NCBI GenBank assembly: GCA_016866785.1
Contig: VGLH01000023.1
Coordinates: 1-37,517 of the forward strand
DNA: 37,517 nt
Reading direction: 5' to 3'
Source of the DNA: Candidatus Poribacteria bacterium
Lineage (GTDB): Bacteria > Poribacteria > WGA-4E > GCA-2687025
Shown here: piece after piece, positions 1-37,517 of the stretch
Layout of the letters: the number at the start of each line of letters is the position of its first letter
How positions within the stretch are numbered: the first letter of the stretch is position 1
Position numbers and translations under genes: made by a program
The notes under the pieces: generated by a model
The model's database searches: none
The model's input: the letters and a program-made list of their open reading frames with translations, nothing else
What the model was told of the DNA's origin: nothing

Positions 1-1
1 G

Positions 2-757
2 CCCGTCTTCACCGGCGTGGCGAACTACGCGGCGCTGCTCTCCAACGCCTACTTCTGGCGCCGGTTCGTGACGACGGGCGTCTTCGTGCTCGGTACGGTG
101 ACGCTCCAGTTCGCCATCGGGTCGGGACTGGCGTTCCTGCTGCGCGACGACTTCCCAGGCCGCAAGCTGGTCGTCTCGCTCCTCCTCGCGCCGATGATGA
201 TGGCTCCCGTCGCCGTCGGCGTTTTCTTCGGGTTCATCTACGAACCGACGTTCGGCATTCTCAACTTCGCCACGCGGACGCTCTTCGGCTGGCAGGTGCA
301 GTGGTTCGACCGCCCCGTGCCCGCAATGATCGCCGTCATCCTCGCGGACACGTGGATGTGGTCGCCGTTCATTATGCTGCTCGTCCTGTCGGGACTGCTG
401 GCGGTTCCCAAGCACCTCACCGAGATGGCGCAGATCGACCGCGCCGGCTGGTGGCTCACGCTCCGACAAGTCATCCTGCCGCAGATCAAGCCGCTGCTGG
501 CGCTTGCGGCGCTCCTGCGCACGATGGAGTCGCTCAAGCTCTTCGACACCATCTTCGTCATGACCAAGGGGGGGCCCGGAACCGCGACCGAGACGCTCTC
601 GATATCGCTCTACCGTGTCGGGTTCCAGTACTTCCATACCGGGAAGGCGTCGGCGCTCGCGTACATCATGCTCATCGTCGTCATCGTCCTGAGCAACTTC
701 TACCTGCGGCTTTCCGCGCGCGCCGGACGAACCGCCGTGACTCCGAGCGAGGGCTAG
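2..757 (+). CDS. Carbohydrate ABC transporter permease, MalF/UgpA type (5' truncated)
   Basis: Inner-membrane subunit of a carbohydrate importer (CUT1-type family). The frame is open from base 2, before the first GTG at 17, and the first residues (PVFTGVANY) match the region that precedes the second helix in this family, so the gene starts left of the window and lacks its N-terminus and first helix. The visible part has about five hydrophobic helices, for example around residues 20-40 and 60-80. The cytoplasmic EAA loop that docks on the ATPase is present as EMAQIDRAGWWLTLRQVILP. The stop lies 3 bases before the next permease, so they form one operon. The substrate-binding protein normally lies upstream and is not visible. 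The substrate cannot be told from sequence; sugar, polyol or glycerol-phosphate are all possible. Confidence 0.9.
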   Translation, partial: PVFTGVANYAALLSNAYFWRRFVTTGVFVLGTVTLQFAIGSGLAFLLRDDFPGRKLVVSLLLAPMMMAPVAVGVFFGFIYEPTFGILNFATRTLFGWQVQWFDRPVPAMIAVILADTWMWSPFIMLLVLSGLLAVPKHLTEMAQIDRAGWWLTLRQVILPQIKPLLALAALLRTMESLKLFDTIFVMTKGGPGTATETLSISLYRVGFQYFHTGKASALAYIMLIVVIVLSNFYLRLSARAGRTAVTPSEG

Positions 758-760
758 ACG

Positions 761-1618
761 ATGGCGAACGCGCGTCCGAAGCGCATCGTGCGGATCGCGG
801 CGATCTACGCGGTGACGGCCGTCTACGTCTTCCCCGTGCTGTGGATCGTCCTGACAGCTTTCAAGGATCGCGTGGACGTCTTCGCCATGCCGCCGAAGCT
901 GCTCTTCGCGCCGACGCTGGATAACTTCCGCCGTGTCTTCATCGACGTCTCCGCCCTTACCGGCGACGCCCAGTGGACGAGGTTCGCGCGGAACTTCCTG
1001 AACAGCGTGATCCTCTCGTTCGCGAGCGTGTCGCTGGCGCTCTGCGCTGGGACCGCGGCGGCTTACTCGCTGTCGCGTCACACGTTCCGCCATCGGGATT
1101 TCATCCTGTTCTCGATCCTCTCGACACGGATGCTTCCGGCGGTCGCGACGATCATCCCCGTCTATCTGCTCTTCCGCCGACTGGGACTGATGAACTCGTA
1201 CACCGGCATGATCCTGCTCTATGCCGCCTTCAGCGTGTCGTTCGTCGTGTGGATGATGAAGAGCTTCTTCGACGAGATACCCGTCGAGATCGAGGAGGCG
1301 GCGGAGCTCGACGGTTCGTCGAAGATGCGGGTCCTCCGACGCATCGCGCTGCCGCAAGTGAAGTCGGGAATCGCCGCGACCGTCGTCATCTCGCTGCTGT
1401 TCACGTGGAACGAGTTCCTCTTCGCTCTCATGCTGACGGGATCGGAGACGCGCACCGTGCCCGTCGCGCTGGCGGGAGCCTTGCAGGGCGAGCTCGGGAT
1501 CGACTGGGGTTTGATCGCCGCCATCGAGACGCTCTATGTCCTGCCGGTGCTCGTCGTTGCCATCGCGCTCCAGCGGTTCCTGCTGCGAGGCTTGACCTTC
1601 GGAACGGTGAGGAAGTAG
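761..1618 (+). CDS. Carbohydrate ABC transporter permease, MalG/UgpE type
   Basis: Second transmembrane subunit of the importer, pairing with the permease just upstream. At 285 residues it has normal length for the MalG/UgpE family. It opens with a short basic N-terminus and a helix (IYAVTAVYVFPVLWIVLTAF), then carries a periplasmic stretch and five further hydrophobic segments. The EAA loop is well conserved (EIEEAAELDGSSKMRVLRRI ending in ALPQVKSG), as is the FTWNEFLFAL motif typical of MalG-type proteins. The ATG lies 3 bases after the upstream stop, and the stop abuts the ATG of the ATPase gene with no gap, so translation is probably coupled. Substrate unknown. Confidence 0.93.
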   Translation: MANARPKRIVRIAAIYAVTAVYVFPVLWIVLTAFKDRVDVFAMPPKLLFAPTLDNFRRVFIDVSALTGDAQWTRFARNFLNSVILSFASVSLALCAGTAAAYSLSRHTFRHRDFILFSILSTRMLPAVATIIPVYLLFRRLGLMNSYTGMILLYAAFSVSFVVWMMKSFFDEIPVEIEEAAELDGSSKMRVLRRIALPQVKSGIAATVVISLLFTWNEFLFALMLTGSETRTVPVALAGALQGELGIDWGLIAAIETLYVLPVLVVAIALQRFLLRGLTFGTVRK

Positions 1619-2686
1619 ATGGCGCGAATCGAGCTGCGCGGCATCTCGAAGCGCTTCGGTCACGTGCAGGCGCTGGCGTCCGTCGATCTCGTCGTCGAGG
1701 AGGGCGAGTTCGTCTCGCTGCTCGGACCCTCCGGCTGCGGCAAGACGACGACGCTGCGGATCGTCGCGGGACTCGAAAGCCCGACCATGGGAACCGTGCG
1801 CATCGGCGACCGCGACGTGACTCGCCTGCCGCCGGGCGAGCGCGACATCGGCATGGTGTTCCAACTCTACGCGCTCTATCCGTACCTGAGCGCGCGCGAG
1901 AACATCGCCTTCCCGCTCAAGGCGCGACGCGTCTCGCCGGACGCCGCCGCGAAGCGCGTGGGGGAAGTCGCAGCGATGCTTGGCATCGAACGTCTGCTCG
2001 ACCGGTACCCCTCCGCGCTGCATCCGGCAGATGGTCAGCGCGTCGCGCTCGCCAAAGCGATCGTCCGCGACCCAGCGGTCTTCCTGTTCGATGAGCCGCT
2101 CTCGCATCTGGACGCCCACATGCGGGCTGCCATGCGCGCGGAGCTTAAGCACCTACACGACCAGGTCGGCAAGACGATGCTCTTCGTGACACACGACCAG
2201 ATCGAGGCGATGGCGCTCTCCGACCGCATCGCCGTCATGCGGCAGGGCGAGATCGTCCAGATCGGGACGCCCGATGAGGTGTTCCACGCACCCAGCGAGG
2301 AGTACGTCGCCGGTTTCGTCGGTTCGCCTCGAATCAACCTGGTCGATGCCGAGATCGTCGCCGACGAGGGCTCACGACGGCTCCGCATCGGCGACGGCGC
2401 GCTTGCGATGGAGACAGGGACGCCGGGACCCGTCCGCGTCGGCATCCGACCGCGCTACGTCACGCTGAAGCCTAGCGAAGGCTCTGACGGACTCCCCGGC
2501 GTCGTCCGTCTCGTCGAGCCGATGGGTAGAGAGACGCAGTACCACGTCGACGTCGGCGCCGGTGCGACGCTTCGCTGCCTGGTGCGGTACGGGGCTCCAT
2601 GGACCATCGACGACGCCGTTCGCGTCGTTCCCGACCCGGCGAGGCTCCTGTTCTTCGACCGTCAGACCGGGAGGGCGCTGCCGTGA
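1619..2686 (+). CDS. ABC transporter ATPase, MalK/UgpC type, with degenerate signature motif
   Basis: Cytoplasmic ATPase that would power the two permeases. The 355-residue length and two-part build (nucleotide-binding domain about 1-235, TOBE/OB regulatory domain about 236-355) are standard for MalK. Walker A is GPSGCGKTT (36-44), the Q-loop is FQLYALYP (81-88), Walker B with D-loop is VFLFDEPLSHLD (154-165), and the switch histidine is in VTHDQ (190-194). The ABC signature, normally LSGGQRQRV, reads LHPADGQRV (134-142). This is the one clear fault; the nearby DNA looks like a normal signature shifted by 2 bases and shifted back. If real, ATP hydrolysis should be impaired; a paired sequencing error is the alternative. 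The next gene overlaps its stop. Confidence 0.92.
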   Translation: MARIELRGISKRFGHVQALASVDLVVEEGEFVSLLGPSGCGKTTTLRIVAGLESPTMGTVRIGDRDVTRLPPGERDIGMVFQLYALYPYLSARENIAFPLKARRVSPDAAAKRVGEVAAMLGIERLLDRYPSALHPADGQRVALAKAIVRDPAVFLFDEPLSHLDAHMRAAMRAELKHLHDQVGKTMLFVTHDQIEAMALSDRIAVMRQGEIVQIGTPDEVFHAPSEEYVAGFVGSPRINLVDAEIVADEGSRRLRIGDGALAMETGTPGPVRVGIRPRYVTLKPSEGSDGLPGVVRLVEPMGRETQYHVDVGAGATLRCLVRYGAPWTIDDAVRVVPDPARLLFFDRQTGRALP

Positions 2687-2970
2687 ACCTGAGATTGCCC
2701 TTGCCGCCAGCGATTCGCGCCCGCATCGAGTGGGGCTCCATCGCGATCGCCCTGGCAGGAGTGGCGTGCATGGTGCAGCCCCTGACGTCGGCGCTGTACG
2801 CCGTCGGGTTCTGGATGCTGCTCCTGGCGGGGATTGTCTACGTCTCGACGACGTTCTGGTACGAGGACGAGGTGACGCTAGCTCGCGCGCTCGCGCTTCT
2901 CGTCAAGGTGGTCCTCGTGCTCCTGCTCGCTATCGGAATCAGCGTGGCATTCGTGCCGGCGCTGTTGTAG
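2683..2970 (+). CDS. Small three-helix membrane protein, function unknown
   Basis: A 95-residue hydrophobic protein with three predicted membrane helices, roughly residues 17-37 (SIAIALAGVACMVQPL), 41-59 (VGFWMLLLAGIVYVSTTFW) and 68-90 (ALLVKVVLVLLLAIGISVAF). I chose the GTG at 2683 because it overlaps the ATPase stop as GTGA and has a GGAGG Shine-Dalgarno at 2669-2673, whereas the longer frame from 2599 would begin with an arginine-rich stretch inside the ATPase gene. The overlap suggests it is co-translated with the importer. I do not recognise the family. It could be an accessory membrane subunit or merely the last gene of the operon. Its stop is 10 bases from the convergent ribH stop, and no terminator hairpin fits between them. 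Confidence 0.7.
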   Translation: MNLRLPLPPAIRARIEWGSIAIALAGVACMVQPLTSALYAVGFWMLLLAGIVYVSTTFWYEDEVTLARALALLVKVVLVLLLAIGISVAFVPALL

Positions 2971-2980
2971 GACTGGACGT

Positions 2981-3451
2981 CTACTCGGATGCGATCGCCC
3001 GGCAGAGGTTCGCCATCTCGATCGCCGTCAGCGCGGCATCGAACCCACGGTTCCCAGCCTTTGTTCCCGCCCGCTCGACCGCCTGCTCAATCGTGTCCGT
3101 CGTCAGGATGGCGTAGATGGTGGGAACGCCCGTTTCGCGCCCGACGGCGGCGACCCCCTTCGCGGACTCCGACGCGACATAATCGAAGTGGGGCGTCGAT
3201 CCCCGGATGACGGCTCCGAGGCAGATGACCGCATCGTACTTGCCGGAACCGGCAGCGCGCGCCGCGATGGTGGGAACTTCGAACGCGCCGGGGACCCAGT
3301 AGACGTCAATGGCTTCAGCGTCGACGCCGTGTCGGGTCAACCCGTCCTGCGCCCCGCTCAGCAGCTTCGACGTGATGAACTCGTTGAACCTGCCGACCAC
3401 GATCGCGATCCGCAGCCCCGTGCCGACCAGATGCCCCTCGAACACCGCCAT
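2981..3451 (-). CDS. ribH: 6,7-dimethyl-8-ribityllumazine synthase
   Basis: Condenses 5-amino-6-ribitylamino-uracil with 3,4-dihydroxy-2-butanone 4-phosphate to lumazine, the penultimate step of riboflavin synthesis, in the cytoplasm. The protein has 156 residues, normal for RibH. Family hallmarks are the N-terminal strand [13 protein letters not shown] (F22 region stacks on the pyrimidine), VPGAFEVP (about 53-60), the phosphate-binding [17 protein letters not shown] (about 77-93) with the catalytic histidine of the HFDYV motif, and GTKAGNRG (about 133-140). A Shine-Dalgarno AGGAAGGGA lies just upstream of the ATG. It is the last gene of the rib operon, 17 bases after ribBA. Confidence 0.97.
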
Positions 3452-3468
3452 GCGGTTCCCTTCCTGCG

Positions 3469-4740
3469 CTAGTCGGAAGACCCGCCGCCGCTCAGCAGAT
3501 CATCCACAAGGAGATGCCCTAGCTTCGTGCGCTTCGTCTTCAGGTAGTCCGCGTTCTCGCGGCGCGCCGGGACCTGAATCGGCACGCGCTCGACGACCTC
3601 CAACCCGTGTCCATGGATGCCGGCGATCTTGCGCGGGTTGTTCGTCATCATGCGGATCTTGCGGATGCCGAGGTCGTAGAGAATCTGCGCCCCGATGCCA
3701 TAGTCGCGCAAATCCGCCTGGAAGCCGAGATGCTCGTTCGCCTCGACCGTGTCGAGTCCTGATTCCTGGAGCCGGTACGCCCGCAGCTTGTTGAGAAGCC
3801 CGATGCCTCTGCCTTCTTGGCGCATGTAGAGCAGTACGCCCTTGCCCTCGCGCTGGATGAACCGGAACGACTCGGACAACTGCTCCCCGCAGTCGCACCG
3901 CAGCGAGCCGAATGTGTCGCCCGTCAGACATTCGGAGTGGACGCGCACGAGCGTCGGTTCGCCGCTCGAAACATCGCCGGCGACGAACGCGAGATGTTCG
4001 CGTCGGTCGATCGGGCTCTCGTACGCGTGGAGCTCGAACACGCCCCAACGCGTCGGCAGATGAACTGTCGTGACGCGTTGAACGAGCTTCTCCGTCCGGC
4101 GTCGATAGGCGATCAGGTCCGCGATGGTCACCAGTGGGATGCCATGGGCGTCGGAGAACGCCCGCAGCTCTTCGGACCGCGCCATCGTGCCGTCGTCGCT
4201 CATCACCTCGCAGACAACGCCCGCCGGGAAGAGCCCTGCCATCCTCGCCAGATCGACAGCAGCCTCGGTGTGCCCGGCGCGCGTCAGCACGCCGCCTTCC
4301 CGCGCCTGCAACGGGAACACGTGCCCGGGTCTGGTGAAATCCTCCGGCTTCGCGTCCGGGTCGGTGACCTTCCGAATCGTGTGGGCTCGGTCGTAGGCGG
4401 AGATGCCCGTCGTGACGCCCTCGCGAGCGTCGATGGACACGGCGTATGCCGTGCCCTTCGGATCGCTCGAATCGGCGACCATCGGATGGATGTTGAGCTC
4501 GGACAACCGTTCGCGCGTCATGGGCAGGCAGATGAGCCCGCGCGCATACTTCGTCATGAAGTTGATGACTCCGGGCGTGACGCATTGGGCGGCGACGGTC
4601 AGATCGCCCTCGTTCTCGCGCTCGCCGTCGTCCGTGACGACGACCATCTCACCTCGTCGTATCGCGGCGATGGCTTCCTCGGCGCGCTTGAAGCGTTCGT
4701 CGGCGTCATCCGTCTCGGTGCGTGTCGGGGCAGTCATCAT
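3469..4740 (-). CDS. ribBA: Bifunctional 3,4-dihydroxy-2-butanone 4-phosphate synthase / GTP cyclohydrolase II
   Basis: Supplies both precursors of riboflavin. The N-terminal RibB half (about 18-215) converts ribulose 5-phosphate to dihydroxybutanone phosphate and formate; it has the acidic loop [10 protein letters not shown] (37-46) and the [11 protein letters not shown] motif (154-164). The C-terminal RibA half (about 218-415) opens GTP; its zinc ligands C271, C282 and C284 have the standard C-x10-C-x-C spacing, followed by RQEGRGIGL (307-315). The full length is 423 residues, as expected for the fusion, and both halves look intact. The ATG at 4740 overlaps the ribE stop as ATGA; a second ATG follows at once (4737) and either could be used. 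Confidence 0.97.
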
Positions 4741-5384
4741 ACGAACCCGTGCTCCTGCAGCGTCGCCAGGTCGAGCCCGGATCGCGGCTCGGACCCGTTT
4801 CCGGCTCGGAGGAGCCTTTCTATGTACTTGGATAGCACATCGAACTCGATGTTGGTGAGGTCACCGGGCTTCCGCTCGGACAACGTCGTCGCAGCCAGCG
4901 TGAAAGGCACCAGACTCACGACGAAGTCACGACCCGACACAGCCGCTATCGTGAGGCTGACCCCATCGACGGCGACAGAACCTTTCTCGGCGACGTAGCG
5001 CAGACCGGCTTCCGACGTGCGGACGGTGAGCTCCATACCGCGATCGGACGGATGGCAGCGCACGACCTGACCAACCTCGTCAACGTGTCCCTGGACGATG
5101 TGTCCGCCGAGGCGGTCTCCAAGCCGCAACGCCCGTTCCAGGTTCACACGCGATCCCGGCCTCAGGCTTCCCAGCGTGGAGCGCCTCGCAGTCTCCTCGG
5201 AAATGTCCGCCGTCCACGCGTCTCCTGAGACGTGAGCGACGGTCAGGCACACGCCGTTGACGGCGATGCTCTCGCCGAGGGCGATGTCCGTCCAGCCCGT
5301 CGAGCCGAAGGCAACCCGCTTGCCGCCCGACTGCTCGCCCGCCCAGGCGACCGCCCCAACGCGCTGCACGATGCCGGTGAACAC
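4737..5384 (-). CDS. ribE: Riboflavin synthase (alpha chain)
   Basis: Dismutates two molecules of dimethylribityllumazine into riboflavin plus the pyrimidine recycled by RibH. The start is the GTG at 5384, giving the canonical N-terminus VFTGIVQRVG, two bases after the ribD stop and with AAGGGA a few bases upstream; a longer reading from 5453 would extend back inside ribD. The 215 residues hold two lumazine-binding barrels, about 1-95 and 96-195. Each has the typical signature: SIAVNGVCLTVAHV in the first and SVAVDGVSLTIAAV in the second, with GGHIVQGHVDEVG between. The gene is also called ribC in some organisms. Its end overlaps ribBA by 4 bases. Confidence 0.96.
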   Translation of the reverse strand: MFTGIVQRVGAVAWAGEQSGGKRVAFGSTGWTDIALGESIAVNGVCLTVAHVSGDAWTADISEETARRSTLGSLRPGSRVNLERALRLGDRLGGHIVQGHVDEVGQVVRCHPSDRGMELTVRTSEAGLRYVAEKGSVAVDGVSLTIAAVSGRDFVVSLVPFTLAATTLSERKPGDLTNIEFDVLSKYIERLLRAGNGSEPRSGLDLATLQEHGFV

Positions 5385-5386
5385 GC

Positions 5387-6490
5387 CTACATCCCTTCGC
5401 GACAGACATCCGCCTCGAGACAGACATCCGGCGGAACCTCTCGGATTCGCCACGGGCCCAACCGAAGCGCTTCGTCCAACGCCGCGAAGCCCGGATCGCC
5501 GACGGAGCTCGTCGCGCGGCTGCTCCCGATGACCATCGGCGCGATGAACCAGACGACGCGGTCGATCAACCGCTGCGAGACGAAGCTACCCAGTACGGCG
5601 GAACCGCCTTCCACCAAGAGGCTCTGCACGCCCTCGATGCCCATCCGATCCAGCAGCGCGTTCAGCTCGACGCCGCTTTCTCCGCTGGGCAGCCGCCAGA
5701 CCTCGACTCCGATGCGCTCCAGCCGTGACACACGCGCTCCGTCCGCCCTGTCTGTGACCGCCACGACCGTCCTCGCCGCCTGGCAGTCGGCAATGCGAGC
5801 CGTCGGCGGCGTTCGGCACGTCGAGTCGAGTACGATGCGCGTCGGCTGCGGCGCGTCCTCGTGACGAGCCGTCAACTGCGGGTCATCCGCGAGAACCGTC
5901 CCGATGCCCACAAGCACGGCATCGTGCACGGAACGCAGCCGATGCCCTTCGCGACGCGCGTCCGCTCCGGTAATCCACTTCGATTCGCCGGTCCGAGTCG
6001 CTGTCTTGCCGTCCAAGCTGGCGGCGACCTTCGCGGTCACGAGCGGCAACCGAGTCGCCTGCCATCGCAGGTACGCCGCGTTGAGCCGACGCGCCTCCGC
6101 CTGCAAGCACCCGACCTCGACAGCGATTCCCGCCGCTCGGAGGCGTGCATGCCCGCTGCCGGCGACGCGCCGATCCGGGTCCTCCATCGCGGACACGACT
6201 CGTGAGATCCCGGAAGCGATGAGGGCGTCCGCGCAGGGAGGGGTTCTGCCGTGGTGGGAGCATGGCTCCAGCGTGACGTAGAGCGTCGCGTCGCGCGACG
6301 ACGAGCCAGCATCTCGGAGCGCGAATACCTCGGCGTGCGGTTCCCCTGCTTTCGGGTGGAAGCCCTCGCCGACGCACACGCCATGGCGCACGAGAACCGC
6401 GCCTACCAGTGGGTTCGGACGCGTCCGCCCCTCGGCAAGGGCGGCGAGTTCCAGAGCGCGGCGCATCCACGTCGCGTCGCGGTCCAGCAT
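5387..6490 (-). CDS. ribD: Bifunctional diaminohydroxyphosphoribosylaminopyrimidine deaminase / 5-amino-6-(5-phosphoribosylamino)uracil reductase
   Basis: Carries out the deamination and side-chain reduction steps after GTP ring opening. With the ATG at 6490 it has 367 residues, the usual RibD length. The deaminase half (about 1-145) shows the zinc site PHAEVFAL (H52, E54) and EPCSHHGRTPPCADAL (C77, C86). The NADPH-dependent reductase half (about 150-360) begins KVAASLDGKTATRTGESKW and contains LVEGGSAVLGSF. The ATG at 6490 is favoured over an in-frame start at 6649 because it has GAGGG 5 bases upstream, lies about 32 bases after a strong predicted promoter, and because the longer version would run upstream through that promoter into the inverted-repeat element. 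First gene of the operon ribD-ribE-ribBA-ribH. Confidence 0.96.
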   Translation of the reverse strand: MLDRDATWMRRALELAALAEGRTRPNPLVGAVLVRHGVCVGEGFHPKAGEPHAEVFALRDAGSSSRDATLYVTLEPCSHHGRTPPCADALIASGISRVVSAMEDPDRRVAGSGHARLRAAGIAVEVGCLQAEARRLNAAYLRWQATRLPLVTAKVAASLDGKTATRTGESKWITGADARREGHRLRSVHDAVLVGIGTVLADDPQLTARHEDAPQPTRIVLDSTCRTPPTARIADCQAARTVVAVTDRADGARVSRLERIGVEVWRLPSGESGVELNALLDRMGIEGVQSLLVEGGSAVLGSFVSQRLIDRVVWFIAPMVIGSSRATSSVGDPGFAALDEALRLGPWRIREVPPDVCLEADVCREGM

Positions 6491-6528
6491 TGGACCCTCA
6501 GAATCCACGGCTTGTCGCGTTCGAGGAG

Positions 6529-6558
6529 ATTGTACGCCTCGCCCATCGTCGCGGTCAA
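6529..6558 (-). promoter_or_regulatory. Predicted sigma70-type promoter of the riboflavin operon
   Basis: On the minus strand, a -35 TTGACC (6553-6558) and a -10 TACAAT (6529-6534), each 5 of 6 to consensus, are 18 bases apart. The start of transcription would be near 6522, leaving a leader of about 32 bases before the ribD ATG. That leader is too short to hold an FMN riboswitch, and none of the conserved RFN-element segments is visible further upstream. Confidence 0.65.
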
Positions 6559-6589
6559 GAAATCCGCCTCCAACGCGCCGCCGCAAGGC

Positions 6590-6793
6590 CAGGGCTGTTT
6601 CATGAACGAGTCTCGTCGCTTGCTGCGCAGGTCCAACACTACCTGTCATTCCCGCGAGCCCCGCGAAGGCGGGGCTCGCAGGAGCGACGGCGATAGTGGG
6701 TCAGCGCGTCGACGGATGCCGCAGCGCGTGGGCATCAGCCGGTTGCCTGGGGTGCAGAAGCGCGAGGCGAGGTGTGCTCATGAAACAGCCCTG
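6590..6793. mobile_element. Candidate MITE-like element with 16-bp terminal inverted repeats
   Basis: Perfect 16-bp inverted repeats CAGGGCTGTTTCATGA (6590-6605) and its complement (6778-6793) bound a 204-bp noncoding segment. A CAAGGC abuts the left repeat (6584-6589) and a second CAAGGC lies one base from the right one (6795-6800), which looks like an imperfect target-site duplication. An 11-bp-stem palindrome sits in the middle. It lies neatly between the promoters of ribD and the HEAT gene and encodes no convincing protein. I could not identify a parent transposase; a regulatory inverted repeat is the alternative. Confidence 0.45.
6654..6679. repeat. REP-like palindrome (11-bp perfect stem, 4-base loop)
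   Basis: The arms GCGAGCCCCGC (6654-6664) and GCGGGGCTCGC (6669-6679) are perfect complements around a GAAG loop. The left flank reads CTGTCATTCCC, which recalls the widespread intergenic palindromes of the TCATTCCCGCGAA type. It has no trailing T-run and lies between two divergent promoters, so it is not a terminator of either gene. It is central to the candidate inverted-repeat element. Confidence 0.6.
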
Positions 6794-6808
6794 ACAAGGC
6801 GTTCGCGC

Positions 6809-6837
6809 TTGTCGCTGTCGGTGGGTCTGGGTATAAT
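6809..6837 (+). promoter_or_regulatory. Predicted promoter of the HEAT-repeat lipoprotein gene
   Basis: A perfect -10 TATAAT (6832-6837) is preceded at 17 bases by TTGTCG (6809-6814, 4 of 6 to the -35 consensus). Transcription would start near 6844, about 70 bases before the ATG at 6916. It begins just outside the right end of the inverted-repeat element. Confidence 0.65.
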
Positions 6838-6915
6838 GCGCTGGCTCGACGGAGGGCGTCGCATGCGCCCGTGACGAATCGGACGCCAGGCGGGTCGGAG
6901 GAGGGTCGGAAGCGA

Positions 6916-9900
6916 ATGAACAGGCAGGGACCGGGCGAACACCGTCCGTCACAAGGATCGGTTCACGTCCTGCTGGCGGGGCTCTTCGCTCTCGCTCTTG
7001 GGCTGTCAGGCTGCGGTCCGCGAGAGGACCCCACGCTCAATCTGGTCGAGCGAGCGCTCAAGGCAGGGAACCCGGCGAAGGCGAAGCAGCGACTCGAGAA
7101 GGCGACTCGCTACCCGGATGACTTGGTCGATGCCCTCGGCACGGCGCTGGACCTGACCGACGCCAACGCGATCTCCCAACTGCCGGCGATCCTTTCGCAA
7201 GCGGACAAGGCGAACGCCGCGATCCAGACTCTCGAAGCTCGCGCCGCAACGGAGTCGCTCGACGACCTCTCCTATCGGCGTCTGACCGCTCTGACGGGCG
7301 AGCGGTCGCTAGTCTTTTCGCTCCTAGCGACGCGACTCGCGGCTCAAGAGCCCGGCGCACTCGCCCAAGCCGCCGACGGTGTCGTCCAGGCGGGTCTCGT
7401 CGCGCACATGACGAACGACAGCGCCACTCTCGACGCCGTCGACACCATCTTCGCCAAGCTCGGGCCCGCCGCGCTCACGGCGTTGTCCGGCTCGTTGACC
7501 TCTGAAATACCGCTCATCCGCGCCGGAGCCGTACGCTACATCGGCAGGCTCGGGCTTGCGGCGTCGGTTCCCGCCCTACAGTCGTTCATCGGCGTCGAGC
7601 GCGACTTCATCGTCCTCTACGAACTGCCGCTGGCGTTGGGGCAGATCGATGCTCCGGAAGCTGGCGCGGCGCTCGCACAGATAGTCACGCTCCGCGACGA
7701 TGGAACCTACACGGTCGAATCCGCCCAAGCGCGTTCCGAAGCCATCGATCAGATTCGACGCAAGGCGTTGCGCGACACGGCTCTGATCCCTGTCGTTCAG
7801 GCTCCCCTGCTTTCCAGGCTGGCAGACGACAACTCCTACGCCGTTGAACGCGCTCGCGCCGCGCTGATCGCGTTGGCAGTCGCGGGCCCGCGCCCTTCGC
7901 CGATCATCGATTCGCTGATCGCTCTCGCCTCAGCAGGCTGGCAGACGGAGCCCCTGCCTGTCGTCGCCATGGTGGACGCCGACCGTGAGAAGGCACGACG
8001 GCTCGCCATCGTGGTGCAGGCTGCGATCACCCTCATCGCTCTGCGCGAACCGACGGCGATGTCTGACGCCCAGCGCCAGCTCCTGCTCCAGATGCTCGAC
8101 TCCTACCTGGACATCGATGACGCCCGAGCCGCTGCGAGCACCGCGTTGATCGGCATGGGCGGCTACGCGCTCCCGACTCTCATCAATCGGCTCTCGTCGG
8201 AGGCGTCGACGATCCGAGTCGCCGCGGCGCGAGCCCTGGGAACCATCGGCGACCTGCGCGCGGTCGCCACGCTCTCGGAACACATGCTTGAGGAACCCGA
8301 TGCCGAAGTGCTCGTGGCGATGATGGGCGCCATCGAGGCGATGCGCGCCCGAGAGGCGATTCCCGCGCTGGTGACCGTCCTCCGTTCCGAGCGCGGCAAG
8401 GACACGCGCGTCCAAAACGCCGCGATCACGGCTCTGGGACGGGTTTCGGACCCCAGGGGCTACCCGAACGAGATGGCGGACGCTTCCGCTGCCATCCGCG
8501 AGCTCGCCGTGTCCCGAGGCGCACGCGAGAGTGTCCGCTCCAACGCGATCATCGCGCTCGGGAAGATCAAGCCGCAGGGGATCGAACTCGATCTGCGCGG
8601 GCTCTTCCTGGACGAGCGCGAGCCCGACCTGCTGCGTAAGAACGCAGCGTGGACGCTCGGCGAGATCGGCGCGCAACAGTCGGTTCCCGCCATGGAAGAG
8701 ATCCTGGCGATCCGCCGCGAGGAACAGAAGGATTTCCTGCGCCAACTCAAGAAGCTCTACAAGAACGAAGCGAACTTGAACGCGCGATGGCAAGAGCTCG
8801 GCTGGCAGGCGGGATATCGGAACTTCCGCGAGGTGAAGCCCATCGCGAGCTTGATCCGCTCGGAAGTCGTCCACTCCCTGCGCAAGATCAAGGGCGCCGA
8901 CGCCGCCCCGCTGCTGGCGGAGGTACTCGAAGACGACCAGCGGGCGACGGTTCGCCAGGCGGCGGCGTTCTCCCTCGGCGAGCTGAAGAAGGAGCCCGAA
9001 GCGCTCGTTCGCGCCTTGAAGAAGGACGAAGTCGGCGCAGTTCGTGCCGAAGCAGCGACAGCTCTCGGAAAGATCAAGACGGAGCAGGTCGTTCCGGCGC
9101 TGCTGGAGACGTACCGCAAAGACAAGTACGAAACGACGCGCGTGGCAGCCTCGATCGGGCTCCGCGAAGCCAAGTACGCCTCCGCCGTGGAGGGACTCGC
9201 CGACATCCTCGAAGGCAATCACCTCAAGAAGGAAGAGGCGGAGTCCAAGACCGTCCGCGCCGAAGTGGTCACGGCGCTGAGGCTGGACGGCATCATGGTC
9301 GCCGAGCCCTTGCGGCGTGTTCTCGGATCGACTGATCCGACCGTGCGGGGTCTCGCTGCGGACATCATCGGACTCGTCGCCGGAGCGGTCGCGACGGACG
9401 ACCTGATCGAGCTGCTGTCCGACTCCGACCCGAACGTGCGCGAGAAGGCGGCATACGCGCTGGGACGGGTCAACCAGCGGACCGCAGTCGAAGGGCTGCT
9501 CGCTCGCCTCCAAGACGAAGCCGAGTGGTTCCGCGTACGCGCCGCCGCCGCCTGGGCTCTTGGCACGATCCGCGACCTGAGCGCGCGACCCGCGCTCACA
9601 GCGGCGCTGTCGTCGCCGAACGCGACGCTTCGCGCCGCCGCAACGACGGCGTTGGGAGCCATGCGGTCCACCGACGCGCTGCCCGAGATCGTCCGGCTGG
9701 CGACCGACCGAGCCCAACCCGACAACGTCCGCGTTGCCGCCATTGGAGCGCTGGGAACCATCGACGGCGACATGGCAGACAGCACGCTCGGGTCGTTGCT
9801 TACGGGCGAGATCGGGGATACGCGCATCGCCGTCGTCAATGCCGCGAGCGCCGCGAAGGTCGCCGACGCCGTCCCGGCGTTAATGCTGGCGCTCGACGAT

Positions 9901-10686
9901 CGCGGGGGAACCGAGCCGCTTCGTCGCGCGGTCGCCTCCGCCCTCGGCAACCTCGCCGATCCTCGCGCGGGTTCACTCATGGCGCAAAGGCTGATGGACC
10001 CGACGGAACGCAAGATCGGCTTCGTTGGAGCCGACGAGCACAACCTCTTCTGGGAGACGCTCAGCTACGCGTCGCGCAACTTCGCGATGCCCAACGAGCT
10101 CCTACCCATCCTCGAAGAGCGCCTCGACGACCCGTGGGACGCCATCTTCGTCCGCCGGCACGTGCCGCACACGCTGGGGCGAATCGCGGACCCGCGTGCG
10201 ACCGAAGTGCTCCTCAAAGCCGCCGAGCACGGCGACAACGAGATCGCGCTGTACGCCATCCGCGCCATCGGGATGACGCGCGACCCGTCGCACGTGACCA
10301 AGCTCCTCGATCTGCTGGCGAACGCGCCTACCATCGAACGCAAGCGCGAAGCGGCGACCTCGCTGGGTGACATCGACGATGACCGCGCCGTCGAGGCGCT
10401 CGTCAAGGTCCTATCCGCGGACGGGGACGAGGCGTTCCGCAACAACTGCGCGACCTCCCTCGGCAAGCTCGGCGCGACGACACAGCTCGTTACGGCGCTG
10501 GGTATCGAATCCCTGCCGATCGGAACCCGCATCTCCGTCCTGAACGCGCTAGGAACCATCGGGCCCGCCGCGTCCAGCGCCTTGAGTGTCGTTGACGCCC
10601 AGCGCGAGAACGTCCACGGTGGCGTTGCCTACGCCTCATGGGCAGCCCGAGCGGGCATCACAGGAACCGACATCGGGAAGTCGTAG
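6916..10686 (+). CDS. Giant HEAT/PBS-lyase-repeat lipoprotein
   Basis: A 1256-residue protein made almost entirely of HEAT-like (EZ, PBS-lyase type, COG1413) alpha-helical repeats. These form curved solenoids that bind partner proteins; no catalytic domain is seen. The ATG at 6916 gives a lipoprotein signal: a hydrophobic core VLLAGLFALALGL followed by the lipobox LSGC with C33 as the lipidated residue. An upstream GTG at 6871 is less likely, since it adds 15 charged residues before the signal and GGAAG lies just before 6916. Repeats with the pattern V-R-x-x-A-A-x-A-L-G are visible throughout, clearest at about 830-960 (VREKAAYALGRV, VRAAAAWALGTI, LRAAATTALGAM). It is predicted to sit on a periplasmic membrane face. 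It ends two bases before batA, so the two are probably co-transcribed. Precise function unknown. Confidence 0.88.
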   Translation: MNRQGPGEHRPSQGSVHVLLAGLFALALGLSGCGPREDPTLNLVERALKAGNPAKAKQRLEKATRYPDDLVDALGTALDLTDANAISQLPAILSQADKANAAIQTLEARAATESLDDLSYRRLTALTGERSLVFSLLATRLAAQEPGALAQAADGVVQAGLVAHMTNDSATLDAVDTIFAKLGPAALTALSGSLTSEIPLIRAGAVRYIGRLGLAASVPALQSFIGVERDFIVLYELPLALGQIDAPEAGAALAQIVTLRDDGTYTVESAQARSEAIDQIRRKALRDTALIPVVQAPLLSRLADDNSYAVERARAALIALAVAGPRPSPIIDSLIALASAGWQTEPLPVVAMVDADREKARRLAIVVQAAITLIALREPTAMSDAQRQLLLQMLDSYLDIDDARAAASTALIGMGGYALPTLINRLSSEASTIRVAAARALGTIGDLRAVATLSEHMLEEPDAEVLVAMMGAIEAMRAREAIPALVTVLRSERGKDTRVQNAAITALGRVSDPRGYPNEMADASAAIRELAVSRGARESVRSNAIIALGKIKPQGIELDLRGLFLDEREPDLLRKNAAWTLGEIGAQQSVPAMEEILAIRREEQKDFLRQLKKLYKNEANLNARWQELGWQAGYRNFREVKPIASLIRSEVVHSLRKIKGADAAPLLAEVLEDDQRATVRQAAAFSLGELKKEPEALVRALKKDEVGAVRAEAATALGKIKTEQVVPALLETYRKDKYETTRVAASIGLREAKYASAVEGLADILEGNHLKKEEAESKTVRAEVVTALRLDGIMVAEPLRRVLGSTDPTVRGLAADIIGLVAGAVATDDLIELLSDSDPNVREKAAYALGRVNQRTAVEGLLARLQDEAEWFRVRAAAAWALGTIRDLSARPALTAALSSPNATLRAAATTALGAMRSTDALPEIVRLATDRAQPDNVRVAAIGALGTIDGDMADSTLGSLLTGEIGDTRIAVVNAASAAKVADAVPALMLALDDRGGTEPLRRAVASALGNLADPRAGSLMAQRLMDPTERKIGFVGADEHNLFWETLSYASRNFAMPNELLPILEERLDDPWDAIFVRRHVPHTLGRIADPRATEVLLKAAEHGDNEIALYAIRAIGMTRDPSHVTKLLDLLANAPTIERKREAATSLGDIDDDRAVEALVKVLSADGDEAFRNNCATSLGKLGATTQLVTALGIESLPIGTRISVLNALGTIGPAASSALSVVDAQRENVHGGVAYASWAARAGITGTDIGKS

Positions 10687-10688
10687 GG

Positions 10689-11690
10689 ATGCGCTGGCAG
10701 TTCGCTGCCGTGCTCTGGGCGCTGCCACTGGTTCCCGTGCTGCTCTACGTTCGTCACCGCGTCCATCGACGCGTGCGAGGGCTTCGATACGCCGAGCTTT
10801 CACTGCTGGGATCGGAAAGCGACTGGAGGCGACACCGCGAGGCGATTCGGACGACTCTCGTCGGGGCGTCGCTCGTTCTGATCCTCCTCGGCATCGCGCA
10901 GCCCGAAGTGCTGCGAAGAGCCAGCAGCGTGTCCGTCGAGGGAATCGACATTGCGCTGGCGCTCGACATATCTCGGAGCATGCGCGCCGAAGACTTCCCG
11001 CCCAACCGCCTCGAAGCCGCCAAGAGGACGCTCCGCGAGTTCGTCAAGGGACGCCGCGACGACCGGATCGCCCTCGTCGTCTTCGCCGGCGATGCCTTCC
11101 TGCAGTGCCCGCTGACGCTTGATCACGACGCGCTCGATGGTCTGATCGGCGCAGCGGACTTCTCGTTGTCCGATGTCGAGGGAACCGCCATCGGCGATGC
11201 CGTGGCGACGGCGGCTGGTCGGATCAAGGACTCAGACGCCGAAAGCCGCGTCGTCATTCTCTTGACCGACGGCGAGAACAACCGAGGCAACGTCGATCCG
11301 CAGACGGCGGCTCAGGCGGCTGCCGCGCTAGGAATCCGCGTCTACGCCGTCGGCGTCGGCGGGCGAACCGGAGCGCCGATCCCGACCGACGATCCGGTGT
11401 TCGGCAGGGGTTATGTGCGCAACGCGGACGGTTCGATGCTGATGACCAAGCTCGACGAGCAGCTACTGCAGGACATCGCCGCCGCGACAGGCGGTCGTTA
11501 CTTCAACGCCCAGGACGCTCAAGCCCTCGATGCCGTCTACGCATCGATTGACCGCCTCGAGCGTCGCACGCTGGAACGCCACGCGCCGCCGACCTACGCC
11601 AGCCTCAGCCACTGGTTCTACCTGGCAGCGGCGCTGCTCGTGCTGTGCGATGCCTGGCTGTCGCGGACGGCGCTCCGAGTGGTTCCGTGA
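10689..11690 (+). CDS. batA: BatA-like von Willebrand factor A membrane protein
   Basis: A 333-residue protein of the Bat (Bacteroides aerotolerance) type. It has two N-terminal helices (about 6-20 and 56-72), a periplasmic VWA domain (about 86-290) and a C-terminal helix (about 305-322). The metal-ion-dependent adhesion site is complete: D93-x-S95-x-S97 (DISRSM), T166 (EGTAIGD) and D194 (LLTDGENN). I chose the ATG at 10689, two bases after the HEAT gene stop, because it puts the first helix at the N-terminus; the frame upstream of it lies inside the HEAT gene. BatA is usually encoded with a MoxR AAA ATPase, a DUF58 protein and BatB; none is here. The tight link with the HEAT solenoid suggests a membrane complex of the two. 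The symbol is by family resemblance. Confidence 0.88.
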   Translation: MRWQFAAVLWALPLVPVLLYVRHRVHRRVRGLRYAELSLLGSESDWRRHREAIRTTLVGASLVLILLGIAQPEVLRRASSVSVEGIDIALALDISRSMRAEDFPPNRLEAAKRTLREFVKGRRDDRIALVVFAGDAFLQCPLTLDHDALDGLIGAADFSLSDVEGTAIGDAVATAAGRIKDSDAESRVVILLTDGENNRGNVDPQTAAQAAAALGIRVYAVGVGGRTGAPIPTDDPVFGRGYVRNADGSMLMTKLDEQLLQDIAAATGGRYFNAQDAQALDAVYASIDRLERRTLERHAPPTYASLSHWFYLAAALLVLCDAWLSRTALRVVP

Positions 11691-11719
11691 CCGGCGAGCC
11701 GTGTGTCGGAATCGAGCGC

Positions 11720-12001
11720 CTACTGGCTCGCCTCGTCGGCATCGGGCCAGGGATCCACCTCCCGCGCGTCATCGCAGAACGCGCTCATGCCGCAGAGGTC
11801 CATCGCCGCGACATGCTCGCGAAGCTCGCCTTCGACCTTGCCTCGCAACGCGAGATAGAGCTCCGGCGTCTTGTCGGCGGCTGGGATGTGGTCGACGACC
11901 TCTTTCCAGAGCTGGTTCGTGAAATGCTGGACGAACGACATGAGATCAGGCGATTCCATCTTGAGATGGAACTCGCGCACGACGAGCGGCTCGGTCGCCA
12001 T
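11720..12001 (-). CDS. Small protein of unknown function (93 aa)
   Basis: I do not recognise this family. The ATG at 12001 has a strong Shine-Dalgarno, AAGGAG, seven bases upstream, which decides it over an in-frame start at 12043. The protein is soluble in appearance, begins MATEPLVVREFHLKMESPDL, is rich in acidic residues, contains two cysteines close together (MDLCGMSAFC, about 67-76), and has an acidic tail (DDAREVDPWPDADE). There is no signal peptide or membrane helix. It converges on batA with 29 bases between the stops and is divergent from the oxidoreductase gene at 12178, so it stands alone as a single-gene unit. Confidence 0.65.
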   Translation of the reverse strand: MATEPLVVREFHLKMESPDLMSFVQHFTNQLWKEVVDHIPAADKTPELYLALRGKVEGELREHVAAMDLCGMSAFCDDAREVDPWPDADEASQ

Positions 12002-12027
12002 CGTCCCACTCCTTCCTACAAGGTCGC

Positions 12028-12045
12028 GAGTGCCGAAGGACACTC
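12028..12045 (-). other. Small leader hairpin upstream of the 93-aa gene
   Basis: Read on the minus strand, GAGTGTC and GGCACTC can pair over 7 bp (one G-U pair) around a CTTC loop, ending about 26 bases before the ATG. It may stabilise the mRNA leader or be chance; no regulatory family is recognised. Confidence 0.3.
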
Positions 12046-12113
12046 ACCCTCTTAACTATTAGCCGCGTTGCAGGCGAGCCGACAGATGAACCCTTAGCCG
12101 CGCGCCGACCCAC

Positions 12114-12142
12114 TTCCGGCGCTGGCGGATGACGGCTAGACT
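12114..12142 (+). promoter_or_regulatory. Weak candidate promoter of the oxidoreductase/isomerase pair
   Basis: TAGACT (12137-12142, 4 of 6 to the -10 consensus) lies about 36 bases before the ATG at 12178. The -35 position at 17 bases spacing is TTCCGG, a poor match. The same TAGACT hexamer serves in the better predicted promoter of the LamG gene at 34756, which is the main reason to list it. Confidence 0.25.
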
Positions 12143-12177
12143 ACGGGCACGCGACCTCAACCAGCGAGGACAGACCC

Positions 12178-13233
12178 ATGGACCCCGTACGAATCGGCGT
12201 GATCGGCTGCGGCGTCATCGGCACGCACCACCTCTCGACCGCATCGAAGTCGGAGAGCATCGAGCTAGTCGCCGCCGCCGACCTGATCGAGAGCTACCGA
12301 ACTGCTGCCCAGGAGAAGTTCCAGCCCAAGAAGCTCTACGAACACGGCGAGGACCTGATCGCCGACCCCGACGTCGAGGCGGTCGTGCTCGCCTTCCCGA
12401 CGGTGGGCAGGACGCCGCTCGCCCTCAAAGCCTTCGCCGCCGTCAAGCATGTGCTCACCGAGAAGCCCGTCGCGATGAACGTCGGTGAGGTTCGCCAGAT
12501 GATCGCAGCGCGGGGCGACCTGACCGCTGCGTGCTGCTCGTCTCGCTACCGGTTCATCCAGGGCGCGGATATCGTCACCGACTTCATCGCCACCGGCGAA
12601 CTGGGCGACCTGCGCGTCGTGCGCCACAGAAACCTGGGAGCCTGCGGTAAACAGCCGGATTCGCCCAGACCCGCATGGCGGCTCCGCAAAAGCCTCAACG
12701 GCGGCGGCATCCTCGTCAACTGGGGCTGCTACGACCTCGACTACCTGCTGGGCATCACCGGATGGACGCTCAAGCCGCAGACCGTGTTCGCCCAGACGTG
12801 GATGGTTCCGCCGCAGTTCGAGTCGCACGTCGCGCCGAACTCCGACGCCGAGACGCACTACATCGCGCTGATCCGCTGCGCCGGAGGAGCGACCATCTCG
12901 ATGGAACGCGGCGAGTACATGGCGAGCCAGTCCGAGAACGCCTGGCAGATCATCGGAGCCAAGGGCTCCTTGAAGCTCCAGATGACCGACTCGAACCCCA
13001 AGCGGATCGTCTTCGACGGTTCCACGACCGAGGACGGGATGGTTCAGCGCGTGCTGTGGGAAGGCGAAGAGGATCGCTCGATGGTCCACGCCGGGCCCCT
13101 CACTGACTTCGCCGCCGCCATCCGTGAAGGTCGCGCGCCCAAGACGACTCTCGAGAACGCGCTCGTCATGCAGCAGATCACCGATGCCGTTTACGCCTCC
13201 GCCGAGTCCGGCGAAGCTGTCCAGATCGACTAG
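12178..13233 (+). CDS. Gfo/Idh/MocA-family NAD(P)-dependent oxidoreductase
   Basis: A 351-residue dehydrogenase of the glucose-fructose oxidoreductase / inositol dehydrogenase family, acting on a sugar, inositol or related polyol; the exact substrate is not predictable. The N-terminal Rossmann fold (about 1-125) has the dinucleotide motif GVIGCGVIGTHH (7-18), and the family's catalytic-region lysine is in TEKPVAMN (about 95-102). The C-terminal alpha/beta domain (about 126-330) contains GGILVNWGCYDLDYLLGI with a D-Y pair near the usual substrate site, in place of the more usual D-x-G-x-H. There is no Tat or Sec signal. GAGGACA precedes the ATG. The isomerase gene follows after 18 bases, so the two probably act in one pathway. 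Confidence 0.92.
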   Translation: MDPVRIGVIGCGVIGTHHLSTASKSESIELVAAADLIESYRTAAQEKFQPKKLYEHGEDLIADPDVEAVVLAFPTVGRTPLALKAFAAVKHVLTEKPVAMNVGEVRQMIAARGDLTAACCSSRYRFIQGADIVTDFIATGELGDLRVVRHRNLGACGKQPDSPRPAWRLRKSLNGGGILVNWGCYDLDYLLGITGWTLKPQTVFAQTWMVPPQFESHVAPNSDAETHYIALIRCAGGATISMERGEYMASQSENAWQIIGAKGSLKLQMTDSNPKRIVFDGSTTEDGMVQRVLWEGEEDRSMVHAGPLTDFAAAIREGRAPKTTLENALVMQQITDAVYASAESGEAVQID

Positions 13234-13251
13234 ACGAAGGACCCATCCACC

Positions 13252-14052
13252 ATGAAGTACGCCTTTATGAGCTTCTCGACGCCCGAGCTCACGTTGGGCG
13301 AGATGCTCGCGCTCGCCAAGCACGCCGGCTACGACGGTCTCGAACCGCGCCTGGTCAGCAAGCATGCCCACGGCATCGAGACGGACATCGACGCGGCGAC
13401 GCGTCGGGCAGTTCGTCGGCAGTTCGAGGACTCCGGCATCGCGGCAGCCTGCGTGGCGACGTCGTGCCGCTACGCCGACCCCGCAACGACGGCGCAGAAC
13501 GTTCAAGACACCCGCAACGCCGTCGATCTCGCGGCGGACATCGGGTCATCGCGTATCCGTGTGTTTGGAGGCCAGATCGGGAAGGGCATCGAGCGGCAGG
13601 CAGCCATCGGGATCGTCGCCGACGCGCTCGCCGCCGTCGCGGATCACGCCGCATCGCGGGACGTGACGGTCTGCGTCGAAACGCACGACGACTGGTGCGA
13701 CCCGAAGCACGTCGCCGCCGTCATGCATCGCGTGAACCATCCCGCCATCGCCGTGAACTGGGACGTGATGCATCCGGTTCGCACCGGCGCGGCGACGATG
13801 GAGGAGGCGTTCCAGACGCTCAAGCCGTGGATCCGCCACCTTCACGTCCACGACGGCACGGCAGGATCGCTGGAGTTGGCTCCCATCGGCACCGGGGCGT
13901 ACGACCACCGCACCGCCGTCAAGCTGCTGCTGGCTGCCGGCTACGACGGCTACCTGAGCGGCGAGTGGATCGGCTGGAGCGACCCGTATGAATCCCATCT
14001 GCCGCGCGAGGTCGCGACGCTCCGGGGCTACGAGCGAGAGTTGGCGCGCTAG
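13252..14052 (+). CDS. Sugar phosphate isomerase/epimerase (AP endonuclease 2-like TIM barrel)
   Basis: A 266-residue TIM-barrel protein of the xylose isomerase-like / inosose dehydratase (IolE) superfamily. Strand-end metal ligands are recognisable: the glutamate of CVETHDDW (about 139-146), the aspartate of VNWDVMHP (about 164-171), the histidine pair of HLHVHDG (about 195-201) and the glutamate of LSGEWIGW (about 233-240). Such enzymes isomerise or dehydrate keto-sugars or inososes. It lies 18 bases after the Gfo/Idh dehydrogenase with AAGGA before its ATG, an arrangement seen in inositol and sugar degradation clusters. Its stop is 3 bases from the stop of the convergent dehydrogenase. The substrate is unknown. 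Confidence 0.9.
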   Translation: MKYAFMSFSTPELTLGEMLALAKHAGYDGLEPRLVSKHAHGIETDIDAATRRAVRRQFEDSGIAAACVATSCRYADPATTAQNVQDTRNAVDLAADIGSSRIRVFGGQIGKGIERQAAIGIVADALAAVADHAASRDVTVCVETHDDWCDPKHVAAVMHRVNHPAIAVNWDVMHPVRTGAATMEEAFQTLKPWIRHLHVHDGTAGSLELAPIGTGAYDHRTAVKLLLAAGYDGYLSGEWIGWSDPYESHLPREVATLRGYERELAR

Positions 14053-14055
14053 CCG

Positions 14056-15108
14056 TCACCAATCCGCCTTCTCGACGTGCAGAGCTCGGTTCGCCAACGG
14101 GAACGGCACGCGCTTGCCTCCGAGTCTGCCCGATTCGATGAAGCCGAAGATGATCTCCTGGCTCTTCCGCGCCAGATGGACGTTCCCGAGCGTGTCGGCG
14201 TTGGTGTCGATCGCCTCCGCCAGGTCGCGGATCAGGTTGACCGTCGCGCTTTCGGGTTCGGGCGCGGGGAACGGGCGCTCTTCCAAGAGCTCCCACGCGC
14301 CGTACTTTCGCCACTGGCAGGCGGCGTAGTCGTTCTGCGTGCGCAGTTTGCCCTTCGTCCCGCTCACCTCGAACTCGTAGCCCGTCGCCGAGGTCAGATA
14401 CCCGCGCACGCCGTTGCGGAACCGAACGAAACCCATCTCGATGCCGGGGTCGGCGTTCAGACGGTTCCCGTCCCAATCCGACTCGCGTGCGATGACGGAC
14501 GCCTGCACGTAGTCCACGTCGGCGTCACCGGCGAGGTTCAGGAACGCGTCCGCCGTGTGCGTGTGCCACCACTGCGCGGAGCCGGTCCCGCAGTAGGCGA
14601 TGACCGCCTGGATATCACCCAGCTCGCCGGAGTCGATGATCGCCCGCATCGAGCGGAACAGCGGGTAGAACCGCCGGTTCGTTCCGTAGTTGAACTTCGT
14701 CCGGTTCCGCTCGACCGCCTCGACGATGGCATCCGCCTGTTCCATCGAGCAACAGAGCGGCTTCTCGCAGTAGATGCCTCGCACGTCGCTCTCGGCAGCG
14801 TGGATCGCCATCTCGGCGTGGGTTCCGGGACGCGTCGCGATCCCAACGATGTCGGGCTGTTCGACACGGATCATCTCGCGGTAGTCGGCGTAGGCGGTCC
14901 GAGCCCCGTACCGGGCGCGGATCGCCTCCGCCTTGTCCGCGTCCACGTCGGAGACTGCGACGAGCTCCGTCCGCTCACAGGCAGCGAAACCGGCGGCGTG
15001 CGCCCACGGGAGCGTCGGCGTCCGCGTCGGATGACCGCGTATCTCGTCGTCGATGGTCGCGCCCATGCGCCCGCAGCCGATGAGCGCCGCGCGGTAGGTC
15101 TTGGGCAT
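14056..15108 (-). CDS. Gfo/Idh/MocA-family oxidoreductase (second copy)
   Basis: A 350-residue dehydrogenase of the same family as the one at 12178 but clearly divergent. The Rossmann motif is LIGCGRMGATID (9-20) and the lysine motif is YCEKPLCCS (about 114-122). The N-terminal part has an unusual insertion after the first helix (DDEIRGHPTRTPTLPWAHAAGF). The C-terminal domain contains WWHTHTADAFLNLAGD (about 179-194), a likely substrate-site segment. AGAGGGAG lies 4 bases before the ATG. It is the second gene of a minus-strand pair, 10 bases after an isomerase-like gene, and ends 3 bases from the convergent pair. Substrate unknown. Confidence 0.92.
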   Translation of the reverse strand: MPKTYRAALIGCGRMGATIDDEIRGHPTRTPTLPWAHAAGFAACERTELVAVSDVDADKAEAIRARYGARTAYADYREMIRVEQPDIVGIATRPGTHAEMAIHAAESDVRGIYCEKPLCCSMEQADAIVEAVERNRTKFNYGTNRRFYPLFRSMRAIIDSGELGDIQAVIAYCGTGSAQWWHTHTADAFLNLAGDADVDYVQASVIARESDWDGNRLNADPGIEMGFVRFRNGVRGYLTSATGYEFEVSGTKGKLRTQNDYAACQWRKYGAWELLEERPFPAPEPESATVNLIRDLAEAIDTNADTLGNVHLARKSQEIIFGFIESGRLGGKRVPFPLANRALHVEKADW

Positions 15109-15118
15109 CGGGCTCCCT

Positions 15119-15886
15119 CTAACGCACGAGCGCGAGCAGTTCCTTGACGAACCGGGGAACCGCCGTCATCGGGTCCTCAGCCGCCTCGTACTCGATGGAC
15201 AGGTAGCCTCGGTAGCCGACCGTCTTCAGGTCGGCGGCGATGCGGTTGAAGTCCGCGTCGGTCTTGCCTCCGGGCGCGGGAACTTCGGTCTTGGCGTGCG
15301 CCGTGATCGCCAGAGGAGCCGTGCGCTTGATCGAGCCGTACGGGTCCTGGGCGTAGTTGCCGGTGTCGAGGTTCACCGCGACCCACTCGGAGCCCGCGCC
15401 CTCGATGAGCGCTTCGACCTGCTCGACGGTCGCCGTGATGCCGCCGTGGTTCTCCAGCGCGAGCATGATGCCGCGCGGGGCGGCGTACTCGGCGCATTCC
15501 TGGAGCGACGCAATCGTCCAGGCGCGGGCTTCGTCCTCCGTATGCCCTTGCGGGACCCCGCCTGCGAAGACGCGCATCAGCGGCGCTCCTAGCTTCACGG
15601 AGTGGTCGATCCAGGTCTTGACCATCTGAATCTGCTCGGCGCGCTTGGCGGGATCAGCCTGGCAGAAGTTGTTCCCGACCGCCGTGCCGGAGACTTCCAG
15701 TCCGCGCCGTAGCGCCTGCCGCTTGACCGTGTAGAGTGTCTCCGTCTCGGTGTTCGGGAAGTAGTACGCAGTGAGCTCGACTCCGTCGCATCCCATCTCG
15801 ACGGCTTTGTCGAGGAAGCCCTCGAGGGTCATCTCGCCTTTGGTCAGGTACTGCCGGAACGAGTAGGCACAGCAACCAACGTGCAT
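15119..15886 (-). CDS. Sugar phosphate isomerase/epimerase (xylose isomerase-like TIM barrel)
   Basis: A 255-residue TIM-barrel protein in the same superfamily as the one at 13252, with little overall similarity outside the active-site strands. Metal-ligand motifs are LALENHGG (about 142-149), VNLDTGNY (about 172-179), ITAHAKTE (about 195-202) and LSIEYEAAED (near 230-240). I took the ATG at 15886, which has GAGGAG eight bases upstream; a longer reading from 15988 adds a low-complexity N-terminus and has no such site. It is the first gene of a two-gene operon with the oxidoreductase downstream, a mirror of the order on the other strand. Substrate unknown. Confidence 0.9.
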   Translation of the reverse strand: MHVGCCAYSFRQYLTKGEMTLEGFLDKAVEMGCDGVELTAYYFPNTETETLYTVKRQALRRGLEVSGTAVGNNFCQADPAKRAEQIQMVKTWIDHSVKLGAPLMRVFAGGVPQGHTEDEARAWTIASLQECAEYAAPRGIMLALENHGGITATVEQVEALIEGAGSEWVAVNLDTGNYAQDPYGSIKRTAPLAITAHAKTEVPAPGGKTDADFNRIAADLKTVGYRGYLSIEYEAAEDPMTAVPRFVKELLALVR

Positions 15887-16006
15887 GGTCCGTTCTCCTC
15901 GTTGTGCCGCCGATACGGGCTCGCAACGGCGGATGTGCCCATTGTCGCCAACAACGGCGTGGCGGGGAAGGGGGAGTGTCGTGCTCACGGGCGGGACGTG
16001 ATGGGT

Positions 16007-18430
16007 TCAGGCGACTTCGGCAGCGTCCGGCGTCACGAGGTCGGCGCGTAGCTGGCGCTCCGCGTCCACGATATCGCGGTTCAGGCGATGGATCGACGTC
16101 AGCAGCAAGCCCGGCATCGTGGGGTGTTCCTTGAGGGCTCGGCGCATCTGCCGCAGGAGGTCCGCAGCGGCGCGGAACACGCGCACGAGATCGCCGTCGG
16201 GCGTGCTCGTGTGCTGCCGCAGTTCGTCGAACCGGCATCCGCCGCTCCACGCGAGCGCGGCGGAGGTCAGCTTGGCGTCCATCGACTGCGTCGGCGGGTC
16301 GATTCCGTAGGTGGTTTCCAGAGCGCGCAAGTCCTCGATCTGCTGCGCGGCGGCACGCACCAGCCCTCGGACGTGGCTGCCGTCCAGTCGACGGTACCAC
16401 TCGTCCTTCTTCGCTTCGAAGACGATGGCGACGACCAGGGCGTTGATCTCATCGGGGTCGAGGTTCTCAAAGTGCCCGCTGAAGACGAGCTCCGTGATCT
16501 GGAGCTCGTACCCGTAAACCTGCCGCGCCACGTAGCCGCGAGGCAGAATCTGGGTCCCGTCGACGTAGCCCAGGTGGGTCAGCAGCTTGAGGCGGTTGTC
16601 GATCTGCACGCGCTGATAGTTCTCGGCGCGTTCGATCTGGGCATGGAAGTCGGCGAGCTTCGTGCGGCGCTTCTCGAGTCCGATGTACCGCTCCTGGCAG
16701 GTGCGGTACTGTTCGCAGCCGTGGCACGCCGACTGCGTCAGCTCGCGCTTGATCATCTCCGCCTGGTTGTCGATGCGAGCCAGCCGCTTGAACCGGTCGC
16801 GTTTCTTCTTCCGACCGCTGTACCGACGCTTCACATCCCGCCGAAGCGGCTTCAGGTCTTCGAGCCTCTTCTGGACATCCAGCGACAAGTTGCGGTACTC
16901 GGTGAGTCGTTCCATCGCGTCGCTGCGCGGATGGATGCACTGCGGCTCCTGCATCTTTGAGCGTTCGCGCTCCAGGTCGCGCACGCGTCGTCGAAGCTGT
17001 CCGATGAGCTGATAGCTCTGGTAGTTCCCGAAGCTCTGACGGCAGATATCGAACATGCGCTCGCCGTGCTCGTCGAGCAGGTTCAGAATGCTGGAGTAGG
17101 AGAGGTTGAACTGGCTCTCGATGGGTTCCGGTTCGCCGGTCAGCACGTGCTCGACTTGACCCAGATGCGCCGTCGCCGGATCCACCGTCGCGTAGACGTA
17201 TCCGACGTCATCGATGCCGCGCCGCCCGGCTCTTCCCGCCATCTGTTGGTACTCGCGAGCCTTCAGATAGCGGAACGCGATCCCGTCGTACTTCTCCAAG
17301 CTGTCGAACACGACGGATCGAGCCGGCATGTTGATGCCCACGGCGAACGTCTCCGTCGTGAACAGGAGCTGGATGAGCCCCAGCGTGAACAGCCGTTCGA
17401 CCACTTCCTTGAGCGTGGGGAGCATGCCGGCGTGATGGTAGGCGACGCCGCGCTGGATGAGCGCGCGGAATTCGGTCGCGCCAGGGTCGTCGCCGATATC
17501 GAAGCGCCGGCACGTCTCGTCGAAAGCATCGAGGATGGCGACTTCCTGCGCTTTCGTCAGGAACGACCTCGCACCGGCGAAGAACCGCGCCCGTTCCTCG
17601 CAGCCACGTCGGCTGAAGCAGAAGTAGAGGCATGGCAGCCGCTTGTGGGTCACCAGGTGATCGACCATACTCGATCGCTCGATGTCCCACGACGCCATGT
17701 CCACGGGCTGGACGGCGTCGATGTCCTCGTTGCGTCGGTGCGCCAGTTCCTCGTGCACTCGCTGGAACTGCGGCAGCGATGCGACGCCGAAGCTGGGCAT
17801 GTAGATCTGATGCTCCAGCGGAACCGGTCGCTCCGTCTCCGAGACCACGTCCAGGTCCACGTCGCGGACGCTCTGAATCCAGTCGGCGAACTCGCGCAGA
17901 TTCGGTATCGTCGCGCTCAGACAGACGAACTTGATCGTCTGCGGCGCGAAGATGATGCTCTCCTCCCAGACGGTCCCGCGCTCCGTGTCGTTGATGTAGT
18001 GAATCTCGTCGAAGATGACGTATTCGACATCGCCAAGCCGCGACGCGTCGTCGAAGATCGTGTTCCGAAAGATCTCCGTGGTCATGACGATCACGGGAGC
18101 CGTGGAGTCGATGACGACGTCGCCGGTGACGATGCCGACGTCGTCGCCGTACTTCGCCGTGAAGTCGCGGTACTTCTGGTTGCTGAGCGCCTTGATGGGA
18201 GCCGTGTAGATGATCCGTCTACCGAGCGCTCGGCACCGGTCCGTGGCGTACTCGGCGATGACCGTCTTGCCGGCGCCGGTCGGCGCGGCGACGATCACGG
18301 AATTGCCCTGCTCGATGGCGCGGCAGGCTTGCTCCTGAAAGGGGTCGAGAAGGAGGCCGTTGTACAGCATACCTGAGGTCTGTTGGGAAGGTGCGTCAGC
18401 AGCGTCACGCGTGGCGAGCAAACCAGCCAT
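16007..18430 (-). CDS. Ski2/Mtr4-like DExH-box RNA helicase (HelY type)
   Basis: An ATP-dependent superfamily 2 helicase related to eukaryotic Ski2/Mtr4 and actinobacterial HelY, acting on RNA or structured nucleic acid. From the start at 18430 it has 807 residues: Walker A APTGAGKT (49-56), motif II DEIH (141-144), the SAT motif (CLSATIPN), motif VI QMAGRAGRRG, a long arginine/lysine-rich coiled middle, and a C-terminal DSHCT-like helical domain. A cysteine cluster CHGCEQYRTC lies in the middle region, about residues 580-590. An ATG at 18451 gives seven more residues, but a good promoter with TATGAT at 18435-18440 overlaps it. The predicted transcript starts at about 18429, so 18430 (leaderless) or 18370 are better. 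No partner is encoded nearby. Confidence 0.9.
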   Translation of the reverse strand: MAGLLATRDAADAPSQQTSGMLYNGLLLDPFQEQACRAIEQGNSVIVAAPTGAGKTVIAEYATDRCRALGRRIIYTAPIKALSNQKYRDFTAKYGDDVGIVTGDVVIDSTAPVIVMTTEIFRNTIFDDASRLGDVEYVIFDEIHYINDTERGTVWEESIIFAPQTIKFVCLSATIPNLREFADWIQSVRDVDLDVVSETERPVPLEHQIYMPSFGVASLPQFQRVHEELAHRRNEDIDAVQPVDMASWDIERSSMVDHLVTHKRLPCLYFCFSRRGCEERARFFAGARSFLTKAQEVAILDAFDETCRRFDIGDDPGATEFRALIQRGVAYHHAGMLPTLKEVVERLFTLGLIQLLFTTETFAVGINMPARSVVFDSLEKYDGIAFRYLKAREYQQMAGRAGRRGIDDVGYVYATVDPATAHLGQVEHVLTGEPEPIESQFNLSYSSILNLLDEHGERMFDICRQSFGNYQSYQLIGQLRRRVRDLERERSKMQEPQCIHPRSDAMERLTEYRNLSLDVQKRLEDLKPLRRDVKRRYSGRKKKRDRFKRLARIDNQAEMIKRELTQSACHGCEQYRTCQERYIGLEKRRTKLADFHAQIERAENYQRVQIDNRLKLLTHLGYVDGTQILPRGYVARQVYGYELQITELVFSGHFENLDPDEINALVVAIVFEAKKDEWYRRLDGSHVRGLVRAAAQQIEDLRALETTYGIDPPTQSMDAKLTSAALAWSGGCRFDELRQHTSTPDGDLVRVFRAAADLLRQMRRALKEHPTMPGLLLTSIHRLNRDIVDAERQLRADLVTPDAAEVA

Positions 18431-18434
18431 GCCA

Positions 18435-18464
18435 ATCATAGTCGGCGGCATGCGGCTAGGTCAA
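18435..18464 (-). promoter_or_regulatory. Predicted promoter of the helicase gene
   Basis: On the minus strand TTGACC (18459-18464, 5 of 6) and TATGAT (18435-18440, 5 of 6) are 18 bases apart. Transcription would begin near 18429, directly at the ATG at 18430. This argues against the longer reading frame start at 18451. Confidence 0.55.
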
Positions 18465-18495
18465 ACCCGGCTTCGCTGCGGCTTCCCGCCGTGCC

Positions 18496-18524
18496 TTGAC
18501 TCGCTCCATCCGCGGTGGTACGTT
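18496..18524 (+). promoter_or_regulatory. Predicted extended -10 promoter of the tamB-Omp85 operon
   Basis: TTGACT (18496-18501, 5 of 6) is 17 bases from TACGTT (18519-18524), and the -10 is preceded by TGG, an extended -10 element. The transcript would start near 18531, about 34 bases before the ATG at 18565. The same TGGTACGTT core appears in the LamG promoter at 33937-33965. Confidence 0.5.
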
Positions 18525-18564
18525 CAGACTGAATCCGCCAGCATCAAAGCCCAGACAGCGTCCC

Positions 18565-21500
18565 ATGCACCCGCATCGCGTCAGACGACGGTTTGCACTC
18601 AGCGCGGGGATCGTCATCGCCGCGCTCGTCGTCGGTGCCCTGTACCTCCGGTCGACCTGGTTCCTAAGCCACATCCGCCCTTTCGTCGAAGGTCGGGTAT
18701 CGTCATCCCTTCAGTTCCCCGTGTCGATCGGCGCGTTGACGGGAACCGTCTTCGGCGACGTACAGGCACAGAACATCGTGGTCGCCGATCCTGGGTTCGC
18801 GGACCCGATGCTCACGATCAGAAGCCTGCGCCTGCGCTTCGACGTGCTTCCTCTCCTACGCCGTGTCGTACGGGTCCATGGGATCGAACTCGACGACGTC
18901 ATGGTGGCGCTGCGACGCGAGCGAGACGCTCCGTTCAACCTGGAGCGGGCAATCGCCAACGCGACGGCTCCCAGTCCTGGCGCAGAACCCTCGCAGGGCT
19001 TCGACGTCGAGCTCGGCGACGTCTCCATCCGCAACGGCACGCTTGCCCTGGTCGATCGTGGTTCGGAAGCCCGCCTGAATGCGTCAGGCATCCAGATCGT
19101 CAGCGAGCAGACGCCACCCCTGGACATCGAGCAACCGAGAAGCTTCTCTCTGACCACCGACGCCTGGGCAATCGAGTTGGGGTCGATGCGCCAGCAGATC
19201 GCGTCAGCGACAGCGTCGGGCAAGCTGTCCCCGCAAGCGATCCACGCGGACGCGATCACGCTACGTGTCGGACAGTCGCGCGTCGGGCTGCGCGGCGATG
19301 TGGCTCTGACGCCGATTGTCGCTCTGTCGCTCGTCGGCGATGCGACGATCCAGCTCGCGGATGTCCGAGACATCAACCCGACCGCACTCGCAGAGGTGTC
19401 TGGCACGCTCATCGCGACATCGCTGCGCCTCGCCGACGATCCGGCGGATGTCGCGCTCAGCGCGGATCTGACCGTCGAGGATGCGGCTGTCGGCGACCTC
19501 GCGCTGCCGAAGATCACCGCCGGGCTCTCCGGTCGCCTCTCCGAGCTACGAGTGGCTTCGATCGCGGCTGACTGGCTCAACGGAACCATCCGCGCCGATG
19601 TCGAAGTCACCGGCACGGAGAGCGGATTCACCGAGATCGAGGCTTCGGCGGACCGCATCGATATCGAAGCCGTGCGTCAGGTTCTACTGTCGGGTAACCC
19701 GTCGCTGCGACCCCTTACCGGCAGGCTAAGCGGCAATCTGCGCGCCGAACTCCGCGACAGCGGCATCGCCTCGGTGGGAACCTGGCGGAGCGCGAACGCA
19801 TCTTGGGGCGGACGCCGCTTCGACGAGGAACCGACGCGAATCCGGCATGAAATTCGCGGCGATACGTTCTCGGTGTCCGGCGACCTCGCCGGGATGACGG
19901 TCGAAGCGACCGGGGACATGCCCCAAAATGGAGAGCCGCTGAACGTGCGCGTGACCTGCGCGACCCCAGAGGTCGCTTCGGCGGCGCGCGTTCTAGGCTT
20001 CCGCGCGACAGGCCCCGCCAGCGCCGACGCCCGCGTCTCTGGAGACGCCTCAAGTCCCCAGGTCACGTTCGCCGCACAGTGGCAGGGCACCGCCAACGGA
20101 GCGCTGCCCGTCGCCGGGCTCAACGCACGCGGCGAATGGTCGGACAATCGTCTGACGCTGACAGACGCGCGGTTGGCATCGTCGGAAGGCGAGGTCCGCG
20201 TCACGGGAACCGTTGAACCCCCGAACGGAAAGACGCCCGCGCGCATACGCCTTTCTGCCGAATCCCATGCGTTCGATCTCGCCCCCTACGTCCATGCGTT
20301 CGCGCCCGGCGTGCGATTCACGGGCTCGCTCGACGGTTCGTTGGCGCTCGAAGGATTCATCGACCGACTCAGCGGCAGCGGCTCGCTCTCGCCCAAGCGG
20401 ATCTCGGTCGATGACGTCGGTATCGCCGTTCAGCCTGTGGAAGTCGTCGTCGCCGATGGTAAAGTGTCGCTGCCGGAGCTGCGAGCGAGCGCCGGCGATG
20501 TCGCGATCATCGGCAGAGCGGCGTTCGACGCTGAGCGGTACGGGTTCACTTTGGGGCTCGACCAGCCGACGGCACTCGAGCAGATCGCCGCCGCGCTACC
20601 CGAGCGCTGGACTCGGCACCTGGCAGACGCTCACGGCATTCTCGAGTTCGAGGCTCGCGCCGACGCCGCCTACGCCTACCCCACCGTCTCAGCCACGGCT
20701 TCGCTCGACGATGCGCGCTATCGGACGGCTGATCTCGGCGACAGCCTGGTCAATCTCCTGTTCGACGGGAAGCAGGTGTACGGACGCGGTACGCTCATGA
20801 GTGGGGCGTTCGATCTCGACGCGGACGCATCGCTCGAAGCCGACGCGATCCCGGTTCGGGCGGTTGTCCAAGCCCGAGACGCCGACCTTCTGCCGTTGAT
20901 CCGGCTCGCCGGCACGCCTGCCGGCAAGGGATGGCAGGCGGCGCGCATCGCCGGCGACGCGCGCGTGACGGGGGACCTGCGGCAGCCCAAGAACCTTGCC
21001 GCCGACGTGAACCTCGACAGCGTGCGGTTCAGCACGGAGCGTCACGCGCTCGCTTCGACTCAGCCCGTGCGCGGCAGAATCACGTCGAGCGGCGTCGAGC
21101 TCGGTCGATTCGCACTGGCGAGCGAAGACCCGGAGTCCCCCTTCGACGTGCTCGCGGAAGGTCTGATCGACTGGAGCCGCCCGCTCGACTTCTCGGTAGA
21201 CGCGCGCGTCTTCAACCTCGCAACGGTCGCGGATTTCATGGGGTTCCCCGATCGCATCAGCGGGGCTGGAACCTATCGGCTGCGGGTCCAGGGCACGACA
21301 CGCGAGCCCATCATCGAGACCGAGTGGACGATTCCCGAAGCCATGCTCACGTTGGGGACAACGCGCCCTCCGCTGGCGGCGACAAACGCCAACGGACGGC
21401 TCACCTACGCCGACAAGGTGATCCGCATCGAGCGGACGGCGTTCCGAGTCGGGTCGCAGCCGTTCGAGGTCGCGGGGCAGGTTCCGCTCGACCTGTCGTT

Positions 21501-24500
21501 CCTCTTGATCCCGCTGATCGACCGCGTCGTCGACGCGCCCATAGACGTCAGGATTCGCAGTCCGAAGGGCGATGCCGCGTGGCTTGCCGCGCTGGAGCCG
21601 TCTCTCGCGTCCATCTCCGGCACGGCTTCCTTGGACCTCCGTGTCACGGGAACGCTGGAGAAGCCCATCGTCCAGGGCTCCGCCGCGCTGAAGGCTTCGT
21701 CGATCCTGCCGAAGCCGCTGTCGATCCCAGCGACGAATGTCCTCGCATCGGTCGCGTTCGACACGGTGATGCGTCCGGACGGATCGCGTGACGTGCGCGC
21801 CCGGCTCGACGGGTCCGCCGGGCTCGGGCAAGGGTCGTTCGCGGCGATCGGCGAGATCGCTTACCCGCTCGACGCCGACTACCTGCGCAACCCCCTCGAT
21901 GCCAGCCGACTGCGCACGTCCGTCACCGTGACGGCGCAGGACGTATCGCTCGCCGACTGGACGGAAGCCCTCGCCGTCCCTGACGTGCCGCTCAGCGCCG
22001 TCGCCGATGCGACGCTGCGCGTGACCGGCGAAGGCGTCGATCCCAAGACGTGGCGGGCTGAACTCCGGTCGCCTCGCCTCACGGTCGGCGGCGGCGAGTC
22101 CAAGCTGACGAACCGCGATGACATCGCCGCCGAGTACGACGGCGAAGCGATCCACGTGCGGCGCTTCGTCCTCGCCGACGGCGACCGAACCGCCCAGTTG
22201 GACGGGAACATCTCACTGCCGCAGAGCCTCGATCTCCGGTTGGCGCTTCGAGACCTCGACATCGCGCTGTTCCGCGATGCCGTGCCGGGCAAGCCGACGT
22301 TGATGGGAGCCTTGTCCGGCGGGCTGTCCGTGTCGGGTACGCCAGAGGAACCCCGATTCCGCGCCGAGTGGCAGCTCGGCGAGGCGAAGATCGGAACCGC
22401 CGCCGTCGACGCCTTCGCTGGCAAGGTCGAATACGACGGCAAGGCGCTGGCTCTCGGCAACTGGGACATCGCCTCCTATGGCAGCCATCTGCTGGTGCAG
22501 GGCTCCGTCCCGTTGTCTATCGGCTCCAGACCCAGCCAACCCTTTGTGCGAGCCACCGACCAGCCGGTCGATGTCACGATCCGCACGGACGCCGTTCAGC
22601 TCGGATTCCTGCCTCTGGTGGTTCCTGCAGTCGAGGAGGCGTCCGGCACGGCGGGACTCGACCTCCGAGTCGGCGGGACCTCTTCCAAGCCGTTGGTCTA
22701 CGGGTCCGGCGCGGTCACGAACGCGAGCCTTCGCCTGAGAGGCAATGACACCCCGGTCGAACAGGCGACATGCGCGCTGAACGCGACCGGCGATGCCATC
22801 GTGGTCGATGACCTCTCTTTCCGTGTGCGCGACGCCTCCTACTCGGCGCGCAACACGCGTCTGGCACTCGACGGGCTCAGGCCCGTATCCCTGAACACGG
22901 TTCTGAGCTTCGTCGACGCGTCCCTCGAATCGTGGATGCCGACGGCGTCGCAAGGTTCCACAACGACGCGCGCCACCGGCGATCTATCGGCGCAGATCGA
23001 CCTGCGCAGCGCGCTTGCTTCGGCTTCCGCCGAATCCGACGCCTTCGACCGCTTCGTGGCGGCAGCGCGGAATGTCACGGCGGCGCTGGTCGTGCGCGAC
23101 ATGACTGCCGATGCTTCCGGCTACCACATCGTCAACGACGACGCGCTCGTCGCTCGGCTCCAGAAGAACACGCTCGAGCTCGGCTCGATGACGCGGGATG
23201 CGTGGGATGCTTTGCGGTCGGAGGAACCGTCCACGTGGCTCGCGCGCATCCTGCCGCAGCCGCTGAGCCCGCTGGTGGTGCGCCATTTCGGGAGCCCGAC
23301 GCGTGAGCTCCTGGTCCGTCTGCGCGGAACGTCCGACCTGTCGCGCTCGATGAACGTCGAAGTCTCCGGGCGCATCGGCACGCACTATCTGAACGAGTGG
23401 ATCGTCGCTCATCTGCCGCGACCCGAGGACGCTCCGGTTCCCACGCTCAAGGGCGGGTTCCGGTTCGATGCGCGGCTCTCCGGCACCGAGCGCGCGCCGC
23501 GTCTCGCGCTGTCCGCCAGCGCCGAGAACCTGCAGATGAACTCCGTCGCCGTTCAGGACCTGTCGCTCCTCGTCACCTACGCGAATCGCGCGCTATCGGT
23601 GGAGCAAGGCAGATTCCTCGTCAGCGGGAGCGAGGTCCGAGTCGGCGGGGACATCCCGTTCGAGCTGAGTCCGCTGAACGGCAAGGTCGGCGTGCTCGAC
23701 CGCGACTTCCAACTGCAGCTCGATTCCGATCTCCGCAACTTCGACTTCGTGCCGGCGCTCTTCCCGGCGATCGTGCAGCGGGCGGATGGAACCGGTACCG
23801 CGCACATCACGCTCGGGGGCAGACTCGAAGCGCCACTCTATCAGGGGTCGATCCAGGTGCGGAACCTGGCGCTGGACATGCCATCGAACTATCTTTTCGT
23901 ATCGGATGCCAGCGCCGACCTGACATTGCACGGCGACGTTCTCGAGCTCCAACCAGGTCGCCAGGTCACCGGGCTGTTCAACGGCGGCAGGTTCGCCATC
24001 GACAGCGCCCGGCTGAACCTCGAAAAGGGCATGCCCAAGTCGGTCGATCTGCGCGGGAGCATCCAGGGCGTGACGTTCTACCAGCCTGGCGAATACCGAA
24101 CGACCGTCGACGCCACCGCCCGCATCGTCGGTCCGCTCGATCATGTCGTCGTGCGCGGCGACGTGATGCCCAAGAACGTGCGGTACGAGCAGGACTGGCG
24201 CGAGTTCGTGACGGAGAACCTCAGCGCCATGACGCGCGTTCGCCGCAAGGCGATGTACAACGTACCGATCCTGCGAGGCATGGAGCTCGACGTCGGCATC
24301 CAGGCGGAACGAGATGTCGTCGTGGACACCGGCGTCGGAGAGATCGAGGCGCGCGTCGATGGTCGAGTCTTCGGACTGGTGAGCGAGCCGGTCTTCGTCG
24401 GCGAAGTGGCGGTGCTGACCGGCGAGTTCTCCTATCTGGGCAATCGGTTCCGCATCGACTCCGGGCAGGTGACCAGCACGGACGCCGGCGTGTTCGATCC

Positions 24501-25071
24501 GGAGTACACGGTCGTGGCGACTACCGTGGAGCCCCTTCGCAACGTCCGCATCCCGGATGGGCAAGGACGACCTCAGGTACGCGACGTGCGCGTCCAGGTG
24601 ACGCTACGCGGGAGACTGGAGCAGGGGCAACCGCCGGAGTTCGCCGCGACCGTGCTGAACCGCGCCCAAGGCGAGGAGTTCCCTCTCGACACGCAGCAGG
24701 GCATCTCGCTCCTCACCTTCGGCGACGCGACCCTCATCGCGCAGGGAAGCGATACGGCGCTCTCAACGGCGGGGCAGAATCTGCTGAAAGAAGGGGCGGA
24801 ATCCTATCTTGGCGGTCGGTTCGCCCGAGTTCTCGGGCTGCGCACGCTCGACGTCGATGTCGCCTCCAGCGGCATCGAGGGCTCGCGGTTCTCGCTGACG
24901 AAGGATGTGTCGTCGCGGTTCGCCATCACTTACGCATCGACTCTCCAGCTCGATCAGGAGCAGCGCGTCGAGGTCGAATACACCGTCAACGACAACCTGG
25001 CATTCATCGGCGAGCGGAACGAACAGGGGAAGTACGGTGTCGACCTGAAGTTCTCCCATGAGTTCCGGTAA
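18565..25071 (+). CDS. tamB: TamB-like inner-membrane-anchored translocation/assembly protein (AsmA superfamily)
   Basis: A 2168-residue giant, far longer than E. coli TamB (about 1260). TamB-family proteins are bridge-like beta-taco structures across the periplasm, involved in assembly of outer-membrane proteins and in lipid transport between membranes. An N-terminal helix (about 11-28, after MHPHRVRRRF) anchors it; the rest is repeated beta-strand segments of the AsmA/DUF490 sort, with recurring short phrases such as ASVAFDT, DLRVTGTLEKP and DLRVGGTSSKP. The conserved C-terminal DUF490 domain spans about 1780-2168 and contains GEFSYLGNRFRIDSGQV (near 1952) and QGISLLTFGD. I chose the ATG at 18565; a TTG at 18496 in frame coincides with the predicted -35. 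The Omp85 gene follows with overlap, as for TamA/TamB. Confidence 0.92.
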   Translation: MHPHRVRRRFALSAGIVIAALVVGALYLRSTWFLSHIRPFVEGRVSSSLQFPVSIGALTGTVFGDVQAQNIVVADPGFADPMLTIRSLRLRFDVLPLLRRVVRVHGIELDDVMVALRRERDAPFNLERAIANATAPSPGAEPSQGFDVELGDVSIRNGTLALVDRGSEARLNASGIQIVSEQTPPLDIEQPRSFSLTTDAWAIELGSMRQQIASATASGKLSPQAIHADAITLRVGQSRVGLRGDVALTPIVALSLVGDATIQLADVRDINPTALAEVSGTLIATSLRLADDPADVALSADLTVEDAAVGDLALPKITAGLSGRLSELRVASIAADWLNGTIRADVEVTGTESGFTEIEASADRIDIEAVRQVLLSGNPSLRPLTGRLSGNLRAELRDSGIASVGTWRSANASWGGRRFDEEPTRIRHEIRGDTFSVSGDLAGMTVEATGDMPQNGEPLNVRVTCATPEVASAARVLGFRATGPASADARVSGDASSPQVTFAAQWQGTANGALPVAGLNARGEWSDNRLTLTDARLASSEGEVRVTGTVEPPNGKTPARIRLSAESHAFDLAPYVHAFAPGVRFTGSLDGSLALEGFIDRLSGSGSLSPKRISVDDVGIAVQPVEVVVADGKVSLPELRASAGDVAIIGRAAFDAERYGFTLGLDQPTALEQIAAALPERWTRHLADAHGILEFEARADAAYAYPTVSATASLDDARYRTADLGDSLVNLLFDGKQVYGRGTLMSGAFDLDADASLEADAIPVRAVVQARDADLLPLIRLAGTPAGKGWQAARIAGDARVTGDLRQPKNLAADVNLDSVRFSTERHALASTQPVRGRITSSGVELGRFALASEDPESPFDVLAEGLIDWSRPLDFSVDARVFNLATVADFMGFPDRISGAGTYRLRVQGTTREPIIETEWTIPEAMLTLGTTRPPLAATNANGRLTYADKVIRIERTAFRVGSQPFEVAGQVPLDLSFLLIPLIDRVVDAPIDVRIRSPKGDAAWLAALEPSLASISGTASLDLRVTGTLEKPIVQGSAALKASSILPKPLSIPATNVLASVAFDTVMRPDGSRDVRARLDGSAGLGQGSFAAIGEIAYPLDADYLRNPLDASRLRTSVTVTAQDVSLADWTEALAVPDVPLSAVADATLRVTGEGVDPKTWRAELRSPRLTVGGGESKLTNRDDIAAEYDGEAIHVRRFVLADGDRTAQLDGNISLPQSLDLRLALRDLDIALFRDAVPGKPTLMGALSGGLSVSGTPEEPRFRAEWQLGEAKIGTAAVDAFAGKVEYDGKALALGNWDIASYGSHLLVQGSVPLSIGSRPSQPFVRATDQPVDVTIRTDAVQLGFLPLVVPAVEEASGTAGLDLRVGGTSSKPLVYGSGAVTNASLRLRGNDTPVEQATCALNATGDAIVVDDLSFRVRDASYSARNTRLALDGLRPVSLNTVLSFVDASLESWMPTASQGSTTTRATGDLSAQIDLRSALASASAESDAFDRFVAAARNVTAALVVRDMTADASGYHIVNDDALVARLQKNTLELGSMTRDAWDALRSEEPSTWLARILPQPLSPLVVRHFGSPTRELLVRLRGTSDLSRSMNVEVSGRIGTHYLNEWIVAHLPRPEDAPVPTLKGGFRFDARLSGTERAPRLALSASAENLQMNSVAVQDLSLLVTYANRALSVEQGRFLVSGSEVRVGGDIPFELSPLNGKVGVLDRDFQLQLDSDLRNFDFVPALFPAIVQRADGTGTAHITLGGRLEAPLYQGSIQVRNLALDMPSNYLFVSDASADLTLHGDVLELQPGRQVTGLFNGGRFAIDSARLNLEKGMPKSVDLRGSIQGVTFYQPGEYRTTVDATARIVGPLDHVVVRGDVMPKNVRYEQDWREFVTENLSAMTRVRRKAMYNVPILRGMELDVGIQAERDVVVDTGVGEIEARVDGRVFGLVSEPVFVGEVAVLTGEFSYLGNRFRIDSGQVTSTDAGVFDPEYTVVATTVEPLRNVRIPDGQGRPQVRDVRVQVTLRGRLEQGQPPEFAATVLNRAQGEEFPLDTQQGISLLTFGDATLIAQGSDTALSTAGQNLLKEGAESYLGGRFARVLGLRTLDVDVASSGIEGSRFSLTKDVSSRFAITYASTLQLDQEQRVEVEYTVNDNLAFIGERNEQGKYGVDLKFSHEFR

Positions 25072-25087
25072 GATGAGTTCCGGTAAG
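25058..25087 (+). repeat. Tandem 15-bp duplication at the tamB/Omp85 junction
   Basis: The 15-bp unit ATGAGTTCCGGTAAG is present twice in direct tandem (25058-25072 and 25073-25087). The first copy contains the last codons and TAA stop of tamB (25069-25071); each copy supplies an in-frame ATG for the Omp85 gene. Deleting one unit would leave both genes intact, so this looks like a recent replication slippage. Confidence 0.9.
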
Positions 25088-27826
25088 CCGCGTTCGATGG
25101 CTCGACGCTGGCGCTTGGCGGTCTTCTGGGCGCTTCCGGCGCTGGTCGCCGTTGCCCTACACGCCCAAGGCAGCGACCGAGTGATCACCTCGGTGGACTT
25201 CTTCGGCGACGTGCCGTCGGATCGTCGACAGTTGGGCTCCCGCGCATCGGAGCTGTCCGGGACGATCTACTCGCCGTACGCGACGCGCAAGGCGGTGGAA
25301 GACCTCTACGCGACCGGCTTGTTCAGCCAGGTCGAAGCCTTCGCGACCGAAGACGTCGGCGGCGTTCGCCTTCGATTCCACCTCACCGCCAAGACGTTCG
25401 TCTCATCGCTCTCGATCATCGGAAACAGCGCGCTGACCACGGCGGTACTACTGTCGGAAGTCACGCTGAAGCAGGGCACCGAATACGCTCCGAACCTGCT
25501 TCTCCGCGACGTGGAAGCCCTACGCGCCGCCTATCTGCGTCGGGGCTACTTCCAGACCCGCATCGAGAGCGGAGCCCGTGTGCCCGGCAAGACGGCTGAA
25601 ATTCTCTATCGCATCAACGAGGGCCCGCTGGCTGTCTTCGGGCCCCTCAGTATTGACGGCGCCCGTGCGTATCGAGAGAAGGACCTGATCGACGCAATCG
25701 GCTACCGCGAAGGCGCGCCATACTCCGCCGTCGATGCGGAAGGCTACGCCACACGGCTGAGAGCCTACTACCGGCGCGGGAACTACCTCGCTGTCGATGT
25801 CGATCCACCAATCGCCACGTACGATGCGACGTCCAACCGGGCTTCCGTCAGGATCACCGTGCGCGAGAGCAGGAAGGTGGAGCTCCAGTTCGACGGCAAC
25901 CTGGCGTTCAGCGATGACGAGCTGCGACGCCGGGTTCAGCTCGAGAGCGTGAACGCGTTCGGCTTCCGTAAAGCCGCCGCCGACCTGAGAACGCTCTACC
26001 TGCGCGAAGGGTACTTTCAGGCGCAGATCGACACGCCCACGGTGTACGAGACCGAATCCACGATGACGGTCACCTTTCCCATCCAAGAGTCTGAGCGCCG
26101 CTACATCGACGAAGTACGGATCGAGGGCAACGGAGCTTTCTCGTCGCACGCGCTCACGTCACGAATGCGCACGCGCTCACGAGGAAGATGGACTTGGGTT
26201 CCGCTGCTGGGCAGATGGTCGAGTCGCGGCATCTTCGATCCGCTCGTGCTGGACGCCGACCGCAATGTGCTCGAGGTCTTCTACCGCTCCCAGGGATACC
26301 GCGCCGTGCGGACGTTCGGCGATGCGCGGCTCGAGGACAGCAGCAGGAAGCTCGTCGTCGTCGTCCGCGTGCAGGAGGGTCCGCAGTGGGTCGTTCGGGC
26401 GGTCGGTGTGCAGGGGAACACGGCGGTGCGCACCAGCGAGCTTCTGGGGCGGCTGACTTCTCGGGTCGGCGATCCCTATGACGACGAGAAGGTGGTCGCC
26501 GACCGCGTTCGGATTCGCGAACACTACTCGGCGCGCGGCTACCCGTATGCAGACGTGCCCTCGCCGGAGTTCGATCCGGCGTCGGGGCGGCTGGTGTATC
26601 ACGTCACCGAGGGCAGGCTCGTCCGCATCGGAGCCGTCAGCGTCCGGTTCCTGAACGAGAACCCGAAGACCCGACCTTATGTCATCCTCCGCGAGCTCCT
26701 CGTCCGCGAAGGCGCCCTCTACAGCGCCCCGAAGCTCGCAGAGAGTCGCCAGCGTATCCTGCGGCTCGGGTTCTTCTCGACCGTTCAGATGACGCCGTCC
26801 GGGTTCTACGAAGCGCGAGAGGTCGTCGATATCCGCATCGTTGTCCGAGAGAGAGGCGCGGGTTCCGTCAACGTCAGCGGCGGGTACAGCCCATCCGAGG
26901 GCGTTCGCGGAACCCTCGAGGTGGTTCAGCGGAACCTGCTAGGGTCGGGTCGCCGGATCGGAGGCAAGGTGCGGCTGGGAACCTTGGGCAGCCGCTACGA
27001 GGCGACGTTCGTCGAGCCGTGGACGGTCTGGACGCGCACCCGCACGACGGTGCGAGCCTTCCGAGACGACCTCGAAGAGCAGGACAACACGTTAACGACC
27101 GGCGGACTCGCCAACCTGAGCCGCACCGTGTACCGGCACAATCTGATGTCCCTCAATTACCGGTATCAGCGCTTCTCTCTGACCGATCCCAAGGAGGGCT
27201 CGACGGTCGAGTCGGTCGGCGTGCTGCCCACATTGAGCGGGTTGGGGGCGTCCTTTCAGCGCGACACGCGAGACAGCCTGTTCGACGCGACTCGCGGCTG
27301 GTTCCACGAGGCGAGCGTCGAAGTGTCGGGCGGACCTCTCGGTGGCGAGAGCCAGTTCCTTCGGGCGACGGCGGATATGCGCTACTTCGCCCGACTCGGT
27401 CGTACCGTCTGGGCGGCGCAGACGCGGTTTGGCTACGGGTCACGCCTGGGGAGCGACCGAGAGATCTCATCGACGGAGCGCTTCCGCCTGGGCGGGAGCA
27501 CGTCGGTGCGCGGGTACGCGGAGCGATCTCTCGGCAAGCGAGATGCCTACGGCAATTATCGCGGCGACGTGCTCGCCTTCGCCAGCACGGAGCTTCGGAT
27601 TCCCGTCTATCGCGTCGTCGGAACCGCACTGTTCGCCGACGCTGGGAACGTCTGGCAATCTCTCGACGACGTGAGCGGAGACCCGATCAAGATGTCGGCA
27701 GGCGTCGGGCTGAGAGTCCAGACGCCCATCGGGCCCGCGCGCGTCGATGTTGCGTTCCCATTCGTGCAGTTGCGCGACGATCCCAAGAGCACGCGTGTGT
27801 GGGTGGCTCTGGGCAACGCCTTCTAG
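25058..27826 (+). CDS. Outer-membrane Omp85/BamA-family assembly protein with seven POTRA-like repeats
   Basis: An outer-membrane beta-barrel of the BamA/TamA family. A hydrophobic stretch LAVFWALPALVAVALHAQG (about 20-38) is the signal peptide. Seven POTRA-like modules follow, at about 41-112, 113-190, 191-270, 271-345, 346-440, 441-519 and 520-598; recurring cores are SIIGNSAL, SIDGARAY, RIEGNGAF and GVQGNTAV. The Omp85 barrel spans about 600-922, with the SVRGYAE motif of strand L6 and a C-terminal phenylalanine. BamA usually has five POTRAs and TamA three. Being encoded with a TamB homologue suggests a TamA role; the long POTRA chain resembles BamA. Starts at 25058, 25073 and 25097 are all in frame and none has a strong ribosome site; the duplicated 15-bp unit explains the first two. 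Confidence 0.93.
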   Translation: MSSGKMSSGKPRSMARRWRLAVFWALPALVAVALHAQGSDRVITSVDFFGDVPSDRRQLGSRASELSGTIYSPYATRKAVEDLYATGLFSQVEAFATEDVGGVRLRFHLTAKTFVSSLSIIGNSALTTAVLLSEVTLKQGTEYAPNLLLRDVEALRAAYLRRGYFQTRIESGARVPGKTAEILYRINEGPLAVFGPLSIDGARAYREKDLIDAIGYREGAPYSAVDAEGYATRLRAYYRRGNYLAVDVDPPIATYDATSNRASVRITVRESRKVELQFDGNLAFSDDELRRRVQLESVNAFGFRKAAADLRTLYLREGYFQAQIDTPTVYETESTMTVTFPIQESERRYIDEVRIEGNGAFSSHALTSRMRTRSRGRWTWVPLLGRWSSRGIFDPLVLDADRNVLEVFYRSQGYRAVRTFGDARLEDSSRKLVVVVRVQEGPQWVVRAVGVQGNTAVRTSELLGRLTSRVGDPYDDEKVVADRVRIREHYSARGYPYADVPSPEFDPASGRLVYHVTEGRLVRIGAVSVRFLNENPKTRPYVILRELLVREGALYSAPKLAESRQRILRLGFFSTVQMTPSGFYEAREVVDIRIVVRERGAGSVNVSGGYSPSEGVRGTLEVVQRNLLGSGRRIGGKVRLGTLGSRYEATFVEPWTVWTRTRTTVRAFRDDLEEQDNTLTTGGLANLSRTVYRHNLMSLNYRYQRFSLTDPKEGSTVESVGVLPTLSGLGASFQRDTRDSLFDATRGWFHEASVEVSGGPLGGESQFLRATADMRYFARLGRTVWAAQTRFGYGSRLGSDREISSTERFRLGGSTSVRGYAERSLGKRDAYGNYRGDVLAFASTELRIPVYRVVGTALFADAGNVWQSLDDVSGDPIKMSAGVGLRVQTPIGPARVDVAFPFVQLRDDPKSTRVWVALGNAF

Positions 27827-27838
27827 CGTCCGTCGCGG

Positions 27839-28516
27839 CTACTTCCACTCCGCGATTCGCCACCCCTTTTGGTGCGCCGTCCGACGAAGCCCCCGCGATG
27901 GGTTCACCGCAACAGGGTGCCCGACGACCGACAGCATGGCTGCATCCGCTGAGCTGTCGCCGTATGCGGCGCAATCCTCCAAACGCAGGTCGTGCTCCAC
28001 CGCGTAGCGTCGCACCGCGTCGGCTTTGCGCTCGTCGCTCAGGGGTTCTCCGATCAGGCTGCCCGTGAAGACGCCGTTCCGCTCCTCCAGCCGAGCGGCG
28101 CGCACATCGTCCGCACCGATGTGCCTCGCGATGGGAGCGGCGATGAAATCCGCTGTGCCGGTAACCAGCACCACGGGATCGCCCCGGCGCTGGTGCTCTC
28201 GAACCGTCGCCAGCCCCTCAGCGTAGAAGCGTGGCTTGGCGAACGTTGGGAATGTATCGTCCGCAAGGCGCTTGACCTCCTCCGCGTCCATCGACTGGTA
28301 CATCTGGTAGAAGAGTCGGTTGAATCCCGCGCGGCTGACCTTGTCCGCAAGCAGCAGGATCGGCACGCGGCGCAGGAACCCCGCGAGCCAGAACCAGCGG
28401 CGAGCCGGGGACATGCCGTGCGTCTTGTAGTGGACGTAGAACAGGACGATGTTCGTGTCGAGCAATGTGCCGTCGACGTCGAAGAAGGCGGCGGCGCGGC
28501 GCGTCTCTGACATCAA
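27839..28516 (-). CDS. HAD-IB family phosphatase (SerB-like)
   Basis: A 225-residue hydrolase of the haloacid dehalogenase superfamily, subfamily IB, related to phosphoserine phosphatase. Motif I is FDVDGTLLDTN (12-22), with D13 as nucleophile and D15 as general acid; motif II is LVTGTADF (about 116-123); motif III with lysine ERKADAV and motif IV AAYGDSSADAAML follow. The cap region (about 30-100) has an aromatic, partly amphipathic stretch RRWFWLAGFLRRVPILLLAD that may touch membrane. The ATG overlaps the stop of the ligase/acyltransferase gene as ATGA, so it belongs to the lipid operon. A lysophosphatidate or phosphatidate phosphatase role is an inference from context; phosphoserine phosphatase cannot be excluded. 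It converges on the Omp85 gene 12 bases away. Confidence 0.85.
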   Translation of the reverse strand: MMSETRRAAAFFDVDGTLLDTNIVLFYVHYKTHGMSPARRWFWLAGFLRRVPILLLADKVSRAGFNRLFYQMYQSMDAEEVKRLADDTFPTFAKPRFYAEGLATVREHQRRGDPVVLVTGTADFIAAPIARHIGADDVRAARLEERNGVFTGSLIGEPLSDERKADAVRRYAVEHDLRLEDCAAYGDSSADAAMLSVVGHPVAVNPSRGLRRTAHQKGWRIAEWK

Positions 28517-31155
28517 GAATGTGAGGAAGCCGCCGCGCGGAGATCGGCGACCTTTTCCTGAACGCGGCAGGTGATTTCGCGGTAGAGAGGATAGTGGGGT
28601 TCCCGCTCACGGCGAGCGATGTAAGGCTCCACCGTGATCGGTTCGCCGAGATGGACCCGAACCGGCGCCAACTGCGGCAGGAACTGCCCCTTCGGCAGCG
28701 CCTGGTAGGTTCCATCGATATACGCCGGCACGATTGGCACGCCGAGCTCGAGGGCAAGCAGCCCCAGTCCGGGCTTGAACGGCTGAATCTCGCCGGTGCG
28801 CGAGCGCGTGCCCTCCGGGAAGATCAGCAGCGACCTGCCCATCTCGACAGCCCGCTGGGACAGCCCGAGACTCCGCACGAAGTCGCCGTACCGGTCGAAC
28901 GGCAGCACGTTCAGGAACGTGCTGACGAGCCATCCCTTGACGTAGGAATCGAAGAAGTAGTCTTTGGCGCCTAGGACATGCGTGTCTTTGGCGCGGCGAC
29001 GCAGCGTGGTCAGGATCGCGGCGCTGTCGAGGTGGCTGCAGTGATTGGCGGCGATGATGAAGGGACCCGACTTCGGCAGGTTCTCGACGCCCGTCGTCCG
29101 CAGATGAAACAGCGATCGATACATCACGCCCGCGCCGAACCGGAACAACCCCGCGAGCAGGTTCTGGAGACGCGACTTGACGAGGTACTGAGACTCGTAC
29201 TCCTTGGATGGCAGAGCCCCCAAGGTCACCGCTTGTCGCTGGAACGCCGGCTCCGGTCCCCGGGTCTCTCCCATGTGGGGAGCGATGTAGTCCATCACGT
29301 CTTGCACGGTCTGGAACTTCAGCGCGATATGGTCCGGCAGGAGGATCTGGAGGTTCGACTCCAGCATCGCCAGGAGCTCGACCTTCATCAGCGAGTCGAG
29401 GTTGAGATCGCGGTCGAAGTCGTGTCCGGGCTGAATAGCTGTCGAATCGACGCCGGCGATGCGCGCGATCTCGCCCACCAGTTGGGCTTCCCACGAGCCC
29501 TGCTCCCACGTTCGCGCTGTCTCGCTCGGCGGAACTTCGGTCGGGTCGGACGGAACTTCCCCAGCCGAAAGCAGGGAGCGGACGTCCTCGCGCTTCACGG
29601 TCATCTGGTGCGTCTTGGGCAGCTCGTGTTCCCAGAAATGGACGTGCTGGATCCGCTGATACGATGGAATCCGCCCGCCGATATCCGCCAACGACGCATG
29701 GATCTCCTGCCGAACTGAGGCGTCGCGGGCGTCGCCGCGTGACAGCACGAACACACCGTGGACTTCCTCGCGGCGCTGCGCGTCCTTGATACCGACCACG
29801 CACATCTCTCGGACGTGCGGCACGCTCTTGTAGAGCAGCTCGACCTCGTCGGGGTAGACGTTCTTCCCGGCGCTCGTGACGATGACATCCTTGCTTCTGC
29901 CGGTGATGTGCAGGTAGCCTCGCTCGTCGAGGTAGCCCAAGTCACCCGTGTAGAGCCAGCCGTCGCGCAGCACCTTGGCGGTCGCCGTCTCGTTGCGGAA
30001 GTAGCCCGCCATCACGTTCGATCCCCGGACGACGATCTCACCGATTCCGTCGGAATCCGGCGACTCGATGCGCAGGTCCACACCAGGCAGGGGCATGCCG
30101 ACAGAGCCTTTTCGCGTCTGATGGAGCGGATTCACGGTGAGGACGGGAGCCGTTTCAGTCAGTCCATAGCCCTCGTGGATGGGGATGCCCGCTTCGACGA
30201 ACGCGGTGTATACGTCGGGGTCGAGCGCCGCCCCTCCGCTGACCAGCACGCGGATGCTGTCGCCGAACAACATGCGGAGGTCGGAACGGAGGTCGCCATC
30301 GCCGTTCTGGGTCCGACGCCGGACCGTCTCGTACAGCATCTGGTAGACGCGCGGCATCCCGAGCATCACGGTTGCCTGGATCCGCTGAAGCGTGTCCACG
30401 ATGTTGCGGGGTTTCAGCGAGCCGGAATAGGTCACGGTTGCGCCAGTGGCAATCGGAATCAGCAAACCGTTCGTGAACTCGAACGCATGGTTCAGCGGCA
30501 GGATCGACAGGAACTCGTCCGTCTCGAACGGCTCCAGCACGGCAGAAACGCTCTGCATGTTGGCGACGAAGTTCCGATGCGTCAGAACCACGCCCTTCGG
30601 ATCGACCGTCGTACCGGCTGTGAAAATGATCGACGCCGACTCCGATGGCGTTCCGAGGTCGGTCGTCTTGTCGGATACCCTCGGCGGCAGTTGACCGGCG
30701 AGGTCTTCGACTCGCCGCACGTCCGGCAGATCGAACGTCGGGTCTGTGCCCATCGCGCTCGGGGCGTTCGCCAACACCGCCTGCGAGTGGAAGATCAGCC
30801 GGGCGTCTGTGAACCGGGCAATGGCGTGGACTTCGTCGAACGGCGTCTGCGGATCGAGGGGAACCACGGTCATTCCGGCGGCAGTGCAGCCGAAGTAGGC
30901 GATGACCCATTCGGGCTGGCTCTCGGCATAGAGGATCGCACGCGACCCAGGAGAGTAGCCACTGGCGACCAGATCGGCTGCCAAACGCTGCGACTGCTCG
31001 AAGAGCGTGCCGTACGTGACTTCGGTCCACGCGCGGTCTCGCTGGATCCGCAAAGCGACCTTATCGCCGTGGGTACGGACAGTGCCCGCCAGCAGTGCCG
31101 TCAAAGTGGTTTCGTCCGGGAGAGCAGGAAGCGCCAGCTCCAGACTCCGTTCCAC
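28513..31155 (-). CDS. Fusion: acyl-CoA/ACP synthetase + acyl carrier domain + PlsC-type acyltransferase
   Basis: An 880-residue three-domain lipid enzyme. Residues about 1-540 form an AMP-binding acyl ligase: TAGTTVDPKGVVLTH (179-193) is the P-loop motif, with valine where the usual TSGTTG has glycine, followed by EGYGLTETAP, YTGDLGY and a C-terminal lysine in KTHQMTVKR. Residues about 555-640 are an acyl carrier domain with the phosphopantetheine serine S588 in DLNLDSLMKVE. Residues about 665-860 are an LPLAT acyltransferase with H705-x4-D710 (NHCSHLD) and FPEGTRSRTG. It could activate a free fatty acid, load it on its own carrier and pass it to a lysolipid. E. coli Aas has the opposite domain order and no carrier. 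The start is a GTG 13 bases after the reductase stop; no strong ribosome site is visible, so the start is uncertain. Confidence 0.9.
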   Translation of the reverse strand: MERSLELALPALPDETTLTALLAGTVRTHGDKVALRIQRDRAWTEVTYGTLFEQSQRLAADLVASGYSPGSRAILYAESQPEWVIAYFGCTAAGMTVVPLDPQTPFDEVHAIARFTDARLIFHSQAVLANAPSAMGTDPTFDLPDVRRVEDLAGQLPPRVSDKTTDLGTPSESASIIFTAGTTVDPKGVVLTHRNFVANMQSVSAVLEPFETDEFLSILPLNHAFEFTNGLLIPIATGATVTYSGSLKPRNIVDTLQRIQATVMLGMPRVYQMLYETVRRRTQNGDGDLRSDLRMLFGDSIRVLVSGGAALDPDVYTAFVEAGIPIHEGYGLTETAPVLTVNPLHQTRKGSVGMPLPGVDLRIESPDSDGIGEIVVRGSNVMAGYFRNETATAKVLRDGWLYTGDLGYLDERGYLHITGRSKDVIVTSAGKNVYPDEVELLYKSVPHVREMCVVGIKDAQRREEVHGVFVLSRGDARDASVRQEIHASLADIGGRIPSYQRIQHVHFWEHELPKTHQMTVKREDVRSLLSAGEVPSDPTEVPPSETARTWEQGSWEAQLVGEIARIAGVDSTAIQPGHDFDRDLNLDSLMKVELLAMLESNLQILLPDHIALKFQTVQDVMDYIAPHMGETRGPEPAFQRQAVTLGALPSKEYESQYLVKSRLQNLLAGLFRFGAGVMYRSLFHLRTTGVENLPKSGPFIIAANHCSHLDSAAILTTLRRRAKDTHVLGAKDYFFDSYVKGWLVSTFLNVLPFDRYGDFVRSLGLSQRAVEMGRSLLIFPEGTRSRTGEIQPFKPGLGLLALELGVPIVPAYIDGTYQALPKGQFLPQLAPVRVHLGEPITVEPYIARREREPHYPLYREITCRVQEKVADLRAAASSHS

Positions 31156-31168
31156 CAGGACTGCCGCG

Positions 31169-32908
31169 TCAGACGGACGCGCCGCCCCGGTCGTTGTCGT
31201 CGTCCTCGATCGCGGAGACCGAGGCGCGGTCGTCGGAGCCCGACGGAACCCGAGCGTCGAGGATCTCTTCCTCGGCGATCGGAGCCCGCACGGGGCCTTG
31301 ACCCATCTTCAGGACGTTACGCTTCAGACCCGGTATGTGCACGCGTTCGATGTAGTCGTGCCAGTCGATGGTCGTCGTGTCAAAGGGATAGGCGACCTTC
31401 TCATCCGCGTGCAACGCCTCGAACAGGCGCTGTGTCCGGGTCGTATCGAAGAGATAGGAGTGGTGGATGTAGGGTCCGTAGATGACCGTGTAGTAGTCGA
31501 GTCGCTCCGCGGCGCTCAGCAACGCGCCGACCCTGAACCGCCAGCGGCGCGTGCGCTTGTTCCTCGGCAGCCACTCCACGAATGCCAAGCACGCTCGCAA
31601 CGGCATCAGGTAGCGTCGTCGATGACGCCGACGGAACGTAGCCGTATCTGGGAATGACCATTCGCGGAGTGTGACCGGCAGACCGTTTCGGTCGAGCATC
31701 GGCTCCGCCCGAAAGTGCGCCCGCGTGTGGTCGTACAGCGCTCGGAAGCGCAAGGGGTTCCGAGTACCCGTGGCAACCTGATAGACGCTGAGGCCGCCTT
31801 TCTCAGCGGTGTCTGGAAGCGCCGCCAGCATCGCGTTGACCACGAAATCGACGGGGATCAGGTCCATCACGATGGACGGATCCGCCGGGAAGTCCGGCAC
31901 GCGACCCTTGCCGAATGCGACGATGATCGGGTCCGCCATGCGAAGGCCGTCGATCCACCCCGGTTCCGGTTCCACGAGGCTGCTTTCGATGATCGACGGG
32001 CGGATGATTGCCGTCGGCAGATCGCCGCGCGTCTGCGCGACCATCTGCTCGCCCATCGCCTTGGTGAACGTGTAGGTGTCGTTCCAGCCGCGTGCCTTCG
32101 CGCGTTCCATGCCGACCTGGATGAGCCGTTCCTTGGTCCACCGCTCTTGAATCGTCGCCGTCTGGCTGCGGACATACTCGCCGTCGCGCGTCTTTCCCTC
32201 CGCGCGCGCCACGTGCATCGCCTCGCGGACGAACGACCGCATGCGCTCCGGTTCCTGCGCCGCAGCCTCAGCCTGGCGGCATAGGCTCTGCAAGTGGGCG
32301 ACTTCGGAGGCGAGATCGGCTGGGAGCACGGGCCCGCGCCAACCTTCGGGAACCTTGCCCTCGACAGGCAGCAGAGCCTCCGGGGCGACATCCGGGTTCG
32401 TGCCATTCACGTAAGCCGTGGAAACGTGGAGGAGGATCGCGTCGCGACAAGCCTGTGCGAACTCAACGAGGCGTCGAGGAGCTAGCGTGTTCAGTTCGAC
32501 GGCGGCATCGAGTCGTTCGTCGAACACGACGACCGCTGCGCTATTGATGACGACCTGAACGCGCGAGGTGAGTTCTGCCCAGTCCTCGTCTGAGAGACCG
32601 AGATGCGAGGCGGAAATGTCGCCATCGACGACGCGCACCTTCTCGGCGATCCGCGACCGGAAGTCCTTGCCCCAGGTCTCTTTAAGGCGATTGAAGGCTC
32701 CGGTAGCCAGGATCTCGCGCTCGAAGCGCTCTTGGGCGGATTGCGGCTCCCCCTTTCCGCCGGATCGCGATCGTATGAGCAGATAGATGCGGTCGATGTC
32801 CGGTGCGGTGTGGAGCAGCTTCTCGACAAGGGGCTTGCCGAGAAACCCGGTGGACCCCGTGATGAGAACACACCGTCGTCCGAGAAACTGCCTGATCCGG
32901 TCGGTCAC
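31169..32908 (-). CDS. Fatty acyl-CoA/ACP reductase-like extended SDR (NAD_binding_4 family)
   Basis: A 579-residue NADPH-dependent reductase resembling eukaryotic-type fatty acyl-CoA reductases, which convert an acyl thioester to an alcohol, and the thioester reductase domains of peptide synthetases. The Rossmann motif is TGSTGFLG (17-24). The active-site serine is in HVSTAYVNG and the catalytic pair Y279-x3-K283 lies in YTFTKAMGE. The substrate-binding C-terminal half has PVDFVVNAML and an arginine-rich stretch FRRRHRRRY; the last 40 residues are acidic and disordered-looking. The start is a GTG with GAGGAC five bases upstream. First gene of the operon with the ligase/ACP/acyltransferase and the HAD phosphatase. 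Which thioester it reduces (CoA or the neighbour's carrier) cannot be told. Confidence 0.85.
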   Translation of the reverse strand: MTDRIRQFLGRRCVLITGSTGFLGKPLVEKLLHTAPDIDRIYLLIRSRSGGKGEPQSAQERFEREILATGAFNRLKETWGKDFRSRIAEKVRVVDGDISASHLGLSDEDWAELTSRVQVVINSAAVVVFDERLDAAVELNTLAPRRLVEFAQACRDAILLHVSTAYVNGTNPDVAPEALLPVEGKVPEGWRGPVLPADLASEVAHLQSLCRQAEAAAQEPERMRSFVREAMHVARAEGKTRDGEYVRSQTATIQERWTKERLIQVGMERAKARGWNDTYTFTKAMGEQMVAQTRGDLPTAIIRPSIIESSLVEPEPGWIDGLRMADPIIVAFGKGRVPDFPADPSIVMDLIPVDFVVNAMLAALPDTAEKGGLSVYQVATGTRNPLRFRALYDHTRAHFRAEPMLDRNGLPVTLREWSFPDTATFRRRHRRRYLMPLRACLAFVEWLPRNKRTRRWRFRVGALLSAAERLDYYTVIYGPYIHHSYLFDTTRTQRLFEALHADEKVAYPFDTTTIDWHDYIERVHIPGLKRNVLKMGQGPVRAPIAEEEILDARVPSGSDDRASVSAIEDDDNDRGGASV

Positions 32909-32971
32909 GATGCGTCCTCGGCGGCACTGCGGTTCTACGCCATGGCAGCCCAGGGCGGCTGACCGCGCAGA

Positions 32972-33000
32972 ACGCTAGCACACGGCAATATCGAAGTCAA
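32972..33000 (-). promoter_or_regulatory. Predicted extended -10 promoter of the lipid operon
   Basis: On the minus strand TTGACT (32995-33000, 5 of 6) lies 17 bases from TAGCGT (32972-32977), which is preceded by TGC (extended -10). The start would be near 32965, leaving a leader of about 57 bases. A near-perfect direct repeat covers the -35 and the region just upstream (33010-33022 and 32992-33005), a possible operator. Confidence 0.5.
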
Positions 33001-33120
33001 GAAATGACACGAAGTCAGAAATCAATCATCGCCGAGCTTCGGGCGACGTTCGGGGCACGCGAAGGCGGAGAAGACAGCCGTCCTCTCCGCCATCGGAAAC
33101 GAGCCTGCATGTCTCGCGGG

Positions 33121-33888
33121 CTACTGCGACTTCACCTGAGCCCACATCGCTGCGAGCTTGCCGGAGGGCTCGACGGCGGTCGGCGTGTAGTTCATGATCT
33201 CGCCGGCTTCGGCGGCGGTCACCGCACGCGTGAAGACCATCACGTCATCGACCGTCATCGTCGACTTCCGCGCTGCGCAGCAGCCTCGGCTGTCGCGCCC
33301 GATGACGACATCGACAGTCGAGACCTTCACTTCGCCCTTCTGGGCGACTCGACCGGCTTCCTTGCCGTCGATGTAGTTGATGACGTTCGTGCCATCGAAG
33401 ACGCCGACGATGTGGTGCCATTCCTTCATCGGGACGTTCTTGCTCGCCTTCGTCTGCCATGCGACGAAATCAGGCGTCCAGTAAAGAGGCTCCCATTCGA
33501 GACCGGGACCCTGCCAGTTGCTCACGTGGATCATCCACGTGTCAGCCTTTGTGATGATCGAGACGTGGGAATCCGGCGCCGTGTCCACCTTTGCCCAGGC
33601 GGCGAGCGTCAACGCGCCCTTCGCCTGCAGCGACGCATGGTGCTTGACGACGATCATGTTTCCGGCGGCGGCATCGCTCACCATCGCCGCCTTGCCGTGT
33701 TTGCCCGTCACCCACTGGACATCGCCCGTCAGAGCACCGTGATTGCCAGTGCCGGAGATGTCGTTGGCGACTTTGCCCGTTCCCTCGTCCAACGGCAGGT
33801 AGAGCACAAGCCCCTTCGTATCGAGAGCCTGCGCGGCGTGGATACCGACCCCAAGCAGCAACGCAAGTCCCATCGCCCATCGCTTCAT
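33121..33888 (-). CDS. Secreted LamG/concanavalin-fold protein (copy 1)
   Basis: A 255-residue exported protein: the signal peptide MKRWAMGLALLLGVGIHAAQA is followed by one LamG-like jelly-roll domain (about 24-228). Diagnostic phrases are LVLYLPLDEGTGKVANDISG at the domain start, GNHGALTGDV, SIITKADTWMIHVSNW, WHHIVGVFDGTNVINYIDG and VDDVMVFTRAVTAAE near its end. LamG domains commonly bind carbohydrate or act as adhesion modules. I chose the ATG at 33888 because AAGGAG lies upstream of it and it begins the signal peptide; a longer frame from 33978 runs over the predicted promoter. A vicinal cysteine pair (RDSRGCC) is shared with the paralogue upstream. It has its own promoter. Confidence 0.88.
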   Translation of the reverse strand: MKRWAMGLALLLGVGIHAAQALDTKGLVLYLPLDEGTGKVANDISGTGNHGALTGDVQWVTGKHGKAAMVSDAAAGNMIVVKHHASLQAKGALTLAAWAKVDTAPDSHVSIITKADTWMIHVSNWQGPGLEWEPLYWTPDFVAWQTKASKNVPMKEWHHIVGVFDGTNVINYIDGKEAGRVAQKGEVKVSTVDVVIGRDSRGCCAARKSTMTVDDVMVFTRAVTAAEAGEIMNYTPTAVEPSGKLAAMWAQVKSQ

Positions 33889-33936
33889 GGCACTCTCTCC
33901 TTGATCCCTGACCCGTATTGTCGTCCGGTCGAGCCT

Positions 33937-33965
33937 AACGTACCAGACGCTCGCGTCGCCGTCAA
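33937..33965 (-). promoter_or_regulatory. Predicted extended -10 promoter of LamG copy 1
   Basis: On the minus strand TTGACG (33960-33965, 5 of 6) is 17 bases from TACGTT (33937-33942) with TGG before it. The TGGTACGTT core and the 17-base spacing equal those of the tamB promoter. Transcription would start near 33930, about 42 bases before the ATG. Confidence 0.5.
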
Positions 33966-33982
33966 CCGGCGCGTTCATGTGG

Positions 33983-34756
33983 CTACTCGGCGCGCAGAGC
34001 CGCCCATGTCGTTGCCGCCTTCGCCCTCGGATCGACCGAGAGGAAGTTGCCTCCGTAGATCTCCTTGACCTCAGCGGCAGTGATCGCCCGGTTCCACACC
34101 ATCACATCGTCCACGGACATCGTCGCCTTGCGCGCGTTGCAGCAGCCACGGCTGTCGCGCCCGATCACCACGTCAGCGGGCGTGTCGGCGATCGAGTTGC
34201 CGGCTTGAGCGTACTTACCCTTCTCGACGCCGTCGATGTACGTCAGAACCTGCTTGCCATCCCACGTCCCGACGATGTGGTGCCACTCCGATTTGGCGAT
34301 ATTGACGCTTGCCGCCGTCTGCCACGCGACGAACGCCGGCGTCCAGAACAGCGGCTCCCACTCGAATGCAGGGCCCCGCCAGTTGCTCAGATGGATCATC
34401 CACGTATCGGCTTTGGTGATGATCGAGTTGTGGCTATCCGGCATCGATTCCAGATTGCACCAGGCGACCAGCGACGCCGCCTTGCCCAGGTTCAGCGAGG
34501 CGCTGTTCTTGACGACGACCATGTTTGCGGGGGCGTCTTCGGTGACCTTGACCGCCTTCCCGAACTTCCCCGCGACCCAGCTCACCTTGCCCGAGAACTT
34601 GCCGTCGTTCTTGTTGCCCGATTCGTCCTTCGCGATTTCTCCGGAACCTTCATCGAACGGGAGGTAGAGCACCAACCCGTTCGTGTCCAGCGCCGAAGCC
34701 AAGTGCGCCCCAGCGAAGAGGACGAACGCAAATACCGATATCGCGATACGTCTCAT
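33983..34756 (-). CDS. Secreted LamG/concanavalin-fold protein (copy 2)
   Basis: A 257-residue paralogue of the protein at 33121-33888, clearly alike along its whole length. The signal peptide is MRRIAISVFAFVLFAGAHL ending ASA before LDTNGLVLYLPFDEGSG, the same mature start as copy 1. The LamG domain spans about 24-230 with SIITKADTWMIHLSNW, WEPLFWTPAFVAWQT, WHHIVGTWDGKQVLTYIDG and RDSRGCCNARKATMSVDDV. Its cysteines include an additional one in LVAWCNLE. AAGGGAA precedes the ATG. It lies 94 bases from the start of copy 1, which has its own promoter, so the genes are tandem duplicates with separate control. Function is unknown; binding to polysaccharide or to cell-surface partners is likely for the fold. 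Confidence 0.88.
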   Translation of the reverse strand: MRRIAISVFAFVLFAGAHLASALDTNGLVLYLPFDEGSGEIAKDESGNKNDGKFSGKVSWVAGKFGKAVKVTEDAPANMVVVKNSASLNLGKAASLVAWCNLESMPDSHNSIITKADTWMIHLSNWRGPAFEWEPLFWTPAFVAWQTAASVNIAKSEWHHIVGTWDGKQVLTYIDGVEKGKYAQAGNSIADTPADVVIGRDSRGCCNARKATMSVDDVMVWNRAITAAEVKEIYGGNFLSVDPRAKAATTWAALRAE

Positions 34757-34836
34757 GCAGGTTCCCTTCCGATCCAGTCAGCGAGCGCTGGACCCCCACA
34801 GAGATTGCGGGCGCCGTCCGGCGCAACTATGCCTAC

Positions 34837-34865
34837 AGTCTAGCAAGCGAGAGCAGGCACCGCAA
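34837..34865 (-). promoter_or_regulatory. Candidate extended -10 promoter of LamG copy 2
   Basis: On the minus strand TTGCGG (34860-34865, 3 of 6) lies 17 bases from TAGACT (34837-34842, 4 of 6), which is preceded by TGC, an extended -10. The leader would be about 75 bases and contain a short GC hairpin (arms GCGCC/GGCGC at 34811-34824). Confidence 0.35.
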
Positions 34866-34905
34866 CGGGGGGAGGTCTCGGTGGCTCCGACGCGGCGCGG
34901 TTGAC

Positions 34906-34934
34906 TTCCCACTGGCGCGATGACGGGCTATAAC
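34906..34934 (+). promoter_or_regulatory. Predicted promoter of the ahbC operon
   Basis: TATAAC (34929-34934, 5 of 6) is preceded at 17 bases by TTCCCA (34906-34911, 4 of 6). The start would be near 34941, about 48 bases before the ATG at 34989. A nearby TTGACT (34901-34906) is a better -35 hexamer but its 22-base spacing is too long. Confidence 0.45.
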
Positions 34935-34988
34935 TTCGCGTGAGGGAGAGACCGACTCGGGTGGGACATCCAGGGAGGCATCCAGCAG

Positions 34989-36263
34989 ATGATTGGAATC
35001 TCACGCCTTCTGAACGGCACGGTGACAACCGGAGATGCGCTGCGATACGGGCGATCCACCGCCCGGGGTCCCGCCCACCTCCTCCACTATTCCGACGACA
35101 AGAAGCCCGTCGTCGTGTGGAACTGCACGCAGCGATGCAATCTGCGCTGCATCCACTGCTACGCGAACTCGCGGAACCAGGAATACCCCGGCGAGCTGAC
35201 GACCGACGAGGCGATGCGGTTCATGGACGACCTCGCCGCCTACAAGGTTCCCACCGTGCTCTTCTCCGGCGGCGAACCCCTGATGCGCCCCGACCTCTTC
35301 GAGATCGCCGAGCACGCTCGCGGGGTCGGGCTCCGAGCCGTCCTCTCGACGAACGGGACGCTCATCGACGACGAGACGGCGGACCGCATCCGCGACGCGG
35401 GGTTCACCTACGCCGGCATCAGCCTCGACGGCATCGGCGCCGTGCATGACCGCATCCGGGGGGTCAAGGGCGCGTTCGAGGACACGCTCGAAGGACTGCG
35501 ACGGGTCCGCGACCGAGGCGTGCGGGTCGGGCTGCGCTTCACGGTTCACGCGAAGAACGTCCAGGAACTTCCGGCGATCTTCGAGCTGATGGCGCAGGAA
35601 AGCATCCCGCGTTGCTGCATCTACCACCTGGCGTATGCCGGGCGCGGCGAGAAGCTGAGCCGCTATGACCTGACGCCGGAGGAGACGCGGTCGGCACTCG
35701 ACCTGATCTTCGAGCAGGCGCGGCTGTTCCACCAGCGCGGCATCGATCTCGACCTGCTGACCGTCGACAACCACACGGACAACGCCTACCTCTACATGCG
35801 GCTCCGGGAAGACGATCCCGACCGCGCGGAAGACGTCCTCAAGCTGCTCCAGTGGAACGGTGGGAACCAGTCCGGCATCGCCATAGCGGCGGTCGATCCG
35901 AGAGGCAACGTCCATCCCGACCAGTTCTCGTGGGAACACACGTTCGGCAACGTGCGCGAGCGCGCCTTCGGCGACATCTGGATGGATCGCACCCATCCCT
36001 ATCTGGCGATCCTCAAGGATCGCAAGAGCCACCTGAAGGGCAGATGCGCCGTCTGCAAGTGGCAGGGGATCTGCAACGGGAACCTGCGGATCCGAGCGGA
36101 GAGCTACTTCGGCGATCCGCTCGCTCCCGACCCCGGCTGCTACCTGACCGACGAGGAGTGCGGCATCCAGCCGGGAACCCCCGAAGCCGCCGCCGCTGCC
36201 GAGTTCTTGGTTCCCATTCAGGTGAACTCTCCCCAGTCCCAGTCCGCCACACACACGGCGTAG
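34989..36263 (+). CDS. ahbC: 12,18-didecarboxysiroheme deacetylase (radical SAM, SPASM domain)
   Basis: A 424-residue radical SAM enzyme of the siroheme-dependent heme pathway. It would remove two acetate side chains of didecarboxysiroheme to give iron-coproporphyrin III. The N-terminus MIGISRLLNGTVTTGDALRYG is typical of AhbC. The SAM-binding cluster is C50-x3-C54-x2-C57 (RCNLRCIHCY), followed by SGGEPLMRPDLFE. The C-terminal SPASM-type auxiliary cluster ligands include CAVCKWQGIC and later cysteines (GCYLTDEECG). GGGAGG lies ten bases before the ATG. A related alternative is NirJ of heme d1 synthesis, but the N-terminus favours AhbC. AhbA/B are not in the window. The next radical SAM gene follows after 30 bases. 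Confidence 0.82.
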   Translation: MIGISRLLNGTVTTGDALRYGRSTARGPAHLLHYSDDKKPVVVWNCTQRCNLRCIHCYANSRNQEYPGELTTDEAMRFMDDLAAYKVPTVLFSGGEPLMRPDLFEIAEHARGVGLRAVLSTNGTLIDDETADRIRDAGFTYAGISLDGIGAVHDRIRGVKGAFEDTLEGLRRVRDRGVRVGLRFTVHAKNVQELPAIFELMAQESIPRCCIYHLAYAGRGEKLSRYDLTPEETRSALDLIFEQARLFHQRGIDLDLLTVDNHTDNAYLYMRLREDDPDRAEDVLKLLQWNGGNQSGIAIAAVDPRGNVHPDQFSWEHTFGNVRERAFGDIWMDRTHPYLAILKDRKSHLKGRCAVCKWQGICNGNLRIRAESYFGDPLAPDPGCYLTDEECGIQPGTPEAAAAAEFLVPIQVNSPQSQSATHTA

Positions 36264-36293
36264 CCGCCTGAGCGGGTCGAGAAGGAGCCGCGC

Positions 36294-37460
36294 GTGAACG
36301 GGAATCTCCACGAGAAGGCGGATGCGGATCGGCGGCACATGAACGCCCGGATGACCGAGATCGACTTCAACGAATCGCCCTTCACGGTCATCTGGGAGGT
36401 CACGCGCGCGTGCGCGTTCGCATGCGTCCACTGTCGCGCCGAAGCGCAGCATCGCCGCCATGCCGACGAGCTGACGACCGAGGAGGGGTTCAAGCTCCTC
36501 GAAGACATCAAGTCGTTCGGTAACCCGATCATGGTGTTCACGGGCGGCGACCCGATGATGCGCCGCGATCTGTTCGACCTGCTGGGCAAGAGCGTCCAGC
36601 TCGGGCTGCGCACGTCGCTGACCCCGACGGCAACCGCGCTCGTCACGCGCGAGCGCCTCGAACGCGTCCGCGACGTCGGCGTGCTGCGGATCGCGCTCAG
36701 CCTCGACGGACCCGACGCGCAGACACACGATTTCTTCCGGGGGTTCGCCGGCTCGTTCGCGCGGACGATGGAGATTCTCGAGACGGCGCAGGACCTCGGC
36801 ATGAGCTTGCAGGTCAACACGACCGTCAGCCGGTACAACCGCGACAAGTTGGACGACATGACCCCCTTCCTCGAAAAGTACGGGATCGTCCAGTGGTCCG
36901 TGTTCTTCCTCGTCCCGACGGGCAGAGGTCAGACCGCCGACATGATCACCGCCGAGGAGCACGAGGAGGTCTTCAACTGGCTGTGGGAGCTCTCCAAGCA
37001 CGCGCCGTTCGACATCAAGGCGACGGCCGCCCAGCACTTCCGGCGCGTCGCGATCCAGCGCGAGCGGCAAGCTCAGCGCGAATCGGGTGAACGCGGACCC
37101 GTGCGCTTCGCAGGAGCCGGATTCCGGTATGCGGACGGACTGCATCGCCCGATGCAGGGCGTCAACGACGGCAAGGGCCTGGTGTTCGTCTCGCATGTTG
37201 GCGACGTGTACCCCAGTGGGTTCCTGCCGATTTGTGACGGCAACGTGCGCGTGAAGTCGCTGGTAGACATCTACCGGAACGCGCCGCTCTTCCGCGAACT
37301 GCGCGATCCCGACTTGCTCAAGGGCAAGTGCGGGCGGTGCGAGTACCGCGTCGTGTGCGGCGGGAACCGAGGGCGCGCCTACGCGCTGACGGGGGACTAC
37401 CTCGCGTCCGAACCCATGTGCAACCACGACCCGATGATGGAGGCAATGGCGTCCGTCTGA
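36294..37460 (+). CDS. AhbD-like / TIGR04053-family radical SAM SPASM protein
   Basis: A 388-residue radical SAM protein. The iron-sulfur cluster that binds SAM is C40-x3-C44-x2-C47 (RACAFACVHCR) and the SPASM region has CGRCEYRVVCGGNRGRAYA followed by a late cysteine (MCNHDP). IWEVTRAC, FTGGDPMMRRDLF, SLDGPDAQTHDFFRG and FFLVPTGRG are shared by AhbD (heme b synthase, which decarboxylates iron-coproporphyrin III) and by the TIGR04053 (BA_1875) family, which is close to it. Placement directly after ahbC favours the heme role. The start is a GTG with AAGGAG six bases upstream; ATGs in frame further on lack such a site. I leave the symbol blank because AhbD and TIGR04053 cannot be separated by eye. 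Confidence 0.82.
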   Translation: MNGNLHEKADADRRHMNARMTEIDFNESPFTVIWEVTRACAFACVHCRAEAQHRRHADELTTEEGFKLLEDIKSFGNPIMVFTGGDPMMRRDLFDLLGKSVQLGLRTSLTPTATALVTRERLERVRDVGVLRIALSLDGPDAQTHDFFRGFAGSFARTMEILETAQDLGMSLQVNTTVSRYNRDKLDDMTPFLEKYGIVQWSVFFLVPTGRGQTADMITAEEHEEVFNWLWELSKHAPFDIKATAAQHFRRVAIQRERQAQRESGERGPVRFAGAGFRYADGLHRPMQGVNDGKGLVFVSHVGDVYPSGFLPICDGNVRVKSLVDIYRNAPLFRELRDPDLLKGKCGRCEYRVVCGGNRGRAYALTGDYLASEPMCNHDPMMEAMASV

Positions 37461-37463
37461 GGC

Positions 37464-37492
37464 GTGCCGTTCTCCGGCAGGTGCGCTACACT
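37464..37492 (+). promoter_or_regulatory. Weak candidate promoter of the gene at the right edge
   Basis: TACACT (37487-37492, 4 of 6) is preceded at 17 bases by GTGCCG (37464-37469, 3 of 6). It lies just after the radical SAM stop and 17 bases before the ATG at 37510. Chance matches of this quality are common in GC-rich DNA. Confidence 0.25.
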
Positions 37493-37509
37493 GCTCCGGG
37501 GGATTCCAC

Positions 37510-37517
37510 ATGGCACG
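37510..37517 (+). CDS. Start of an unidentified gene, cut by the window edge
   Basis: ATG GCA CG at the last eight bases follows a possible GGGGGA ribosome site and a possible promoter. Only M-A and part of a third codon are visible, so nothing can be said about the product. Confidence 0.3.

Follow-up and report, generated by a model that had tools for sequence, protein, structure and literature searches.

Three adjacent minus-strand genes on a poribacterial contig encode a fatty-acyl reductase (FAR), a protein that joins an AMP ligase to an acyl carrier (ACP) and a PlsC-type acyltransferase (LPLAT), and a HAD phosphatase. What kind of lipid would such a set of genes make, and does it belong to a known system? 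An earlier note on this DNA had read it as a lipid operon, had thought a self-contained route to fatty alcohols, wax-like or ether lipids conceivable, and had held that the ligase–ACP–LPLAT order was not a named system. The window analysed here is the whole stretch of 37,517 nucleotides, contig 23 of a Candidatus Poribacteria genome (G000) of 4.35 Mb that is 95% complete.

Three tightly linked genes with intact catalytic motifs

We found the three open reading frames on the minus strand where the earlier note had placed them, with the 13-base gap that it described between the FAR stop and the ligase start (31156–31168). The ATGA overlap that it read between the ligase and HAD genes is in fact TGATG, where the ligase stop TGA (28515–28513) and the HAD ATG (28513–28511) share one base; with the alternative TTG start of the HAD gene, the junction becomes TTGA. 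This tight spacing suggests that translation of the genes may be coupled. The features of the operon are:

31169–32908, minus strand: gene 1, FAR (GTG start, 579 aa), corresponding to the N-terminal module of ElbD as a gene of its own
about 32863–31829, minus strand: NAD_binding_4 domain of gene 1 (Pfam)
about 31522–31307, minus strand: Sterile domain of gene 1 (Pfam)
28513–31155, minus strand: gene 2, AMP ligase–ACP–LPLAT (GTG start, 880 aa), corresponding to the remaining ElbD modules
29998–31083, minus strand: AMP-binding (acyl-activating) domain of gene 2 (PF00501, residues 25–386)
29284–29484, minus strand: acyl-carrier (PP-binding) domain of gene 2 (Pfam)
29394–29392, minus strand: codon of the phosphopantetheine serine, Ser588, of the gene 2 ACP (LDSL motif)
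28717–29103, minus strand: LPLAT (PlsC-type acyltransferase) domain of gene 2 (NHCSHLD and PEGT motifs)
27839–28513 (ATG start) or to 28516 (TTG start), minus strand: gene 3, HAD-IB phosphatase (TIGR01490), comparable to elbB

Pfam finds NAD_binding_4 (3.9e-72) and Sterile (8.6e-12) domains in the FAR, AMP-binding (2.6e-77), AMP-binding_C, PP-binding (1e-9) and Acyltransferase (1.9e-23) domains in that order in gene 2, and a HAD domain (1.4e-35) in gene 3, which falls in the HAD-IB subfamily TIGR01490. The catalytic motifs are intact in the FAR (GSTGFLG, YTFTK), the ligase (TAGTTVDPKG, GRSKD), the ACP (LDSL with Ser588), the LPLAT (NHCSHLD, PEGT) and the HAD protein (DVDGT, GDSSAD), whose substrate is predicted to be a lipid phosphate. 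The best solved relative of the FAR is the fatty acyl-CoA reductase 7eoz (9.9e-93). We considered whether the FAR might be a thioester reductase of the NRPS, PKS or CAR type, the first two of which the earlier note had named as an outcome that would undo its reading, and rejected this: the best such match is 1.6e-8, a Sterile domain is present, and the protein groups with alcohol-forming FARs.

The rest of the window holds genes of other kinds. A TamB-like gene (2191 aa) and an adjacent gene for an Omp85 protein with POTRA repeats (922 aa) occupy 18496–27826 on the plus strand, convergent with the lipid operon; neither was found near elbD in relatives and we take them to be chance neighbours. 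Upstream of the operon, two similar Laminin_G_3 proteins are encoded in tandem (33121–34756, minus strand), and beyond them lies an 836-aa open reading frame without a Pfam match (35001–37511).

The reductase and ligase genes are probably a split ElbD

In Myxococcus xanthus, ElbD carries an N-terminal FAR1-like domain followed by an acyl-CoA synthetase (ACS), an ACP and an AGPAT-like acyltransferase; its gene lies in a five-gene operon with the HAD gene elbB (PMC9131029). The window encodes the same four domains in the same order, spread over two genes rather than placed on a single polypeptide. The window's genome and four others of its family (G001, G002, G004 and G005) encode FAR and ligase–ACP–LPLAT in two neighbouring genes, whereas in all other Poribacteria families examined they form one protein of about 1,420–1,490 residues. 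The fused protein is also found in Planctomycetota, Armatimonadota, Acidobacteriota and Verrucomicrobiota, and for one of these proteins (locus L071) all four domains, including the ACP, were confirmed by Pfam. Many Phycisphaerae loci, L071 (7124–7969) among them, have a further PlsC-type acyltransferase gene immediately upstream of the fused elbD.

To place the split reductases we used a FAR-domain tree that does not contain the M. xanthus sequence, and in it all five split FARs fall into a single clade (SH-aLRT 100) lying among the FARs of fused ElbD-type proteins, while stand-alone proteobacterial FARs sit apart. The split junction coincides with the unconserved linker between FAR and ligase in the fused proteins. 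We considered an assembly frameshift and rejected it, as the split is common to five genomes that form one clade. Because the split reductases form one clade, the simplest reading is a single fission at the FAR/ligase linker, only in the window's family. We conclude that the operon is probably a split ElbD-type module for ether-lipid synthesis with an ElbB-kind HAD phosphatase, produced by one fission in one family of Poribacteria. Its predicted membership in the ElbD group draws on architecture, gene order and the literature, M. xanthus ElbD itself (ABF88003) standing outside the comparison. The idea of an unnamed system is thus rejected, since the domain order belongs to ElbD, both in the published architecture and in the fused relatives (PMC9131029, PMC9426513).

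The same data bear on whether the operon could make fatty alcohols and wax esters, with the FAR's alcohols esterified by a wax synthase and ligase–ACP–LPLAT merely recycling fatty acids. FAR-type reductases are expected to yield fatty alcohol, and the window's FAR shares its reductase family with the stand-alone FARs of bacteria. However, the window's FAR lies in the ElbD clade and not in the stand-alone clade, and in relatives FAR and ligase–ACP–LPLAT are parts of one polypeptide. We also found no WS/DGAT (PF03007) match in the window's genome, although the Hahella and Ketobacter controls gave 4–5 matches each. This makes a wax-ester product very unlikely, and the wax-type lipids of the earlier note are not supported.

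The HAD gene and three further genes are conserved neighbours of elbD

Of the 38 ElbD loci that could be read, 34 have the HAD gene immediately after elbD, and in one FAR–LPLAT locus (L109) it immediately follows the FAR–LPLAT gene. The linkage that the earlier note proposed to survey is therefore kept in relatives rather than broken up. The Pfam E-values and the retention of the same three-gene order exclude chance as the source of the three-gene arrangement.

Downstream of HAD, among the 34 HAD-linked loci whose contig extends far enough, we found a zinc MDR alcohol dehydrogenase in 24, a YegS/DAGK-type lipid kinase in 19 and a LarA-like (Lar_N) protein in 15. Loci with these genes occur in Planctomycetota, Poribacteria, Armatimonadota and Tectomicrobia. 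In many cases neighbouring genes overlap or leave almost no gap. At 42 stand-alone FAR loci, none of the three was found. In the window's genome the three genes lie together on contig 1 (8380–12136), unlinked from the operon. The self-contained route that the earlier note had thought conceivable is thus not supported, because the conserved partners are encoded elsewhere. Representative positions are:

L039, 13072–16873, and L067, 12928–16707: MDR – LarA-like – YegS/DAGK block after ElbD–HAD
L109, 11063–15371: MDR – LarA-like – YegS/DAGK block in Tectomicrobia
window's genome, contig 1 (L136), 10919–12136, minus strand: zinc MDR
window's genome, contig 1 (L136), 9293–10897, minus strand: LarA-like protein
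window's genome, contig 1 (L136), 8380–9252, minus strand: lipid kinase

The Tectomicrobia locus has an intermediate architecture: a FAR–LPLAT gene that lacks ligase–ACP (L109, 7965–10649) is followed by HAD–MDR–LarA-like–DAGK, and there is no AGPS in that genome. In the comparison of Poribacteria, four genomes (G007, G008, G009 and G011) lack both ElbD and the LarA-like protein, two have ElbD alone and two have the LarA-like protein alone.

The solved relatives of the zinc MDR are ketose, sorbitol and threonine dehydrogenases, and the LarA-like protein comes closest to 9q2u and 9q3j, LarA homologues with a single histidine (PMC12611868). The presence of LarC was uninformative as evidence for a nickel pincer, as LarC occurs in 38 of 40 relatives, those without a LarA-like gene among them. 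When we aligned the elb-linked LarA-like proteins and the orthologue in the window's genome (L136, 9293–10897) with 9q2u, they had an arginine in place of the lysine that we take to be the tether of the nickel-pincer cofactor, and no elb-associated member aligned has a histidine at the nickel-ligand position. With the lysine replaced and the ligand histidine missing in this alignment, use of a nickel pincer by these proteins is doubtful.

No true AGPS in the searched genomes with HAD-linked ElbD

In four loci (L075, L083, L085 and L086), an AGPS-related gene lies directly downstream of a FAR–LPLAT gene. The L083 protein scores 460 bits against guinea-pig AGPS, and the arrangement is that of MXAN_1675–1676. 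We used the L083 protein as the query in a search for AGPS and counted matches of 600 bits or more as true AGPS relatives. True AGPS (about 600–870 bits) was found in G030, where it is on contig 66, in the Acidobacteriota genome of L059 and in three control genomes. Where the ElbD or FAR–LPLAT locus is without a HAD gene, 5 of 6 genomes have it; in the search of 22 genomes with HAD-linked ElbD, including that of the window, it was not found once. The earlier note had advised looking for an AGPS-like gene; the best match in the window's genome reaches only 161 bits (31% identity), a distant relative. We also searched for the CarF/PEDS1 desaturase (PF10520) and found no match in this genome, nor in any control genome.

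The distant relative is an AGPS-like FAD protein encoded on contig 2 of the window's genome (27790–29544; L048, 9788–11545) with an AGPS-like HHGVG motif. Its gene adjoins one for an [Fe-S]-type oxidoreductase in a catabolic-looking cluster, and close relatives of the protein were found only in two other genomes of the window's family. We set it aside as an AGPS partner on account of its distant similarity and catabolic-looking neighbourhood.

These results bear on a peroxisome-like route, in which the FAR would give fatty alcohol, the LPLAT would give acyl-DHAP and an AGPS encoded elsewhere would join them. The FAR and acyltransferase domains fit such a route, as do the FAR–LPLAT loci of other bacteria with AGPS directly downstream, and the contig 2 flavoprotein could be offered as the AGPS despite its 161 bits against about 600–870 for the true enzyme. 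However, true AGPS is missing here and in every searched genome with HAD-linked ElbD, and the contig 2 gene sits in a catabolic-looking setting, while most ElbD genomes contain no close relative of it. We regard this route as improbable, if a little less so than wax-ester synthesis.

The anticorrelation between HAD and AGPS has a Fisher p of 6e-5, but it involves only 2–3 phylogenetically independent pairs and is not significant after correction, so we rejected it as proof. M. xanthus has both AGPS and elbB, and exclusivity of HAD and AGPS is for this reason not a rule. The absence of AGPS alongside HAD-linked ElbD suggests an AGPS-independent route, as a lead and not a rule, and argues that ElbD does not simply feed AGPS.

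A possible AGPS-independent route to ether lipids

For the split ElbD module we propose the following steps. The ligase domain would activate a fatty acid with ATP and load it onto the phosphopantetheine of the ACP on the same chain, an activity known for M. xanthus ElbD, in which both ligase (ACS) and carrier (ACP) functions were demonstrated (PMC9131029). The LPLAT would pass a carrier-bound acyl group on to glycerol-phosphate (G3P) or DHAP as acceptor. The separate FAR may dock to the carrier in trans or take acyl-CoA, and would reduce the acyl thioester to an aldehyde or alcohol. The HAD protein would then take a phosphate off the glycerolipid, leaving a neutral intermediate; the MDR, LarA-like protein and kinase would subject this to a redox step and then add phosphate again, to give an alkyl-glycerol phosphate. 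Given its dehydrogenase relatives, the MDR may act at the C2 position of glycerol. A neutral intermediate is proposed because a phosphatase and a lipid kinase occur in one cluster.

We suggest tentatively, as a possibility that we think more apt to fail than to hold, that ElbD (fused or split)–HAD–MDR–(LarA-like)–DAGK is a complete AGPS-independent ether-lipid route that passes through non-phosphorylated glycerol or dihydroxyacetone, the ether bond arising through an as yet undescribed enzyme or chemistry, such as reduction of an aldehyde-derived hemiacetal. If this is true, the complete ElbD–HAD–MDR–(LarA-like)–DAGK route would account for ether lipids in bacteria that have no AGPS. The extended gene set and the AGPS absence are the parts worth following: the MDR, LarA-like and kinase partners, taken with the missing AGPS, narrow the candidates for the missing ether-lipid steps to a few, and the split form allows the FAR and ligase–ACP–LPLAT to be purified and assayed separately.

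That the likely product is an ether lipid, one of those that the earlier note had thought conceivable, is supported by the ElbD architecture, as a prediction from sequence. The operon could instead make a non-ether product, such as a specialised lipid derived from an aldehyde or alcohol, in which case the resemblance to ElbD would be architectural only. Neither FAR nor acyltransferase activity of ElbD was detected in vitro (PMC9131029), and an analysis of adenylation sites suggests different substrates for the sponge clades (PMC9426513). A Black Sea survey found ElbD homologues across many phyla, and in Pontiella, which has one, ether lipids were not detected, so an ElbD homologue does not guarantee ether lipids (PMC11868695). 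On the other side, M. xanthus makes far less ether lipid when elbD is disrupted (PMC9131029), and the domain order and HAD neighbour are conserved. We consider a non-ether product unlikely, although it has a somewhat better chance than the AGPS route.

Comparison with known systems

The closest known system is the elb operon of M. xanthus (elbA–E, MIBiG BGC0000871), which has FAR, acyl-CoA synthetase, ACP and AGPAT-type acyltransferase domains in the same order and, like the window's cluster, a HAD phosphatase gene. The window differs in that its FAR is a separate gene and in that HAD lies downstream of elbD, whereas it lies upstream in M. xanthus. We saw no elbA, elbC or elbE, and found no ElbE-type NAD-dependent epimerase, beside the window's three genes.

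MXAN_1675–1676 (FAR–GNPAT and AGPS) shares FAR and acyltransferase domains with the window, but it has a true AGPS and no ligase–ACP; L075, L083, L085 and L086 are of that type and the window is not. Aas (acyltransferase/acyl-ACP synthetase) also joins acyl-activating and acyltransferase domains, and the ligase part of gene 2 matches the Aas-type model PRK08633, so that gene 2 could be imagined to re-acylate lysophospholipids after activation, with the FAR as an unrelated neighbour. However, the match scores 259 bits, far below the cut-off of 1221, the order is the reverse of the LPLAT-before-ligase order of Aas, an ACP is inserted, and most relatives carry the FAR on the same polypeptide; Aas-like recycling is the least probable of the readings weighed here.

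PMC9426513 reports elbD-like clusters with the same FAR–ACS–T–AGPAT domains from sponge Poribacteria and Acidobacteriota, cites Lorenzen et al. for a poribacterial ElbD homologue, and describes most ElbD-like proteins outside myxobacteria as having no FAR domain. The window shares its phylum with part of these clusters. The core genes of the sponge clusters are fused and flanked by hydrolases and oxidoreductases, and in the text consulted neither a split form nor an MDR–LarA-like–DAGK block is named. The ElbD system is thus already known; what is new here is its split form and the extended MDR–(LarA-like)–DAGK gene set.
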